Shown here in pieces: positions 1-64,000 of a stretch of DNA of 64,000 bases. The position numbers and the translations under genes were made by a program. A model generated the notes under the pieces. That model did no database searches. It was not told where the DNA came from and saw nothing but the letters and a program-made list of their open reading frames with translations. The stretch spans positions 1 through 64,000 of the IMG/VR virus record IMGVR_UViG_3300030508_000013. One strand, given 5' to 3'. The DNA comes from a virus. The first letter of the stretch is position 1, and each line of letters starts with the position of its first letter.

Positions 1-167
1 AACTGGCTTATTAATGTCGAAATAGGATTGTCTGGTAAATTCCTTATTGCTTGTAATTCTCGAATTAAATGACCAGGTCCTGTTAGTGCCATTAGAACTT
101 GTCCTAATGCTTCTGCGTCTACACTAAACTTCAGTACAGCTTCATTATTTTTGTCTTCATCAGCCAT
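1..167 (-). CDS. Hypothetical protein, N-terminal part (gene runs off the left edge)
   Basis: An open frame of 55 codons starts at 167 (MADEDKNNEA...) and runs past position 1. An in-frame ATG lies two codons upstream at 173, but an AAAGG Shine-Dalgarno sits 8 nt before the ATG at 167 and overlaps the other, so 167 is preferred. The visible part is acidic and then amphipathic, with no motif I recognise. It is the next gene in the leftward series after 266-751, separated from it by a strong terminator. Function unknown. Confidence 0.6.
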   Translation of the reverse strand, partial: MADEDKNNEAVLKFSVDAEALGQVLMALTGPGHLIRELQAIRNLPDNPISTLISQ

Positions 168-186
168 GTTCATATCCTTTATGTAA

Positions 187-241
187 TAAATAAAAAAAGG
201 AATATATCCCTAACCAAACTTAACGTCTGGTTAGGGATATT
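187..241 (-). terminator. Rho-independent terminator for the 266-751 gene
   Basis: A perfect 13-bp stem (204-216 with 228-240) and an 11-nt loop are followed, reading leftward, by a run of seven T (minus strand, complement of 192-198). It lies 25 nt after the stop codon of the 266-751 gene. Confidence 0.85.
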
Positions 242-265
242 TATTGTCTTTAATGCTTATTATTT

Positions 266-751
266 TTAGGAATTTGCAAGTGCTTTTGCAGCAGCAGCAG
301 CAGCAATTTCTTTTACCTTCTTGAACTCGCCTTTGTTCTTCAACCCCTTTGATTCCCACTTGGCAGTCAGCAGGCCATAAGCGGTTGTCTTTGGACTATC
401 CTTTACACCTGGTTGTGCTTGGACTTCAGCACTACGTACGAAATGAAAGCCGAGCGTATCTTTGCCGGTCAGAGGAATTTCAATCTTCGCGTCATCAATT
501 GTCTTCTGTTTCTTCAAGACAGGAATAACCGACTCAGTGAATGCCAGCCCAGCAGCCGCAAGGAACATGGAGTTATGAGCGTTAATCTCTTGGATCGAAT
601 TAATTGTAATTGTTTCTGGCAATGTCCTTGCATAGATATCAGCTGCGATAGCAGTCGTACCTGTCTTTGCATCGACAGTAATTGCTTCTTTGATCAATTT
701 GGCTAGATCGATTGTTTCTTGCTTTAATTCTGGCTTCTTATTTTCCGACAT
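266..751 (-). CDS. Hypothetical phage protein (161 aa)
   Basis: The 161-aa protein is charged at the N-terminus (MSENKKPELKQE). A mid region contains a short hydrophobic helix (residues about 62-80), and the tail is very alanine-rich (KEIAAAAAAKALANS). There is no signal peptide or catalytic motif I recognise. The start has an AAAGGAAA Shine-Dalgarno. It is the last gene of its transcript because a strong hairpin terminator follows. Its place just downstream of capsid and RNA polymerase genes in a phiKZ-type order makes a virion or head role possible, but this is inference. Confidence 0.7.
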   Translation of the reverse strand: MSENKKPELKQETIDLAKLIKEAITVDAKTGTTAIAADIYARTLPETITINSIQEINAHNSMFLAAAGLAFTESVIPVLKKQKTIDDAKIEIPLTGKDTLGFHFVRSAEVQAQPGVKDSPKTTAYGLLTAKWESKGLKNKGEFKKVKEIAAAAAAKALANS

Positions 752-915
752 GATAGTATTTCCTTTTAATTAACTAAAGTATATTATTAAAACTACGTTA
801 AACGTCGTTAGATCGACGTGTCTGATGTAATGCAAACGTATACGTATTGACGCTCGCAATATCACTATTGTTATATGCTAACAATAGCCGATGAGACTCA
901 GACAAATCCATCTAT
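752..915 (-). other. 164-nt intergenic region with a hairpin and probable promoter
   Basis: No gene is seen. A 9-bp hairpin (865-873 with 879-887, loop TATGC) lies after the stop of the 916-1527 gene and may end or process that transcript, although it has no T run. The AT-rich stretch 760-800 just upstream of the 266-751 start is the likely promoter and leader area. I cannot define a promoter sequence with confidence. Confidence 0.4.
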
Positions 916-1527
916 TTATTTCTTAAAGATATTTCCGAAATTGCTATTCTGTTTATTAATAGCATCGTTGCTCGGCTCTCGTTTATCAGACAATGGCGAA
1001 TTCTTCAAATTATCAATAACCGATAATTGTTGTTTTGTTTTAGCCGTATGTCGCTCGCTTTTTAATAAACCACTGTTCTTTAGTTTATCTTCGAGTTCTT
1101 CTTTTGTCAGAGGTTTAGGAGGAAGTTCAGTTCTACCGAGCGCTGGAACAGATACCAAAGTAACGCTAACCGTTGTTGCTGACTCATCAGCTAATGCTTT
1201 TAAGTATAAATCACCACCAGTTAGGATATGATATTTTTTATCATGTCGAACAACACGTAAAATGTCCGCGTAAACATGACTGGCCATGTTTTCTGGTTCT
1301 ATGACTGTATCAAGAACAAGATCGTTAATATCTACTTCAATTTCTTTTGCGAACTTACTCACGATTTTTATTTGATCGTAAACGTACCGAACATCACAAA
1401 GAGAAATTACCGCACTACTCGTATCTATTGTTTTATTAACTGGTTTTTTATTTTTTGTTTTAGAACGTTTGCGTGAAGCTCCCTGCACATCCGGAGTATT
1501 TTGCTGTTGCGCAACTACATTATCCAT
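916..1527 (-). CDS. Hypothetical protein, possible ParB-like fold (203 aa)
   Basis: The N-terminus is basic and disordered (residues 1-35). It is followed by a compact region (about 40-135) ending in KYHILTGGDLYLKALADE then SVTLVSVPAL, and a polar C-terminal tail. The central phrase has the rhythm of the ParB/sulfiredoxin substrate-binding turn (hydrophobic strand, Gly-Gly-x-x-x-x-x-Ala-Leu helix, then a strand). The same layout recurs in the next gene upstream (1555-2016), so the two look like distant tandem paralogues. No catalytic residue set is certain. Function unknown; the ParB-like idea is weak. Confidence 0.65.
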   Translation of the reverse strand: MDNVVAQQQNTPDVQGASRKRSKTKNKKPVNKTIDTSSAVISLCDVRYVYDQIKIVSKFAKEIEVDINDLVLDTVIEPENMASHVYADILRVVRHDKKYHILTGGDLYLKALADESATTVSVTLVSVPALGRTELPPKPLTKEELEDKLKNSGLLKSERHTAKTKQQLSVIDNLKNSPLSDKREPSNDAINKQNSNFGNIFKK

Positions 1528-1554
1528 GACGACCTCTTTGTGTAAATATAAAAA

Positions 1555-2016
1555 TTATTTTCTATTGAAGTTACTACCAGAATTAAATTCACGTGGTGTT
1601 CTTCTATCTTCAAATCTTGGTCGATTTGAAAATGCTGGAGGATAAGTTGGCGCTATGACTGCTACGGGCACTGGTTGTTCTGGATTAATGCGAACGCTCT
1701 TTAAAGCTGGGGTGGAAATAAGACGTCCTTTAATCATTGCTTTGCCTGACTTAATCGCCTCAGTAACATAATTCTGACCAATGATAACAGTGTACTTACC
1801 ATGTTGTTTAAAATAGAGCGGGCCAGTGAAGTCAATAGGTTCATTTGAATTCTCTATTGTAACTACGTGATCTGGGTTAATTTCTTTTGTTTCAGAAAAT
1901 GGATTAATATCAGCAACACCAACTGCAATCGTAGACCCTGCTTTTCCAAGCAGAATTAAACGGTCAAGCTGATAACGGTTCTTGTTAAAAACAAGTACGG
2001 CTTCTTTGTTGCTCAT
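1555..2016 (-). CDS. Hypothetical protein, paralogue-like to 916-1527 (153 aa)
   Basis: The 153-aa protein has a compact N-terminal 110 residues and a Pro/Arg/Asn-rich, probably disordered tail. Residues about 75-108 (KYTVIIGQNYVTEAIKSG ... RLISTPAL) line up with the KYHILTGGDLYLKALADE ... VTLVSVPAL region of the neighbouring 916-1527 product, which suggests an old tandem duplication. Start: ATG with an AAGGATTT element upstream. It is separated from the next gene upstream by a 184-nt gap that probably holds its own promoter. Function unknown. Confidence 0.65.
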   Translation of the reverse strand: MSNKEAVLVFNKNRYQLDRLILLGKAGSTIAVGVADINPFSETKEINPDHVVTIENSNEPIDFTGPLYFKQHGKYTVIIGQNYVTEAIKSGKAMIKGRLISTPALKSVRINPEQPVPVAVIAPTYPPAFSNRPRFEDRRTPREFNSGSNFNRK

Positions 2017-2200
2017 AGTTTTGAAATCCTTTTAAAGTAAGTTACACATAGAAGAGATGCATACCGGTTATTTTTAACCAGTATTTGTTTACTACAGAGT
2101 AATTCTGTTCTTATTTATTACACTGCTCACCTTAGTGATATATGTGTTTATTTTTTTAGAATGCGGCATAGAGGCTGAGTATTACCCCAGCCTCTGCTTT
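2017..2200 (-). other. Intergenic region with two hairpins and a terminator-like element
   Basis: Just after the protease gene's stop (reading leftward) lies a 7-bp hairpin (2171-2177 with 2188-2194). It is followed on the minus strand by TATGCCGC and then a run of seven T (complement of 2152-2158), a probable terminator. A second hairpin with an ACCGGTTA/TAACCAGT stem lies at about 2063-2083. The remaining AT-rich sequence probably contains the promoter for 1555-2016. Confidence 0.5.
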
Positions 2201-2974
2201 TTACCATTCCGTGTAAGCAGCTTTTTTAGTAGTATCGAAACTATCTAAGGCAGACCACCCTAAACTAGCATATAACTCATCCGCACTCAAATGAGTAGAC
2301 TCACGAGAAAAACCAGGAAGTGATTGTTCTTTAAAACTGCGCTCTATAACGCCACGAGAAAAACTCATATCAAGAAGATTCTCAAGGGCAGGAGATTTCC
2401 ATTTCTCAGCCACACTAATGCCTGGTTCGTTTACATGATCGAATGTTACAATGTTTCGAAGTGCTCGTTTATAAACACCATTTTGACGGAAGTCATCAGT
2501 GAATGCTCGAATAGAAAAACATATGTTCTCATTTGGGTTAGCTAGTTCTTTTTCAAGGACATACCCTAATTCACCAGAAGGACATACTTCGCTAATAATA
2601 GCAATGACCGGTTTACCATTAGCATCTTTAATGTTGTTGTAATCAAGCGTAATCGATGCGTGATGACAGCAAATTCTATTCTCGACAATTGTCATGACAC
2701 GATTCGCAAACGACTCTACAGACTGATTAGGGTCCATCCTAGGGTGTCCGTTTTCGCCTCGCAGTGACCCGCGCGCTACACGTCGTTGAAACTGACTAGA
2801 ACTTTCAAATAAATCTTTGGCTTGTTCGTAGACATATAGTTGCCCAGCCGAGTTGAATACATTTAAAGCACCAACTACCATCGGATAATAACCTTTGGCA
2901 TTCTTTTTAAGCTCGCCTACTTTATTTACTCCAACTAGTGAAGTACATGCAAATGTAACAGAATTTAAAGCCAT
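2201..2974 (-). CDS. Prohead maturation protease (phiKZ gp175 / T4 gp21-like)
   Basis: A 257-aa protein with the layout of the phage prohead proteases (peptidase families S80/U9). Residues 72-81 read RGENGHPRMD, with His77 as the likely catalytic histidine. A CHHASITLDY strand follows at about 103-112, then SGELGYVLEKEL at about 133-144, and CFSIRAF at 152-158 with Ser154 as the likely nucleophile. In the family the protease removes scaffold and propeptides inside the immature head and then is lost. It sits next to probable structural genes and the virion RNA polymerase genes, matching phiKZ order. Call rests on motif reading. Confidence 0.75.
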   Translation of the reverse strand: MALNSVTFACTSLVGVNKVGELKKNAKGYYPMVVGALNVFNSAGQLYVYEQAKDLFESSSQFQRRVARGSLRGENGHPRMDPNQSVESFANRVMTIVENRICCHHASITLDYNNIKDANGKPVIAIISEVCPSGELGYVLEKELANPNENICFSIRAFTDDFRQNGVYKRALRNIVTFDHVNEPGISVAEKWKSPALENLLDMSFSRGVIERSFKEQSLPGFSRESTHLSADELYASLGWSALDSFDTTKKAAYTEW

Positions 2975-3006
2975 GGTATTTTCCTTAAACTATATATTTA
3001 CTTCCA

Positions 3007-3732
3007 TCACCTTCGAATAATGGATTCGATTCTTTCCACTCTTTCGGTCGGGTTCACAAGAGAAGAAACCAACCCTTCATCAAAATAACTACCAAGTAAT
3101 TTATTGGTAGTGTTAGTAGCCGCATATTGAACACTGCGTAAGCCAATAAACGCAGGAGGATTAGTTTCTAATTCATCAAGAGTTTGAACAGAATGACGAT
3201 AATACTCATGACGATTTTCAGAGTTACGAGAAATCATTGAAGCAATTAATTCCATCACCTCGTGTGTTTCCCCGATACCAGCGCCAGCATGTTTCTTTGC
3301 AGTATCTAATAGCAACCCAAGTTCTCGATAGCCAACATACCACGGCACATGGCCTTTAGATGCAATTTCATCAAATATTTTGTAAACTAATATATCTGTT
3401 TTAACGAGATCGATTGAAGAAAATACAGTACTACCTGGCTCAAAATAAAACTCGTAACATTCATCTTCATTAAACGTTACCTTCATTGTAGAAGTAGGTT
3501 CTATGCGAATCATTGCGTTAACAAGAGACACACCGTAATACTTGTCTTCGCAAGTAATCGCATAGATACCAACAATGTGTGTTTCAATGCCAATTGTGGC
3601 TAAGCCTCTTTCAGCAAATCGACTAGGTATATAAATCTTTACAGCACGTTTAGCGCGCACAGACCTATCTTCTAAAACTTCTAAACAAGCATGTACCTTA
3701 TCTGCATCACGAATAAGTTCTTTGGGATTCAT
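3007..3732 (-). CDS. Conserved jumbo-phage protein, probable virion protein (241 aa)
   Basis: The 241-aa soluble mixed alpha/beta protein has no recognised catalytic motif. The N-terminal half looks beta-rich. The C-terminal half is helical and contains a conserved-looking stretch around NPPAFIGLRSVQYAATNT. It sits between the prohead protease and a 491-aa gene, spaced by 32 and 14 nt, so it is likely cotranscribed. In phiKZ this position (gene 176) is in the structural/RNA polymerase cluster. A head or virion-associated role is inference. Confidence 0.65.
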   Translation of the reverse strand: MNPKELIRDADKVHACLEVLEDRSVRAKRAVKIYIPSRFAERGLATIGIETHIVGIYAITCEDKYYGVSLVNAMIRIEPTSTMKVTFNEDECYEFYFEPGSTVFSSIDLVKTDILVYKIFDEIASKGHVPWYVGYRELGLLLDTAKKHAGAGIGETHEVMELIASMISRNSENRHEYYRHSVQTLDELETNPPAFIGLRSVQYAATNTTNKLLGSYFDEGLVSSLVNPTERVERIESIIRR

Positions 3733-3746
3733 ATACCTACCTTAAG

Positions 3747-5222
3747 TTATTTGAGTACTGTAACACGAAACTGTGTGCTGACCCAATACGCTATATATTC
3801 TAACACACTAACAGCAGCAGCTTCACGCACGTCAATTGTTGGATTTTCTTTCTTAATTCGTTCAATACCAGAAAGAATACGTTCCGCATCTGTGTGAAAG
3901 AAACGTGCATTACAAACGAGTCTTAAACACAAATCCCACAGGTCATCTAATTCGCTTTCACGAGCAGCCTCTAACATTTTAGAAAAACGTCTTACAATGT
4001 TATCTCTGCTATCTGGCAAAGGTTCTTTTACTTCATCCAGGTCACGTAGTTGACGATCAAACTCTTTTGTAAGAATGTGCTTCGTTCTAGTGAAACGACG
4101 ATTGCTTTCTGTTACAGAAGTAATAGACGAATGGCGCGCCCATAACGTTTTCAGTTCGATAGCTTTATCATTGATTGAAGAAACAGTACAAACTGGAACC
4201 CCGGTTAACGTGTTGCCAAACAAGATTTCGTTTTCACCACCGTCCTGAATCCATTTACTATATACGTCGCTATTGACAATTGTTTTAGTTCCTTGTACAG
4301 ATTTAACAAGAATTTTATTCTTTGAAGAACTATCATGATCGTCAATAGCACGACATAACCGAGAACCGGCTTGATTGCGATATTCGACAATCAAATTATT
4401 AAATGCATTTAGGCCCATTGTTGTTTCTGGCAAAGGCTTATCAGCTAATGCGTTAGCTAATAGATAGATAGCTAATGCATTATCAACGCCTTCAGCAGGA
4501 CACTCTGTAAATGTGTTAAAACGAAGTTGTTGTTTCTCACTTAACTCCGCTTGTTTAATTTGGAACACATGAGTCCAAATACGAATGAAGAAACTATCTC
4601 CTTTTACAGATGCCCATTCATCAATCGCGTCATTAAGATTCTTAGTTCCTGTCTTCATCAGCTTCAACATTTCTTCCACTGTAATGAGCGGTAACTTCAT
4701 TGCTAGCGGTGGTGTGTTGAATGGTTCTTCTTCAAAACGACGTACTGATTTTTCTAGTGCACTGTTTAACAACGGAGCAGGAGGAGAGTAAGTGATTACC
4801 TCCATACCCAATAAAGAAGATGGCGTAGTCAGACTTAACTCACGATGAACTCGTGATACCAGATCAGCAACAGCCGGAGCAACTACCGTTTTTGCAAACA
4901 AGATATATCGCTTAACAGCTTCTGTAACTAACAGTGTTGTATTGTCCAATACTTCGTCATGAGCAGATGTTCCAAATGCTTCATTCTTAGCATTGGCCAT
5001 GTATGTAATCATCTTAACATTAGGACTGCCCACACCTTCTACTTTTACGCCAGGTACACCAGACGTTTTTTCTGTACTAGAAAAAGCAATACGCGCATCA
5101 GAACGAGTCGCTTTCACTAGCGTGTCCAGTGGTGTGCCTTCAATTGGAGTAAGAACTATGTTGTGTTCATCCAAAATCTGAGTGAGAGTTAACGCACTAT
5201 CAAGAGCTTCTACGTTCAACAT
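3747..5222 (-). CDS. Conserved jumbo-phage protein, probable virion protein (491 aa)
   Basis: The 491-aa protein is predominantly helical by composition, without membrane segments or a signal peptide. Residues about 160-200 are proline-rich (SPPAPLLNSALEK, NTPPLAMKLP). The C-terminus ends VLEYIAYWVSTQFRVTVLK. It starts 1 nt after the stop of the small gene 5224-5427, so it is probably translationally coupled to it, and continues the protease operon. No known fold is recognised. Location between the beta subunit gene and the prohead protease suggests a structural protein, as for phiKZ gene 177. Confidence 0.65.
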   Translation of the reverse strand: MLNVEALDSALTLTQILDEHNIVLTPIEGTPLDTLVKATRSDARIAFSSTEKTSGVPGVKVEGVGSPNVKMITYMANAKNEAFGTSAHDEVLDNTTLLVTEAVKRYILFAKTVVAPAVADLVSRVHRELSLTTPSSLLGMEVITYSPPAPLLNSALEKSVRRFEEEPFNTPPLAMKLPLITVEEMLKLMKTGTKNLNDAIDEWASVKGDSFFIRIWTHVFQIKQAELSEKQQLRFNTFTECPAEGVDNALAIYLLANALADKPLPETTMGLNAFNNLIVEYRNQAGSRLCRAIDDHDSSSKNKILVKSVQGTKTIVNSDVYSKWIQDGGENEILFGNTLTGVPVCTVSSINDKAIELKTLWARHSSITSVTESNRRFTRTKHILTKEFDRQLRDLDEVKEPLPDSRDNIVRRFSKMLEAARESELDDLWDLCLRLVCNARFFHTDAERILSGIERIKKENPTIDVREAAAVSVLEYIAYWVSTQFRVTVLK

Positions 5223-5223
5223 A

Positions 5224-5427
5224 TTAAATTTCTCCCAAATAAGGCGTTACTTTTCGTTGAAAACAAGTTTGTGCTAGGTTGTAAATAATAGAACGGGATA
5301 ACGGAGATCCGTTTAAAGTGTCCGCTACTTCGTTACCCAATACACCCTGCGCCACGCTAGCTACTAACTCATTAGCGTTAGCTAGTGTTACTAAAGTTCT
5401 TTCTGAATCTTGATTATTTAAACCCAT
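5224..5427 (-). CDS. Small conserved hypothetical protein (67 aa)
   Basis: The 67-aa protein MGLNNQDSERTL... starts with a good AGGA Shine-Dalgarno 8 nt before the ATG. It ends 1 nt before the ATG of the 491-aa gene, which argues for coupled translation. It is acidic-to-neutral and helical with no motif recognised. It sits directly after the end of the spliced beta subunit gene. Function unknown. Confidence 0.6.
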   Translation of the reverse strand: MGLNNQDSERTLVTLANANELVASVAQGVLGNEVADTLNGSPLSRSIIYNLAQTCFQRKVTPYLGEI

Positions 5428-5462
5428 GATGTTTTCCTATGAAAATAACTATTACGTCGCAT

Positions 5463-5675
5463 TTAATTTTGACCTTTGTATATCTTACACGCCTTAGCGC
5501 TAATGACGTTAAGTAAAGTGCATGTTGTTCCAATAATATCTGGACTACACACAATACGATTTTGTATACTGAGAGCACCGAATATGGCATCTATTTTAAC
5601 ACCGGATTCGGTAGTGATGTCGTCATTCAGAATTGTGCCAAAAACTGTTTTCATTTGATTACAGAACACGCCTTT
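5463..5675 (-). CDS. Virion RNA polymerase beta subunit, exon 4 (C-terminal end)
   Basis: This exon encodes the last 70 residues (1456-1525) of the spliced beta protein. It begins KGVFCNQMKTVFGTIL, which matches the NKGV element of bacterial beta. In E. coli this is the GDKMAGRHGNKGV motif, whose lysines (K1065, K1073) contact the initiating nucleotide. The GD just before it comes from exon 3 (VPAGVGD, ending at 6029). An unspliced reading frame can be opened from a TTG at 5687, but its first four codons are intron sequence. The protein stops about 55 residues after the motif, so the usual beta C-terminal region is absent here; it appears to be encoded at 32099-32788. Confidence 0.8.
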   Translation of the reverse strand, partial: KGVFCNQMKTVFGTILNDDITTESGVKIDAIFGALSIQNRIVCSPDIIGTTCTLLNVISAKACKIYKGQN

Positions 5676-6028
5676 CCTTTTGTCCAATTAGTTCGTTAGA
5701 CTAACCCGGTGTGCACTGACACCCGCCTACATTTTCATGTAGGAGCAGATCATATCTTCATCCTCTATTTCTAGTTAGGATGTTTCCCATTTCTGTCCAC
5801 TTGGACTCTACACCGTGGTAAGCGGTTGATCGTTGAACCTTTTCCATTTTACAGGAACTTGGCTGCTAAAGAGGATCTTAGATCCTACGGTTGCCCATTG
5901 TAATATCCGTTTCGTTTTTAGACCATGGCTTTGTCTTTCGACTCGCAGTGGTGAAACAGCTTTAGGGGGTTCCAGCAGTTAGAGAAAATTCATTTGAACA
6001 TTACTAATCAAATGGACTATATTTTTTA
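5676..6028 (-). ncRNA. Group I intron 1 in the beta gene (353 nt, no ORF)
   Basis: Reading leftward, exon 3 ends GGTGAT and the intron starts TAAAAAATATAG. It ends GGACAAAAGG with the expected terminal G at 5676, and joining gives ...GVGD-KGVF... in frame. The core is visible: the minus strand shows GGGCAACCGTAGG (P3/P4 region), GGTTCAACGATCA (R element, about 5827-5839) and GAAGATATGATCTGC (S element, about 5745-5759). GATCA and TGATC pair to form P7. It is a compact ribozyme lacking an endonuclease ORF. Its 3' half is nearly identical to intron 2. Confidence 0.85.
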
Positions 6029-6943
6029 ATCACCTACACCAGCAGGAACTTCACCTGTGATGTATACTTTAATTGCTAACGTATCTAACGATAACGGATC
6101 ACCTTCGATTCTAAAACCTTCATCTACGGAACCAGTATAGGCTGTTTTACCAGCCGCTCGATTACGCTTAGAGAATTCACGATCGTAAGTAGTTACAATA
6201 CTACGCAATGAATCCGACATGTCTTCAATCATTCCGTTGTAAAATACCTCAATCCGTTCTATTTTACCAATCGTTTTAGCTTGTGGTGTTTGAGCACTTA
6301 ATATACGTAATGTATCTAATGATTCTTCATCAAAGAGACCTGATTCAGCTGTAATAGCATCTTCGATTACACATAAAATACTCTCAGATTCCACCTTATC
6401 ACCAGGTTTGACTAACCGACGTATACTTTGATCAAAATTAACAACAATGTATTTTACCTTTGTTGTTGACGTAGATAACAACTTAGCTGCTCTTCTAGAA
6501 ATAGCAGAGGAATCGTCTAGTGTGGCGTTTGATTCCATTAGCGCCGTCTTTACCATAATGCCAGATTTCCAAACAACATCGTTTGGATTGAAAAGATCTT
6601 TTTCAAAGAAACCTGTATTATAACAAATAAGCTCACTTGTTTTAAATACCTGACCAGGGATCATATCTGTTTTCACAGAATGAGGGATCACTAAACCAGC
6701 AGCATTACCAAAACGTCTACCTAATTCATATCCAGTTGGTTTTTCATCTCCGTCATATTGAACAATAATACCGTGTTCTGAAACAGAAATTACTTTACCA
6801 GGTTTCTTTGCGGTCATAGCAAACAGATCGCTTGTCCTGTGAGGTAACACTTGCTCGTAACCAGTACGAATTTGCGGTTGCGCATAACCTATACAAGACA
6901 CGACGTGACTAGCTTGAACCGATGCAAAATTTACCCGTTTGGG
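6029..6943 (-). CDS. Virion RNA polymerase beta subunit, exon 3
   Basis: Exon 3 encodes residues 1151-1455 of the spliced beta. It starts PKRVNFASVQASHVV, directly continuing SPASDRDD at the end of exon 2. Together they match the E. coli beta segment EHDDANRALMGANMQRQAV, part of the active centre. Further on are NPNDVVWKSGIMVKTALMES and the run up to VPAGVGD, which precedes the catalytic KGV in exon 4. Without splicing, the open frame seems to begin at a GTG at 6901 and stop at 6026. These ends are artefacts of the flanking introns. Confidence 0.85.
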
Positions 6944-8379
6944 CCTTTTGTCCAGTGAGGTCGCTTTACTCTCCTCACCCGGTGTGTTAAGACACCCGCC
7001 TACACTTTCATGTAGGAGCAGACTATATCTTCATCCTCTTAGAATAAGTAGGATGTCTTCTATTTCCCCAGGGCTTCCTAGGTACTGGCTGATAAGGCCA
7101 TAGTCGTTGAACGTTCCTCGTATCGTTTCCGATCATTAGAGGCTTCGCTGCGGATTACCCAATCTTTATCTTTGTTACCGTACCCAGGTAATTATTCTGG
7201 CCGCTAGTCAGTTTCCTATACTAGTTTGGTAGATAAAGCTCTAAGGGACTTCCCGCCAATTAAAAAGAATTTCATTGAATATTACTATTCAATGAGACCT
7301 AGATTGTTTATTAAAATTAATACGGATAATATCCGTACCTATAACCATCAGAAAAAACTTTTTCACCATTCGATTTAAGACGATAATTAAGTGCAGTTGT
7401 TGTCAACCTGTGCCACTTCGCGCACTCTACAGCGGAAGGATATATTTTAAACTCACCATTTTCATTATTTACTACTTTTACGCACCGACTACATGAAAAA
7501 TTATTTAACTCCAAATATGGATCAATAACTTCTCTCCATGGTGTTAAGTCATGCGCCCAGCGTATTTGAATAAAATTTGGTAAGACAGGTTGATCTTCGC
7601 GACGTATCCATTGAGAAAGCGTCGGTAACGCAATGTCCAAGTCTTTAGCTAACTCACTCATTTGGTTATATGTTGCTATTTCACCAGTAAGTACGTTACG
7701 AACACTAATCGCTTTGGAAGTGCTATTCTGCAAAAGAGCTTGCTCAACTGAAATAGGAATTATCCATGGTTCATTAGAGTGTGATCCGCGATACTGTTTT
7801 CGCTCAGGAAACACTCTTTCTTCACCAACAAAGATACGATAATTAATTGCATCTTTCGACATACCCATAAAACGAGCACACTCAATAATACTTGGAAATT
7901 TTCTAATATTCCCAGTATCTATATCTCTAACCGAAATAGGAATACATTTTGGTGTAATTCCCATTGCACCAGCATGTTCCGCATTTCCTTGATAAGTAGT
8001 CCATTCTAAATTATCTAACCAATCATCACCTTTAACGGTGTTAATGTGATTGACAACAAGTGAGGTTATGTCTACGCCGGGATGTTTAAAAACATAACAC
8101 AGTAAACGATGTCTTCCCCATGTTAGGGTATAGTTATCATCACCAAATATCCGGTAATTTACATAGCCATCAGGATTTCTACTACCTTCCAAATTAATGC
8201 GTGTAGTTTTATTGATTACTCGACCATCAATAGAAATTACATAGTTCGAGTATCCTGGTATTTCATAATAACCAGGAAAATCAATACTTTCTTTTAATTC
8301 ATGGTTATACATTTAACACTCCTTAATATTCAACATATTATAGTGTGTTAATTTTATTTTAATTCAAAACAATCTGTTA
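6944..8379 (-). ncRNA. Group I intron 2 in the beta gene (1436 nt, carries an HNH ORF)
   Basis: Exon 2 ends AGAGATGAT at 8380, the intron begins TAACAG and ends GGACAAAAGG at 6944. The join gives ...ASDRDD-PKRVN... in frame. R element GTTCAACGACTATGG lies at about 7098-7113 and S element GAAGATATAGTCTGC at about 7018-7032, together forming P7. The HNH ORF 7317-8312 occupies the 5' part, upstream of the core. The stretch from the CACCCGCCTACA motif to GGATGT closely matches intron 1, so the two are recent sisters. Confidence 0.85.
7317..8312 (-). CDS. Intron-encoded HNH homing endonuclease (NUMOD4-HNH-NUMOD1)
   Basis: A 331-aa product. The NUMOD4-like N-terminus (FPGYYEIPGYSNYVISIDGRV) is followed by an HNH nuclease core, with GRHRLLCYVFKHP, VVNHINTVKGDD and NLEWTTYQGN at about residues 68-112. 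Then come DNA-binding NUMOD1-type repeats (FPSIIECARFMGMSKDAINYRI and two further copies, including IYPSAVECAKWHRLTTTALNYRL). It lies wholly within intron 2 and presumably cuts intronless alleles of the beta gene to spread the intron. The HNH residues appear intact, so it may be active. Confidence 0.9.
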   Translation of the reverse strand: MYNHELKESIDFPGYYEIPGYSNYVISIDGRVINKTTRINLEGSRNPDGYVNYRIFGDDNYTLTWGRHRLLCYVFKHPGVDITSLVVNHINTVKGDDWLDNLEWTTYQGNAEHAGAMGITPKCIPISVRDIDTGNIRKFPSIIECARFMGMSKDAINYRIFVGEERVFPERKQYRGSHSNEPWIIPISVEQALLQNSTSKAISVRNVLTGEIATYNQMSELAKDLDIALPTLSQWIRREDQPVLPNFIQIRWAHDLTPWREVIDPYLELNNFSCSRCVKVVNNENGEFKIYPSAVECAKWHRLTTTALNYRLKSNGEKVFSDGYRYGYYPY

Positions 8380-10023
8380 ATCATCTCTATCTGAAGCTGG
8401 TGAAAGTAAAGCTGTGGTGGATATTAACGCAGTAGCTCCAGTTTCCCCAATCTTGTATCGGCGAGACATTCCACGTAATGAAGTGAACTGTGGGTCAGCT
8501 GATAAGTACGTATTAACCGCTACGTCCTTACTATCCGAAGTAGCTTCAGATATTGTACCCATATCGTTAGCGTGATAGATACGTGCGTTCTTAGTCATAC
8601 TGCGACTATTACGACCACCAGTACCAGCAAATGTTACTGCTTCCATTTCTTTCAGATTCTGAACTGGATTTATATCACTAACTAATGCTACGGATGGATC
8701 TTGCATAATGTTTTTCCATACAGCATAGGGATTCAAATCAATTGGTACTTTTGATTTTCCTATACGACCATTATGTCCACGAATAGCCCTTACAATTTCA
8801 CCATAGACAGCCCCCGCCATACGCTCGTAACCTTTAATACGCATGTACTGCGAATCAAGTTCATCAGGATGTTTATCATTTAACAACATCTGACAGCTAC
8901 GAATTAATAGATCTCTGAAATTTAACGGCTCTTTCATTTCTATTAACAAATCACGTGTAATGGGATCAATATACATCTGGTATAACAAATCAATTTCACG
9001 AACATAACGAGCGCTAGCGCCGTTGTTCTCTAAGACATTTAAATAAATACCACGTTTGTCGAATTCGTGAACACTATACTGACGAATAACTTTATGGTAT
9101 TCATTAAAACCAGCCAGTATCATGGATGCTTCTTTATTGTCTTTTTGGAACACTAAAGTCTCATCACTAAATACAATAGGATATTCATTTGGCATTAAGT
9201 TAACACGAGTCCCCGCAGGTACTCTACGTGGGTTTACTTTCAATAACTTAATTAGTCTATCCAAACCAATTTCATACCCAAGAATAATACCAATTGGAAT
9301 GGTGCGACCTAACACCTTTGCCTCAGCAAAATCAATTGGTTCTTTATCTATATCAAGGCCGAGCAATTCCTCAATCGTGCCGAATGGTTGAAGAATACCG
9401 TCTGCTGTGATGTAGATAAAATCATTCTTATCTAGAACTAATAACGCATCGCTTTCTCGTTGAACGCCATCTGAATTAACAGCGTGCCCAATAATGATTG
9501 ATCCATCTTTTTCATAGATCGCTATTGATTCTCTGCCGTAAAGAGCTTCGCGTCTCGTGTGATCAAACTGTAAAGCAAATGTATACGTGTAGGCTTCATC
9601 GACGCGAATTTGCTGTGGATCAAATGCTACTTTCTGCTTAGGAACAGCATTATTTTGAGACATCACAGACTGATGTTTTATTTCAGCCCATTTACTGATA
9701 TCTTCTTCTGGCTCTTTTTCTTTAAAGGCAATGTTACTTGGCGTTGGTCGTTTTACATCTGGACGTTCGGCTGTTAATGTAAAACCACGGAACCCTAGCG
9801 CTAACGTGCTGTAAAGTTTAGGACAATCAAACAAATTATCAAACACTGTACCAGGGTGCATACTTGTTACTGAGTCATCTGTTGGATCTAGTCCTTTAGC
9901 GACAATCTGATTGCGAAGCCATGTACCAGAGTCATTAACGCGTTTCTCGCTACGACTAACAAACACTGTACCGTAGTAACTAGTAAGCTTTACCGTATCT
10001 GGCGATGTCTTACGAATTGGAAG
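8380..10023 (-). CDS. Virion RNA polymerase beta subunit, exon 2
   Basis: Exon 2 encodes residues 603-1150 of beta. It starts LPIRKTSPDTVKLTSYYGTV, continuing KQRGD from exon 1. The apparent open frame extends upstream to an ATG at 10140, but those 39 codons are the 3' end of intron 3 and include its S element, so they are not part of the protein. The conserved beta core follows: GRNSRSMTKNARIYHANDMG...SEATSDSKDVAVNTYLS (about 1065-1110). This corresponds to E. coli [21 protein letters not shown]. The exon ends LLSPASDRDD. Four in-frame exons give a 1525-aa beta, equal to phiKZ gp178 plus most of its C-terminal partner. Confidence 0.85.
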
Positions 10024-11344
10024 CATTCCAATTAAATGGACCATATCATCATCCTCAACATTACTTGTTAGGATGCCTACCATTTCGGGACTATTAATCC
10101 CTACTCTACTTGCTTTAATTACTAAATTAATAGCAACCATCTGATTTTACACAGATGTTATTATGCGATGATTTGCAATAGCTTTCGATGGCCTCTGAAC
10201 ACACTCCGTATATTAAAATAAATACTTAGGAGCTTCGTTGCGGATTATGTCTTTTAATAACGTTTTTACTATTCTCAACACTTCCATTACTGGGTTGAGT
10301 ATTACAGTGTGTTTCCACCTGTAAGTAGTAGTTATTAAAATTATAGACGTTTTCCCGCAGTTAGATAGGTTTTGTTGTACCGTATTACTACGATACGGGG
10401 ACCGGTAAATGAACGTACAAAAATAAATTAAATTTAGAATAAGACGTGGAAATTATTAATATTTTTTTCCAGTTCTTTTACAATGTCTTTAACGAGGACA
10501 CCACTTGGGAGCTTAAACGTATCGTAAACTTCAAGGGCATTTCTAAAGACTTGTAATTTTCCATCAACAACAAACCAATAACGATAAATTTGTTTAAGTC
10601 TCATTACCAGTTCTTTTTCTACAGAATCACTTTTGAGATGTAGATAAGTTAAAACGATTAAATACTCTTTTCGAGCTTTAATAAAAAGCTTTTTTAATTC
10701 ATCGTTTTCTTTTGTTCTCAAATAAACTTCTTCGCCACCAAAAATATCGATAGGCCTATAATGTTGCAAACCATTAAATTCGATATGAATGTTTAACTTA
10801 GGTAAAAAGAAATCACTTCTTAGGAGAGATGGTGATAATCTAAATTCTCTAATATGTTCAATATTAAAGTTTTTTAAACATAACTCGACAGCTTTCTCAC
10901 CTTTTGATTCCATACAAATACGACAACCGGCTTTATTCGAAAGATGACCGTTTGGTTTCTGCCAAAACGATCCATGCGTAGGACAAATTATTTCTACATG
11001 TTCTTTATTGCCGTTATACTTAACCTTACTATAATCGTATTTATTACCATGAATTAACTTAGCGTCTTTTATAAATTCTTCTGTAGTTTTCTTATGTTCT
11101 TCTATAAAACATTTTTTACACCCACACCCAGCTAAATGTGAACACGCTTTCTGATAAAATAACCCGTGTCTTAGACACGTAATAGTTAACTTATCATGAG
11201 CTAGAAATATTTCTGGTAGAAGATCATAGTTGTTTGTTTATAAAACGGATGGTCTTTTATTTCTTAATTTATTTAAAAATGTTTCTTTGTTCATTGTAGC
11301 CTTTTTATCATACAGTAATAAAACCTATATAACAATGGCTTTCA
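10024..11344 (-). ncRNA. Group I intron 3 in the beta gene (1321 nt, carries a broken endonuclease ORF)
   Basis: Exon 1 ends CGTGGGGAT at 11345. The intron starts TGAAAGCC and ends TTGGAATG at 10024, and joining gives ...KQRGD-LPIRK... in frame. R element GTTCAGAGGCCATCG lies at about 10186-10201 and S element GATGATATGGTCC at about 10038-10050. GGCCATC pairs with GATATGGTCC to make P7. This core differs from introns 1, 2 and 4 (GTTCAGAGG rather than TCAACGA), so it belongs to another intron lineage. The S element is hidden inside the apparent open frame running to 10140. Confidence 0.8.
10434..11294 (-). pseudogene. Intron-encoded endonuclease of the Vsr-like/DUF723 type, interrupted by an in-frame stop
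   Basis: From an ATG at 11294 (MNKETFLNKLRNKR...) the frame is open to 10434 except for a single TAA at 11238-11240 (codon 19). Downstream of the stop it reads through zinc-ribbon repeats of the DUF723 type, with DAKLIHGNKYDYSKVKY, CPTHGSFWQKPNGHL and CRIC. It continues into a nuclease domain with RSDFFLPKLNIHIEFNGLQHY, the very-short-patch-repair-like catalytic strand pair (Asp and Glu). An ATG-initiated product 10434-10913 (159 aa) is still possible, starting at the last zinc ribbon. This is either a decaying gene or one read from an internal or unusual start. Confidence 0.7.
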
Positions 11345-13150
11345 ATCCCCACGTTGTTTACGTAAAGAGTACTTGATACCATTCACCGAATAAGTACCGT
11401 CTTCTTTTATTACGGGTAACTTAAACTCCATCGTAGATGTTGTCCCGTCTACCGGAGTAATTCTAACCTTATGTTTGTCATACGAACCTAAAACACTATC
11501 TTCACGTTCTACCTCATAGCCCGTTACTGCGATCCCGGCCTTCTGAACATTCATCACCATACCAGCCACATCTCGAGGCATGATATCAGTAACGTAGAGA
11601 CGATCAAAATCATGTAAACTCGATTTCAACATACTCTTATCATGGATAGTTTGTTTGTCGGCAATCGTAGTTACTGATTCGATAGCTAGTTGTTTTGGCT
11701 TAATATCAATAAACTTATCTAACGTCGTCTTGCCATCTGGCGAAACGATTGTTCTATAAGACTTTGATAACGTTTCATAACGTCGATACTCTGCAGCTGA
11801 TAAACGACCAATATCTGCTAAACGATCACACACCTTCATTACACCATCTTCTAGTGTTACAGGTTCATCAATAATGATATCTTCATGATGGCTCGTTGTG
11901 CTGTCGTTATGCGATCCGACATGTGCTCTAGAAATAGCTTCTAGTTCTGCTAAGTCCTCATCTAACCGAGCATCTAATTCTGCACTATGCGTTATATCGG
12001 CACCAGTATCGTCAGCGTGATCAGAATGTAGTGGATCGTAAGTTACTTCACTAGGTGGCGGGTTCTCTGTTTGCTTCAATTCTACAGCACCTGTAGCGCT
12101 GTTAATAACAGGTAATGATGTTGCTTGTGTAATAACAGGCGAAGCATTAGGGGCTGTTTGTACAGATACGCTATTATCGGAAGAATCAGTAGCGGTAACC
12201 GTAATATCAGATTTAATATCAACAGGAGTATTTTCTTTATCCCGCTGAACTTCATCTGTAACATCCGGCGAAGCAACAGTGCGCGCGTGAAACAAAGCCA
12301 TCATCAAACGTAAGAAACGTTTCTGAATTTGAGACGGCGTTAAGCCCTTTATATTTGCTTCTGGATCTTCTTCCAATTCTTCTTCAGTAGCAATGCGCCA
12401 TGAATTTAATTTACCCAGGTTAATGGCAAACCAGCGATTAGATTCAATAAATATTAAATTAACCTTATTCATTTCACCATCAGGCACGTGTGATAAAACA
12501 GAAGTTTTTCTATTATCACCTAACCATTTATAAATCTCTAAAATCATTAAGCTATCAGGATTATTAAAGATCTTTACGACATGTTGCGATATACCAGATG
12601 ATCCTAACCGAAGATCTGGTAAACTAGGTAATACAGTAGGCAATCTACAAGTAATGAAATTTTCTCTATCAGAAGTCGCCGTTACTACCGCTATATTTTT
12701 CCACACAGCTGATTGTGTATTCCACCATTTATAATACTCACTATAAAACGAACGTGGGTAACGATACATTTCTTGAAGAAATCCGTAATTATAAATAACT
12801 AGTGTATTCGGATCACGAGTGCTTATTTCAAGTGTTTTCATAAAACGAAAACGACGATTTTTACTATGGAAATGTCTTATTAGCCCCATTGGATTAATAG
12901 CGTGCCTTCTTGGCATTCCCTTCTCATCTCCTAATTCAGTAATATGACCAACGTTAATTGGTTTTGAAATATTACGAAACAAGAAGTCGTCAGGATCGGG
13001 GCCCATCACTATTGGGCTAGTTGATACATAGTGTAAAATAGATCTCTTTGGTAAATCTAACAGATCCATTTTTGGACATGGTGGATTCATCAAGTGCTCT
13101 GCTATTCTTACGCCATATTTTCTATACCAAATGTCATAAAAAAGATTCAT
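11345..13150 (-). CDS. Virion RNA polymerase beta subunit, exon 1 (phiKZ gp178-like N-terminus)
   Basis: Exon 1 encodes residues 1-602. The ATG is 5 nt after the stop of the spliced beta' gene, so the two are cotranscribed. The exon's end, EDGTYSVNGIKYSLRKQRGD, corresponds to E. coli beta NGTERVIVSQLHRSPG, the end of the N-terminal lobe. Residues about 287-433 are a low-complexity, acidic, Ser/Thr/Asp-rich insertion (TVTATDSSDNSVSVQTAP, HSDHADDTGAD, SHNDSTTSHHED) not expected in a polymerase core. In phiKZ-type phages this enzyme is packaged in the virion and transcribes early genes after injection. A TGA follows immediately after the splice point (11342). Confidence 0.85.
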
Positions 13151-13155
13151 TTTAA

Positions 13156-13324
13156 TTATCCATCTGTTAGATTATAAAGAACAAAAGCAACTGTTGCTAC
13201 GTCTATGCTGGAAGTAAACCTACCATCTGTTCCAACATAAGCTCTCTTTTTAGTAAGGTACTCGTCTACTTCTTTAACTGCTTCGTCAGAGTACGTTGCG
13301 TTACTGCTGACAGTATCGCCATCA
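13156..13324 (-). CDS. Virion RNA polymerase beta' N-terminal subunit, exon 2
   Basis: This short exon encodes the last 55 residues of the 541-aa beta' fragment. It supplies the second half of the catalytic motif, (F)DGDTVSSNATYSDEA, and ends LYNLTDG before TAA at 13156. It has no start codon of its own and is only meaningful after removal of the intron 13325-15113. After joining, the active-site motif reads GADFDGDTVS (Asp485, Asp487, Asp489), the three aspartates that hold the catalytic magnesium in all multisubunit RNA polymerases. Confidence 0.85.
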
Positions 13325-15113
13325 CTTACATATTACTTATATTCATAGTAATATGTTACTTTACATCACTGTAAAGAATAGACTATATCTTTATCTTTTA
13401 CTTTCATTGTAAGAAAGCAGTCAGATATCTCCCGTTTCGACGGATCTCCCGATCGGTCTACTTCCTTGCGGAATAGTCGTTGAGCCTTATCCATGCCCTT
13501 GTGAGGTTTAGGATCTTGGTTGCTATAGGGATTCTTAGAATCCACGGTTGCCTCACAGTTTATTAATAAAACAATATTAATAAAAGCAGTACTGAACGCG
13601 ATTAACTTTCAGTATAATGTAATATTCTTAAGCATTCACGCTCTGGTTTTCACCACACGTTGTAGCTATTACACTTTAGAGGGTTTCCAGCAATTAAAGA
13701 GATTTATTTTCATAGGCATTTCGGCCTAAGGACTCTGATTGATATTAAATTCTTTTTACTAAATATTGGTTTTTTATAAGTGACTTATTACTAATAGCGT
13801 GCATAATCATTCCATTTCCTCTATTAAGAAAAACAGATGCTTTTGCATAACTTGTAAATAATTGTTCAGTATTTGTTTTTGTATCAGTGACTATTACACC
13901 AGTTGTTTTTCCAACCGGATTAGCTAAGTATACAGTTATTTCATTTTCTGTATACACAGGCCATGGCGTTTCATCATTTTCCATTTTAAAATCATAACCT
14001 TTTAATGGTCGGTGATTTCTTTCATCTTTTAAATAAGAATGTATAGTCATAACTGCGCAGTTTGTTGCTCTGCTGCAATCAGCCACACTGGAATATGTAT
14101 TTATAACGCCAGTTACAATATTGCGTGTTTTAACTGAAGTAGGTACTCCAATATGAAGTTTACGATCAATTGTTTTTTCTTGGTCAGTAACTTCTCGCCA
14201 CGACGTCGCGTCTGTTTTAAGTTTGAATTGTAAAAATCCAGGATACACTGGTTGATTTTTAGCTTTTACACGATACTTAATTGTATCTTTGTTTAAGTTT
14301 AAATAATCTGCGCAGTCTACGTATCCTCTAAATTCTTTTACTTCACCAGTAACAACATTACGCATTAGAACTGTGGAGTCTATATTTTGTAGACCATTTT
14401 TCCATGCGTGAATGTTATTGTCTTTTCTTGTGGACCATTCTAAATTTTCTAATCTATCATCACCGGGTATTCCGTTAATGTGGTTTGTTACAAGTGAATC
14501 AACATTAACGGTGTAAGGAAGCCATGCAAGACAAATTAATCTATGTCTTCCTATTGATGTATCGTTACCAACATCTGGAGTGATTTTATATCTAGCATAC
14601 CCTGTATCGAAAAAATATTTCAATACTCTACCACTGGTCGCGTTAATAAGATTGCCAAATTTATTAATAGCGTAATTACTAAAGCCTGGTATGTATGCGT
14701 AATCTGAAAATTTATAATGAAGCATTCCGCCTTCTGGGAATTTCCACACTAGGTTACTTGGGTGACAGTTCTTTTTATTACCATCGACAAACATTACATC
14801 TATTCGGTGCCAGTGATGAAAAGGAACTGCAATTCTTTTAAAAGTTAATGCAACTAATACTGCAACTTTATAGTTTTGATACCCGTTCCACAAACACGCA
14901 TAAACTAATAAATTTCCATCAGCATCTACGGTGTGGGGAATAATACTGTTGTCACTTCCTTTTACCTCTCCCTGGTAATTAATGGAGTAAGCATTACTGG
15001 TAATAGGAATTCTAAAAAAACCTTCTACTTCGATATATTTTTCGAACATGTTATTTACTTATGTTGTATCTACATAGTATACATATTAGAAAAGAATTTA
15101 ATAATTTTACTTA
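13325..15113 (-). ncRNA. Group I intron 4, inside the beta' DFDGD codons (1789 nt, carries an HNH ORF)
   Basis: Exon 1 ends GAGCTGACTT, the intron begins TAAGTAAAAT and ends TATGTAAG at 13325, and exon 2 begins TGATGGCGAT. The join restores GAC TTT GAT GGC GAT (DFDGD). The expected T at the 5' exon end and G at the intron end are both present. R element GGCTCAACGACTATTCCG lies at about 13471-13488 and S element AAAGATATAGTC at about 13381-13392, forming P7. HNH ORF 13745-15049 fills the 5' part. Without splicing, beta' stops at 15107 with the motif cut off after Phe. Confidence 0.88.
13745..15049 (-). CDS. Intron-encoded HNH homing endonuclease with a duplicated, degenerate first module
   Basis: A 434-aa product. 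Residues about 135-225 form a normal NUMOD4-HNH unit: YIPGFSNYAINKFGNLIN, GRHRLICLAWLP, LVTNHINGIPGDDRLENLEW. NUMOD1-type repeats follow (FRGYVDCADYLNLNKDTIKYRV, then two weaker copies). The first about 115 residues repeat the same plan (FFRIPITSNAYSINYQGEV, then HRIDVMFVDGNKKNCHPSNLVW), but the leading GRHR and NH motifs are changed. This first nuclease is probably inactive. It lies inside intron 4 and should target the conserved DFDGD coding sequence. NUMOD and HNH assignments are by eye. Confidence 0.88.
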   Translation of the reverse strand: MFEKYIEVEGFFRIPITSNAYSINYQGEVKGSDNSIIPHTVDADGNLLVYACLWNGYQNYKVAVLVALTFKRIAVPFHHWHRIDVMFVDGNKKNCHPSNLVWKFPEGGMLHYKFSDYAYIPGFSNYAINKFGNLINATSGRVLKYFFDTGYARYKITPDVGNDTSIGRHRLICLAWLPYTVNVDSLVTNHINGIPGDDRLENLEWSTRKDNNIHAWKNGLQNIDSTVLMRNVVTGEVKEFRGYVDCADYLNLNKDTIKYRVKAKNQPVYPGFLQFKLKTDATSWREVTDQEKTIDRKLHIGVPTSVKTRNIVTGVINTYSSVADCSRATNCAVMTIHSYLKDERNHRPLKGYDFKMENDETPWPVYTENEITVYLANPVGKTTGVIVTDTKTNTEQLFTSYAKASVFLNRGNGMIMHAISNKSLIKNQYLVKRI

Positions 15114-16570
15114 AAGTCAGCTCCTAGTCGTGATAATTTAGCACTGTGTGGAATTGTACTATTTACAAACGCACCATCTTTAATAGGGAACTCATAAGCA
15201 GTGTGTTCAGCATCCATTGGTTCCCACTGATCATTCAGTTCTGACCGTACTTCTGATACTGTTGTTGTCTTTACAAAAGCTTTGCTAGGGTAAATACTAC
15301 CAACACCAGTAACAGGATAACGTGTAATGAATATTGGAAATTTATTCAACTCAGTATAACAAGATAAATAAAGTAGTTCACAGAACGTCAATGGATGTAC
15401 ATCATCTTTATTTCTTTCCAATGGCAATTCGTCTATATCTTGAATTAGCTTGAAAGTGTTATCGGGTCCTTTATAAATAAGACCAAGATAGTGCCCTTCG
15501 ATAATAATTGGTTTATGCCTGATAGCTTCTTCTGAGAAACTTGTAAGGACTTTTTCTATTCCTTCATCTGTCATCCATTTATCGAAGTATTGTGGTTTTA
15601 AAGCTACTTCCTCACAATGTAAAGTATTAACATTGACCAGCTTAGCTGGCGCTCCTACTTCTGTGAATACTTTAGATAAGAACCCATGTCGAATATGATA
15701 TCGTGCTACAGGCATAATAGATTTTAATAACTGATACAACCCAACGATTGTGTTATTAAAACCTACAGTACCTGGCGCGCCTAAATAAGATACACTGGTA
15801 TCCATTCCTGTAATGACATTACGTGTACCGTTCATCAAACCACGGGTTGCCCATTTACCTAGTAAGAGTTTATTCTTACCTTCTAACATGGCTTTGATAG
15901 TATTGTAAATTTCGTTAAAAGTTAGTTGTAAGTTATACCGTGCTCTGTCTAGCATTTCGGCATTGGTCTTTACAGCACTTTCAGAAATTGTATTTGCTAT
16001 TGTTAGTAGCTGTCGGTAAAGTTTATTGATTTCATCTTCACGTGGGCGGCCATCTGGGCCTATTTCTACATCTCGATAACCAGCAGGCATAACCAGTACT
16101 TTTGGCGTTAAAGCAACTTTCTTATATTTATTTATCATGAGAATGCTTTGTTCGCGTAACGGACTGCCGGTTTGCTCAAACTCTATATTTTCCCAATGTT
16201 CAAGGAAGAAATTGAATCCTGTTTTACCAACTAGATTATTAGATCTTTCAAAATTCTTTAGTTCTTCATTCCAGGTAACATACTCTGTACCGTTAATAAT
16301 ACCACCATACAAGCGTTTAAGCTTAACAACTGCTTCGTAGATTATTGGATGAAAAATAGGTATCTTAATATCGATAAAAGAGAAACGAAATAACCGTCTG
16401 TCATCTCCTTCTTTACCAAAAATAAGTGTAGAAAACAAACCATCTGGGTTGAATAAATTACTAGAGCCATCAAAGATATCTAGCTTAGTAACAGGTCGCA
16501 TATTTTGGAGTTTATTGGGTGTAAGCTCCAAAAGAGTTATGTTAAAAGGTATATCAGAACGTTGTGCCAT
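15114..16570 (-). CDS. Virion RNA polymerase beta' N-terminal subunit, exon 1 (phiKZ gp180-like)
   Basis: This encodes residues 1-485 plus two bases of codon 486. The N-terminus has NPDGLFSTLIFGKEGDD (about 41-57), the equivalent of the conserved beta' start RDGLFCARIFGP. Close to the splice site, RYPVTGVGSIYPSKAF and HSAKLSRLGAD precede the catalytic DFDGD completed by exon 2. The whole protein is 541 aa and ends about 50 residues after DFDGD. The C-terminal part of beta' must be another gene (as phiKZ gp80), not found in this window. It is transcribed divergently from the giant tail gene at 16654. Confidence 0.88.
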
Positions 16571-16653
16571 TAGGCTTCCTTTCTGTAATTAAAACAGATT
16601 ACGCTAAAAGTATGAATAGTGACACTTAAAGCTTAACTCATTTGAGGTAATAC
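16571..16653. promoter_or_regulatory. Divergent promoter region between beta' and the giant tail gene
   Basis: This 83-nt gap separates two divergent starts, so promoters for both directions must lie in or near it. AAAGTATGAATAG at about 16606-16618 resembles a similar AAGTATGATCAC word upstream of the plus-strand start at 30193, and phiKZ late promoters are known to carry a TATG core. This is suggestive only. A TGAGGTAA Shine-Dalgarno precedes the ATG at 16654. Confidence 0.35.
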
Positions 16654-19600
16654 ATGGCTAATAAAACAAAGTTCGAATTAGACCAATTTGGATTCGATTC
16701 ATCGTTAGATATTTCTAATCTTGATTTTAGCAAAGCACCTAAGATTAAAAATGATCGATCGCCAACAACACATACTGCTATAGGAGTTGCGAAAGGTATA
16801 AAAAAGTCCGTTATTACTTCGGCTTTTATTACCAATGCAATTAAAGCTGCTCTTCCAAAAGGATATGGTACGGCAGCAGATTTTGTTGGAAAGTCCACAA
16901 GTGGCATTAAGAATCTATACAATGATACTGCTCGGGATATTAAACCACTAATTAACGATATAAAACGGACAACAGATAAAGTTGTCACGGCAGCAGATTC
17001 GGCAATTCCAAAAAACATTGCTGAGAAAATAAAGAAATGGACAAAGATTGAACAGAGCGCGTATCGCAGTATGTCGCCGGAAGAACAACGCGATGCAGCT
17101 TTGCGCATGCAGCTAGGTGAGATTTTTAACTTACAAACGCAAACAACATTAAAACAATCTGCCAGAGATACAGCTAGAGAAAACATTAAAACTGGACTAG
17201 AACATAGTAGACATAAAGATCAAATGTCGCAGCTGGACGCTATGCGGATTAGTCTTCAGCAGATAGCAAATTATCAGCAAAAAATAGATTCTGGTTTTCA
17301 GCGTAAATCTTTGGAACTACAGTTCCGCCATTACTACGTTGCAAAAGACACGTTAGAAGAAATGCGTGTTTTTAATACAAACGCAATGCTTCAGTATCAG
17401 ACTATTGCAAAGAATACAGGCTTACCTGATTTTGTAAAGTTAAAGACATCTGAACGCCTTAAAGAAGTTTTACGCAATAACTTTATTAACGCCGCTAGCG
17501 CTAAGATTGATGCAAAACGTAAAGCATTTTTTAAAGACTTTACTGATAGTTTATTACGCCAAGCTAAAGGTAAGCTATCGGGCTTTAGCAACGGCGCTAG
17601 AGAAGGTATGGGATATGCTGATCACTTAGATCAAGCTGGTGGTATGGCGAGTATGGCAGATAACCCGCATGAAGAACGTGGTGATATGGCAGGGACGTTT
17701 TTCGGAAGTTTATTATCTGGTTCACTAGGTACTTTTCTAGGTAAGAAAGCAAAACCACTAATAAATAAATATACTAAGGGGAAAGTTGGTAACAGCATTC
17801 ATCGTGTTGGTCATAAGTTACAGTATTTTCACGACGATGCGCAACAAGCCGCATTAGAAACAGCAAATAATTGGGACCCAAAGAAACATGGTAAAGTTCT
17901 AAATGCTGTTGCTAAGTTTCTTGGGGATGCTGTTAAGAACACAACTATTTCATCTACGGGTTTAAAGAGCGATAATCTTAAAGACATGCAACAACCTGCT
18001 CCGTTTAGTAGGCAGATAGCAAAATCTATTACTGAAATTATCCCTGGTTATTTAGCACGCATGTTACGTGAAATGCAGATGACGCGTACAGGCAAACCAT
18101 CTGAGCTTACGCATTATGATTTCACACGAAATAAATTTGTTGGGGAAACAACGCTTAGAAGAACTATTCATGAAAGCATTGTTAACAAGACCGCTGTTAA
18201 GGACATCAGAGCTAGCGCTGATAGAATAATTGATACTGTTGACAAGAATAAAAAATTATCACCAGAAGCACGTAAGCATATTGGTGAACAATTAGTTCGT
18301 AACAATATCATTAAGAATATATCGGGCACAAAACGTAATTTAACTGATGCTAAACATTTTCAAGGTAAAGCAGAGCCACATGCAGCTGCGTGGATTTCTG
18401 CTTATAACGAATATCTCGGTAACGATGAAGCTGGTCATAAAGAGAATCATGTTCGTGAAATGTTTAGAGATGTCGGGCAACACATGGAAGATGTTCGTTC
18501 CACTGTTGAGGACTATGATACAGCTGGTTACGGTTCGCATCTTAGTAAAATGGGATTTACTAAGACCGGTGAAGACACAATCAGTGTTGCTACTCTTACG
18601 AAGAAAGAACGCGATCTTTTAATTAAGCTTGGTATTCTTTATAAGGATAGAAACTACATTAATGTTAGCGCTATTAATAGTGGTAATATTAAGTTGATTG
18701 AATCAATGGGTTTAAAAATACCTAGTGGCAACTATGTTAATTTGCAGGGAATTAGCGAGATGTACGCTAGTGGGTCTGGCGCAGATGAAGGTGATAGTGG
18801 TCCAGGTAGACGTCGTAGACGTTCTAGGGTTCCGTTTGGCCCTCGTAAACCACAAGGTCCTAGTGCTGGTTTACACGCTCCATCTTCTCATGCCGATCAG
18901 CAGTTTCAGCATAATACGCAACAACGCAATATGCAATCGAAATTCGATCATGAAACTCGAGAAGCTATGCGTCATCAAGGTAAACCGTTTGCACACCAGA
19001 CTGGTAACAATCCGCTAAATAGTCCGGTTTATGAACATCATTTAAAGTTAGCAAAGGAACGTGCTAAGCAAATATCGAAAGAAAACGCGCAAGGACATTC
19101 TAACGCATCAAGGTTTGAAGCTTTCAAGAACTTTGGTAAGCGTAAGATGGCTGATTTGCATTCTTTTGCGGAACATCACCAAATTAATAATCGTGCACAC
19201 GCCGCTGTTGGTGGGGTAAGGAATACCCTTGAAGACATGCTTCATTTTGGAACGCATAAGGCATCAGAAGCTAAGACGATGTTTCACGGTGCTGTACATG
19301 AGGCACATGCTAAAGCAACAGCTTTTAAGGACTCAGTTAAAGAAGCAGATTTAAAGAATAAAGCTGCATCTCATACTGGCATGGCTAAAAATACTGCTTC
19401 AGGGTTGTTTGAAGCGGCGCATGATAAAGCGGTTGGTTGGAAAGACAGAATCAAAGCTAAAGCAAAAGAAACAGTAACCGCAACGAAACACGCTGTTGAA
19501 GAATTAAGTAAGCACGGTATGTTCAAAAAACATATTGGGATGGCAGATTTAATTCCTGGTAAGAAAGGTAAGCCAGTATCTGCTTTAGCGTCAATCGATG

Positions 19601-22600
19601 CTACTCTAAAACGTATTGAGAAGAAACTTAAAGACGGCATTGGCACAGGCGGTGGCACTGGTAAAGTAAAAGGTACGCACTGGTGGAATAAATCTGTGTT
19701 AGGTGCGGCCGGCGACCTAGGTATGGGCGCTGTACATCTTGCCGGACATGCTGCTCATATGGCAAATAGTGTTGTTGGTGGTGCTTTTTCTAATGCTTGG
19801 AAAATTGGTAAGTTTGGTGTTAGTGCAACAGCTAACACACTTGGCTGGGGTAAAGACAAGCTAATGAACTTACGAGATGTCTGGGTAAAAGGAGAAGACA
19901 AACCACGTTTACTTGCTTCTAAATTAAGAAACGGTTATTACGTCGATCAAAAGACAAGAAAACCTGTTAGAAAGTTTAAGGATATTACTGGCACGTTACT
20001 GGATGAAAACGGCGATATTGCTTTGTACGATTATGAAATACCTAGAGCTTATTTGAAAGGTAAGCTAGGAGCTGTTTTACTATCTTCTGTTGGTGCTGTA
20101 TTCAAAGGTGTAAATAGTTTGGTTAACGCTTACACTGGTGTGATTGGCACTGCTGTTAAAGCAGGTATATGGACAGGTAAGAAATTATTTAGTTTAACAA
20201 AACGTCCACAAGACGTTTATTCCAGAGACGATCTTACTACGCCTAAATTAACAGCAAGAACAATGCGAGCAGGCGGTTATGTCTCAGCCGTCACTGGTAA
20301 AGTTATTAATCATCCTGGTGATATTGACGGCCCTGTAAACATGGTAGTAAATGGCAAAGTAGAGCAAGCAATGTCTGCTGCTGAGGTAGCTAGTGGTGTA
20401 CTGGATAGGAATGGCAAACCAATTAAAACTGGTATTAGAAAACTACTTGGCATAGCTGGCAGTATTATTGGTTTTGCTGGACGTCAAGCTATGTCAATTG
20501 GTAGAAGCATCAACAAGACCATTGGTCATGCTGTTACTGCTGGTAAACATGTTGTTGGTTTTGCTAAAGATACATTATTGCACGGTATTACCGGTTGGGG
20601 TAAGGATCACACTGGAACTAGCATTGGTAAAAAGGGTGCTGATATTGGCATTAAATTACTAACAGAAATTCGCAACATATTAAAATCTAGATTACCAGAA
20701 TCTAAGAAGCATATTCTTGGTGATATAGATGGAAGTGGAATTCGTGAAGGTAGTTTTCAAGATGAAGTGCGTAAAGGTTTAGTCCCAGGAGAATCTTCAT
20801 TAGATGCTTACGCTAAAGCACATCCTTCTAGTGGTGGTAAAGGCGGTGTCCTTGGAATGCTTGGCGGGTTATTTGGTAAGAAAGATAAGGGTGAAGGTGG
20901 CGATGGTAAGAAAGACGAGGAAGGTCACCCAGTTCGTGATATGGTAGAAGGTGAGTTAGTTGAACGTGGTATTGAGAAAGGTGCTGGTAAGTTTGGTCGT
21001 GCTTTAAAGTGGACCAAAAACTTAGCAAAGGGAGGGGCTAGTAAAGGTCTTAAACTTCTTTCAAAAATACCTGGTTTAAGTAAGTTCGCTAAACTCGCAG
21101 CGATGTTAGGCGGTACTGCTGAAGCTGCTAATTTAGCCGGTAGTGCTTTATCAAGCACTAGTGCCGCGCCTGGTGTAATGGAAGCCGGTGGGGTTGCCAG
21201 TAAAGCGGGAATATTATCTAGAGTAGCAGGGATTGGTAAAGCTGGTTTAGGCATGGCTAAAGGCGCAATGAGTGGTATAGGTGGATTAGCAGGTAAACTA
21301 CTCATGCCGTTGACTGCTCTTATGTCAGCTGGTGAAGGAATTGCTGGCGAAGCTAATGGCCAAAGAATAGATAGTATTGGTAAGGTTATCCCAAAAGGCT
21401 GGGGTATGCTTAACCCGTTTGAGTGGGCGATGAATGGCGGTCGTTATGCTGGCAATAAAATTAATTCTGGTTTAGATAGCATTACTGGTGGTCAGGGTAT
21501 AGGTAGTAAAATTTACGACTGGACGCATGGTGATGAAGCTAAGAAACTATCAACAGCATCTACACCTGAAGCAATTGCAGCTGCTAAAGCTAGGATAGAA
21601 AAAGCCAAGATAGATAGAGCTAAAACACAAGCGGAAGCTAATGCAGCAGGTAATAATGCTTCTGGTGTTCCATCTACATCGGACGCTAATCGTTCTGTGA
21701 ATTCAGCAGAAGACTTAACAAACGATGAACGTGATAAACTGACTACAATGACGCATGGTCAGAAACTTGCGTACATGGCTTCTAAGAACACTGCTAAAAC
21801 ACATAAAGCTGAATCAGGGATTAATCCAGGTCCTGGGCCGATGCCTGTGTCAGCCGCCGCTTTAGCAGCACTTGCTCCTCCTAAACCTAAACCATTAACA
21901 CCTGAAGAAAAAGCAGCGGCTGATAAAGCAAAAGCAGATAAAACTGCTAAAGCTAAAGCTGCTGCTGTAGCTGCCGCTCCTAAAGAAGAAGGTTTCTGGA
22001 GTAGAGTAGGCAGTAGCATATCAGAAGGAGCCAGTACCGCTTACAATGGTGCAATTAACGCAACGGGAGCAGGGATTGATGCTGTTGCTAATGCTGACTA
22101 TTCTGTAAAAGGCATAGCTAACATGGGACACCATGCTGTTGCTGGCGCTAGTAATCTGTACAAAAGCGCTGTTAGTGCAACAGCATCAGGTATTGAGAAC
22201 ACAGTCAATACGGTGAAGTCTGGTGTATCTGCTGTTAAAAGCGCGTATAACTCTGCTGTAGATACTGCTGCTGATGCAATGATGGCCGTAGCTGGTGCCC
22301 CTAGAAAGGCAGCAGAGGCCGCTAGAGCAACGTATAACAAAGCGATTGCTCTCGCATCAGATGGAATGCTTGCTCTTGCCACAGGCCCTTCTATCGTAGG
22401 TAAAGCTTATAACGCTGCGGTAGATAAAACAGCAGACGCTATGTTAGTTGCTTCAGGACTTCCATCAAAAGCTGCAAAAACTGCTAGAGAGGAATATAAC
22501 AAAGCAATTGCTGCTGCTGGTAGCGCGTATGGTTTTGCAGTAAGTACTGTGAAGAGTGGGATAGCGGCTGTTGGTAAGTCCGTTTCTGGTGTCGTAAATG

Positions 22601-24555
22601 ATGCAAAAGCCGGATGGAATGAAGTAGATGAAAACGGTAATGAAGTTAAAAAACCTACAACATTACCAGGTAAACCAGGAACTCATGCAATATCTACAGT
22701 AACTGGTAAACCTGTTAATAAACCATCAGTAACGCCCGCTACTGCTACAGGCGGCAATGGTGGTGGTGCTGGAGGGTCTGGTATTGGTTCTTCTGGCCCT
22801 GTTGGTGTTACAGTAGGAGATAAGAAAGGCCCTCGTGGGATTAGAAATAATAATCCTGGTAATATTAATTTTGCACATCAAGCAGGTGCAAAATTAGAAG
22901 ATGGCCCAGGTGGGCGGTTTGCTGTATTTGCTACGATGGAAGAAGGTATTTCTGCTTTAGCTAGGCAGATACATCTTTTCGTTGGTCGAGGTATAAATAC
23001 AGTTAATGCAATTATTAGCAAATACGCACCTCCGTCTGATAATAACAACACTTCATCTTACATTAATTCTGTTTCTAAAAAGTTAGGCGTAACTGCTGAT
23101 GACGCGTTAGATATTCATGATAACGCAATACTGAAAGGCATTATAACAGCAATTACAACAGTTGAATGCGGGGCTGGTAAAGTCAAAGAGAAATGTATTG
23201 ATGATGGTATTGCATTGTACTTTGGGAAACCAAAGACACCGTCTACTGCTGCAAATATCCCAGACGCACCACCTCCTCCAACTGCTGCTAAACCAGCTAG
23301 TGTAATTGCTGCTGGCCCTAGTGGTGTAAATGCAGCTCCGGCTACTGGTGCAAATAAAGTACCAGTTATATTAAAACCATCCGTACCTACATCGGTTGTA
23401 TCGGGTGTTTCTTCTACTCCTGCTGCAAGTAGTGAGCCTAATGGCAAATCAGGAAACTGGGATGTTAATAAGTCACTTGCGTGCTTAAACTCAAATGCTG
23501 GCCAAAATAGTCAGGGTCGTTGTGCTGAGTTTGTAAGAAAGGCTGTAGAAGCTGGTGGGGTAACTTTAAAGAGAACTACGTCTGCAAAAGACTATGGTCC
23601 TAGTTTAGAGAAAGTAGGTTTCAAGCCTACCAATGACGGCGCGCCAAAAGCAGGTGATGTTGCTATTATTCAACCTATACCAGGCCACCAACATGGTCAC
23701 GCTACAATGTTTAATGGTAGAAATTGGATATCGGATTTTATTCAGTTACACGGATATTACCCAGGTGATTCTTATCGTAAGGCAAAACCATCAGTAATAT
23801 TCTACCGGCATGCTAGTATCGCTGGTGCTGGAGTAGGCGGAGCATCGTCTAATGAAGGACCTACTGAAGCTGTTTCTAAAACTAGTGAAATGGACGATAG
23901 TAAGAAGAAGCCAAAAGTACCACCATCGACCGAATCTGGTTTACCGGTTAGTGCTAGTACAAAAACTTCTGATCAACCTGCTGTATCTGGTTCCGCTCCA
24001 GTTGTAGCCGCAATAGCTTCTTCAGCAAGTGTAAAAACTTCTGATGAACCAGTGACTGGGAACGAAGATTCATCAGTTGGAAGAAGGAAACATGGCGGCG
24101 TGACTGTTCCAGTTAGTAATGTCACTCCTGGAATTGTATATGGTTCAAGTACTCCAGGAAGTAACAACTCGCAAACAGTAACACCTGTAACTCCAGCAAC
24201 CAAAGTATTAGCTGACCAAGGTAACTTTAACAGGCAAACGATAGGTGGTTTTGCACCTCCTCGCTCTCCTGATATATTGGCTCAAGCTCAGTATCATAAA
24301 GAAGATAATAACAAGGCTTTAGGTAACGTTGGCGAAACATTAGAGAAATCTTACGAAGTTCATAAGAGTCAACTTGAAGTACTGAATAGGATAGCTGATT
24401 TAATTATGGCTAAAAGTTCAGGAAAAGGTTCTGAAGATCAAAGTAAACCTGAAACTCCGAGAGGAGGAGAAGGTGTAAATGGTGCTGTTAACAGAACGCC
24501 TCAGCCTGCATCAAGAGTTCCGGTTTCCATGGCTAAACGTGGTAACTGGCGATAA
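16654..24555 (+). CDS. Giant tail/tape-measure-like protein with transglycosylase-like and CHAP-like domains (phiKZ gp181 position)
   Basis: A 2633-aa protein. Roughly 1-1850 is helical and Lys/Ala/Gly-rich, tape-measure-like, with an Arg-rich patch near residue 720. A repeat at about 1860-1960 holds two copies of YNxAVDxxADAMxxxxGxPxKAAxxAR. Near 2060 RGIRNNNPGNINF opens a domain seen in virion lysozymes/transglycosylases. At about 2275-2385 a CHAP/NlpC-like amidase domain has RCAEFVRKA (Cys near 2290) and GHQHGHATMF (His near 2342). The C-terminus is a short coiled coil. Family knowledge: such proteins span the tail tube and open the cell wall during injection. It lies next to beta' as gp181 lies next to gp180 in phiKZ. 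Confidence 0.8.
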   Translation: MANKTKFELDQFGFDSSLDISNLDFSKAPKIKNDRSPTTHTAIGVAKGIKKSVITSAFITNAIKAALPKGYGTAADFVGKSTSGIKNLYNDTARDIKPLINDIKRTTDKVVTAADSAIPKNIAEKIKKWTKIEQSAYRSMSPEEQRDAALRMQLGEIFNLQTQTTLKQSARDTARENIKTGLEHSRHKDQMSQLDAMRISLQQIANYQQKIDSGFQRKSLELQFRHYYVAKDTLEEMRVFNTNAMLQYQTIAKNTGLPDFVKLKTSERLKEVLRNNFINAASAKIDAKRKAFFKDFTDSLLRQAKGKLSGFSNGAREGMGYADHLDQAGGMASMADNPHEERGDMAGTFFGSLLSGSLGTFLGKKAKPLINKYTKGKVGNSIHRVGHKLQYFHDDAQQAALETANNWDPKKHGKVLNAVAKFLGDAVKNTTISSTGLKSDNLKDMQQPAPFSRQIAKSITEIIPGYLARMLREMQMTRTGKPSELTHYDFTRNKFVGETTLRRTIHESIVNKTAVKDIRASADRIIDTVDKNKKLSPEARKHIGEQLVRNNIIKNISGTKRNLTDAKHFQGKAEPHAAAWISAYNEYLGNDEAGHKENHVREMFRDVGQHMEDVRSTVEDYDTAGYGSHLSKMGFTKTGEDTISVATLTKKERDLLIKLGILYKDRNYINVSAINSGNIKLIESMGLKIPSGNYVNLQGISEMYASGSGADEGDSGPGRRRRRSRVPFGPRKPQGPSAGLHAPSSHADQQFQHNTQQRNMQSKFDHETREAMRHQGKPFAHQTGNNPLNSPVYEHHLKLAKERAKQISKENAQGHSNASRFEAFKNFGKRKMADLHSFAEHHQINNRAHAAVGGVRNTLEDMLHFGTHKASEAKTMFHGAVHEAHAKATAFKDSVKEADLKNKAASHTGMAKNTASGLFEAAHDKAVGWKDRIKAKAKETVTATKHAVEELSKHGMFKKHIGMADLIPGKKGKPVSALASIDATLKRIEKKLKDGIGTGGGTGKVKGTHWWNKSVLGAAGDLGMGAVHLAGHAAHMANSVVGGAFSNAWKIGKFGVSATANTLGWGKDKLMNLRDVWVKGEDKPRLLASKLRNGYYVDQKTRKPVRKFKDITGTLLDENGDIALYDYEIPRAYLKGKLGAVLLSSVGAVFKGVNSLVNAYTGVIGTAVKAGIWTGKKLFSLTKRPQDVYSRDDLTTPKLTARTMRAGGYVSAVTGKVINHPGDIDGPVNMVVNGKVEQAMSAAEVASGVLDRNGKPIKTGIRKLLGIAGSIIGFAGRQAMSIGRSINKTIGHAVTAGKHVVGFAKDTLLHGITGWGKDHTGTSIGKKGADIGIKLLTEIRNILKSRLPESKKHILGDIDGSGIREGSFQDEVRKGLVPGESSLDAYAKAHPSSGGKGGVLGMLGGLFGKKDKGEGGDGKKDEEGHPVRDMVEGELVERGIEKGAGKFGRALKWTKNLAKGGASKGLKLLSKIPGLSKFAKLAAMLGGTAEAANLAGSALSSTSAAPGVMEAGGVASKAGILSRVAGIGKAGLGMAKGAMSGIGGLAGKLLMPLTALMSAGEGIAGEANGQRIDSIGKVIPKGWGMLNPFEWAMNGGRYAGNKINSGLDSITGGQGIGSKIYDWTHGDEAKKLSTASTPEAIAAAKARIEKAKIDRAKTQAEANAAGNNASGVPSTSDANRSVNSAEDLTNDERDKLTTMTHGQKLAYMASKNTAKTHKAESGINPGPGPMPVSAAALAALAPPKPKPLTPEEKAAADKAKADKTAKAKAAAVAAAPKEEGFWSRVGSSISEGASTAYNGAINATGAGIDAVANADYSVKGIANMGHHAVAGASNLYKSAVSATASGIENTVNTVKSGVSAVKSAYNSAVDTAADAMMAVAGAPRKAAEAARATYNKAIALASDGMLALATGPSIVGKAYNAAVDKTADAMLVASGLPSKAAKTAREEYNKAIAAAGSAYGFAVSTVKSGIAAVGKSVSGVVNDAKAGWNEVDENGNEVKKPTTLPGKPGTHAISTVTGKPVNKPSVTPATATGGNGGGAGGSGIGSSGPVGVTVGDKKGPRGIRNNNPGNINFAHQAGAKLEDGPGGRFAVFATMEEGISALARQIHLFVGRGINTVNAIISKYAPPSDNNNTSSYINSVSKKLGVTADDALDIHDNAILKGIITAITTVECGAGKVKEKCIDDGIALYFGKPKTPSTAANIPDAPPPPTAAKPASVIAAGPSGVNAAPATGANKVPVILKPSVPTSVVSGVSSTPAASSEPNGKSGNWDVNKSLACLNSNAGQNSQGRCAEFVRKAVEAGGVTLKRTTSAKDYGPSLEKVGFKPTNDGAPKAGDVAIIQPIPGHQHGHATMFNGRNWISDFIQLHGYYPGDSYRKAKPSVIFYRHASIAGAGVGGASSNEGPTEAVSKTSEMDDSKKKPKVPPSTESGLPVSASTKTSDQPAVSGSAPVVAAIASSASVKTSDEPVTGNEDSSVGRRKHGGVTVPVSNVTPGIVYGSSTPGSNNSQTVTPVTPATKVLADQGNFNRQTIGGFAPPRSPDILAQAQYHKEDNNKALGNVGETLEKSYEVHKSQLEVLNRIADLIMAKSSGKGSEDQSKPETPRGGEGVNGAVNRTPQPASRVPVSMAKRGNWR

Positions 24556-24557
24556 GC

Positions 24558-24599
24558 TAGAGTGGTGCTGAAAGGCACCACTCTAATTATATTTTTTTG
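24558..24599 (+). terminator. Rho-independent terminator after the giant tail gene
   Basis: An 11-bp stem (24558-24568 with 24575-24585, loop TGAAAG) is followed by AATTATATTTTTTTG, ending just before the Shine-Dalgarno of the next gene. It probably reduces rather than abolishes readthrough into 24618. Confidence 0.8.
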
Positions 24600-24617
24600 T
24601 TTATATTGGAGTAAAAG

Positions 24618-26816
24618 ATGAATTTACAACCAGGTATGGTTAAAGATAAAGATTGGATACGGCAATCTTTTTTAGTACAAGCTAAAGATTTAGATGCTGT
24701 CGATTATCAAAACAGAACATTTTCAAGCGCAAGTCTAAAATTTACTGACACTACACCAGGTGGTAATTTCGCTATTAATCCACCTGCACAATTTACGCGT
24801 ACAGCAGATCCAAAAGCTACTGCAATGTTTACTGATCCATCAGGCAGCACGTTCGAACGATACAGCATGGGATTTGCTGGAAGTAAAGGAATGGGTCGTT
24901 ATTACAGTGAAGCGATTGACGATAACTCACAGTTGATACACATGCGTTTTGGTGTTCCTGATTTTAATTCGTTAACAACTTTTTTCACTGGCTTTTACAA
25001 TACAGGAGCTAGTCAAATGGCTAGAACTGGTCGCGCGACTAGTATAGCTTATACGTTAGGACAAGCAGCTGGTTTCATTGTTAGTATTTTAAGCTGGAAA
25101 CTATTAGCTGTTCATTTAATAGGCGTAGCGGCTAGGTTCTTTTTAGCAAAGCCCAGTAGTAAATTTTATTATTTAAAACCAACCATGCCGTTGTATTGGA
25201 ACGCAGTGCAAACGATGGTTAATCAAATTCTTGTTAATCGTGGTGTTATACCTCGCATTGGTGGTTCTGATCAATCGGCACTAGGTGGTGGTAATGGCTC
25301 TGGGGGCGGAAGCGATGCGTATCAATTCGATGCCGCTGCGATACAAACTTTAAATCAACAATTGCCGACAATATTCAAACTTGGTGGAGGCATTGACGTC
25401 TATTCATTGGCTGGTAGGGCACAACGTCTTGCACGCGCGCGCCATAAAGAAATAGAACAAGCGCTTGACAATGGAACAGATTTACGTTTAGCCAATAACA
25501 TGGGTGAGTTATCTACTTTTATTCAAGCTGCTGTGAAAAAAGAATTAAAAATTGCTACTCCTATTTTTAAATCATATCTAGCTAGTTGGGCTGGCGGAAC
25601 TGACGGGCACGGCGTTGTGCAAGCTGGTACTAATCAAGCTAGACCTGACCCGGCCAGTAGTGGTGCTGATTCAGAAAGTTTACCAGTAGCACCGTCTACT
25701 GCCGCACCAGATCCTACAAAAGCAGCCGATAACACGCAAAGTAAACAAGCTGATGCAAATACTGCTGATGAAGGATTTATGAATTTCTTCATGAATGAAC
25801 TAGATGACGGTAGTGCATTTGTTACATTCAGAGTAGATGCAACAGGTCATGTTGATAATAGCTATAGTAATCAAGTTGGAGAATCTGAATTATCGCAAAA
25901 AATAAACAGTATGTCTGCTTCGTCAAGATCTACTAGATTTAGTTTTGCTGGAGGTAACCTGGATGATGGTATTGTTGGTAAAGCAGTGGGTGAAATTGCG
26001 GGCGCTATAGGAGATTTTGCTTCGGGCGCAGCAGCTGGTTTAGGTATCAGCGGTATAGCGGCTTTAGGAGGTTCTGCGTTTGTCGACATCCCAAAATACT
26101 GGCAACAGTCAGTAGCTTCTTTACCAAGAGCTTCTTACACGATTCAATTAAGAAGTCCTTACGGTAATCCTATATCACAAATGATTAACTTGTACATACC
26201 CCTGTGTATGCTGCTAGCTGGCGCTTTACCATTATCCACTGGTAAGCAATCTTACACTAGTCCGTTCTTATGTGAACTGTATGACAAAGGACGTTGTCAG
26301 GTTCGTCTTGGTATGATTGATTCTTTATCTATTACTCGCGGCACTGGTAATCTTGGTTTCAACACAGATGGTCATGCGATGGGTATTGATATTTCATTTT
26401 CAGTTGTAGACATGTCGTCTATAATGACAATGCCTATTTCACAAGGTTTTTCTATGACGTCATTAGCTTCTGGCGCTGTTAAATCAGCAACGGATGCAGC
26501 GGCTTCTGGTGTAACTAAAATATCAGGCGCAGGTGCTGGTATTATCGAAGCTGGTGGTACTGCAATAGCATCTATAGGCGCTACATTCGACGATGATAAC
26601 ACATTCAGTGATTACATGGCTGTATTGGCTGGTATGAGTTTATCAGATCAAATTTATCAATTGAAGAAATTAAAACTTAATTTAACTCGTAACTTAGCTA
26701 ACTGGAATAGTTGGAATAGCGCATCGCACTATGCTAGCTTTGCTGGTGATACGTTACCTGCTAGATTGATATCTGGTCTGTTCAAAGGCACCGCACGCGG
26801 TGGTGTTAGTAACTAA
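24618..26816 (+). CDS. Virion structural protein, probably tail/baseplate (732 aa)
   Basis: A 732-aa protein beginning MNLQPGMVKDKDWIRQSF. Residues about 142-176 form a long hydrophobic region (LGQAAGFIVSILSWKLLAVHLIGVA is only part of it, split here for description), and a Gly-rich linker lies near 220-235 (GGGNGSGGGSDAY). A second hydrophobic segment is near 525-540. The late position after the giant tail gene matches phiKZ gene 182, a virion protein. No enzymatic motif seen. Start has a TTGGAG Shine-Dalgarno. Function inferred from position. Confidence 0.65.
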   Translation: MNLQPGMVKDKDWIRQSFLVQAKDLDAVDYQNRTFSSASLKFTDTTPGGNFAINPPAQFTRTADPKATAMFTDPSGSTFERYSMGFAGSKGMGRYYSEAIDDNSQLIHMRFGVPDFNSLTTFFTGFYNTGASQMARTGRATSIAYTLGQAAGFIVSILSWKLLAVHLIGVAARFFLAKPSSKFYYLKPTMPLYWNAVQTMVNQILVNRGVIPRIGGSDQSALGGGNGSGGGSDAYQFDAAAIQTLNQQLPTIFKLGGGIDVYSLAGRAQRLARARHKEIEQALDNGTDLRLANNMGELSTFIQAAVKKELKIATPIFKSYLASWAGGTDGHGVVQAGTNQARPDPASSGADSESLPVAPSTAAPDPTKAADNTQSKQADANTADEGFMNFFMNELDDGSAFVTFRVDATGHVDNSYSNQVGESELSQKINSMSASSRSTRFSFAGGNLDDGIVGKAVGEIAGAIGDFASGAAAGLGISGIAALGGSAFVDIPKYWQQSVASLPRASYTIQLRSPYGNPISQMINLYIPLCMLLAGALPLSTGKQSYTSPFLCELYDKGRCQVRLGMIDSLSITRGTGNLGFNTDGHAMGIDISFSVVDMSSIMTMPISQGFSMTSLASGAVKSATDAAASGVTKISGAGAGIIEAGGTAIASIGATFDDDNTFSDYMAVLAGMSLSDQIYQLKKLKLNLTRNLANWNSWNSASHYASFAGDTLPARLISGLFKGTARGGVSN

Positions 26817-26821
26817 GCGTC

Positions 26822-26859
26822 ATAGAGACCAGGATAAATCCTGGTCTCTATTTATGCCG
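26822..26859. terminator. Bidirectional terminator between convergent genes
   Basis: A perfect 13-bp stem (26822-26834 with 26839-26851, loop TAAA) is followed on the plus strand by TTATGCCG. That word overlaps the stop codon of the minus-strand gene (its last codons are GCA TAA). It separates the rightward tail transcript from the leftward 26852-28381 gene. Confidence 0.75.
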
Positions 26860-28381
26860 TTTGTGGAAGATTAGAAGAAGTTTGAGACGGTCCTGCGGGA
26901 GGAGGGCTTATGCTTCCTGTTGTCTTAATGTTGTTGTCATAAACGTCCGCGTACATTAGTTGTGGTCCAACGGATATATTTGTTCCAGCTAATACTACAG
27001 TTGCGCTTACCACAGTGGAACCATCACTAAAAGTGTAATAGACAATAGTTTCTATATCACCATTCGATAATGTGCGAGGAGGTGGCGCAGACACATTAGC
27101 CGATGATAAAGGTTCTGTCATGCAAAGTGAACTAGTGATCATTGGTGTAGAAACATCAGGTGTTCCGTTATTTGTACTTGTTGTAGTTAATGGCACTGGC
27201 GGTGCTGTGACTAGTGTGCCGTTAACTACAGTAGTTGCACTGCCATTATCCGATATACTTGTTGTAGTTGAAGTATACTGCATAATTGTCGGATCGGTAG
27301 AACCGCTAACATTAATATTACCAGACACGGGCGCTGTATTCGGGAATTGATTACCTAGTAATGTGTTAACATCTGTGCTTGACGATGGGTAAGCTGCTCC
27401 TAATAATGCTAGTTGATCAGGCGTAGCTGCATCTACCGGCACTGTAAAATCTGTTGACGGTAAAGCTGGAGCAGAGGACATCGCTGAACAAGATAAACTA
27501 TTTTGAAGATCAGGACTGCCATCTTGTAAAGCAGTAATGTCTCCACCAACACCGTTAACAGGACTGTTGTATACGTTCCAATTAGGGTTTACAGCAGCAT
27601 ATGTTGATGTGATGTTTGCGCTATTTGATAACAAATCAGCTGTTGTAGCGTTAGGACCATTATTAAAATTTGAACTAATGTTATTTAGTACATTTGGATT
27701 CAACGACAACAATGTGCCGCCACCAACAGAATTAGCCATTGCTGTAATCGACTGCAAATCTGAACTCTGCACAGCATTTGGTAAAACATTACCTGCAATG
27801 TTTGTTAAAATACCTTTGTCACTAATTCCACATGTGAGAGCACTAAAAGAGTTTGGTATTCCAGAACCCATCGCAATTTTAAGATACCCTGATGTTACTT
27901 CAGCAATAGCCCCAGGGTCGTCAATTGAAAAAGAATCATGACAAGCATTTCCATTAATCATTGCACCAATAGCAGCTATATCACCAAATGCTGTACCGAC
28001 TAAAGTTTTTGTTAAACCATTAACTGTAGCAGTTATGCCAGAGTTAGATGTTATTCCGTTAATTATAGAAGAAGCCGCGCTAGATGAAAGCTGGCTCAGT
28101 ACTGATCCCATTTCCGGCATAGATGAAGCTACACGAGCTGTTAATGTTGCTGCGCTTAATAATGCACTTGCAGCGCTTACAGCAGTAGCTGCTAATGAAG
28201 AAGCCGTGCTACTCATGCTTTTACCACCGCGTAAAGAATTAGCAATGGTGGGATTTGTAGCTGCTGTAATAGCAGCTACATCGGTAATAGGTGTATTGTT
28301 ATTTAGCGTGTATACGTCTGCTGTTGCAAGAGTATCTTTTGCGCCGCTAATAAAACTTGGCGTTGCTAAAGGATTTGACAT
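26852..28381 (-). CDS. Low-complexity virion-type protein (509 aa)
   Basis: A Ser/Thr/Ala/Asn/Gly-rich protein with almost no charged residues, typical of fibrous or scaffolded virion proteins. The frame extends to a TTG at 28399, but an AGGA Shine-Dalgarno 8 nt before the ATG at 28381 marks MSNPLATPSFISGAKD as the real start. The N-terminal third is Ala/Ser helical (ATAVSAASALLSAATLTA). The rest is beta-prone, with five scattered cysteines and a proline-rich tail. No domain recognised. It is a single-gene transcript facing the tail genes; structural role inferred. Confidence 0.6.
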   Translation of the reverse strand: MSNPLATPSFISGAKDTLATADVYTLNNNTPITDVAAITAATNPTIANSLRGGKSMSSTASSLAATAVSAASALLSAATLTARVASSMPEMGSVLSQLSSSAASSIINGITSNSGITATVNGLTKTLVGTAFGDIAAIGAMINGNACHDSFSIDDPGAIAEVTSGYLKIAMGSGIPNSFSALTCGISDKGILTNIAGNVLPNAVQSSDLQSITAMANSVGGGTLLSLNPNVLNNISSNFNNGPNATTADLLSNSANITSTYAAVNPNWNVYNSPVNGVGGDITALQDGSPDLQNSLSCSAMSSAPALPSTDFTVPVDAATPDQLALLGAAYPSSSTDVNTLLGNQFPNTAPVSGNINVSGSTDPTIMQYTSTTTSISDNGSATTVVNGTLVTAPPVPLTTTSTNNGTPDVSTPMITSSLCMTEPLSSANVSAPPPRTLSNGDIETIVYYTFSDGSTVVSATVVLAGTNISVGPQLMYADVYDNNIKTTGSISPPPAGPSQTSSNLPQTA

Positions 28382-28396
28382 ATTCAATTTCCTAAA

Positions 28397-28433
28397 CAAA
28401 AAAAAATAGGATAGAGATATATCTCTATCCTAT
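28397..28433 (-). terminator. Rho-independent terminator after the NADAR-like gene
   Basis: A perfect 13-bp stem (28406-28418 with 28421-28433) is followed on the minus strand by a run of T (complement of the A run ending at 28405). It lies 4 nt after the stop of 28438-28953. Confidence 0.85.
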
Positions 28434-28437
28434 CAAT

Positions 28438-28953
28438 TTAAATTGCTATAATTAATTCTGGGTATTTTGAATAATCCACATCTTTCGGACGTTGATTTTC
28501 TTTAAACAAAATACGTAATTCTTCAAATTCTTCAATAACGCGATTACGTTGTTTTGGCCGTATTACGATCTTGCCTGGACCCCAAAGATAATAATGTTCA
28601 AATGGAAGAGTTGATTCAATTAACAACTGCTTCATTTCTTCGTTCTGTTCGATCTTGTAATAATTCGCAGCTTTAATGCACGTTAAGAATTCTTTAAAAG
28701 TACCTCTAGTTAAATCCTTAGCATAGTTCTTTGCTTTTATACCAACCAGACCGCGCAGCTTATCATCTTTTTCTTTTGTACCAATGTAGTGATAAAAACC
28801 TTCCATTGAATTGAATGATCCAAAATAGGGATGGATAAACGGCGAATAGTAAAACTGAGATAGCATTTGTCCTAATTTTGTCTTACCAGTAATCCAGATA
28901 TTACAAAACTCAACGCCATCTTTAGAATTGTTATCAGACTGTACAATATTCAT
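28438..28953 (-). CDS. NADAR-like (YbiA/DUF1768) protein
   Basis: A 171-aa protein with the conserved start of the NADAR family: QMLSQFYYSPFIHPYFGSF (about 29-47), then NSMEGFYHYIGTKEKDD (about 48-64), and AKNYAKDL. Family members such as E. coli YbiA are N-glycosidases acting on riboflavin-pathway intermediates, and the wider family is linked to NAD/ADP-ribose metabolism. Some phages carry homologues whose role may be to process ADP-ribosylated products. It begins the leftward group 28438-30115 and is followed by a strong terminator. Assignment is motif-based; exact substrate unknown. Confidence 0.55.
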   Translation of the reverse strand: MNIVQSDNNSKDGVEFCNIWITGKTKLGQMLSQFYYSPFIHPYFGSFNSMEGFYHYIGTKEKDDKLRGLVGIKAKNYAKDLTRGTFKEFLTCIKAANYYKIEQNEEMKQLLIESTLPFEHYYLWGPGKIVIRPKQRNRVIEEFEELRILFKENQRPKDVDYSKYPELIIAI

Positions 28954-29025
28954 TTTATCAAGCCTTATTACTATTTTATTTTTTTGTCCTAGTTTAATTA
29001 AACTAGAAAAGACGATTGTTTGTAG

Positions 29026-29499
29026 TTAATCCTCTGTTGTTTTATCAGCTAAGATTTGAACATATGGAACAGCCTCATCTTTTTCCGGTTGTTCTAAGTT
29101 TTCTATAAACTCAGCAAAGCTTTCTCTGTTACCAAATTGTACTTCGGTAGAGTGTAATGTTGTCATACCATTACCGTGATAAGCTTTAATTACAAGATCA
29201 ATTTTTATTATTTGTAGAAAACGTAATGCTTTACAAAAGACCTTCCATGTCATTTGCGGCTTGGCAAACTCTTTAGTGAGATTGCCTCGCATCGATGTTT
29301 GGTCTCTTTTATTATTAGGAATATTACGCTGTGTGTCTATGATGTAATCTTGTAAAAAACTACCAAATTTAGGAGGCATTATACCTAAGTCTAATAGCAT
29401 TTTTCTAAATAAACGTGACAGCACGCCATTGGGACCACTAGTCTTTGTTATTTCTTTATCGTGAGCTAATAAGATTCTAGCCATTTTATTTCTAGCCAT
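29026..29499 (-). CDS. Hypothetical phage protein (157 aa)
   Basis: A 157-aa protein, basic N-terminal two thirds, acidic tail. The core LSRLFRKMLLDLGI...SFLQDYII and MTWKVFCKALRFLQIIKIDL looks like a small helical DNA- or protein-binding domain. The start has a short repeat: ATGGCTAGA occurs twice, 15 nt apart (MARNKMARILL). The first ATG has GGAT 8 nt upstream and is preferred. Flanking genes are NADAR-like and unknown. No function assigned. Confidence 0.6.
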   Translation of the reverse strand: MARNKMARILLAHDKEITKTSGPNGVLSRLFRKMLLDLGIMPPKFGSFLQDYIIDTQRNIPNNKRDQTSMRGNLTKEFAKPQMTWKVFCKALRFLQIIKIDLVIKAYHGNGMTTLHSTEVQFGNRESFAEFIENLEQPEKDEAVPYVQILADKTTED

Positions 29500-29554
29500 T
29501 TTTTTTATCCAGTCCGTTGGATTATTTTAAACAATAAATAATTCTTTATTGATA

Positions 29555-30115
29555 TTAAGAAACACTAACTTCAATTAACTTCTTTGTAATTTCACGTAGA
29601 TTAATGAAAAGATTAGTAAGCATTCTAAGATTATACTCTGGGACGCCATATTGAGCGGTATCAGATTCCTCCATTATTTCACATAACTTAATACCAGCTT
29701 CTTTAAATATTTCTACAGCTTTTGGTACATCAACATAATAACCATCACTAGTAATTAAAAAATGATCTAAGGTCATACTTCTTGATTCAGCTATACCCCA
29801 TTCCCTAGGAATTTTTTTATCGTACTTAATGATAACAACAGCTTCTTTCAGTTTCTTAATATAGGTTTCAATATCAGGGTACAGTGGTTGTATGGTTATG
29901 CTTAAACCAACAGATACACTATAATTAGTTAATTTATTGCTATTTAATTCCTTTAGTAAAGTTTCACATAATTTTCTATTAGGAGCAAAAGGTGATTCTT
30001 TTATTATTTCCTTCTTAGGATTATTAAGACTAAATAATGATTTAAGATACTTAACTAGTTCACTAAACCACATAACATTTTCTAACCTCCAAACGTTATT
30101 CATCGTATACCTCAT
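29555..30115 (-). CDS. Hypothetical phage protein (186 aa or slightly shorter)
   Basis: A soluble 186-aa protein, mixed alpha/beta. Three in-frame starts compete: 30115, 30103 (MNNVW, AGG 6 nt upstream) and 30073 (MWFSEL, GGAGG 12 nt upstream). The conserved-looking middle is AVVIIKYDKKIPREWGIAES and LDHFLITSDGYYVDVP. No catalytic motif is recognised. It is the first gene of the leftward group, divergent from 30193. Confidence 0.55.
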   Translation of the reverse strand: MRYTMNNVWRLENVMWFSELVKYLKSLFSLNNPKKEIIKESPFAPNRKLCETLLKELNSNKLTNYSVSVGLSITIQPLYPDIETYIKKLKEAVVIIKYDKKIPREWGIAESRSMTLDHFLITSDGYYVDVPKAVEIFKEAGIKLCEIMEESDTAQYGVPEYNLRMLTNLFINLREITKKLIEVSVS

Positions 30116-30192
30116 TATAATGATATGTTACTAAGATAATTTGCAATAACACATAAGTATGATCACATACAACTTAATTAAAAGGATTTATC
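30116..30192. promoter_or_regulatory. Divergent promoter region
   Basis: A 77-nt AT-rich gap lies between divergent genes. The word CATAAGTATGATCAC (about 30151-30165) resembles the sequence in front of the giant tail gene. An AAAGGA Shine-Dalgarno stands 7 nt before the ATG at 30193. Promoter call is inferred from divergence. Confidence 0.35.
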
Positions 30193-30618
30193 ATGTCACT
30201 CTCTAATAATGAAGTTATACTAGATAGCGAAGAAAGTGTACTGTCGTATACCCACGCTAAAAGACTCTTCATTGTGGAGAGTATGTTACATGAAGGTAAA
30301 CTTCCAGAAGATCCTGCTGAGAAGAAAGTGCTTCTTAATGCGCTTGACGGCATGGATAAGATGGCAATTGGACGAATGCGTATTAAGATCGACGAGAAAG
30401 CCAATAAGAATATGGGGCAAGCTGCTGCTTTAGTAGCTCAGCTGTTATCATCTGGCAATATAGCGCATATGTATAATGTACCAAATGGCACAAATCGAGA
30501 TGCACCGTTGTTAGGTAGTGATGTTCCAGCACCAGACATTGTCAATGGTGAAACAGCTATTAATCCATTAGGTACGAATTACGAAGAATTTATGAATAAG
30601 ATTAAAACGGAAGCATAG
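30193..30618 (+). CDS. Hypothetical phage protein (141 aa)
   Basis: The 141-aa protein is helical in the first 85 residues (HAKRLFIVESMLHEGKLP, AEKKVLLNALDGMDKMA), with a flexible Gly/Asn/Pro-rich C-terminal part (VPNGTNRDAPLLGSDVPAPD). It is a single rightward gene between two leftward blocks, ended by a strong hairpin. No known domain recognised. A small structural or DNA-packaging adaptor is possible but unsupported. Confidence 0.65.
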   Translation: MSLSNNEVILDSEESVLSYTHAKRLFIVESMLHEGKLPEDPAEKKVLLNALDGMDKMAIGRMRIKIDEKANKNMGQAAALVAQLLSSGNIAHMYNVPNGTNRDAPLLGSDVPAPDIVNGETAINPLGTNYEEFMNKIKTEA

Positions 30619-30805
30619 AATTAGCTGATACGACTACGAGAAATGTTTCTTCTCGTAGTCGTTCGATCTCGGTAACGCATCGTCAGTTCCTATGTGACCT
30701 TTTCAACCATTGCATAGTTGATATTAGAACGTGGCTGCTTTATTCCCTATATCAGATTACCCTGTGTTACTAGGATAGTCTGATATGGGTAATATATGCC
30801 GTCTT
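30619..30805. other. 187-nt structured intergenic region (terminators, possible non-coding RNA)
   Basis: After the plus gene comes a 13-bp hairpin (ACGACTACGAGAA with TTCTCGTAGTCGT, about 30631-30660). Next to the end of the minus gene 30806-31516 is a long imperfect hairpin (CCCTATATCAGA with TCTGATATGGG, about 30746-30788) followed by TATGCCG at 30795-30801. The about 85 nt between them have no ORF. On the minus strand the middle holds AAAGCAGCCACGTTC, similar to TTAGCAGCCAAGTTCC of group I intron 1, but no P7 partner was found. Confidence 0.45.
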
Positions 30806-31516
30806 CTAATTCGGTTTGAGGATACTGAAATGTGAAACGTCGATGAGAGTTAGACTTATAAGTGGCGAAGCCAGCACCTCTAACGCCTTGAAGGGGTGTG
30901 TAGTTTCTTTCATAGTCTTCTTCAACTCTGCATCAGTTGGTGTTTTAACGAAGTATATAGCTGGTACAAGCAAAGTTACAGTTGGAAGCTGTGTTGCCTT
31001 AAATGCTTCACCTTGCATGTTCATCCATTCTTCGTAATCGTATTTTATTATAATCGCATACGTTTTACAATGCACGGGTGTGAGATCTTTGGTAGGTATA
31101 GATACCAACTCCACAGGAGCTAAGCCATCTAACCATACAGAAATTACTTTACCAAATTCTTCCATCTCCTCACCGGATAAAATATACGGATGAGTATTAA
31201 CTACAATCTTTAAACCATCGTGATATGGTCGTGTGATTGCTTGTTCCGCCATAACACTCACTAGGTGTCGTAGTAAGCTTATCGCGTTTGTTACAACAGA
31301 ATGTTTCAGTGTGGTAACATCGCGATTTTTATACAACTCTTTATACAAGTCTAAATCAATTCCCTCAAAATCATCACTAAGACGTTTTTGATAGTTTTCA
31401 TCGACCGATAATTTTTCAGCAATATTCTGATCCAAAATTGCGATAGTGCCAAGTCTTGTATCTAGCAGAACATCTAAGTCTACGTAGATAGTTTCTAGTT
31501 TCTTACTATTGGGCAT
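30806..31516 (-). CDS. Hypothetical protein, possible HAD-like start (236 aa)
   Basis: A 236-aa protein. The start LETIYVDLDVLLDTRLGTI resembles the DxD motif of HAD phosphatases, but the Asp-to-Val change after the second Asp and the lack of clear later motifs make this weak. The middle has alternating beta strands and helices (LKIVVNTHPYIL, YAIIIKYDYEEWM, TVTLLVPAIYFV). It is followed by 31595-32092 and the polymerase beta C-terminal gene upstream in the same leftward run. Function unknown. Confidence 0.6.
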   Translation of the reverse strand: MPNSKKLETIYVDLDVLLDTRLGTIAILDQNIAEKLSVDENYQKRLSDDFEGIDLDLYKELYKNRDVTTLKHSVVTNAISLLRHLVSVMAEQAITRPYHDGLKIVVNTHPYILSGEEMEEFGKVISVWLDGLAPVELVSIPTKDLTPVHCKTYAIIIKYDYEEWMNMQGEAFKATQLPTVTLLVPAIYFVKTPTDAELKKTMKETTHPFKALEVLASPLISLTLIDVSHFSILKPN

Positions 31517-31594
31517 TGTAAGTCACGTGATCAGATTGTTTAACAGTCCATAAAGCTTTTGCTTTGATAGACGCTCTTGGTATTTTTGTTTCTA

Positions 31595-32092
31595 TTATTT
31601 CGGTTTCTTTGGTAAAGCAGGTATATCGAAATTAACATATATCTGCAACATCAATAAACAAATGAGCCAACGATTGTTGTACAAAAGCATTGACCCCATT
31701 TCTTCTGTCATAAGGCGTTCAGATATTTGTCTTGGAATAACTGAATTAGCTATATCTACATTATCACCTACGCGCAATACAGATACGCCTCTTGCTATAT
31801 TTCCAGCAAGCCCTAATACCTGTTCATCGTTATTGCCCCAACGAGAAAAGAATACAGAAGACAATGTCAAAACAAAATCACGAACAATTTCATTCATGAA
31901 AACAAGTTCTACAATGTGAGGTAGCCCTTCCTCAGTAATCATCATGTAAGGCTTTTCTTTCAAAACAATATGTGTTACAAATTCTTTTACAGATTTACTT
32001 GACTCTGTTAGATAGTTGCTCAGAACATGGTTAAGTGACTGCGTAAATACAGTAGCTGCTTCTTCCATGTCAGTAGTATTAAGATTAGCCAT
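31595..32092 (-). CDS. Hypothetical helical protein (165 aa)
   Basis: The 165-aa protein looks all-helical. The C-terminal hydrophobic stretch WLICLLMLQIYVNFDIP (about 143-159) is long enough for a membrane segment but may be a buried helix. It starts 6 nt after the stop of 32099-32788, so it is cotranscribed and perhaps coupled with the beta C-terminal piece. This position makes a polymerase-associated role conceivable. No motif identifies it. Confidence 0.6.
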   Translation of the reverse strand: MANLNTTDMEEAATVFTQSLNHVLSNYLTESSKSVKEFVTHIVLKEKPYMMITEEGLPHIVELVFMNEIVRDFVLTLSSVFFSRWGNNDEQVLGLAGNIARGVSVLRVGDNVDIANSVIPRQISERLMTEEMGSMLLYNNRWLICLLMLQIYVNFDIPALPKKPK

Positions 32093-32098
32093 AGTTAT

Positions 32099-32788
32099 TT
32101 AAATTGTGGTCGAAAGATGCATTGATGTTAGAAGAGTTTTTAATGTTTCCGTACTCCTAACCTTACTATCGGCATGTGACATATTTGCTAAACTTACCCC
32201 GCCTGTCTTTGATATAGAAGCATTCATTAAATCGAATCCTTTTATATCTCCGCCCCGATATTTCAACATTTCTACTAAGTTATTATCCAGATTCATTGCC
32301 GCCATAATCTGAGTTTCTGGATAAGATATCTTACTACCTTTAGACTTACCTGTAGGTTGGCCAGTAAAGTCGTCAATTGATTTATTATCCTCAGGGATAG
32401 AAATCTTCTTGACCAATAACTGTGCTTGACGTTTCAAAGGTAAGTCTACAATCAAGTATTTAACAGGGGAAAGATACCTCGGAATATCTGTATCTCCAGA
32501 CATCCAAATTCTTTCGAAAAAATTATGACCTAGTTCTTCAGCTAAATCTAAATTATTATTAACAGTTAGTCGGCTTGATCCAAAGTTAGGAGAAATGATT
32601 GCTAATTTAATGGCCCCTTCATCTAGCTTTGTCATAAAGTCGTGGAACTGAGTATCGTCCATTGACGCAAAGAGATTGATATATGTCTGTTGATTCTCTG
32701 TAACTTTATTATTTTCTTCTGGCAGAATTTTACCAATCCATTCGATAATAAAATCTTCAGCAGCTTTACGATTTGTTTTACCCGTCAT
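32099..32788 (-). CDS. RNA polymerase beta C-terminal fragment (separately encoded)
   Basis: A 229-aa protein that can be laid along the end of bacterial beta. [19 protein letters not shown] matches the GYMYMLKLNHLVDDKMH region. [20 protein letters not shown] matches [40 protein letters not shown] matches [21 protein letters not shown]. The ending [18 protein letters not shown] matches ESFNVLLKEIRSLGINIEL. The spliced beta gene at 5463-13150 stops before this region, so this gene probably supplies the missing end, as the split beta of phiKZ does with two genes. It could instead belong to the second, non-virion polymerase. The alignment was made by eye. Confidence 0.65.
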   Translation of the reverse strand: [229 protein letters not shown]

Positions 32789-32835
32789 GCTATTCTCCGT
32801 TAATGATCTCTATACAATCCATCAAACGGAATTAA

Positions 32836-33120
32836 TTAATCTGGATTCTTCATTCGTTTAGGATAGTTTTTAGCGAAGTTTATAAAATCAACAACTCTAC
32901 TCTTAACTATTGCAATAAATGTTTCTGATTGTAGACTATCAGCATAATAGTTAATAGTCGCAGCAGCAAGCTTATCCTTAGCTCTAAATATAAACAATGG
33001 TTCGTCTACTGGTATTCCTATTCCTGTTCCTGCGTTTATTAAAAACGCATCAGTAATTTGACCATCGGTATTAACATTAACCGTAATATCGTATTTAGGA
33101 TCTTGTGTCTTGAAACGCAT
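32836..33120 (-). CDS. Small conserved phage protein (94 aa)
   Basis: The 94-aa protein MRFKTQDPKYDITVNV contains the phrase GIPVDEPLFIFRAKDKLAA, which recurs in small phage proteins of unknown function, and a C-terminal FINFAKNYPKRMKNPD. It lies 2 nt from the DUF2493 gene (33123), so the pair is probably coupled. Role unknown; nucleotide-metabolism association is only guilt by neighbourhood. Confidence 0.6.
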   Translation of the reverse strand: MRFKTQDPKYDITVNVNTDGQITDAFLINAGTGIGIPVDEPLFIFRAKDKLAAATINYYADSLQSETFIAIVKSRVVDFINFAKNYPKRMKNPD

Positions 33121-33122
33121 AT

Positions 33123-33545
33123 CTATTCCTCAACGTCTATTAAAACAACAGTAACATGTTCTTCGCCATGCGCTTTATTGAAAATGTCAATCATGTTCCA
33201 TGTACCTCTAGACTTAGAATCCCAAAACGTAATTAAGTCTGTAGCCACTTTATTCATTTTCATATTCCTAACATACCCAGCGCTCTTACCAATATCCCAG
33301 TCAGCTGGAAACTCAGCCCATGGTAGACGATGCTCTATACACCATCTAATAATCATGTCGTCAGCCCCAGTCCTAGCCTTACCTGAAATAAAGATAATTG
33401 ACTTATCACCAAACTTTTTTACGAATTCAAACATTCTTTTCGAGAAACGTTCGTAGTCGTTATAGTACCGGCTACCCGCAACAATCAATCGAATTTCAAA
33501 ATCATTTATTGCGGAGTGAGGGGAAGGTTGTGGCGAATAATACAA
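33123..33545 (-). CDS. DUF2493 / SLOG-domain protein (YspA-like)
   Basis: A 140-aa protein with the Rossmann-like SLOG signature: RLIVAGSRYYNDYERF (about 19-34), IIFISGKARTGADDMIIRWC (about 50-69) and SAGYVRNMKMNKVATDLITF (about 88-107). SLOG proteins bind nucleotide-derived ligands. The start is a TTG at 33545: no ATG lies before the domain, and AAGGAG stands 7 nt upstream, an excellent Shine-Dalgarno. This start overlaps the end of the upstream gene by 40 nt. Ligand and role in the phage are unknown. Confidence 0.8.
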   Translation of the reverse strand: MYYSPQPSPHSAINDFEIRLIVAGSRYYNDYERFSKRMFEFVKKFGDKSIIFISGKARTGADDMIIRWCIEHRLPWAEFPADWDIGKSAGYVRNMKMNKVATDLITFWDSKSRGTWNMIDIFNKAHGEEHVTVVLIDVEE

Positions 33546-33856
33546 GGGACTACTCCTTGTTCGAATAATTCGACCCAGCGTTTAATCTCGCCAGTGTCAA
33601 CTAATTGATAACGAATATCAAGCGTGTCTTCGATCTTATTAATATCTAGCTCGCCAAGAATCTGATGCCAAGCACGATTGATAAGGAAACGCTGAATATC
33701 AAGTGTGCGTGGGTTAAACGCATCTGGGTTCAATCTAGATGTCCAAGCTTCTGGATTCGGATGATTGTGTTTAATAAGTATTTTTGTAACAACGTCCACC
33801 AGATCAGGAGGCGTAGCTTCAGAAGTGTTATTATTCTCTACATTATTCGTTGTCAT
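33506..33856 (-). CDS. Hypothetical phage protein (116 aa)
   Basis: The 116-aa protein has a polar, disordered N-terminus (MTTNNVENNNTSEATPPD) and a helical remainder (DIQRFLINRAWHQILGEL). It overlaps the following SLOG gene by 40 nt, which places the SLOG Shine-Dalgarno inside its coding sequence and suggests translational coupling. No motif recognised. Confidence 0.6.
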   Translation of the reverse strand: MTTNNVENNNTSEATPPDLVDVVTKILIKHNHPNPEAWTSRLNPDAFNPRTLDIQRFLINRAWHQILGELDINKIEDTLDIRYQLVDTGEIKRWVELFEQGVVPCIIRHNLPLTPQ

Positions 33857-33889
33857 GGTATTTTTTTCCTAGAACTTATATTAGGACTA

Positions 33890-34261
33890 CTAATCATTGT
33901 TAAAACATTTATTTTTTGGAAGAGCTAATGCAGCTGGATGCATTGGTAAAGCATGTATTTCGTTTTGGTGTTTCATATACCGTTTAATCTTAGGAAGCTT
34001 TACTTGCCTAGCTTCTTCAATTGCAGTCGCATCTAAATCACCAGCGTCCACCATGATCTGTAGAGCCGCTAGAAAGTCACCGATCTCTCTTTCTAGATCA
34101 GATTTATTATCCCATCTAAGATTTTCAAAACTAGGTTGTAGACCGTGTATAGCTATCTTGCCAATCTTTTGTTGAAGCTGTCCTAGTTCTTGCTGAATCT
34201 CACCAGTCTCTTCAGACATCTTACCAAAACGTTCTAGTTGCCCAGGCGTCATGTTATTCAT
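33890..34261 (-). CDS. MazG-like nucleotide pyrophosphohydrolase
   Basis: A 123-aa all-helical protein with the MazG-type metal site: EExxE at Glu17-Glu18-Glu21 (KMSEETGEIQQELG) and ExxD at Glu59-Asp62 (EREIGDFLAAL). MazG-like enzymes hydrolyse nucleoside triphosphates to monophosphates. Phage versions are proposed to clean nucleotide pools or alter alarmone signalling. The Lys-rich helix (KLPKIKRYMKHQNE) near the end also fits the family. It sits in a run of small accessory genes upstream of the SLOG gene. Substrate not determinable from sequence. Confidence 0.7.
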   Translation of the reverse strand: MNNMTPGQLERFGKMSEETGEIQQELGQLQQKIGKIAIHGLQPSFENLRWDNKSDLEREIGDFLAALQIMVDAGDLDATAIEEARQVKLPKIKRYMKHQNEIHALPMHPAALALPKNKCFNND

Positions 34262-34267
34262 AATAGG

Positions 34268-34721
34268 TTACTCCGCGTAAAGAGATTTAACACTTTCTTC
34301 GTTTTTTATTTGTTGCTTATCGTTAGGTGTCTTAAGTCTACGATCAATAGCAACTGGTATATCGGAGACACGCATATTTATAATTTCCATCTTTCTTAGC
34401 TGTTCTGGCCAAGGAGATTTAATGAAACGACCATCTTCCATCTCTTCTTGGCCAGAACCGATATACGTCCATCAGGTGTTCTGTACATATATGCTGGTTC
34501 GCGTGTTTTCTCAATAGTGTATTCATTAGGAAGACCAGTAATTACATAAACACCATTATTTTTAAAGTGACGTACTTCATCACCTATAGAAAAATAATTG
34601 GGTATGTAATATTTTTTAAAATTTTACTACGTTTATTTTTAAAGTAGAAGATTAATGCGCAAATAAATATAAGTGCGCACTCCAGTGTAATTAAACCACA
34701 AATACGAACGTCTTCATTCAT
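34268..34721 (-). pseudogene. Membrane-anchored DUF1653-like protein gene with two frame breaks
   Basis: An ATG at 34721 overlaps the stop of the RecA-like gene (TAATG). Its frame gives MNEDVRICGLITLECALIFI plus basic residues, one membrane helix, and stops at 34584. The -1 frame continues as GDEVRHFKNNGVYVITGLPN...REPAYMYRTPDGR, resembling DUF1653-type beta proteins. A second -1 step near 34465-34475 is needed to read GSGQEEMEDGRFIKSPWPEQ through to YAE and TAA at 34268. The first shift lies on T TTA AAA AAT, a canonical slippery sequence. The second has none, so decay or sequencing error is more likely than programmed shifting of both. Confidence 0.55.
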
Positions 34722-36187
34722 TATTCTTCCTCGAATATAAATTCTTCTTTAATTGTTTTCTTATCAGCGTTTAACCAGTATGGAAAATACAAACCTTTTC
34801 GCATTCTTAATAGATCCTTTACGCTTAAGAACGGGATAGGATGTTTATCGTTATTGATAGTCCACCACCCTCTTGTATTTGATAGGATTAGTTTCCAATC
34901 AAACCCTATCTTTGTTAAGTCTTCGTATAGTTCTTTTGGCGTGCAAAGAATATCACGATCCATCGTCCGCCAGAGTTGATCCATTTGGCACATCTGTGAA
35001 GTTATTTCCAAAGCGCGACGCAACATTGGATCGTTGTCAATCTTACCACGAATAGTAGTTCTAGACAACTTTACATCTGGAAGTAATTCTAACGAATAAG
35101 AATGATCCTTAGGTCCGCCAGTGAAGCCGTAACGATCTTCTTCTTTGATGTAGTGAAATTCTGACAGACTAGGTAAGATACCTTCTGCTTGAGAAACGAT
35201 TAGGCGAATTTCAATTCCAGACACACCAGCTTTACCACGTAAATTCTTAATCTTGATAACATTTAAGTCCGTATCAAAACGCATGTCGTCTTCAGAATCA
35301 TGCGGATACTCAGGGCCTTTTGTTCCGTCGTTTATCAATGGCGTGGCATTAAAGATGTGCCAGCAGTTATGTGTATTTGTTGTAAATTTCTTTGTTGTTC
35401 CCATGATCTTATCACCACCTTTTAAGTGGGTCAAAGTTCTCACAGGAATTTCTTTACCAGGACCAGCTGACTGCATCATGGTTTCTTTACCAAGATGTGC
35501 TGTCATAAGCAGATAGTTATACGCTTCAGCATTCAAACGTGCTGCTTCCATCAAGAATCGCAACTTTGCTAAACCTTGACGCATGTGAAGTGTATTTGCT
35601 CCAGATTCACCTAGACTATTCTTATCCTGCATGTCAATGACATCATCTGTTTCGAAATCAGTAAAACTATCGACTTCAGTAAACGTAGGCTGTATAATGT
35701 AAAGTGGACCTTTATGATCACGATTCCAAAACGGTGTTAGCACTTGTAGTTTTGATGCGTTCTTAATCTTTCTTGCAAGAAATTCTTTTTGTACGTCGTA
35801 CCATGCATTACCTGAGTATTTTACTTTACCAGTTAATGTTACGCGTTTTGTTTCGAAAACATCAATTCCACCAAATTCAGGAATTCGATCAGCAATAGTT
35901 TGCACGTGATCTTCTTCAATACTTTCTTCTGTATCGTAAATGCTGCCTGTTGAACCAGCCATGCGGGCCACACATGTGAGGAACTGAAAACGTTCAAATG
36001 TTGATTTAAACATGTTGCCATAACCAACAGTACCTGTCGTGGTAGCGACACCACCATTTAAGATATACTCACCATAGCGACCCTCTACGAAGTTACCAGT
36101 GGGAATATCTAATAACGCCCCTACATTTATTTTAATCTTAACAACTTCGGATGGTTCGAATGTTTGTGTCAATAAACTGTGATCCAC
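34721..36187 (-). CDS. RecA/UvsX-like recombinase or ATPase
   Basis: A 488-aa protein with an unusual P-loop, GYGNMFKST (55-63, Lys61), which has the spacing of T4 UvsX GPSKSFKSN rather than the bacterial GPESSGKTT. It is followed at the expected distance by SIYDTEESIEED (82-93), like the UvsX/RecA acidic strand end. Later NLRGKAGVSGIEIRLIVSQ and an aromatic-rich C-terminal part are compatible with the RecA core plus an extension. phiKZ-type phages encode a comparable RecA-like protein. Likely role: recombination or DNA maintenance in the infected cell. Assignment is motif-level. Confidence 0.6.
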   Translation of the reverse strand: MDHSLLTQTFEPSEVVKIKINVGALLDIPTGNFVEGRYGEYILNGGVATTTGTVGYGNMFKSTFERFQFLTCVARMAGSTGSIYDTEESIEEDHVQTIADRIPEFGGIDVFETKRVTLTGKVKYSGNAWYDVQKEFLARKIKNASKLQVLTPFWNRDHKGPLYIIQPTFTEVDSFTDFETDDVIDMQDKNSLGESGANTLHMRQGLAKLRFLMEAARLNAEAYNYLLMTAHLGKETMMQSAGPGKEIPVRTLTHLKGGDKIMGTTKKFTTNTHNCWHIFNATPLINDGTKGPEYPHDSEDDMRFDTDLNVIKIKNLRGKAGVSGIEIRLIVSQAEGILPSLSEFHYIKEEDRYGFTGGPKDHSYSLELLPDVKLSRTTIRGKIDNDPMLRRALEITSQMCQMDQLWRTMDRDILCTPKELYEDLTKIGFDWKLILSNTRGWWTINNDKHPIPFLSVKDLLRMRKGLYFPYWLNADKKTIKEEFIFEEE

Positions 36188-36207
36188 GTGTTGCTCCTAG
36201 TTATTTA

Positions 36208-36486
36208 TTAAATACTTACTTGATGAAATAGATCTTCGAATATATTCGAAGGCATGCAGATCATCCATTTATCTTTTATTCTTACAACATAATCACCAAC
36301 TTTTGGTTTATGTTTATCAATGAATGTTTGTTTTACCATCAAAGTTTCATTTGTTCTTTTAGCAAAACTAATTCTAGTTGTTCGCTCGTTATCTAATCTT
36401 CCTGTCTGAAGTAACTCGGAAATTTTAAGAGCTTCTACAGTTCCTATGCCTATGTACGTAGACCATGGTAAAATTATTTCTTCCAC
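36208..36486 (-). CDS. Small phage protein (92 aa)
   Basis: The 92-aa protein has a C-terminal half KPKVGDYVVRIKDKWMICMP...FEDLF, a pattern widespread in small phage proteins of unknown function. It stands 20 nt upstream of the RecA-like gene and opens this leftward operon. Function unknown. Confidence 0.6.
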   Translation of the reverse strand: MEEIILPWSTYIGIGTVEALKISELLQTGRLDNERTTRISFAKRTNETLMVKQTFIDKHKPKVGDYVVRIKDKWMICMPSNIFEDLFHQVSI

Positions 36487-36570
36487 GATTATTCCTTCAT
36501 TATTTAGAGAGATAGATAGTTATACTCAAAGTATTGATATGACCAGTAATTTTATGATGACATTCACCAA
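36487..36570. promoter_or_regulatory. Divergent promoter region
   Basis: An 84-nt AT-rich gap between the divergent starts of 36486 (leftward) and 36571 (rightward). CAAAGTATTGATATGACC (about 36526-36543) contains the TATG-like word seen in other divergent gaps here. Inferred from position. Confidence 0.3.
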
Positions 36571-37404
36571 ATGGACAAAACAATGACCGATACACTATTA
36601 GTAGAAAAAAACCAGATTGCTCAGGAGTTCCTTAACACCACAGACGTCCAAGCTATCTTCAGAAACTTTTTTCCAGTAATAAAAGGGTTCCTTACAAATT
36701 TTCACGAGACTATTAGCCCAGAAGCCCCAGCAGTGGCATTAACAGCGTCTCAGTTCATCTTCTTTAAAGAACTGAGTAAACACTCTTATACAGACGTGTC
36801 GCATCTAGCAGCCTATGTTCCAGAGGGTTTAAACGTATCGTATTTAAAGTACGCTAAAGAACTACAAGAATCAGCCGAACACGCTGCAAACATTTTATAT
36901 GGTGTTTTATCAAGTTATTCAATTTTCTTGAGTTCACTCATTACAAATCAAGATCAGAAACTAGATACAACTTCTTTCATTCCCGTTTATAAAAAACTAG
37001 AAGCAGAACGTGAAAAAATGAATAAAGATATTGGTGGTTGTTTTACTACCGGTTCAACGAAGAGTGAATTAACGATTGGCGACGTTGTTGAACGAAATGC
37101 CGATTGGTTAAAAGTATTTGAACAGACTCATGTTCTCACTAAACTAATTAATAATGTCGACCGTAAAGCGTTGAATAAAAAGATTACTGAATGTATTGAA
37201 TTGCTTGATGCTGTAAAAGAAAAAATGAAACGTAGTGAATTAGATAACATCTCTAAAGAAACATCTAATAATTTAGCTGAAGGCGCCTATCAAATAGCGA
37301 ATGAATTAGAATTTTTCTCTGTTACTTATTTCAAAGTTATTGGGTTAACTAACTCTATCAATACTACTATTGCTCATTTTTTCAAAGTATGTAATAATTT
37401 TTAA
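36571..37404 (+). CDS. Hypothetical helical protein, possibly virion-associated (277 aa)
   Basis: A 277-aa (or 273-aa, from the ATG at 36583 with GGA 8 nt upstream) helical protein without membrane segments. No motif recognised. The helices have coiled-coil character at about 135-155 and 195-240 (ITECIELLDAVKEKMKR). It is a lone rightward gene closed by a collared terminator. Similar helical proteins are common among phiKZ-type head or inner-body proteins, but this is a guess. Confidence 0.6.
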   Translation: MDKTMTDTLLVEKNQIAQEFLNTTDVQAIFRNFFPVIKGFLTNFHETISPEAPAVALTASQFIFFKELSKHSYTDVSHLAAYVPEGLNVSYLKYAKELQESAEHAANILYGVLSSYSIFLSSLITNQDQKLDTTSFIPVYKKLEAEREKMNKDIGGCFTTGSTKSELTIGDVVERNADWLKVFEQTHVLTKLINNVDRKALNKKITECIELLDAVKEKMKRSELDNISKETSNNLAEGAYQIANELEFFSVTYFKVIGLTNSINTTIAHFFKVCNNF

Positions 37405-37407
37405 TAC

Positions 37408-37465
37408 GGCATAAAAAATGTACCTACACAATACGATAGATTTGTATTGTGTAGGTACATATGCC
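37408..37465. terminator. Bidirectional terminator with GGCATA/TATGCC collar
   Basis: GGCATA (37408-37413) and TATGCC (37460-37465) flank a perfect 17-bp stem (37418-37434 with 37444-37460, loop GATAGATTT). It separates the convergent genes ending at 37404 and 37470. Confidence 0.8.
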
Positions 37466-37469
37466 GTTA

Positions 37470-38975
37470 TTACTTAATAGTTTTATCTGTCGATATTAAT
37501 CGGAGATTAGCGTAGCAATTACCCCATATGCCTTTGTCAGGTCCTGCTTCGATTACTGTAGCGTAACGAAATACTTTTGCATCTTCTAACCATGTCACAA
37601 GTGTTACTTTAGGATTACGTTCTTCTAATCGTTTTAACGCATTACGATCAAGTACGTCTTGTCCCAAAGTTAATGTGATAGGCGCGGACTTTATAGTACC
37701 GTCTACTGATTTATAATTAGCATCAATTTTTAACGCAGCAAATCCAACAGTATATTCTGGTTTAAGTTTTAGAATTTCTGTTACTTCGTTATTCTTACTA
37801 GTCTTAGTAGTTACTTCATAAAGAACAGGTGTTAAGTCTGTTGTAACGATTTCGGCATCTTTACTAAGATATTTTGTAAGAATTACAGATAAATTACCAA
37901 TAGTATCAACTACACGCATAGCCGTCTTAACAGGCGATAATTCGTGCGTTAAAGGTTCTTTATCTAGACAGTATAAATCGAGTGCATATGGATTAGGTCT
38001 GACCATTGCAATCGAGCCGTGCTTTGCAAGTTCTTTATGTACATCAGGTTTAAACAACTGATCAACACGCAACATGATTAGTGTGTCTATATTACCAGAC
38101 ATTGCTGATTGATGTGCACGGATCATTTCGATAACAGGATCAGGAGTCTCTAACTTTACAACAGCGTGAGCGCCATCGCTAACACGCTTCCCGATCATAT
38201 CGTCGTCTTTACCATGTTCGCCAAGATAATATTCACCAGGCTCAATGAACTCACTAAATGTATTGAAATACATTCGCCGATTATTTAAAAACGGATGTCT
38301 TTCTGGGGAATATTTCCAATATCCGTCCGCTGCTGATGTGGTGACATCATTACGAAACACATGTGCTTTGGAATACATTACACCGAGTGTAGCGAGTTTA
38401 TCAGCTAAAAAGTTACCTAGATATCCTTCTGAGGCAACGTCGTCGGTATGAGCAGACACCCAGTCTACTTTAACCTTAACACCTTTACTAACTAAACGAT
38501 CTCGTATTTCAACAAGAGTTTTCCAGTATTCTACATTAGCAGGTGGTTGGCCATCGTTCTTCAACCAACCATTCTTTTTCCAGCTTTCTGCCCAACTAGC
38601 TAAACCCTTACACACGTGCTCGCTGTCGGTAAATATTTGTATTTCACTTAATACAAATTGTTCGGCATATATAAGACCTTGGGTCGTCGCTGTTAATTCT
38701 GCAATGTTATTTGTAACTTCATCGTTAAAAGAACCACAACCATCAAGATAACTAATAGGCGTTACTTCTGGTAAATATTCTTTTGGTTTATTTGCTTTGT
38801 TCTCAGAAGATATGGACTTTAATACATAACCTTTTGATGTTAAAACAAAATCCGAATTACCAGATCCTTTTTTAGGAACAGCAGTTGAATACAGATAACC
38901 ATGTATACCCCAACCACCAAATCCTCTTGATGGTCGACAACCGCCATCTGTGAAAATAACTATTCCTTGTTCCAT
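37470..38975 (-). CDS. Ribonuclease H type I with long C-terminal extension
   Basis: A 501-aa product. With the start at 38975 (GGAG 9 nt upstream; an earlier in-frame ATG at 38990 lacks one), the RNase H catalytic residues are Asp10 (IFTDGG), Glu93 (NNIAELTA), Asp117 (IFTDSEHV) and Asp192 (NFLADKLA), in the normal order and spacing. RNase H removes RNA from RNA-DNA hybrids, useful for primer removal. The domain ends near residue 210. The remaining 290 residues are a separate mixed alpha/beta region I do not recognise, which makes this much longer than the usual 150 aa enzyme. Confidence 0.88.
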   Translation of the reverse strand: MEQGIVIFTDGGCRPSRGFGGWGIHGYLYSTAVPKKGSGNSDFVLTSKGYVLKSISSENKANKPKEYLPEVTPISYLDGCGSFNDEVTNNIAELTATTQGLIYAEQFVLSEIQIFTDSEHVCKGLASWAESWKKNGWLKNDGQPPANVEYWKTLVEIRDRLVSKGVKVKVDWVSAHTDDVASEGYLGNFLADKLATLGVMYSKAHVFRNDVTTSAADGYWKYSPERHPFLNNRRMYFNTFSEFIEPGEYYLGEHGKDDDMIGKRVSDGAHAVVKLETPDPVIEMIRAHQSAMSGNIDTLIMLRVDQLFKPDVHKELAKHGSIAMVRPNPYALDLYCLDKEPLTHELSPVKTAMRVVDTIGNLSVILTKYLSKDAEIVTTDLTPVLYEVTTKTSKNNEVTEILKLKPEYTVGFAALKIDANYKSVDGTIKSAPITLTLGQDVLDRNALKRLEERNPKVTLVTWLEDAKVFRYATVIEAGPDKGIWGNCYANLRLISTDKTIK

Positions 38976-39041
38976 GCTTTCTTTCTCCATAACTAAATGT
39001 TATTCTACAATATTACTGAAACAGGTAAAAAAGAATAGTTA

Positions 39042-39311
39042 TTATTTAGATAATAATTTATAACAATTAACTTTTGTGATAACTAATAAATCTTTATACT
39101 TTTTATTTATATCGATATAATCTTTTGATATCTGAAATACTCTTGGAATTAAGAAAACGTTAATTGAAATTGAAGATACCACAATGCAAAATAATATCAA
39201 TCGAATTTTCTCTGTTCTAAATGCATCGTTAATTGATTTATTACGAAGAATTACTTCTCTTAAAAAATTCCAAACAGGCTTTATGAGTATGTCTAGTATG
39301 ATAGTAAACAT
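39042..39311 (-). CDS. Small membrane protein (89 aa)
   Basis: The 89-aa protein has one clear membrane helix (IRLILFCIVVSSISINVFLI, about 36-55), an amphipathic N-terminal helix and a lysine-rich C-terminal tail (INKKYKDLL). It resembles the small membrane proteins that phages place near lysis or superinfection genes. I cannot assign holin, spanin or other function. It lies upstream of the RNase H gene in the same direction. Confidence 0.55.
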   Translation of the reverse strand: MFTIILDILIKPVWNFLREVILRNKSINDAFRTEKIRLILFCIVVSSISINVFLIPRVFQISKDYIDINKKYKDLLVITKVNCYKLLSK

Positions 39312-39379
39312 TTTTTATCTTTCGACTTATTTTATAGTCCATCGGCTTTAATTTAATAACTAACACGCAGGAGAACCTG

Positions 39380-40714
39380 ATGTATGTCTTAAAAGGATTC
39401 GTTACAAACTCTGCGTTTACCAATAACGCTATTCCAAATATTACCGGAGAAACACCAGGTTCGGTATCTACAATTGGTGAGATATCCACTCTCTCTCTTA
39501 CTTATGCGCAGCAAAAAGGATATTACTTTCCATCGACTGGACCGACAGATTTAAGTTTAATTACGTTTACTAGTGCATTGAATGGTGTGCCGCAATTACT
39601 AACATCTGATATTAGTGATCATGTGTTGACGGTAGCACAAACACTGTTCAGTTACATGCATACAACCGGTCAGATCATGTCTGACACACTGTTGTTATAT
39701 TTGCTTGGTCAATTCAGTGCTACAGCAAATAATTTTCAATGCGGTACTATTATAAGTGATGGTGCTAACTGGGCACCTGAATGGCTATCGTGGACAAATA
39801 CTTCGCTAACAGAACTTTCTGCTGGAAACGAGATTAAGGTTTGGTTTGTAGATGTGAGTTTTAGGAATGAATACGACGGCAGTCAAATCGTTGTAGTTCC
39901 ACCTACGCTAGTATTGGATAATTTCTTTAATCCAAGCTCGATGGTAGCTACGATGCTGAGCGCTATCACGCCTGTAATGGTAATGAGCGCTATTCAAACT
40001 GCTAAAAATGGTTGTCCTGAAACTGTCGTTACTTGTGAAACATTTAACTATATTGATCCATTAAATTCAGCTAATGTTATTCCGACAAACTGGTATATGT
40101 TGATTTATGGTTCTGCTGGCAACAATGTTGATTCAATGGCAGATGCGTTGATAGCATACATTTTAGCAAACAGTACTCATACTGAAGCTGATTGGATTAA
40201 GGTTCTTCCTGACTTATTTAACAGAACTGAATTTGTTCTTGTGCCGTTATGGGATAATTATTCTATTCCTAACAGAACATTACAAGCTGGTATTTATTCG
40301 CCTATTGCAAGTATGACGAATTCTTTAGCATTACTCACGCAAGTAGAGCCTAGTTATCCTTCGGCTCATATTGATGAGTACGCTACACTGATGAGTTTCC
40401 CATACAAGTCAATGCAGATTGCATCTATTGGTAGTCCTAACAATAAGGATGCTTGGTATCAGATTAACAATGTAATGCCGGATGTCATTAATGTTTCTTC
40501 TACAAGTACTGACTTTAGCAGAATGAGTGCTACTACTCAAGCTTGGGCTACGATGATAGCTAACATGTTAGTCATCGCAGAAACAATGACAACTGATACT
40601 ACAATACCACGTACGATGACAGCGCTTACTCGTAACGGGATCTTGTATTTAGTTCAGAATTATAACAACATCGATTATCTTGTAGCCGTGAAGTCCAACT
40701 TCCCGTTACCTTAA
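39380..40714 (+). CDS. Virion structural protein (444 aa)
   Basis: A 444-aa Thr/Ser/Asn-rich protein with few charges, beginning MYVLKGFVTNSAFTNNAIPN. There is an excellent AGGAGAA Shine-Dalgarno before the ATG. Composition and neighbours (inner-head-like and tail proteins downstream on the same strand) support a structural role. A central hydrophobic segment (MVATMLSAITPVMVMSAI) is probably buried. No enzyme motif. Confidence 0.6.
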   Translation: MYVLKGFVTNSAFTNNAIPNITGETPGSVSTIGEISTLSLTYAQQKGYYFPSTGPTDLSLITFTSALNGVPQLLTSDISDHVLTVAQTLFSYMHTTGQIMSDTLLLYLLGQFSATANNFQCGTIISDGANWAPEWLSWTNTSLTELSAGNEIKVWFVDVSFRNEYDGSQIVVVPPTLVLDNFFNPSSMVATMLSAITPVMVMSAIQTAKNGCPETVVTCETFNYIDPLNSANVIPTNWYMLIYGSAGNNVDSMADALIAYILANSTHTEADWIKVLPDLFNRTEFVLVPLWDNYSIPNRTLQAGIYSPIASMTNSLALLTQVEPSYPSAHIDEYATLMSFPYKSMQIASIGSPNNKDAWYQINNVMPDVINVSSTSTDFSRMSATTQAWATMIANMLVIAETMTTDTTIPRTMTALTRNGILYLVQNYNNIDYLVAVKSNFPLP

Positions 40715-40741
40715 ACCGCACGTTAATAGAAAGTTTTAATC

Positions 40742-43210
40742 ATGAATAAATTCGCACGAGTTGGATTAGTGTTGGCTATGGAAGAAGCAAAAGTTAAAAA
40801 GCCTATCGATGAAAAGAAAATTCATAAAGGTAAGTTTCATGAATGGTTAGGTAAAGATAAAGACGAACCTATCACCGATGCTGATATTGAAAAGGGTTTG
40901 GCGTCCGATGACCCTGAAGTTCGTAAGATGGCGAACTTTGCAAAGAATGCTCGTAAGTGGAAACATAAGAAAGCTAAAGTAGCTGCTGAAGCAATAGCAC
41001 AAGAAGGTATCACAGGCGGAGCAGCTGTAGGCGCACTTGTTGGATTAGTTGGTGGTGGTCCTGCTGGTATAATTCCTGGAGCTGTCATAGGCAGCATAGC
41101 AGGTTGTGTGGATGGTGGTAAGGATCGTGAGCTACAAAAAGATATTACTAAGCCAAAGACGCATCGCGGTATTGTTAATGAGAGTGCTGTTATTGAAGGT
41201 GACTTGGCTAGCTCAGATAAGACAAGCACGCTGAATACCGAATCTTTAGGAAAAACTACACTCACTGCTACAGGTCTATCTGGTGGTCCGACTAAGGAAA
41301 AAACTTTTACAACTGAGCAACCAGATAAACCTGAAGCTAAGGAAATTCCTGCCCCAGCTAAAGCAAAAGCTAATCCTTCTTTAGAAGAGATTACTCTGAC
41401 GCTGGAAGACTTGGAAGAGTTTGAACTTGATGGCGGAAGTTATTTAGAAGAGCCAGAGGAATTAGAAGCTGGTACTTCGCCAATTAATAGCGAGACTACT
41501 CCTGCTGTTACGGATGGCAATGCTCCTGATGCTAATGGAAATGAACCAGGTCATACCGTTACTTTCACCAATCAACAAGTGATGGCACATGGTAAGGCAA
41601 CTATTACTAAATTAGTTACTGATTTAGTGAATACGCCTTTGAACCCAGATGCGCCTGTGGAAGAAGATCTAACAATCACTGGTCCTGTTGAAGATATAAA
41701 TCCTTCTGAGAAGTCTGTCGCAGAATGTATGGAAGCATTAGTATCGTTAGAGTCTATTGCTAACGTTCTTCGTAAGTCTGTTCGTGAAGGTGGTGTGAAC
41801 CGCGCAGGTGCTGAAATCTTAGCTATTACGACACAGGACCAGTTTTCAAAAATGGGCATCAGTACTAAAAACAGAATGCCTGCATTGGAATCATTCGATA
41901 GCTTTGGGCCGCGTATCAGTTCCACACAGATGGCTTTGGAAGGAATCGTCTCTGGTGCAAAAGAGATTCTTGTTAAGCTATGGGAATGGATTAAGAAAGC
42001 TGTTGAATGGATTAAGGGTTTCTTTAAGAAAGCTGAAGTTCAGAATGCGCAGACAATCGCTCGTGCAAATGAGATTAAACCATTCTTGGATAAGTTGTTT
42101 GAAATAGAACGCGATATTACCGATAAGCATTTTAATAGTGATGCGGTATTTGCCGAAGGCAGAGCAGCTGCTAATAATGGTAAGAGTGTTCGCTCTAATC
42201 CTTACATCGATGGTGGGGAATATCATCACAGTTGGCACGCTGGTAACGATTTCGGTAAAGCTGGATCAGAAACTGTTTTCGGTAACAAGATGAAGAATGC
42301 TGCTCCTGGTTATAAGGATGCGCAACTAAACAGAGATAAACTGAAGAAACCATTATCTGAGGATGAAGTCAATAAAACAATGGACGCGACTACATCTGGC
42401 GAATCAATCTCTCATGAAGACGCTGCTGGTTTTGAAATGAATTCTGACTCTATCTCTGATCCTGGATTATTTTCTTCTTTACAAATCGGTGGTACATTAC
42501 CGAACTTTGCTACTGCGTTAAGAAGCTATCACAGCATTTCTGATTCAGTTTTAAAAGACAATGACGCACCAATCAAACATGAGGCACAAACGTTGGTTGA
42601 TAGTTTTGAAAAAGGTAATTTTAATAACTTGTCAGAAACATTCAAGTTACCTAGATTTACTTTTAAACCAATGCATCCTGCACACAATGATTTAGATATG
42701 TCTTTGCCAGAAGGCGTTATAAAGATTGAAACTGATCGCATGTTTGGTAACGTAGCTTTAGCTGGAATTGTTCCTACTAGTGATTTAGCAGGGGAACAGG
42801 CAATTAAAGCATTGACAGCTGCTAAAGTATTCTTGGAAAAAGATCAAGCTGAAGGTGGGCATAAAGCCACTGATTTGAAAATACTGACAAAAGAAGAATG
42901 CAGAGCAGCGTTTGATACTGTGATGCAAATTTCTTCATGTGTAACGTCGGTACAGGATCTTGCACTGTTCTCAGAAGACTTGAAGAATAAGTTGATCAAA
43001 GCTAATCAGCGAATTATAGCCAATGGTGCCGACGATACACAGGACGCAAATGATGAAAACAAACATAAGGAGGTCAATAGTATTGTCGCAATCAATCGCG
43101 GCATTATTAAACTATTGGATCAACCTGGTTTGTCGTATGTCGGCTACGCTATAAAAACAAACAATGCTCTCCTCACGTATATTGAGAAGTCAATACAAGC
43201 AATGAACTAA
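40742..43210 (+). CDS. Inner-head/ejection-type virion protein (822 aa)
   Basis: The 822-aa protein starts MNKFARVGLVLAMEEA. A glycine-zipper hydrophobic segment (about 92-126, GGAAVGALVGLVGGGPAGII) precedes an acidic region (about 214-245). Residues 331-405 are shared with the small paralogue at 45646 (GGVNRAGAEIL, PALESF, then RISSTQMALE). An amphipathic Trp/Lys helix follows at about 409-433. The PALE/S and MALE/G sites look like possible maturation-protease sites of the Ala-x-Glu type used by phiKZ-like phages. Family knowledge: phiKZ inner-body proteins are paralogous, proteolytically processed and packaged with DNA. Assignment inferred. Confidence 0.55.
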   Translation: MNKFARVGLVLAMEEAKVKKPIDEKKIHKGKFHEWLGKDKDEPITDADIEKGLASDDPEVRKMANFAKNARKWKHKKAKVAAEAIAQEGITGGAAVGALVGLVGGGPAGIIPGAVIGSIAGCVDGGKDRELQKDITKPKTHRGIVNESAVIEGDLASSDKTSTLNTESLGKTTLTATGLSGGPTKEKTFTTEQPDKPEAKEIPAPAKAKANPSLEEITLTLEDLEEFELDGGSYLEEPEELEAGTSPINSETTPAVTDGNAPDANGNEPGHTVTFTNQQVMAHGKATITKLVTDLVNTPLNPDAPVEEDLTITGPVEDINPSEKSVAECMEALVSLESIANVLRKSVREGGVNRAGAEILAITTQDQFSKMGISTKNRMPALESFDSFGPRISSTQMALEGIVSGAKEILVKLWEWIKKAVEWIKGFFKKAEVQNAQTIARANEIKPFLDKLFEIERDITDKHFNSDAVFAEGRAAANNGKSVRSNPYIDGGEYHHSWHAGNDFGKAGSETVFGNKMKNAAPGYKDAQLNRDKLKKPLSEDEVNKTMDATTSGESISHEDAAGFEMNSDSISDPGLFSSLQIGGTLPNFATALRSYHSISDSVLKDNDAPIKHEAQTLVDSFEKGNFNNLSETFKLPRFTFKPMHPAHNDLDMSLPEGVIKIETDRMFGNVALAGIVPTSDLAGEQAIKALTAAKVFLEKDQAEGGHKATDLKILTKEECRAAFDTVMQISSCVTSVQDLALFSEDLKNKLIKANQRIIANGADDTQDANDENKHKEVNSIVAINRGIIKLLDQPGLSYVGYAIKTNNALLTYIEKSIQAMN

Positions 43211-43222
43211 AGGAAATAAGTT

Positions 43223-45628
43223 ATGGCTGGTTTTATTCCACCAGTGGGAACAAAGGGACTTTGGACGTTACTGGCACCATTCAATGCTAGTCTACTTCCA
43301 AATGTCTCTTATACCTGTATTGCTATACGAAATATATCTGACGTAATAGCGGCAGGTGGTGACCCGCAAGCATTGTTTTATACACCAGCTGGTTTATCGG
43401 CTGATGTATACGAAGCCGATTTAGCGAGTGATGTATCTATTCTTACATTGCAAAATCCATCAGGATTAGTTGTTTATGTACCAACAACTTATCTAACAAG
43501 TTATCCAGATGCTGGTGGAGTCCCATATAAGACAATTATTTTGGCAGTAAACTTAGGACCAGTTCCAGAGTCATTGAATTTATCCTATTTACAATCGAAA
43601 ATAGCAGACAGTGTCCAGGAGATTATAGGTGTAAAACCGGCTATTACTCCAGTAGGAGCAAGCGCTACAGTTATTATACCTAATGCCCAAGACAGTGCTA
43701 TTGTTGCAGCACGAGCGGCTATCGTCGGGACTGTTACTACTGATTATGCAAAATATCTTACTGCTCAAAATCAGTTAAATGCTGCTTTGCAAAAGATAGG
43801 TATTCTTGAGAATTACATCAAAAGAACACCGATGCTTCCACTGCCGCCATTCGTCACTATTACTGATATAGCGCCAGTCTCAGGTGGTTCTTTGTCGTTG
43901 TATAATCAAGCGATTACGCTAACAGCAGCTACAACACAAGGTAGTATTGAAGTTATAGCCTATAGCTTAGATAATGGAAATACATGGAGTAATTTTTTAA
44001 TTACACCAGCACAATCTATTACTAACACATGGCCTCTTGTTTTGCCTGTCGGTACTAGCACAATTAAGTTGAAAGCTACAGATACAAACGGTGCAGTTTC
44101 AGCTATAGAAACGATAGTAGTACTAGTTGAAGCTACTGATGTTGTTTGGATGATGAATACGACTAGCACGGGATCTACTATTACTTTATCAAATGGTCCG
44201 ATAAACACAGCAATTACTTTATCGGGCACGTATGAACCAAGTAACACTGCTGTCAGTAATCTAGCAATAGGAACAACGGACAATAATGGTAATCTAATTA
44301 CTTCTGTTGTTCCTATGACATTTAACACTGATCTTTATTTTGATTATGTTTTAAAAGCACCAAACAACGTACTTATCAACAGCGGTATCATGACGCCGAT
44401 TGGTAATGTAGCGGTCCCGCCTGCTTTACCTGCCACAGTTCCTGTGGTTACTACAGTAACATTGAATTCATCGAATACTGAATGGATAGCCCCTGCAAAT
44501 ATAACGATGATAACAACAGCCGTTGGTAAGGGTTCAGATGGCACTCCTACGCTTGCTGGAACGGCGTCTGTTGCGTTTGGGAACACATTCCCAGGCGGGG
44601 CTATAAACACAGCGGCTTCGTCAGTAACGTTTAGTGATATCTATGTTATCCCTGGAAACGACTATCCTGTTTCTATTCCAGTCGGAGGATCACTTGAGCT
44701 TACATACAGCACAAATGTAGGTTCGGTAATACCAACTGTTATATCGGTAGCTTTAACGTCTGCTGCAACAACATGGACACCGCCAACTGGGGTTACTAAT
44801 TTATTATCCGTTAGTGGATTTGGCACTGCTGCTGTACCGGTATATACGGAAGAAACTACGTCATTTACGATTGCTACTCCTATTACCATTAGTACATATC
44901 CATACGGTCCTGGCATATCGACGGGTGTTCTAACAAATCCTGTTATAGGTGATGGTGGTTCGGCGTATGTAAATAGTCCTAGTTCAAATACTACTGTTGT
45001 TACGCAGCCTACGATAGTGCAAAATCCTGGACAATTGTTTTCTTATGCTGCTCCAGCATTAAGCGGTATAACTATAACAGGTACTGTTGCAGATGGAACG
45101 TATACCCTTTCTGGTCAGACGTCAGTAGGTGTGTTGTTAATACCTATTATTTCTGTAACAGTAGCGGCAGGTGTTGCTACTGCTGTTACTGTTGTAGACG
45201 CAGGTTCTGCTTTATATCAAGATTCACCAGAGGTTTGTACGTGGTCGTCCGGTAGCAACGCAATTAACGTTTCTCTTACATCTAGTATAGTTACTAATTT
45301 ATTACCGAATGGTTTTTGGTCAATTACAATTAGTGGTGGGTTGTTTACATGCACTACGGGTACTCCTAATGTTGCTGCAAATTGGGGCGGTGGCGCTTAT
45401 GGCAATATTCACGATATATCCTCTTCTTTAGTAGGTGTAGTAACATCTAATGTATTGACTAGTTATACACCAGGTGTAGCGGCAACTGCTATCGGAGAAA
45501 GTTTTCCAGGTGGGACAGGTGCTGTATTGCCAACGACTGTCTTTAATAATGTTTCTGTTATTCCAGGCCAAGCTTATCCTGTTGACATACCCACTGGTGG
45601 TTCGGTTACTGTTAGGTATTTGTCCTAA
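43223..45628 (+). CDS. Tail structural protein with repeated beta modules (801 aa)
   Basis: An 801-aa protein. The first about 205 residues form a distinct N-terminal domain (MAGFIPPVGTKGLWTLLAPF). An Ig-like region follows (about 215-300: VIAYSLDNGNTWS, TIKLKATDTNGAV). Then come modules with WxxPTGVTNLLSVSGFG and FPGG ... VIPGxxYPVxIPxGGS at about 453-495 and 760-801. The same module occurs in the giant fibre 55221-59654, so both proteins probably belong to the tail-fibre apparatus. It is low in charge and lacks catalytic motifs. Cotranscribed with 40742 (12-nt gap). Confidence 0.6.
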   Translation: MAGFIPPVGTKGLWTLLAPFNASLLPNVSYTCIAIRNISDVIAAGGDPQALFYTPAGLSADVYEADLASDVSILTLQNPSGLVVYVPTTYLTSYPDAGGVPYKTIILAVNLGPVPESLNLSYLQSKIADSVQEIIGVKPAITPVGASATVIIPNAQDSAIVAARAAIVGTVTTDYAKYLTAQNQLNAALQKIGILENYIKRTPMLPLPPFVTITDIAPVSGGSLSLYNQAITLTAATTQGSIEVIAYSLDNGNTWSNFLITPAQSITNTWPLVLPVGTSTIKLKATDTNGAVSAIETIVVLVEATDVVWMMNTTSTGSTITLSNGPINTAITLSGTYEPSNTAVSNLAIGTTDNNGNLITSVVPMTFNTDLYFDYVLKAPNNVLINSGIMTPIGNVAVPPALPATVPVVTTVTLNSSNTEWIAPANITMITTAVGKGSDGTPTLAGTASVAFGNTFPGGAINTAASSVTFSDIYVIPGNDYPVSIPVGGSLELTYSTNVGSVIPTVISVALTSAATTWTPPTGVTNLLSVSGFGTAAVPVYTEETTSFTIATPITISTYPYGPGISTGVLTNPVIGDGGSAYVNSPSSNTTVVTQPTIVQNPGQLFSYAAPALSGITITGTVADGTYTLSGQTSVGVLLIPIISVTVAAGVATAVTVVDAGSALYQDSPEVCTWSSGSNAINVSLTSSIVTNLLPNGFWSITISGGLFTCTTGTPNVAANWGGGAYGNIHDISSSLVGVVTSNVLTSYTPGVAATAIGESFPGGTGAVLPTTVFNNVSVIPGQAYPVDIPTGGSVTVRYLS

Positions 45629-45645
45629 ATATAAGAGAGGTTTAA

Positions 45646-46071
45646 ATGAAGAAGATACGACCAGGTTTAGTAGAGGCAATGGAGGATAATGCTGTTGCTC
45701 CAAATAACGAAATAGAAATAGAAGTTCCAGAACTAGAGAAGGACAAGAATGCTGCTATTTTATTTTCTAAAAATAAAGCATTGGAAGAAATTAAAATTTT
45801 CTCAGAAGTAAAACAGTCCTTAGAATCACTCACAGAAGACTTGTTAAAAACTGCTGCTAAAGGTGGTTTGGATAGAACCGGAAGCGAAGTATTGTATATT
45901 ACCCTAGAAAACTTATATGAAAGAGCGGGAGTTAGTACAGAAGGTGTGCGACCTGCTTTAGAATCATTTAATGCGCCTGGTGTAAGAATTGGTTCTACGT
46001 TATTTGCAGCTGAACGCATAACAGAAAAGATTAAAGAGATATCAGGTAAGATTACTGATCTTCAGAAATAA
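45646..46071 (+). CDS. Short inner-head-type paralogue (141 aa)
   Basis: The 141-aa protein matches the 822-aa protein at both ends of its sequence: the start RPGLVEAMED versus ARVGLVLAMEEA, and residues 54-130 (SLESLTEDLLKTAAKGGLDRTGSEVL..., VRPALESFNAPG) versus residues 331-405. It lacks the glycine zipper and everything after the shared segment. It may be a stand-alone propeptide-like or accessory inner-head protein. AGAGAGG precedes the ATG. It ends the rightward operon at a collared terminator. Confidence 0.55.
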   Translation: MKKIRPGLVEAMEDNAVAPNNEIEIEVPELEKDKNAAILFSKNKALEEIKIFSEVKQSLESLTEDLLKTAAKGGLDRTGSEVLYITLENLYERAGVSTEGVRPALESFNAPGVRIGSTLFAAERITEKIKEISGKITDLQK

Positions 46072-46137
46072 ACAGCATAAAGCCTATACATTTCTCTAAG
46101 GTTTATCCAAAGGGAAATGTATAGGTAATATGCTGTT
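46071..46137. terminator. Bidirectional terminator with AACAGCATA/TATGCTGTT collar
   Basis: AACAGCATA (46071-46079) pairs with TATGCTGTT (46129-46137). Inside is a 12-bp stem (46083-46094 with 46114-46125). The C-to-T base pair change keeps pairing compared with the GGCATA/TATGCC version elsewhere, evidence that the collar is base-paired. It lies between convergent genes 46071 and 46138. Confidence 0.8.
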
Positions 46138-46401
46138 TTAAGATGTTCCTGTTGTATTTGGACTACCGCTAATTATTGTAGCCCCACAACCTGCTTTATC
46201 TCCAACGTGAATAACAGATTTTCCATTACTTTTTAAAGTAGATGATGAGGTAACAGATGTTGTTCCGTGACCCGGTATAGGGCAGGTGTGTTGATCGATG
46301 TTAACGCAAACCATTATTCCGTTTACTTTGAAATGTCCACTAGCACTAGTCATGAAACCACCATGATCGCTAGAATCATTTAATCGTACAATTTCCGTCA
46401 T
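46138..46401 (-). CDS. PAAR-domain spike tip protein
   Basis: An 87-aa protein with the PAAR layout: DSSDHGGFMTSASGHFKVNG, then a Cys/His-rich middle (VCVNIDQHTCPIPGHG) and GKSVIHVGDKAGCGATIISG. His and Cys residues fit the metal site at the tip. PAAR proteins cap the baseplate central spike of contractile phages and type VI secretion systems and sharpen it for membrane puncture. It is adjacent to the probable spike gene 46410-47135, upstream in the same operon. Confidence 0.85.
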   Translation of the reverse strand: MTEIVRLNDSSDHGGFMTSASGHFKVNGIMVCVNIDQHTCPIPGHGTTSVTSSSTLKSNGKSVIHVGDKAGCGATIISGSPNTTGTS

Positions 46402-46409
46402 GTTAACTC

Positions 46410-47135
46410 CTAATTAATGTTAGTGTTCGGAGAAGTAATATTAATAGCAGAACCTGCCGTTATGTTAATTGTCCCTGGTGCGTTAATGGTAATGTTTGGT
46501 CCTTGAATATTAACTAATGATCCGTTTTTATTAATCATTTCTAACTGGCTATTTACCGAATTTAAACTAAATGTATTGCCAACATCATCTTGAATCTGAA
46601 TGAAACCTGTCTTAGCATTAACTTGTATATCGTATCCAAAAGGTTCACCATTCGCTTTTGATGTATGTAAGTGAGCTATACCCTCATGTGTTGATATTTC
46701 AGTAAAATAGCTATTCTCACCTGTAGTGCTAGCACCTTCGTCTTGTGTCCCACTGTACGCATGAACAACTGTTTCCAGTTTACGTAAATTAAGATCAAAA
46801 CTATATTCTTGCCAGTAATATTTATCCTGATCAGCAAAACGATAAATCATCACTGTTTCACCACGTCGTACATCTGGCGCAGTCTGTCTGTTTGAATCGC
46901 CTAGTGGTATCCATGTAGCAGAAATTGTATTAGTTTGATTTATACTAATGTGGTACGGTGTGCCGTCTGCTTTTTGTGATTTTGTAGTGGTTGTTGTTAC
47001 TTGACTTGTCAGTTGTCCATCTGACATTGGGCTATCTTCAATGGGCGTGCATTCTATTACTTTTGAATTAAGTGCTTTGTTAGCAGCAACAATTCCTAGT
47101 GAATAAAACTTCATTCCACTATTTTTGGTTTCCAT
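46410..47135 (-). CDS. Baseplate central spike protein (gp5-C/gpV-like beta-helix)
   Basis: A 241-aa protein. The N-terminal half is a beta-rich, OB-fold-sized domain. The C-terminal part has strand repeats (GFIQIQDDVGNTFSLNS, VNIQGPNITINAPG, TINITAGSAINITSPN), the hallmark of triple-stranded beta-helix spikes such as the T4 gp5 C-terminal domain. It is followed 8 nt later by the PAAR tip protein. Start: AGGA 7 nt before the ATG. Located at the tip of the tail tube; pierces the outer membrane. Confidence 0.8.
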   Translation of the reverse strand: METKNSGMKFYSLGIVAANKALNSKVIECTPIEDSPMSDGQLTSQVTTTTTKSQKADGTPYHISINQTNTISATWIPLGDSNRQTAPDVRRGETVMIYRFADQDKYYWQEYSFDLNLRKLETVVHAYSGTQDEGASTTGENSYFTEISTHEGIAHLHTSKANGEPFGYDIQVNAKTGFIQIQDDVGNTFSLNSVNSQLEMINKNGSLVNIQGPNITINAPGTINITAGSAINITSPNTNIN

Positions 47136-47205
47136 TTTCTGTCCTATGAATATTTTTTACAAGAGCGGTGTATTGTTTGAAGAATTAATAGAGAGGCATC
47201 GTTAG

Positions 47206-49758
47206 ATGAAGATTATATCAGTGGAACTCATAGGCTTTAAAAGAATAGCTCTTAACGGAGTTACACATTTTCAAATGAAGATGTCTGAAGTTATACAGTT
47301 AATACTCGGTACGAATGGTTCAGGTAAGTCTTCTTTACTAAGTGAGCTTTCCCCTCTCCCAGGTGAAAATTCAGACTATACGCGCGATGGGTTAAAAAAT
47401 ATTAACATTACCGATAATGGTAATAGTTATATTTTAACGAGTAAATTCAATCCTAAACAAGAACATAGTTTTTTTAAAAATGGCGAGAATCTAAATGTAG
47501 GCGGGACAATAACTGTTCAGAAAGAACTTGTTAAACAAGAGTTTGGTATAACTCCACAAATACGCGATTTGTTAGTTGGGTTTGAAACATTCCATGACAT
47601 GTCGGCGTCTAAACGTAGAGAGTGGTTTACATTACTTAGCCCTATTAATTACGACTATGCTTTAGGTGTATTCAATAAACTGAAAGCACATAATTCATAT
47701 ATTGCAGGTGCATTAAAACATGCTAAGAAACGATTGGTAACTGAGAGTGGTAAAGTTATTTCTATAATTGAAGAAGAGAAGTTACGAAAGGATATTGATT
47801 TTACAAATAATGAACTTACTCTTCTTTACGAACACAAAGCTCCTGTAGAACGCCCTATTAAGTCGTACAGAGAACAACAACACGACGGAATGGAAGAACT
47901 ATCAAGGCTCAGTAATAAACTTCTTAGGATGCGTTTAATAGCTCCGTATGGTGCTCACTCTTACGGTGTTAATCCAACACACGGACAAGAACGTGATGAT
48001 TGGTTTGAACTTATTCAACCAAGCTTCACATCAATGATAGATATTGATAACTTTATAAACACGATTAAAAATGAAATTTCTGTAAAAGAAACATTGATTA
48101 GTAAAGAAGTATCCGAACATGCGAAGATTGATGAAACTGTTAAGATATTAATCAAGACAGGAGAAGAAGGTGTTAGCGCTCTGCGTGAAAAGATTATGGC
48201 GATAGAAGAAGCAAGAGATTATATCTTAAGTAATAGAAAATTGCCTATTGAATGTGCTGATCCTGTAAACGCTCTTTCATCTTTAAACGTTATTTATGAT
48301 CTATTGCAAACAACATTTTCTTCTATTCCTGAAAATGAAGATAAGAAGTATAGCATCTCGCGTTTAACAGAACTGCGACAAACTCTTATTCGTTTAAAAG
48401 ACATTAACGTTATTCGTAAAGCAGAACATGTTCGGCTTTCTGTTCAAAAGACACATCTTGAAACGCATAAATCAAATGGTGATTCTGTATGCCCTAAATG
48501 TAATCATCGCTGGATAGCTGGTTTTAGTGATGATGCTTATGAAAAAATAGTTACTGCTGTAGCTGAAAAAGAATATGAGTTAGAAAAAGAAGAAAAAGAA
48601 ATAAACGAGATTACAGAAAACATTGAAAGTATCCAAGAATATAGCGATATCTACAGAGATTTCTCTCGTTGTGTTTCTGAATGGAAATCTTTAAAACCAT
48701 TTTGGGATTATCTTTTAGATGGGGAGTATGTTACTCGTAGTCCTAGGAAAGCATTAAGTATTCTAAATACATTTAAAGATGATTTAGAATTAGCTGTTAC
48801 TAGTAAACAGTATGAAAAGGATGCTGTCTCTGTTTACGAATTAATACGCGCTGCTGAACAAGTAGGTAGCGCTAACCTTACGGACTCGCGCATTAAGTTA
48901 GAAGAATGTAATTCAGTAATTAGTAATCTCACATCTGAATTAGTCAAACTGAAGTCAACATTAACTGAATATGTACAATACCGTCGTCAGTTAGCTGAAG
49001 CAAATGATCTTGGTGAACGCATTAATGTTTTAACTATTTTGATGGAAAATACCACATCAGAAATGATTGAAATGATGCGTAGAGATACAGTAGAGCACTG
49101 TATTCGACAATTGCAACATTCAATTAGTTTGAAGCAAGAGGCATTGTCTGCTGCTATTTTACAAAAAGAAATTGTAGCTGATTTAGAAGATCAAGTAGCG
49201 AAACTCACTGTTGAAGATGATACAGTGAAACTAATGATCAAGTGTCTATCGCCAACAGATGGTTTAATCGCAGAAGGATTATTTGGGTTTATCCATAACT
49301 TTGTTGGACAAATGAATAACCTTATTCGAAAGGTATGGACTTATCCTTTGTTAATTCAAGACTGCGGGTTATCTGGGGATACAGGAACTGAGTTAGATTA
49401 TAAGTTTCCTCTCATGGTGCAGAGTAAAGATAATGTTGTTCCTGATGTAAAACTAGGTAGCGATGGGATGGTGGAGATTATTGATCTTGCTTTTAAAGTT
49501 GTAGCTATGCGGTACTTAGGTCTTTCAGAGAGTCCTTTAGTGATTGACGAATTCGGACGTTGTTTGGATGAACAGCACCGAACAGCGTCGATGAACATAG
49601 TTAAAACTTTAATGGATACGCAACCATTTACACAATTATTTATGGTGTCACACTACGAGAGTTTTCATGGAGCTTTTACAAATGCAGAAATATGCGTTCT
49701 AGATAAATCAAATATAACAATACCATCAATTTATAATCTACATGTATCGATATCATAG
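47206..49758 (+). CDS. SbcC/Rad50-like ATPase (T4 gp46-like)
   Basis: An 850-aa SMC-family protein. The Walker A is GTNGSGKSS (35-43, Lys41), there are long coiled-coil arms, a zinc hook CPKCNHRW (about 429-436), and a Walker B near the C-terminus (LVIDEFGRCLDEQHR, about 777-791). These proteins work with an SbcD/Mre11 nuclease in end processing and recombination. No nuclease partner gene lies in the window. It begins a rightward operon of four genes and is divergent from the spike gene. Confidence 0.88.
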   Translation: MKIISVELIGFKRIALNGVTHFQMKMSEVIQLILGTNGSGKSSLLSELSPLPGENSDYTRDGLKNINITDNGNSYILTSKFNPKQEHSFFKNGENLNVGGTITVQKELVKQEFGITPQIRDLLVGFETFHDMSASKRREWFTLLSPINYDYALGVFNKLKAHNSYIAGALKHAKKRLVTESGKVISIIEEEKLRKDIDFTNNELTLLYEHKAPVERPIKSYREQQHDGMEELSRLSNKLLRMRLIAPYGAHSYGVNPTHGQERDDWFELIQPSFTSMIDIDNFINTIKNEISVKETLISKEVSEHAKIDETVKILIKTGEEGVSALREKIMAIEEARDYILSNRKLPIECADPVNALSSLNVIYDLLQTTFSSIPENEDKKYSISRLTELRQTLIRLKDINVIRKAEHVRLSVQKTHLETHKSNGDSVCPKCNHRWIAGFSDDAYEKIVTAVAEKEYELEKEEKEINEITENIESIQEYSDIYRDFSRCVSEWKSLKPFWDYLLDGEYVTRSPRKALSILNTFKDDLELAVTSKQYEKDAVSVYELIRAAEQVGSANLTDSRIKLEECNSVISNLTSELVKLKSTLTEYVQYRRQLAEANDLGERINVLTILMENTTSEMIEMMRRDTVEHCIRQLQHSISLKQEALSAAILQKEIVADLEDQVAKLTVEDDTVKLMIKCLSPTDGLIAEGLFGFIHNFVGQMNNLIRKVWTYPLLIQDCGLSGDTGTELDYKFPLMVQSKDNVVPDVKLGSDGMVEIIDLAFKVVAMRYLGLSESPLVIDEFGRCLDEQHRTASMNIVKTLMDTQPFTQLFMVSHYESFHGAFTNAEICVLDKSNITIPSIYNLHVSIS

Positions 49759-49769
49759 AGGAGAACAAT

Positions 49770-49967
49770 ATGAGCTTAAGTGATTTGAAGAACATATCTA
49801 CAATAGGCAAGCGTTTAGACGATCTTGAGAAAAGTAACCAAGATCTAAAATATAGAGTAAAATATCTCGAACAAGAAGTTCAGAGATTAGAAAGTGTTAA
49901 AATGAATAGCTCTGAACGTTCTGTTATTATAGCCGAGGCTGGAAACTACGCATATGCGATATCGTAA
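49770..49967 (+). CDS. Small coiled-coil protein (65 aa)
   Basis: A 65-aa protein with a clear heptad pattern (LDDLEKSNQDLKYRVKYLEQEVQRLESV, given here as a description of residues about 15-42 in short: LEKSNQDLKYRVKYLEQEV). GAGGAG Shine-Dalgarno. It lies 11 nt after the SbcC-like gene, so it is cotranscribed. Function unknown; oligomeric adaptor possible. Confidence 0.6.
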   Translation: MSLSDLKNISTIGKRLDDLEKSNQDLKYRVKYLEQEVQRLESVKMNSSERSVIIAEAGNYAYAIS

Positions 49968-49984
49968 TAACTAATGAGGCTAAT

Positions 49985-50188
49985 ATGAAAATTGTAATCC
50001 AAGAAATCACTCCAATCAATCCGTTGAAAACAAAAACAAAACATTATCAAATTGTTTTCTATGGTAGAAATAAAAAGAAATTACCGATACCTAACGTATT
50101 AAGTTTATCCGGCTATGAGCTGGCTGACGCAACCCGTGTCGCAAATGAATGGGCTGAAGCATTAGGTGTTCCCGTTGTACATGAATAA
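49985..50188 (+). CDS. Small hypothetical protein (67 aa)
   Basis: A 67-aa basic protein (MKIVIQEITPINPLKTKTKH) with a beta-beta-alpha look and an ending EWAEALGVPVVHE. Good GAGG Shine-Dalgarno. Third gene of the SbcC operon, with short gaps on both sides. Not recognised. Confidence 0.6.
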   Translation: MKIVIQEITPINPLKTKTKHYQIVFYGRNKKKLPIPNVLSLSGYELADATRVANEWAEALGVPVVHE

Positions 50189-50199
50189 AGGAATGTGTT

Positions 50200-50850
50200 A
50201 TGAAAGCATTAGCTGATAAACTGAATAGAATAGAAAGTATTGGTATTTTACTTCAACAAGAAATTGCTGAATTAAAAGAAATTATTATGGGTCCTAAACC
50301 TATTGTTGAAACATACGACGTTATAGTGGTGGATGGTGTCCCTGTATCGGCTAAGAGCACACCGCCTGCTATTTCATCTGAAGAGAAACAATTAATTGAC
50401 GATGTTATCGAATTCAAAAATACAGAGAACGATATACGAGAAGGTCTATTTAAACAGATAAGGGGTAAAGACAGTATTATTAATATGTTTTTATCGCCTA
50501 CTGTTATTAATGGCGGTAGAGGTTTTATTCGACCAATCCCAGCTTTCATGCAATATGAAGAAGATATATCTTTTTTAAATCCTGATCGATTAATGGTGTT
50601 TCCAGCAGGCTTCTACATGAATCGCGTTACGAGAGAAATACAATTGTTAATCTTTACGCGTTCGTGCATTGTTTGTATTGATAACTTACCTGGAATAGAA
50701 GGTAATGTTCGTTTTATGATAGCAGATAGATCCGGTTATAAAACAAATGAATTATACAAAGAAGCATCAAGTGAAGATTTGATTTTACTTATCTCTCAAT
50801 TAGAAGAGAGTTTTAAAGAATTAATGTCACAGTGCGATTTCACGTCATAA
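50200..50850 (+). CDS. Hypothetical protein (216 aa)
   Basis: A 216-aa protein. The N-terminal coiled coil (LNRIESIGILLQQEIAELKE) is followed by a proline-containing linker and an alpha/beta domain (residues about 90-190; RLMVFPAGFYMN, LLIFTRSCIVCIDNLPGIEG). Last gene of the rightward SbcC operon, ended by a hairpin. Not recognised. Confidence 0.6.
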   Translation: MKALADKLNRIESIGILLQQEIAELKEIIMGPKPIVETYDVIVVDGVPVSAKSTPPAISSEEKQLIDDVIEFKNTENDIREGLFKQIRGKDSIINMFLSPTVINGGRGFIRPIPAFMQYEEDISFLNPDRLMVFPAGFYMNRVTREIQLLIFTRSCIVCIDNLPGIEGNVRFMIADRSGYKTNELYKEASSEDLILLISQLEESFKELMSQCDFTS

Positions 50851-50851
50851 C

Positions 50852-50896
50852 AGCATATAGACCATACCGAGATAATAATCGGTATGGTCTATGCCG
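50852..50896. terminator. Bidirectional terminator with GCATA/TATGCC collar
   Basis: A 12-bp stem (50859-50870 with 50879-50890) is flanked by AGCATAT on the left and TATGCCG on the right. It lies between convergent genes 50850 and 50897. Confidence 0.78.
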
Positions 50897-52135
50897 CTAT
50901 ATGTTATCTGATCCAATTTCTATAAAATACGCAGAACTCTGGTTAACCGGTGTAAATGGCACTAAAGCATTTGATACACTATTTTGTTCAAACAAATTAA
51001 CTGTGTCGTATAACATGTTGTGTCGTAATGAATCGTGACAATTAAGACTCCATTGTCTATCCTCATACGTTGACCAGTAATTTGCAATTTTACCAACACC
51101 AACGATTAACGGATACTGCGGCTCAATATAAGAAATAAACATATCAGGCATCTTTGTTTTTCGTACATCTAAACGATTTACAAAGATGTTCGGATTATCC
51201 ATAACCACAAAGAACGATTGCGATAAAGTCAAATAAGCAGTTATGTTTGCATCACTATAAAAATCTGCTACCCCTACTTGTTCATTATTTCGTTTTGTTG
51301 ATTCTAACGGTAGTGAAGATAAATCAATGTATTTCTTTGATTCGTAATAACGATCCAAAAATGGAAGATTAATAAAGTTAATACAAATCGTATCTGTTCC
51401 AACTGGAAAGAATGTTCTATTATCTAAGACATGTAAATAACCGCCCAATACTAACATAACTGTTTTATTAGTAATGTCAGTTCCTAGGTTAACAATACAG
51501 TGCTGGGATAAACTTTGTCTGGTGTTTTGTTTATAGACCATATTGCTTGTAATCGGTATGAACGTTAGATTACCAATACCGTTAAAGCTATAGATGCCAA
51601 TTTGATTTTGCTTAGATATCTCACATGACTTCATGCCATCAACAACATATACACCAGTCCCGTCTGTGTCTGTCAAATGAAAAAACCCATTTACATTTAC
51701 TAAACATTTTTGATAAAACAATCGATAGTCTGTGTTTTCTCTAGTAAGAAAAAGAGAAGTTTTATCACTAGGCACAACAGGTGCTGTTACTGAATCAGGA
51801 AGTCGCATTGGTGTAATCGCGTAACCTGCTTTGAAAGCATCTGCATAATGTGCGTAACTTGGGTTTAGAACAGGTAAAGTATTTGATGTAACCAGCGAAG
51901 AATTACCAATGCTTGCTAGATATTGAACAAATGTAATTGTTTGACCATCATTACCTGCTGGTAGATTAACGAAGTCAAATGCCACCGGCGCTGTTAAGTA
52001 CGGGTTCGTTAACGTAGCTATTATTCTAGAATAGGTAGAAAATAACATATCGATAGGAATGCTGCTGATATCTACACTTGTCCAGCGTTCATCCCCTTTT
52101 AATGATTTGGCTATAGCCGAGACTAATGTATACAT
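50897..52135 (-). CDS. Virion structural protein (412 aa)
   Basis: A 412-aa Thr/Asn/Ser-rich protein, beta-prone with aromatic residues and no catalytic motif. The start MYTLVSAIAKSLKG and low charge resemble other virion proteins in this window (39380-40714). It is a single leftward gene between two rightward blocks. Function is inferred from composition and neighbourhood. Confidence 0.55.
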   Translation of the reverse strand: MYTLVSAIAKSLKGDERWTSVDISSIPIDMLFSTYSRIIATLTNPYLTAPVAFDFVNLPAGNDGQTITFVQYLASIGNSSLVTSNTLPVLNPSYAHYADAFKAGYAITPMRLPDSVTAPVVPSDKTSLFLTRENTDYRLFYQKCLVNVNGFFHLTDTDGTGVYVVDGMKSCEISKQNQIGIYSFNGIGNLTFIPITSNMVYKQNTRQSLSQHCIVNLGTDITNKTVMLVLGGYLHVLDNRTFFPVGTDTICINFINLPFLDRYYESKKYIDLSSLPLESTKRNNEQVGVADFYSDANITAYLTLSQSFFVVMDNPNIFVNRLDVRKTKMPDMFISYIEPQYPLIVGVGKIANYWSTYEDRQWSLNCHDSLRHNMLYDTVNLFEQNSVSNALVPFTPVNQSSAYFIEIGSDNI

Positions 52136-52222
52136 TGTTATTCCTTTATTTAAACATCGGCACTAAATATTATAGACTGAAGACTTAATCCATAAAATAA
52201 CCGCTTTACCTGTGGAGGGCAC

Positions 52223-53086
52223 ATGCCATCAACAACACCTGTTACGTATCCGTTTGATCCTACAGGTACGCTCGCGTCAAACCTGATAACTGGTGAACAG
52301 CAGATTTTGAAGTTACCAACCTTCGAAAATTTTCATTTCCTAGTTCCTAACTTAGCACCTTATTTTGCGTCGACATTGCAAGTAAGTATCAAATTACTAG
52401 ATGGCACAGTACAGCCACTAAACGAAGGTATTGATTATTACTGTACAAATCTATTCAAAGCGGCATCGATGGCTTGTGAGAAGCCAATTTATGGTTCTGT
52501 TAGTTTTCTTGATCTATCCTTATCCGGTATCGTTACTTTTAACTACCAAACAATAGGTGGCAACTGGACACTTAACCAACAACAAATTGCGCAGATTATT
52601 AGTAATGTATTGCAGAACCCGCGTGTGACTTATTGGGATCAAGTAACAGAATATCCTGCTTTATTTCCACCACTTGCCCACGCGTTTGACTTAGTAGATT
52701 TAACAGGAGCGGCAGAGTTATACACAGCGTTAATGGCTATAGAAGCGGCTATCGCTTCTAAAACATACGATGTAACATTATTGAACCAAGCGATCAATAC
52801 TGCCAATTCTGCCAATGTAATCGCCAACGAAGCAATAGTCAGAGCAGATGCTGCGTACGCTGCGTCAAACGCACTAGATCCGACTGCGGCGGCTGCTACT
52901 TTGGTTGCGTTGCAAACAGCTATTGCCACAGCAGAGGGCACGTTACCCGTTACGTTAACAGCAACAGTCAATAACGCTCTATCAGTAGCTAACGCAGCAA
53001 TGCTGGCGGTAACTGCTTTAGAAACAAACGGAACAAGTTCGAACGGTATATCTGACGATGTACTCCTTTTCATGGGGCAAAATTAA
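52223..53086 (+). CDS. Tail-fibre base or adaptor protein (287 aa)
   Basis: A 287-aa protein. The N-terminal about 125 residues (TYPFDPTGTLASNLITGEQQ ... IVTFNYQTIGG) are homologous to the start of the giant fibre at 55221 (KYPIDPTGTNPANLVQGEVQ ... SISLQYQAVGG). This suggests a common virion-attachment module. The C-terminal half is Ala-rich helical (NTANSANVIANEAIVRADAA), like a coiled-coil fibre shaft. It begins the tail-fibre locus with a GGAGG Shine-Dalgarno. The ATG of the next gene directly follows its stop. Confidence 0.65.
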   Translation: MPSTTPVTYPFDPTGTLASNLITGEQQILKLPTFENFHFLVPNLAPYFASTLQVSIKLLDGTVQPLNEGIDYYCTNLFKAASMACEKPIYGSVSFLDLSLSGIVTFNYQTIGGNWTLNQQQIAQIISNVLQNPRVTYWDQVTEYPALFPPLAHAFDLVDLTGAAELYTALMAIEAAIASKTYDVTLLNQAINTANSANVIANEAIVRADAAYAASNALDPTAAAATLVALQTAIATAEGTLPVTLTATVNNALSVANAAMLAVTALETNGTSSNGISDDVLLFMGQN

Positions 53087-54730
53087 ATGAACACATCTGT
53101 AAAAACAAACCAAAGTGTGTCTGTAAATACAACCGCACTAGGCGTAGTTGTTCCTCCAGGCCCTACTGTTTTAACAGCGAACATCATAGCAGCTGAAGCT
53201 ATTAAAGCAGGTGATATCGTTGTAATTGGTAGCGATGGACTTGGACATTACGCATTACCACCAGATGCACCAGGCGCTATGTTTAGACCAATTATTCAGC
53301 CATCGCCGATCAATGTTGCCAATGGTATTCAAGAAACAATAATACTTGCTCCATCTGCCGCTAATACAAGTAATCACATAGGTGAGAAATCTATCCTATT
53401 ACCAAATGGAAATGTAGTTTTTATTTATACAGCTGGTGGTAATACTCAAGCATCTGTTGTTTCCCTAAATGGTAGTTTAGTTGGTAGTCAAATACTAGGG
53501 GCAAATGATGGAATAGATTTTAGTGTGGATGCTGTTTTACTTAGCAATGGAAACATAGCTGCGTTTTTCCATGTAGCGCCATCTTCAGCTTTAGCAATGG
53601 CAGTCATTGATAAAAATGCAAACTTTGTTTTACAAACAGCCATTATCGAAACAAGTACAGGCGGTGGTGCAATTTCAGCCGATGTAATGATTGACGGTAA
53701 TCTGATCGTTGCGTATACCGATGGGCAGAATCGTAGCCCAAAAATTCAAATTCGCACGGCTTCTGGTGGTGTAGTTACCGCTGGGTTTATTCCAAATACA
53801 TCCTCTGCTCCAGTTGCTAATAACACATCTGTTTCTGTTAACGCACTTAAAGCTGGTGGCTTTAGTTTAGTCTACGCAACAACCGATGGTACGAATGGGC
53901 AAGTATATGCTTGTGTTTTCAGCGGCATTGGTTCAGCGCTATCAAATAACATTCAAGTAGGGCAACCGCAAACAGGCAGTACTATTGGAGCATTTGTTAA
54001 AAGCGTTGCTTTGCCAGATGGTGGATTTGCTGTTGTTGCGTATGGCGGGAATGGTCCTGGTTTTGCATTGAATATTTTTAACAATAATGCACAACCACAA
54101 GGAGCCAACATTGTACTTGATGCTTACGATGGTAACGACTCGGTTAATCGCGCCGGAATAACTGTTCTTGAAAATGGGAACATTGCGGTTATTTGGCGTG
54201 TGTTTGGAAATGCATATGGGGCTGTTTATACCACAGCTGGCTTACCTATTGTTCAGAAAACATCTTTCGGTGCTTTTAGTTCTTCTGTTGCAATAACAAC
54301 TATTCCACGTGGCGGTGCCGCAGTAGCATTACAAGGCGCATCTGAATTATTTATTGGTGCGTTAGATAATAATCTATCTGGAAACTTTACAGCAGCACTG
54401 CCTGCGGGATTACAGAATTCCATTCCATTAATTCAACCTATTGCAGCTGCTATCTATACATCAGCTACTGGTCTAATTGCAGGCACTGTTTCTAGTAACG
54501 TTACTGTTGGTATATTTGCATCGTATAAAATTGACCAAGCTACTCCTATTGGAGTGGCAACAACTGCTACTGGCGCTAACCAAGATCTCACAGTGCAAAC
54601 AGCCGGTGTTGCAACGGTACGACTTAGCTTTGGTCAACCTTATTCTCTTGACGCAAATAACAACACTCCGCCCGGACAGAAAATGTCAGTTATCGGAAAC
54701 ACTGCTATTCTTAAAGGAATTCAGCAATGA
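53087..54730 (+). CDS. Tail-fibre protein, probable beta-propeller-like (547 aa)
   Basis: A 547-aa protein. Repeated strand motifs of similar spacing (LLPNGNVVFIYTAGGN, LLSNGNIAAFFHV, VMIDGNLIVAYTDGQN, ALPDGGFAVVAYGGNG, VLENGNIAVIWRVFGN) indicate at least five propeller-like blades of about 50 residues at residues about 100-380. Such folds occur in receptor-binding fibres. It abuts the adaptor gene (TAAATG) and overlaps the next gene by ATGA. A receptor-binding role is plausible. Confidence 0.65.
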   Translation: MNTSVKTNQSVSVNTTALGVVVPPGPTVLTANIIAAEAIKAGDIVVIGSDGLGHYALPPDAPGAMFRPIIQPSPINVANGIQETIILAPSAANTSNHIGEKSILLPNGNVVFIYTAGGNTQASVVSLNGSLVGSQILGANDGIDFSVDAVLLSNGNIAAFFHVAPSSALAMAVIDKNANFVLQTAIIETSTGGGAISADVMIDGNLIVAYTDGQNRSPKIQIRTASGGVVTAGFIPNTSSAPVANNTSVSVNALKAGGFSLVYATTDGTNGQVYACVFSGIGSALSNNIQVGQPQTGSTIGAFVKSVALPDGGFAVVAYGGNGPGFALNIFNNNAQPQGANIVLDAYDGNDSVNRAGITVLENGNIAVIWRVFGNAYGAVYTTAGLPIVQKTSFGAFSSSVAITTIPRGGAAVALQGASELFIGALDNNLSGNFTAALPAGLQNSIPLIQPIAAAIYTSATGLIAGTVSSNVTVGIFASYKIDQATPIGVATTATGANQDLTVQTAGVATVRLSFGQPYSLDANNNTPPGQKMSVIGNTAILKGIQQ

Positions 54731-55152
54731 ATTATTTTTTAAATTCTGGGACATCGACAGTATTTGCTGGTACAACTGTGCCGACATACGACTCTACTAA
54801 AAAAGTTTGGGTTACTGATGTTGGTAGTTTTGTTGATGTAACAGGGAAAAATTATTCGATTGGTTCGAATGATTTAACTCCATTACCAACACCAGTAACA
54901 GTAACACCTGCGCAATTTTTAGCATTGTGGACACCTGCTGAATTAGCAGCAATTCAAACTCTAGAAGCAACTAGTCCTACAGTGAAAAATTTATTTACAG
55001 TAATTGCTACAGGTGCTGCAAATATCGACATGTCTCAGTTGTCTGTTAAAGCAGCTATAAGAAAAACTTTATTCTTATTGCCTGTCGGAATTATTACTGC
55101 AGAAAATCAGATTGCTCGTTTCGCAAAGATTCTGTCAGGAACACCAGCTTAA
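54727..55152 (+). CDS. Small protein of the fibre locus (141 aa)
   Basis: A 141-aa protein overlapping the fibre gene by 4 nt (ATGA), so translationally coupled. A beta-rich start (MNYFLNSGTSTVFAGTTVPT) is followed by a helical end (IRKTLFLLPVGIITAENQIA). Position and size resemble fibre assembly or tip proteins, but no tail-fibre chaperone motif is seen. A terminator follows. Confidence 0.6.
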   Translation: MNYFLNSGTSTVFAGTTVPTYDSTKKVWVTDVGSFVDVTGKNYSIGSNDLTPLPTPVTVTPAQFLALWTPAELAAIQTLEATSPTVKNLFTVIATGAANIDMSQLSVKAAIRKTLFLLPVGIITAENQIARFAKILSGTPA

Positions 55153-55160
55153 AGAGAAGA

Positions 55161-55192
55161 CTAATACCCAGTTACTTGGGTATTAGTTTTAT
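55161..55192 (+). terminator. Rho-independent terminator in the fibre locus
   Basis: A 10-bp stem (55161-55170 with 55177-55186) is followed by TTTTATTC, 9 nt after the stop of 54727-55152. Confidence 0.8.
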
Positions 55193-55220
55193 TCACTTGT
55201 AAATACAGGTAGGAAAATAA

Positions 55221-58200
55221 ATGTCAACACCACTTGTTCTTAAATATCCAATTGATCCGACTGGAACTAATCCTGCTAATTTAGTACAGGGTGAAGTTCA
55301 GACGTTGATCCCAAGACCAATACGTGCGGCAGCAACAGATTACGGTGCATTTTATTCTGCTTCCTTGATTGTTACCGACACAGCAAACAATACTATTTTA
55401 ACTTCTGCTCAGTATTACCCAGCAGAAATGTACAAAATTCCAACGGAGATGTACGGTAAGGAAGTATGTGCAATTATCATTATCACTGATCCAACAGTTA
55501 GTAATTCAATATCGTTACAATACCAAGCAGTTGGGGGCATTTTTAGCACAAGTACTGAAGCTATAGTGCAGATGTTAAATGCAGCTCAATTAGATAACAG
55601 ACCAATTACTTGGCCTAACATTGAACAGAAACCAACTGAATTTGTTCCTACTCTGCACACACACAGCACAGATGATTTCTATGGAATGGAATATGTCACG
55701 TTTGCACTGGAGCGTGTACGGCAAGCTATTTTACAAGGTGATGATGTATCACATGATCAAATTTATGCGTATATTGATAAGAACATCGCTGCTGTATCAG
55801 CTGCTCAAGTATCCGCTATTAACGCAGCAATGGCTTTGCATTTAGCAGCAGCTAATCCGCATCCGCAGTATGTATTGATCGCTGATGAAAATATATATCC
55901 TCTTGTAAGAACGCCTACGAATGAAGTCCCTGTCAGTGGGGCGATTGGTGTTAACCCCGAGCTAACGTTGACGGGTAATGAATACTATTCGTTATACGGA
56001 GTGTCCCAAGGCGCGTCTGAGTTTCGTTTATCGGTTAATGCTGGATGTGTTTCTCCTTTTATCTTTGACGCTGTATTAGGGGCTGTAAACACTTATAATT
56101 ATTCAGGGGTTCTTTCTTCTGAAACTGTTTATTACTGGCAAGTTCGGTATCAAGATTCAGAAGGCGTGTGGTCTGCTTGGTCTACTGTTACATCGTTTAC
56201 AAGTGCTGTTATTGGTGTAAATACACCAATAATTAATTCTATAACAAATGGTGCGGTAGGTGTAAGCTTAACACCTATTTTAACAAATAGTGCTTTCTCA
56301 TCAACTGGCATTGTCGATACTCAGACTTCGAGTGTTTTCCAAATATGGACTAACAATTCAGCAATCGGTGTTCCTGTTTGGTCTGATACAGTGAACAGTG
56401 GTAATTTAAATTCTGTTAGTGTGTCTGGCGGGACGTTGCAAATAACAACCACTTATTACGCTAGATCACAACAAGTGGGGGCGTTGCTAGGTGCGTCTAA
56501 TTGGTCGTCGTGGGTAGCTTTTACAACGGCTTCTACGGGAATTACAACGCCGTCGATAATAACCCCCGCAAATGACGCGATAGATGTGTCTATCACGCCA
56601 ACTATCACAGCTTCGGCCTTTACCCCTTTTGGTGGAACGGATACGCAAGCTTCGACTAATTGGGAAATATGGACATTGGGAAGTACGTTAACTCCTGTGG
56701 TTCGAACGTTTACAGCAAGTGGTACGTTTACGCCACCTAGTGACGTTATGTCCGTGACTAGTGTTTCTGGATATGGCGCGGCAGCTGTAGCAAATACAAC
56801 AACACCGGTTACCTATACGTCAGGGGCTGCTTCTACTGCATTTGGTTTCGCATTCCCAGGCGGTGTAAATGCTACTGCTCCTGTTACTACAACAGAAAAT
56901 ACAGTCGCTGTTATTCCTGGCTATTCGTATCCTATTATAGTGCCAACTGGTGGTATTGTTACAATAAACTATTCTACTATTGTTCCTGCGTTAGTATGGT
57001 CATCTGAAAATAATACAACTAACCATACATCGATTACACTGCCGGTAAATAGTATTGTTGCCGATACATTATATCAGATTCGTGTTCAATATACTGGTGT
57101 GCTGCACGGTTCATCTGCGTGGTCTGCATGGAGTTATTTTACTGCTGGTTCACAGGGTGTAAACACTCCGTCTATTACATCGCCAGTTATTGATTCGACA
57201 GGTGTGTCTACATCGCCTACATTATTGGCTAGTGCGTTTTCTGTATTTGGCGGAGCTGACACGCAAGCATCAGCTAGTTGGGAAATATGGACTGCTGGCA
57301 CCGCTGTACCGCATACGCAAGCATTTACTGCGAATGGTACTTGGACAGCTCCTACTGGTGTGTCTAATTTAACTAGTATTGTTGGCCATGGCGCAGCATC
57401 TACGCCAATTAGCGGTATTATTGGTTATGGCCCGTCTTACTATCAGATAGGCTATAATAGTCTTATTGGTGGTTACAACTATACTTCTACACCAACTATT
57501 ACACAAACTAGTGGCAGCATTCAAAGCGGCGCTGGTGGTGGAGTTACTATACTCCCATTATATTCATATACTTCACCAATCGCGGTTGTGCACGGAACAG
57601 TGCCGGATGGAACTTACACCGCGATTGGGACTAACATTAGTGCCAATGACGTAACTTCGCCAGTAATGACCGCCGTTGTATCTGGAAATATCGTTACATC
57701 AGTAACAGTAACGCCTGGGCTTACAATAGAGGGATCTCAAGAAGATGCATTTGCACTGTGGAATATAACTTTTGACATAGGTAATTACTTACAGGGGTTC
57801 GCAAGCGCTAATGTAAATACTGGAACTTATTACGCAACTGCAACAATTGCTCAAGGCGTAGCAAACAGCGCAACAGCTATTACGTATCAGGTATCTGGGG
57901 GCGGAGGCAGTACATTTACGATTAGTTCTACACCTGTACTTACAGCTGGAAATGCTGAATACGGCACTGTTGGCTATACCGCTGGCGCCAACGCTACTGC
58001 TGTCGGTAATACATTTCTTGGTGCCACCGGTTCTGCTGCCCCGGTTGTCGTTACAGATACAAACGTTGCTGTTGTTCCCGGAACAAGTTATCCTATTGTT
58101 GTTCCTACTGGCGCTAGTGTAACAATCAATTGGAGTACAGGTACTGCTGGCGCATTAGCATGGTCGGCTGAAGGCGATACGGCTGATAAGACATCTATAA

Positions 58201-59654
58201 CTGTTCCTTCTGGGACATTAAGTAGTTTGTCATCTTACGTAGCTCGTGTTAAATACACTGGCAATATGTACGGTACTTCAGCATGGTCCACTTGGGATGG
58301 GTTTACTACAGGTAACGAAGGTGTTAATACACCTACTATTATATCGCCAGCAAATAGTTCATCTGTTTCAACGTCAACGTTAACATTGACAGGAAGTACA
58401 TTTTCTGCATACGGAACAACAGACACACACGCTTCAACTAATTGGGAGCTATGGTCTGTAGCTACAACACCTGTGTTATTATGGTCATATGAACTTGACA
58501 CTGTTAATCTAACGTCAATTACAGTACCTAGTAGTTACTTAACTGACGGTGTATCGTATCAAGCTCGTATACAGTACACTGGTGCTGCAGCTGGTTCTTC
58601 TGAATGGTCTGCGTGGGATGTGTTCACAATGGCTTGGCCTGTCGGTCCTACAGTTATAGGTGAATCATGGGGTGGCGGTTACTTCATGGGGAATGTTACT
58701 GTTGGCGCAGCAAATATGGCAATCATCCTAGCACCAAAAACATCTGGTGAACATTCTGGAGAAATACTATATACGTCAAATGGTCCTTCGCCATCTGGGG
58801 CTTATTCTACTACTGATTCGGTGGCAGATACAGCTGCATGGGCGTCATTAGGCGCTGGTTCTCCTGCTGCTATATTTGTAAGTGCTTTAACAATTGGCGG
58901 GTATAGTGATTGGCAAATACCGTCATCGGCGGTATGGGACCTAGTTACGGCAAATGCGAATCCAACTACAACTACGTCTGCATTGTATATTACCGGCGGA
59001 CAAGAAGTAATTGAAAATGCGTGGTATTGGTCTTCGACAGCATACGACGACATTAGTACAAACTCTGTTTATGTTAATGCTGTACCTGCTGTAGCAGCAC
59101 ACACGATACCAGCTACTGCTGCTATACCGTCTTACACCACAGGGGCTGCACCAAGTTATACCATACCAGCGGTTCCTTCAACGCCATCGTCACCAGGCAC
59201 CCCGATATACCAAACCATATCTGGCGGCACTGGTTTCTTTAGCATGTCAGAGACTGGAAACACTTTACCTAGTAATTACGGCCAATGCCCAGCAGGGCAA
59301 GCTTTGCTCAGTGAATATGACCAAACATCCACAGATCATGGATGGGTGTGGTCTTGTCAGATTCAAGATAGGGTTATTACCGGCTATGTTCCAGGAACTG
59401 CTGTAGCGCAAATACCAGCAGTTCCGGCTGTATTTGTACCTGCTGTTCCAGGGACTGTGCATCCTGCTGTACCGGCACAGCCTGCTCAATATATCGCCGC
59501 AACACCAGCTGTACCTGGTCATTGGGATACGTCAACTTATACAACGTACGACGCCTATGCGTTTAACTATAGTAACTCTACTATGCAGTTACCAAAGCCA
59601 ACGAACACGGCGTTATACGTGAGAGCAGTTAGGTTAGTTCCTGTTGGATCGTAA
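55221..59654 (+). CDS. Giant tail fibre with five Ig/FN3-like repeats and a DUF1566-like tip (1477 aa)
   Basis: A 1477-aa protein. An N-terminal attachment module (about 1-130) is shared with 52223-53086. Five repeats follow, each ending in a WSxW motif (VWSAWSTVTSF, NWSSWVAFTT, AWSAWSYFTAG, AWSTWDGFTTG, EWSAWDVFTMA). Between them are FPGG/VIPGxxYPxxVPTGG modules (near 544 and 932) like those of 43223-45628. The tip (about 1145-1477) resembles DUF1566: SDWQIPSSAVWDLV, YYWSSTAY-type and LYVRAVRLVP. A Pro-Ala-Val-rich insertion of about 150 residues splits the tip. Probable receptor-binding fibre. Confidence 0.75.
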   Translation: MSTPLVLKYPIDPTGTNPANLVQGEVQTLIPRPIRAAATDYGAFYSASLIVTDTANNTILTSAQYYPAEMYKIPTEMYGKEVCAIIIITDPTVSNSISLQYQAVGGIFSTSTEAIVQMLNAAQLDNRPITWPNIEQKPTEFVPTLHTHSTDDFYGMEYVTFALERVRQAILQGDDVSHDQIYAYIDKNIAAVSAAQVSAINAAMALHLAAANPHPQYVLIADENIYPLVRTPTNEVPVSGAIGVNPELTLTGNEYYSLYGVSQGASEFRLSVNAGCVSPFIFDAVLGAVNTYNYSGVLSSETVYYWQVRYQDSEGVWSAWSTVTSFTSAVIGVNTPIINSITNGAVGVSLTPILTNSAFSSTGIVDTQTSSVFQIWTNNSAIGVPVWSDTVNSGNLNSVSVSGGTLQITTTYYARSQQVGALLGASNWSSWVAFTTASTGITTPSIITPANDAIDVSITPTITASAFTPFGGTDTQASTNWEIWTLGSTLTPVVRTFTASGTFTPPSDVMSVTSVSGYGAAAVANTTTPVTYTSGAASTAFGFAFPGGVNATAPVTTTENTVAVIPGYSYPIIVPTGGIVTINYSTIVPALVWSSENNTTNHTSITLPVNSIVADTLYQIRVQYTGVLHGSSAWSAWSYFTAGSQGVNTPSITSPVIDSTGVSTSPTLLASAFSVFGGADTQASASWEIWTAGTAVPHTQAFTANGTWTAPTGVSNLTSIVGHGAASTPISGIIGYGPSYYQIGYNSLIGGYNYTSTPTITQTSGSIQSGAGGGVTILPLYSYTSPIAVVHGTVPDGTYTAIGTNISANDVTSPVMTAVVSGNIVTSVTVTPGLTIEGSQEDAFALWNITFDIGNYLQGFASANVNTGTYYATATIAQGVANSATAITYQVSGGGGSTFTISSTPVLTAGNAEYGTVGYTAGANATAVGNTFLGATGSAAPVVVTDTNVAVVPGTSYPIVVPTGASVTINWSTGTAGALAWSAEGDTADKTSITVPSGTLSSLSSYVARVKYTGNMYGTSAWSTWDGFTTGNEGVNTPTIISPANSSSVSTSTLTLTGSTFSAYGTTDTHASTNWELWSVATTPVLLWSYELDTVNLTSITVPSSYLTDGVSYQARIQYTGAAAGSSEWSAWDVFTMAWPVGPTVIGESWGGGYFMGNVTVGAANMAIILAPKTSGEHSGEILYTSNGPSPSGAYSTTDSVADTAAWASLGAGSPAAIFVSALTIGGYSDWQIPSSAVWDLVTANANPTTTTSALYITGGQEVIENAWYWSSTAYDDISTNSVYVNAVPAVAAHTIPATAAIPSYTTGAAPSYTIPAVPSTPSSPGTPIYQTISGGTGFFSMSETGNTLPSNYGQCPAGQALLSEYDQTSTDHGWVWSCQIQDRVITGYVPGTAVAQIPAVPAVFVPAVPGTVHPAVPAQPAQYIAATPAVPGHWDTSTYTTYDAYAFNYSNSTMQLPKPTNTALYVRAVRLVPVGS

Positions 59655-59677
59655 TTTACAAGCCATATTGTGAAGAT

Positions 59678-59712
59678 TGACGTGAGAATTAAAAACACTC
59701 ACGTCATTTCTA
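59678..59712 (+). terminator. Probable terminator after the giant fibre
   Basis: A 9-bp stem (59678-59686 with 59698-59706, TGACGTGAG/CTCACGTCA) is followed by TTTCTAAT. The T run is short, so termination may be partial. Confidence 0.55.
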
Positions 59713-59742
59713 ATAACTCTCTATCTCTCTAGGTAAATAAAA

Positions 59743-60168
59743 ATGACACAACCAACGCCAATCGTAGTAAATGGTCCTTCTGTAAAAGGATCTTTAGGCA
59801 TGTCAAGTGTAAGCGAAAAATGTGCTTTACCTGATGGTGTATATGTTCCTCTTTTTACTGCTCCATCAGGATGTGCTGATGTAGTTGTAAACTATCGTAT
59901 TGTCTCAAATGACATCACTACTGATACTACTGTTCGTGCTGCTATTTGCAATTCTGGTTACGTAGCGGGCACTGCTCCTAGTCCAGCAGATTGGATTCAA
60001 CCAGGTAATTTTAAGATTGGGCCAAGTGGCGTTACAGTAGGTATTATGGAAGATACATCTGTAGTTATGGGTCCTGGTGAAGTGCTTGTTGTATGGGCGT
60101 CTAACGGAACAAGTAGTGCGTTTATTGCCACTGCTAGAGTACATGGCTTCCAAAAAGCGACTTCTTAA
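59743..60168 (+). CDS. Small beta-rich structural protein (141 aa)
   Basis: The 141-aa protein MTQPTPIVVNGPSVKGSLGM has the look of a single beta-sandwich (LPDGVYVPLFTAPSGCADVVV, GEVLVVWASNG). Similar small proteins in jumbo phage fibre loci are virion decoration or fibre-associated proteins. Located between the giant fibre and another fibre gene. No specific assignment. Confidence 0.6.
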   Translation: MTQPTPIVVNGPSVKGSLGMSSVSEKCALPDGVYVPLFTAPSGCADVVVNYRIVSNDITTDTTVRAAICNSGYVAGTAPSPADWIQPGNFKIGPSGVTVGIMEDTSVVMGPGEVLVVWASNGTSSAFIATARVHGFQKATS

Positions 60169-60185
60169 TTTAGAAAGGACTTAGC

Positions 60186-60809
60186 ATGTCACAGTCTTAT
60201 GGTAACGCGCGTTACGGTCAACAGGCTACTGCCATCGCGGTAACAGCTGCTGCGACGGTAGCCGCTAACGCAATGACTTTAGCAAATTCATTTTCTTCTC
60301 AATTAACTAATGTCGAAGCTAGTCTAGCGGCAGCTATCGTAACTATCAATAACACAGGAACGATGGTAGCAGAAGAAACTAGTAGAGCAGAATCAGTAGA
60401 AACAATACTGCAACAGGATATAAATAACATTGTACTAAGTTCTGGCGGAATCGTTACATTACCATACACTATTCCATTCTCATGTTTTGATCCAATCATG
60501 GTAACATCGATATTAGATGGTACAATTGTAACTGAACAAGTTACATTACCAGTGAACTTAACAGGATCGTTTGGTAAGTGCGGCATTGCTCCAGTGACTT
60601 CTAATTCTCAATTCGATATATTGATAAATGGAACCACTGTTGGCGAAGTTCTATTTAGCCCCGGCTCAACAAACGCTACATTTACTTTTGCAGCACAACA
60701 AGTATTAAATCCTGGAGATTTAATTATTCTTCAAGTGAGTAGCGGTGTATTTGATACCAGTCTAGAAAATGTGTTTATAACATTAACTGGTACTTATACC
60801 TCAGCTTAA
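60186..60809 (+). CDS. Tail-fibre-like protein with C-terminal beta domain (207 aa)
   Basis: The N-terminal helix (about 1-85) has coiled-coil character. A C-terminal beta domain with FGKCGIAPVTSNSQFDIL, INGTTVGEVLFSPGSTNATF and NPGDLIILQVSSGVFD resembles a domain repeatedly found at the end of phage fibre proteins. Probably a trimeric fibre or fibre tip. AAAGGA Shine-Dalgarno before the ATG. Confidence 0.6.
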   Translation: MSQSYGNARYGQQATAIAVTAAATVAANAMTLANSFSSQLTNVEASLAAAIVTINNTGTMVAEETSRAESVETILQQDINNIVLSSGGIVTLPYTIPFSCFDPIMVTSILDGTIVTEQVTLPVNLTGSFGKCGIAPVTSNSQFDILINGTTVGEVLFSPGSTNATFTFAAQQVLNPGDLIILQVSSGVFDTSLENVFITLTGTYTSA

Positions 60810-60910
60810 AATATTAATTTTTTTATATATCACACATGAATAGTGTGCGATGCAAATCACTTATTTTAGTGGTTTATTATTTTCTCAACAACTTACTAAG
60901 GATGTTAAAA

Positions 60911-61201
60911 ATGACTACACCTTTTCCGATTAAACGAAATGTTCTGCGTATGATTCATTGGTTGATTATAGCAGCATTGTTTTATTTTGTTGCTTATTGC
61001 TTATCAATCGACGAAGAGCTTCGTCAGCTTTCTACAATCTCTTGGAAACTCGGCAATGTAACTGTAGGCGGTTATGTGGGCTATTGGCTAGATAGGCATT
61101 TGTTCCAAACAAGGATAGATGACACTAGCCCGCCACTGTTACAGATCAGGAGAGCCGTGATTGTGGCAGCTAGTATCTTTGCTGTATCGACAGGATTGTA
61201 A
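60911..61201 (+). CDS. Holin-like membrane protein (96 aa)
   Basis: The frame opens at 60836, but AAGGAT stands 7 nt upstream of the ATG at 60911 (MTTPFPIKRNVLRM), which is preferred. Three hydrophobic segments are visible (WLIIAALFYFVAYCL, LGNVTVGGYVGYWL, AVIVAASIFAVSTGL). The phrase GGYVGYWLDRHLF resembles putative 2/3-transmembrane phage holins. It is followed 1 nt later by a transglycosylase endolysin, forming a lysis pair. Holins form pores in the inner membrane at lysis time. Confidence 0.65.
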   Translation: MTTPFPIKRNVLRMIHWLIIAALFYFVAYCLSIDEELRQLSTISWKLGNVTVGGYVGYWLDRHLFQTRIDDTSPPLLQIRRAVIVAASIFAVSTGL

Positions 61202-61202
61202 A

Positions 61203-61910
61203 ATGAAACGCATCCTCTTATGTTTAGATAAGTGGGCGACTATTATTTACGGGATTTTAATAGCTATTGTTTTATTGTTCGTTGTTGCGAATAGCGTATC
61301 TGCTGCTATCATCAATACACATAAACCAATAGTTAAACAATCAGTCCCACGGACCCCTGTAATTATGCTGCAATATAGAGCTGCGTTAACAAGAGAAGCA
61401 CAGTTTGTTTACGGCATAAACGCACCTATCCCTATGTTCGCTGGTCAGATATGGCAAGAGTCCGGCGGTAAAGCAAATGCAAAGGCATGGGATTTAGGAA
61501 TGGGGTTAGGACAATTCGAACCGGGCACAGCAAAAGAAATAGTGAAGTTGTATCCTGAATTAGGACCATCTGACCCTTTCAATCCTGTATGGTCAATACG
61601 GGCTTTGGTAAGATATGATGATTGGATATACAAGCGCGTTAAAGGCGTTAATGCATGTGAGGTGTGGGGTGGTAGCTTAGATGGCTACAACGCAGGTCTG
61701 GGGTATGTTCAGAAAGCTCAGAGAGCATCTCCTGATCCTACTGTCTGGTTTACTAAGACCGAATATGTGCCTACAGGCCAAACAGCCAAGAATAAAGAAT
61801 ACAGTCGTGTCTACCCACGAATTATTCTTTTTAAACACCAAGCTATGTTTTCTACTTGGGGAGCATTAACGTGTTTACCGTATGTTCCAGTTGGTAAAAA
61901 TTCTTTTTAA
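61203..61910 (+). CDS. Signal-anchored endolysin, lytic transglycosylase (SLT) type
   Basis: A 235-aa product from the ATG at 61203 (AGGA 7 nt upstream; the open frame extends back to an upstream ATG at 61161 inside the holin gene). An N-terminal membrane helix (about 12-35) is followed by an SLT domain: AGQIWQESGGKANAKAWDLG with catalytic Glu86, then MGLGQFEPGTA and YNAGLGYVQKA. An uncleaved membrane anchor points to secretion through the host Sec system, as in signal-arrest-release endolysins of Gram-negative phages. It cleaves the glycan strands of peptidoglycan. Confidence 0.85.
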   Translation: MKRILLCLDKWATIIYGILIAIVLLFVVANSVSAAIINTHKPIVKQSVPRTPVIMLQYRAALTREAQFVYGINAPIPMFAGQIWQESGGKANAKAWDLGMGLGQFEPGTAKEIVKLYPELGPSDPFNPVWSIRALVRYDDWIYKRVKGVNACEVWGGSLDGYNAGLGYVQKAQRASPDPTVWFTKTEYVPTGQTAKNKEYSRVYPRIILFKHQAMFSTWGALTCLPYVPVGKNSF

Positions 61911-61943
61911 TTTTTATGTTGGTTTGAATAAACAAAAAAAATA

Positions 61944-61981
61944 GGCATAAAGTCAGAGAGAAAACTCTCTGACTTTATGCC
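61944..61981. terminator. Bidirectional terminator, perfect 17-bp stem including the GGCATA/TATGCC collar
   Basis: GGCATAAAGTCAGAGAG (61944-61960) pairs perfectly with 61965-61981, loop AAAA. On the minus strand it is followed by a T-rich run (complement of 61932-61943). It ends the lysis operon and the leftward operon 61995-62945. Confidence 0.85.
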
Positions 61982-61994
61982 GTACAGTTAACTT

Positions 61995-62405
61995 CTAATC
62001 TCTCAGTTTTAAACCTTTATCAGCTAACGCTCTCTTTATTTGCTCAACGTCAACGTTGGATATGCGAGGCAGCTCTTTCAATAGCGATTCAGTTAGTAAT
62101 GCTACATCGCCCACTGTATTAATACCAGATTTAATTAAATTATCTTCTAGTAAACGCGGTAGCCATAACATCACAACTGATTGGGTTAGTAGTGGTGTAT
62201 TGATATTTTGTTCTGCTGTTACTTTTGCATTCCTATTAAAAAGAGATTCGGCTTCTTCAAGATGCTTCCATGATTCTCTCATATGCCTTAAAACAATTTC
62301 TTCCCTTTCAATAGCAGTTGTTGATATTGATTCACCAGGGGTTAATTGCGCCATTACTTGGTAATACGCTGCCTTAGCTAATAGTACAGCTATTTTATCA
62401 TTCAT
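61995..62405 (-). CDS. Small protein with RNA polymerase alpha-CTD-like helix-hairpin-helix domain (136 aa)
   Basis: The last about 60 residues (LWLPRLLEDNLIKSGINTVG, DVALLTESLLKELP, VEQIKRALADKGLKLRD) follow the pattern of the bacterial RNA polymerase alpha C-terminal domain (hydrophobic helix, IxxIGDLVxxTExxLL, IKxxLxxxGLxLG). The N-terminal half is helical and unrelated to alpha NTD. A second such protein lies at 63089-63526. It overlaps the upstream small membrane gene by 8 nt. Possible role: host transcription interference or use of alpha-like contacts. Inferred. Confidence 0.55.
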   Translation of the reverse strand: MNDKIAVLLAKAAYYQVMAQLTPGESISTTAIEREEIVLRHMRESWKHLEEAESLFNRNAKVTAEQNINTPLLTQSVVMLWLPRLLEDNLIKSGINTVGDVALLTESLLKELPRISNVDVEQIKRALADKGLKLRD

Positions 62406-62610
62406 GATTATCCTCTTTCTCTTTTTGTGTCTTATTTAATTTATCAAGTAACGCACTAGCATTACGTGTTAAAAGTTCTTCTGGTGTAGGTGGTTTATCA
62501 GTTAGAAATGTATCGTCGTAATATAGTTCTTTTCTACGAAATGGTAAATATAAAAATAGAAGTAATAAAATAACAAAAACAACAATCAAAAAGATCGTAA
62601 ACGTATCCAA
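62398..62610 (-). CDS. Small membrane-anchored protein (70 aa)
   Basis: A 70-aa protein with an N-terminal membrane helix (TFTIFLIVVFVILLLLFLYL) and a polar cytoplasmic tail (TPEELLTRNASALLDKLN). It overlaps the next gene by 8 nt (coupled). Similar one-helix proteins are frequent in phages. Role unknown; spanin-like function cannot be supported because there is no periplasmic domain. Confidence 0.6.
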   Translation of the reverse strand: MDTFTIFLIVVFVILLLLFLYLPFRRKELYYDDTFLTDKPPTPEELLTRNASALLDKLNKTQKEKEDNHE

Positions 62611-62612
62611 TT

Positions 62613-62945
62613 TTAAATACCCCTTTTTGCAATAACAATATAAGCCACCACGTCGTTTGCCTTCGGTTCCTTACCGTCCCATCTCCATCGGAAGTAATGA
62701 GCACTCAGACACTTCTCATCACCGTCTCTACGCTTAATCAATACACGCGTATTCTTACTCACTGGTGAATCGCCCATTCCTAACCAGCATAACCATTCCC
62801 TATCTCCTTTTTTAACTTTCTTATGTTGAACAGGTATTAATAATTCTTTCAACGATGTCATCTCTTCCACCGTTATACCACAGCTCTCTAATTTTTTAAT
62901 TAACGCAGTGGCTGCTGTTCTAATAAGCTCTGCTCTTGTTACCAC
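62613..62945 (-). CDS. Hypothetical phage protein (110 aa)
   Basis: The 110-aa protein has a helical N-terminus (RTAATALIKKLESCGITVEEM) and a basic beta-rich C-terminal half with several tryptophans (DREWLCWLG, HYFRWRWDGKEPKANDVVAY). The second half resembles small phage proteins with an SH3-like look. First gene of a three-gene leftward operon that ends at 61995. Function unknown. Confidence 0.6.
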   Translation of the reverse strand: MVTRAELIRTAATALIKKLESCGITVEEMTSLKELLIPVQHKKVKKGDREWLCWLGMGDSPVSKNTRVLIKRRDGDEKCLSAHYFRWRWDGKEPKANDVVAYIVIAKRGI

Positions 62946-63030
62946 AATACTCTCCTTTTAAATAAAGTATAAAAAATACATATCTGAAAAATGTATCTAT
63001 GTATTTTTCTACTCTATCAATAATTACTAT

Positions 63031-63092
63031 GTAACACTACGCTACTACTGGAACCTTCCCTAATCCCAGTAGTAGCGTAGATTCTCATCTAT
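63031..63092 (-). terminator. Hairpin terminator after the alpha-CTD-like gene, with GGCATA at its base
   Basis: A perfect 15-bp stem (63037-63051 with 63066-63080). On the minus strand CCGGCATAG, which contains the stop codon of 63089-63526, comes just before the hairpin. No strong T run follows. Confidence 0.65.
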
Positions 63093-63526
63093 GCCGGAAA
63101 TGAATCAGGTCTTTTCCAATTAGGTAACTTCATCCCTAGCTTCAAATTGTGTTCTGCTAGTGCTTTAGTAATTGTTAAAACATAAAGTGAATCCTCGCTT
63201 GTTGTATTTAATAACTTAGCCAGTGAATGTTTAGTCATCTGAACTAATTCACCAATGTAACTTACGTTATTAATAAACAATTTATTTTCTGTTTCTTTTG
63301 GCAATCCCAACACATTAACAGATAGACTGTAGTAACATGGTTCAGCTTTAGGAACACCCATCCAATCCAAGTATTTATCAGCAGCATTGAATAATTGTTC
63401 TGCTAAATCAAACTGCGCGTATGCTAAAACAGTCTCTTTACGTTCGTAAAGAATTCTACCTTTTTCAAAATGATATTTCGCTCTATCTACTAGCAATTGA
63501 AAACGTGCATTCATTTCCATTCTCAT
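63089..63526 (-). CDS. RNA polymerase alpha-CTD-like protein (145 aa)
   Basis: Residues about 60-145 closely resemble bacterial alpha-CTD: YYSLSVNVLGLPKETEN, then INNVSYIGELVQMTKHSLAK, then ITKALAEHNLKLGMKLPNW. The E. coli counterpart reads [30 protein letters not shown]...IKDVLASRGLSLGMRLENW. The first 55 residues form a separate helical hairpin (LLVDRAKYHFEKGRILYERK). Alpha-CTD binds UP-element DNA and transcription factors. A stand-alone phage copy could compete for these or tether other factors to DNA. Start among three close ATGs (63526, 63520, 63514) is uncertain. Confidence 0.7.
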   Translation of the reverse strand: MRMEMNARFQLLVDRAKYHFEKGRILYERKETVLAYAQFDLAEQLFNAADKYLDWMGVPKAEPCYYSLSVNVLGLPKETENKLFINNVSYIGELVQMTKHSLAKLLNTTSEDSLYVLTITKALAEHNLKLGMKLPNWKRPDSFPA

Positions 63527-63630
63527 TTATTTAAAAAACAATTACACTATAACTATATCAAAGTAATTATATATGTCTGAATTATTTTGTATTAACGGCA
63601 TAATAGCTAGGTAGTTATACCTAGCTAAAT
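63527..63630 (-). other. Intergenic promoter/terminator region
   Basis: A 10-bp hairpin (63604-63613 with 63618-63627) is followed on the minus strand by TTATGCCGTTA, another instance of the collar word. The AT-rich stretch 63540-63590 upstream of 63526 probably contains the promoter of the alpha-CTD-like gene. Confidence 0.45.
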
Positions 63631-63665
63631 ATAAAGTAAAATACAAAGTCAAAAGACAAGAAGTG

Positions 63666-63800
63666 AGATATTGCTTTAAAGCAATATCTAGGTAATAGAC
63701 ACAACTGGACACCTAGGGCGCAGCCTCCGTCTGACGCAGACCGGATGGTCACGATACATCCCTGCTCGTGACAAATGATACTCCTTGCCTGTAAAAAAAA
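63666..63800 (-). ncRNA. Candidate structured small RNA or small ORF (28 codons)
   Basis: A locally GC-rich block in AT-rich surroundings. On the minus strand GTCACGA...TCGTGAC and CCGGTCTG...CAGACGG each form hairpins, followed by a 24-nt perfect palindrome (63666-63689) that could terminate transcription. An ORF from TTG at 63774 to TAG at 63688 (MSRAGMYRDHPVCVRRR...SIT, 28 aa, Arg-rich) has an AAGGAG Shine-Dalgarno 6 nt upstream. Either reading is possible. A poly-T/AT tract at about 63797-63815 may be the promoter side. Confidence 0.4.
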
Positions 63801-63891
63801 AATATATTTTATTTCATTACACAACAAAACGGAATATAGCCTCTCTATACCATCCAAGTAAGTGGACAGTACAAAGAGACTAGATATTATT

Positions 63892-64000
63892 TTAAACGTC
63901 TTGTGGGGTCGGTAAACGTGGTACACGGCGACGTTCTTTATACTTCACAGTCACCTTCTCTATCTCTACACTAGGTCCAGCGATACGCATCAATCTCCAG
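63892..64000 (-). CDS. Hypothetical protein, C-terminal part (gene runs off the right edge)
   Basis: An open frame enters from the right edge and stops with TAA at 63892. The visible end is WRLMRIAGPSVEIEKVTVKY, then KERRRVPRLPTPQDV, basic and proline-containing. Too short to assign. It would be followed by the candidate small RNA or ORF 63666-63800. Confidence 0.5.
   Translation of the reverse strand, partial: WRLMRIAGPSVEIEKVTVKYKERRRVPRLPTPQDV

Follow-up and report, generated by a model that had tools for sequence, protein, structure and literature searches.

An open reading frame at 28438-28953 of the window (the whole stretch of 64,000 nucleotides of viral DNA analysed here) raises the question whether the phage carries a NADAR protein, and if it does, what this protein is for. 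A sequence-only reading had proposed a NADAR-family gene lying among accessory genes, which together with nearby SLOG and MazG-like genes would act on nucleotide signals of host defence.

The predicted fold of the 28438-28953 product

The frame, as called in the window, is on the minus strand, starts with ATG and encodes 171 amino acids; a TAAGG-like ribosome site can be read directly from the window sequence 5' of the start codon. The AlphaFold model of the protein (41 aligned rows) has a pLDDT of 94.5 and a pTM of 0.89. Structure alignment of the model by VIA-align 2 gave Z 11.7 with E. coli YbiA (2b3w; 131 residues, 2.9 A), Z 11.3 with a NADAR containing ADP-ribose (8bau; 137 residues, 3.0 A) and Z 10.3 with a further NADAR (8bat; 145 residues, 3.7 A), and no other chain among the 117 aligned had a Z score of 2 or higher. 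In the Foldseek search the same three structures were at the top with probabilities of 0.98-1.00, the remaining 18 chains listed having 0.03 or less. Judged by structure alignment, the protein has the NADAR/YbiA fold as defined in the consulted part of PMC11125620. The sequence-only reading was to be given up if there was no structural match to NADAR; both programs found one, and at the level of the predicted model we regard the NADAR/YbiA fold as confirmed.

Support from sequence comparison is weaker than that from the fold, yet agrees with it. A scan of Pfam and NCBIfam with E values up to 1 returned no match for the window protein. Neither this protein nor the rest of its record matched Pfam NADAR (PF08719) above cut-off, Phage_30_3 (PF08010) did not match it either and matched two of the 41 family rows weakly (best 0.098), and PADLOC had no match for it. 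A search of PDB sequences with the 41-row profile missed the NADARs and returned a single unrelated chain (E 1.1). Pfam NADAR was matched by 7/41 rows at E up to 1 (best 2.1e-4), and profile comparisons connected the family with T4 gp30.3 (hhalign probability 79, E 1.6e-5) and with YbiA (probability 36, E 3.8e-4). The PHROGs families matched, phrog_652 (2e-32), phrog_11222 (1e-20) and phrog_1017 (4e-4), are all without an assigned function. We call the protein a NADAR because its fold matches; Pfam misses it.

With the window NADAR as query, tblastn matched 461 phage records (E limit 0.1), 170 of them at a query coverage of at least 80%. Among relatives dN/dS was 0.04-0.44 in all ten pairs that gave a value, out of 15, and 0.08-0.20 in lineages that have Gln or Gly at the place of the catalytic glutamate (position 51); these values are rough, because most dS values were near or above 1. 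Between the window NADAR and its nearest relative dS was saturated, hence there is no dN/dS for the window gene itself. That the frame arose by chance is ruled out by the fold, the matching phage records and the purifying selection among relatives.

Genes around NADAR

The features of the region are listed below in window coordinates; block copies are those of the survey described in the next section.

26852..28399, minus: Ser/Thr/Ala-rich protein, last gene of the run, directly 3' of NADAR (phrog_5028, 1.6e-31; relatives in 36/52 block copies)
28405..28434, minus: candidate intrinsic terminator directly 3' of the NADAR stop (14-nt perfect inverted repeat, then a T run)
28438..28953, minus: NADAR-fold protein, 171 aa (AlphaFold, Foldseek, structure alignment; E51, G58, H120)
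29026..29499, minus: phrog_4910 protein, immediately upstream of NADAR (PHROGs, 8.6e-18)
29555..30115, minus: block gene (PHROGs; relatives in 28/52 copies)
30193..30618, plus: small reversed block gene (phrog_5894)
30806..31516, minus: phrog_3328 gene, phiKZ gp147-like position (PHROGs; relatives in 52/52 copies)
31595..32092, minus: block gene, phiKZ gp148-like position (PHROGs; relatives in 28/52 copies)
32099..32788, minus: RNA polymerase beta-subunit piece, the survey anchor (phrog_3233, 5.3e-75)
33123..33545, minus: SLOG protein, YAcAr family (Pfam YAcAr, PF10686, 43.8 bits, cut-off 28.2; relatives in 35/52 copies)
33506..33856, minus: small gene overlapping the SLOG start (weak likeness to phrog_6181, phiPA3 173, 0.0022)
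33890..34261, minus: MazG-like protein (phrog_4856, 3e-9; Pfam MazG 14.4 bits vs cut-off 22; relatives in 4/52 copies)
34721..36187, minus: UvsX/RecA-like recombinase position (similarity to annotated AH06 and phiPA3 genes; no Pfam match of its own)
37470..38990, minus: ribonuclease H-containing protein, upstream end of the block (best E 3.5e-22, NCBIfam, below the model's cut-off)

From about 39 kb down to 26.9 kb the genes follow the order found in phiKZ-like phages: RNase H, a reversed gene, the UvsX-like gene, small genes, SLOG and a small gene, then the RNA polymerase beta piece, four genes (one of them reversed), phrog_4910, NADAR and the Ser/Thr/Ala-rich protein. Most of what had been described as accessory genes belongs to a conserved block that also contains UvsX-like, RNase H and RNA polymerase genes. 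The SLOG neighbour was recognised correctly, its score being well above the Pfam cut-off. The MazG assignment is probable from the phrog_4856 match, but the Pfam MazG score is below cut-off, and for this reason we call the protein MazG-like only.

The terminator candidate past the NADAR stop (28434-28405) suggests that NADAR may end its transcript; terminator-like sites of the intrinsic type are not in excess in the region (four found vs 6.1 expected from shuffles). Long inverted repeats are present at gene ends (26822-26851, 37418-37460, 30630-30662 and 30741-30794), several of them between convergent genes, and these are likely to be two-way terminators. In another part of the window four group I introns (5726-6041, 6999-7325, 10013-10422 and 13359-13756) lie on the minus strand within 5726-15049. 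A large RNA polymerase beta gene is present in this region as three pieces (phrog_3148, at 11342-13150, 8377-10140 and 6026-6901), and three HNH or homing endonuclease ORFs (13745-15049, 10434-10913 and 7317-8312) lie amid the introns; a further RNA polymerase beta gene (phrog_2986) occupies 15107-16570 in the same neighbourhood.

A relative of phiPA3 gp53, the phage-nucleus shell protein, was present in 10 of the 11 records searched: phiPA3 itself, FLC9, AH06, LucasX, five contigs from related lineages and, as a partial match, SURPRISE13. No such relative was detected in the 165-kb record to which the window belongs, which is probably incomplete. The window phage would presumably form a nucleus. 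Macro, Nudix and NAPRTase had no match in this record either, which may be a fragment.

The residues of the SLOG motifs GxR, GxAxxGxD, AxW, AGxxRNxxM and SxG are invariant in the 30 aligned SLOGs, and the T that follows is nearly so. The model of the window SLOG (pLDDT 92.5) has DprA and ShosA as its closest PDB matches (E 1.2e-3), YpsA following at rank 41; no PDB match had an E value of 0.001 or better. Going by the model, a nucleotide pocket and a DprA-like role on DNA are both possible.

Occurrence of NADAR and SLOG in the block

The survey was anchored on the polymerase piece. The best 80 of its 114 matches in viral contigs were pooled with nine phage records, the window and the twin contig of the window, giving 91 loci with the anchor, which formed 64 clusters at 90% polymerase identity. 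Twelve were dropped for flanks shorter than 3.5 kb upstream or 6.8 kb downstream, leaving 52 block copies, the window included. Relatives were counted by single-sequence searches with window proteins as queries.

A NADAR relative was detected in 41/52 copies with the window NADAR alone as query, and in 39/52 it lay downstream of the polymerase piece, 3.0-7.0 kb from the start of that piece. The window SLOG found relatives in 35/52. Both were present in 27 copies, NADAR only in 14, SLOG only in eight and neither in three. Their presence is uncorrelated (odds ratio 0.72, Fisher p = 1.0, 52 copies), which does not support an obligate NADAR-SLOG pair. MazG, with its four relatives, is not a constant member of the block. 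A search for NADAR elsewhere in 12 records (those of the 11 copies without NADAR and one more; two are the same phage and some are fragments) gave one match. The additional upstream matches that a SLOG profile gave in Proteus phage 10 and the AH06-type loci seem to reflect profile drift: two of them (survey loci L004, 3741-4157, and L013, 5719-6132) had no SLOG match in Pfam. A genuine SLOG is also present in these loci.

Some loci deviate from the usual arrangement. Four (L059, L087, L093 and L008) hold a pair of adjacent NADARs in the downstream slot, of which one is far more divergent. In L035, L036 and L076 the downstream-slot NADARs carry an N-terminal extension of about 150-190 residues, and all three have Gly at the glutamate place. 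A 326-residue NADAR protein is encoded outside the block at L105:555-1535; its C-terminal half is without a Pfam match.

The active site of the window NADAR

According to the consulted part of PMC11543638, efficient hydrolysis by the E. coli C7 NADAR needs K95 (K50 of 8bau), a lysine seven residues past the catalytic glutamate (E43 in 8bau, E88 in C7). Arg at this place still hydrolyses in vitro, E88A has a minor effect in vitro, E88Q is inactive, D171 is needed, and the third catalytic place is His in phage NADARs (PMC11543638).

By alignment, E51 of the window protein occupies the place of the glutamate, and G58 that of the lysine, where there is neither Lys nor Arg. H120 lies in the last-strand motif PFEHYY, a part where the C-terminal alignment with T4 gp30.3 is off by one residue. 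The Asp that DarT1-linked antitoxins have at the third place is absent from this motif, and no match to an ART, such as a linked DarT toxin, was found in Pfam or PHROGs among the ten neighbouring window proteins scanned; the protein does not appear to be of the DarT1-linked antitoxin type. On the ADP-ribose side, E51, K75, K79 and W124 correspond by motif to E43, K75, R79 and W133 of 8bau.

Conservation was counted in an alignment (A3) of 41 rows, the window and 40 of the 47 survey NADARs. The glutamate is kept in 34 rows and the His in 22; at the lysine place 15 rows have K and nine have R. Glu, Lys and His occur together in 3/41 rows, and Glu with Lys or Arg and His in 10/41. None of the 41 rows departs from D12, N18, G28, H41, F47 or R147, and every row has K or R at position 100. 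In eight other phage records the NADAR has the Glu and the His in 8/8 and Lys in 2/8, the remaining six having Leu; H41 is absent from six of the eight. The seven NADARs outside the alignment are second copies or divergent ones, in six of which no glutamate was seen by eye, so that the erosion of the active site as counted is, if anything, too low.

Because of G58, and because the full triad is found in only three rows, hydrolysis by the window NADAR is uncertain. On account of G58 we assign it to NADAR for its fold alone and do not class it among the NADAR hydrolases. Judged from the alignment, it is safer to claim ADP-ribose binding; hydrolysis may take place with the help of another basic residue, or the protein may only bind.

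Fusions of NADAR, SLOG, Macro and MazG-like domains

Both domains are present in phrog_11222, of which positions 11-148 are matched by the window NADAR and 152-272 by the window SLOG. Gene 160 of Erwinia phage AH06 is a NADAR::SLOG fusion; the second gene upstream of it encodes a Macro protein, which scores 40.3 bits with Pfam Macro (cut-off 22). L090 is arranged in the same way; the SLOG part of the L094 fusion spans two frames. L091:7085-8371 is a single 428-residue frame with the order Macro::NADAR::SLOG. Proteus phage 10 has Macro::SLOG; its N-terminal part is 'phosphatase' in PHROGs, yet AH06 gene 158 (Macro) matches it at 8.8e-71, and as sole query this gene finds L090, L094, L091 and Proteus phage 10. 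In L042:9287-9988 a MazG-like::SLOG fusion forms one 233-residue frame, matched by the window MazG-like protein at 7e-8 (Pfam MazG 17 bits, below cut-off); in the window the two are separate genes.

In a tree of 52 NADARs, from which one LucasX segment was left out, the four fused NADARs cluster with one downstream-slot NADAR (98/90), nested in a bigger set of downstream-slot and other phage NADARs; the window NADAR clusters with L029 and L032 (98/85). Fused and separate forms are one family. Being midpoint-rooted, the tree gives no direction of change between them.

The fusions of SLOG with NADAR, with Macro, with both, and with a MazG-like domain show these domains to be treated as a single functional set. 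The earlier idea of a set acting on nucleotide signals gains from these links, but the missing correlation of NADAR with SLOG, the rarity of MazG and the absent catalytic lysine speak against parts of it.

Comparison with known systems

T4 gp30.3 belongs to the same fold family as the window NADAR by profile comparison, and both are stand-alone proteins. It is described as His-type in the consulted part of PMC11125620, and H120 may be the counterpart of this His in the window protein. Unlike the window protein it keeps the lysine, and the gene neighbourhoods differ. The same source reports that guanine-ADP-ribose is hydrolysed by gp30.3 in vitro, and that cells were not rescued from DarT1 by it. 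YbiA and the DarT1-linked NADARs (2b3w, 8bau, 8bat) share the fold and the glutamate with the window NADAR at 12-15% identity, whereas the window protein is without the catalytic lysine and there is no DarT among the neighbours scanned. A NADAR-type anti-DarT factor is reported at T-even gene 61.2; inspected by eye, the translation of T4 61.2 showed no NADAR motif, and no conclusion drawn here relies on this gene.

AH06 gene 160, annotated as DNA processing protein A, is in the same block and has the same two domains as the window, its NADAR part being 36.5% identical to the window NADAR (tblastn), but here the domains are fused and sit between UvsX and the polymerase piece. The Burkholderia phages FLC9 and SURPRISE13 are arranged like the window, with a separate SLOG upstream and a stand-alone NADAR downstream; the FLC9 polymerase piece is 64% identical. 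FLC9 gp45 has, unlike the window NADAR, an extended N-terminus and R in place of the lysine; the SURPRISE13 NADAR has Q at the glutamate and N at the lysine place.

Iyer, Burroughs, Aravind and co-workers (PMC7824862, PMC9503650) described SLOG of large phages fused to or neighbouring Macro and NADAR, and proposed that they counter ADP-ribose-derived host signals; in the parts consulted, these fusions and neighbourhoods are common to their phage sets and the window's block. The parts of their text consulted contain no description of the UvsX-to-polymerase block, of a MazG-like::SLOG fusion or of NADAR lysine loss. Searches of a collection of papers for NADAR with Chimalliviridae found nothing, and for NADAR with phiKZ only PMC7824862 was, by title, on the subject among the papers listed. 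A search for MazG with SLOG and phage gave only PMC9503650 and PMC7824862, whose MazG passages do not mention such a fusion. Three features may thus not have been reported before: the fixed place of NADAR in the block, the fusion of a MazG-like domain to SLOG, and the loss of the lysine in many NADARs. The counter-defence idea for phage NADAR, SLOG and Macro is already in print, and the best reading of the window gene is that it belongs to this set.

Discussion

We give about an even chance to the reading that the window protein is a NADAR-fold ADP-ribose binder, which, within the SLOG/Macro/NADAR set of the phiKZ-like block, counters host defences that use NAD. The protein would bind an ADP-ribosyl N-glycoside, and some NADAR lineages probably still hydrolyse it. 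NADAR would be part of a set of domains handling ADP-ribose and nucleotides (SLOG, Macro, NADAR and occasionally MazG-like), housed in the conserved replication/transcription block of phiKZ-like jumbo phages. Its likeliest role would be to neutralise ADP-ribose products of NAD-using defences, whether these are soluble signals or ADP-ribose groups on phage nucleic acid. The fold, the presence in 41/52 copies, in 39 of them at a near-fixed position, the SLOG fusions, the purifying dN/dS, the residues kept on the ADP-ribose side and the in vitro activity of T4 gp30.3 argue for this reading. It is weakened by G58, the uncorrelated presence of NADAR and SLOG, the failure of gp30.3 to rescue cells from DarT1, the missing NADAR in 11/52 copies, and the absence of Macro, Nudix and NAPRTase matches from the record, possibly a fragment, and of a PADLOC match.

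A rather doubtful alternative is that the stand-alone NADAR of the block has kept fold and binding but does not cleave, serving as an ADP-ribose sensor or scaffold. The loss of the glutamate in 7/41 and of the His in 19/41 rows would fit, as would the lysine place, K or R in 24 rows and Gly in the window, the dN/dS of 0.08-0.20 that persists in lineages with Gln or Gly for the glutamate, and the divergent NADARs without glutamate. The window protein, however, keeps E51 and H120, the basic residue at position 100 could substitute for the lysine, Glu and His are kept in all eight other phage records, though Lys in only two, and Arg at the lysine place was compatible with hydrolysis in vitro in another NADAR (PMC11543638). 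It seems unlikely to us that the set is directed at DNA repair, with a DprA-like SLOG binding ssDNA beside the UvsX-like recombinase, and NADAR and Macro acting as interchangeable guanine and thymine ADP-ribose erasers that protect phage DNA from DarT-type toxins. NADAR does reverse guanine, and DarG-type Macro thymine, ADP-ribosylation (PMC11543638 and PMC11125620, in the parts consulted), SLOG adjoins the UvsX-like gene, DprA is closest to the SLOG model, and NADAR::SLOG, Macro::SLOG and Macro::NADAR::SLOG fusions exist. Yet the top DprA match has an E value of only 1.2e-3, the MazG-like::SLOG fusion fits free nucleotides better, gp30.3 gave no rescue from DarT1 (PMC11125620), and neither family is clearly basic (median pI 7.9 and 7.8), overall charge being uninformative as a signature of DNA binding.

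We consider it quite improbable that the protein merely clears by-products of phage or host nucleotide metabolism, such as riboflavin-type N-glycosides or NAD breakdown products, and takes no part in counter-defence. YbiA is annotated as an N-glycosidase, NADARs have been tied to riboflavin intermediates (PMC11125620, in the part consulted), and the surrounding block is one of replication and transcription; on the other hand, the patchy loss of NADAR and the recurrent fusions with SLOG and Macro are more like those of conflict genes, and NAPRTase is without a match in the window's record. Similarly improbable, in our estimate, is a more elaborate picture, an old two-slot module in the recombinase-to-polymerase block of phiKZ-like, nucleus-forming jumbo phages. 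The first slot would be a SLOG hub of DprA-like fold whose ADP-ribose erasers can be exchanged, NADAR dealing with guanine adducts and Macro with thymine adducts, singly or together. The second would be a stand-alone NADAR acting as an ADP-ribose sensor, its hydrolytic lysine lost in many lineages including the window's; jointly they would guard phage DNA or transcription against NAD-based defence.

The setting is now sharper than in the sequence-only reading: the block is conserved and no island of accessory genes, fusions link its domains directly, and the catalytic set is incomplete. Large phages commonly carry NADAR genes, and T4 gp30.3 is the only phage NADAR with measured activity in the parts of the literature consulted. 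The NADAR of phiKZ-like phages is nearly fixed in its position and tied by fusion to SLOG, Macro and MazG-like domains, and cultured phages with this block, FLC9, SURPRISE13, AH06 and Proteus phage 10, are usable for experiments. With these phages one could address the question which ADP-ribose product counts in infection, adducts on DNA or soluble signals.
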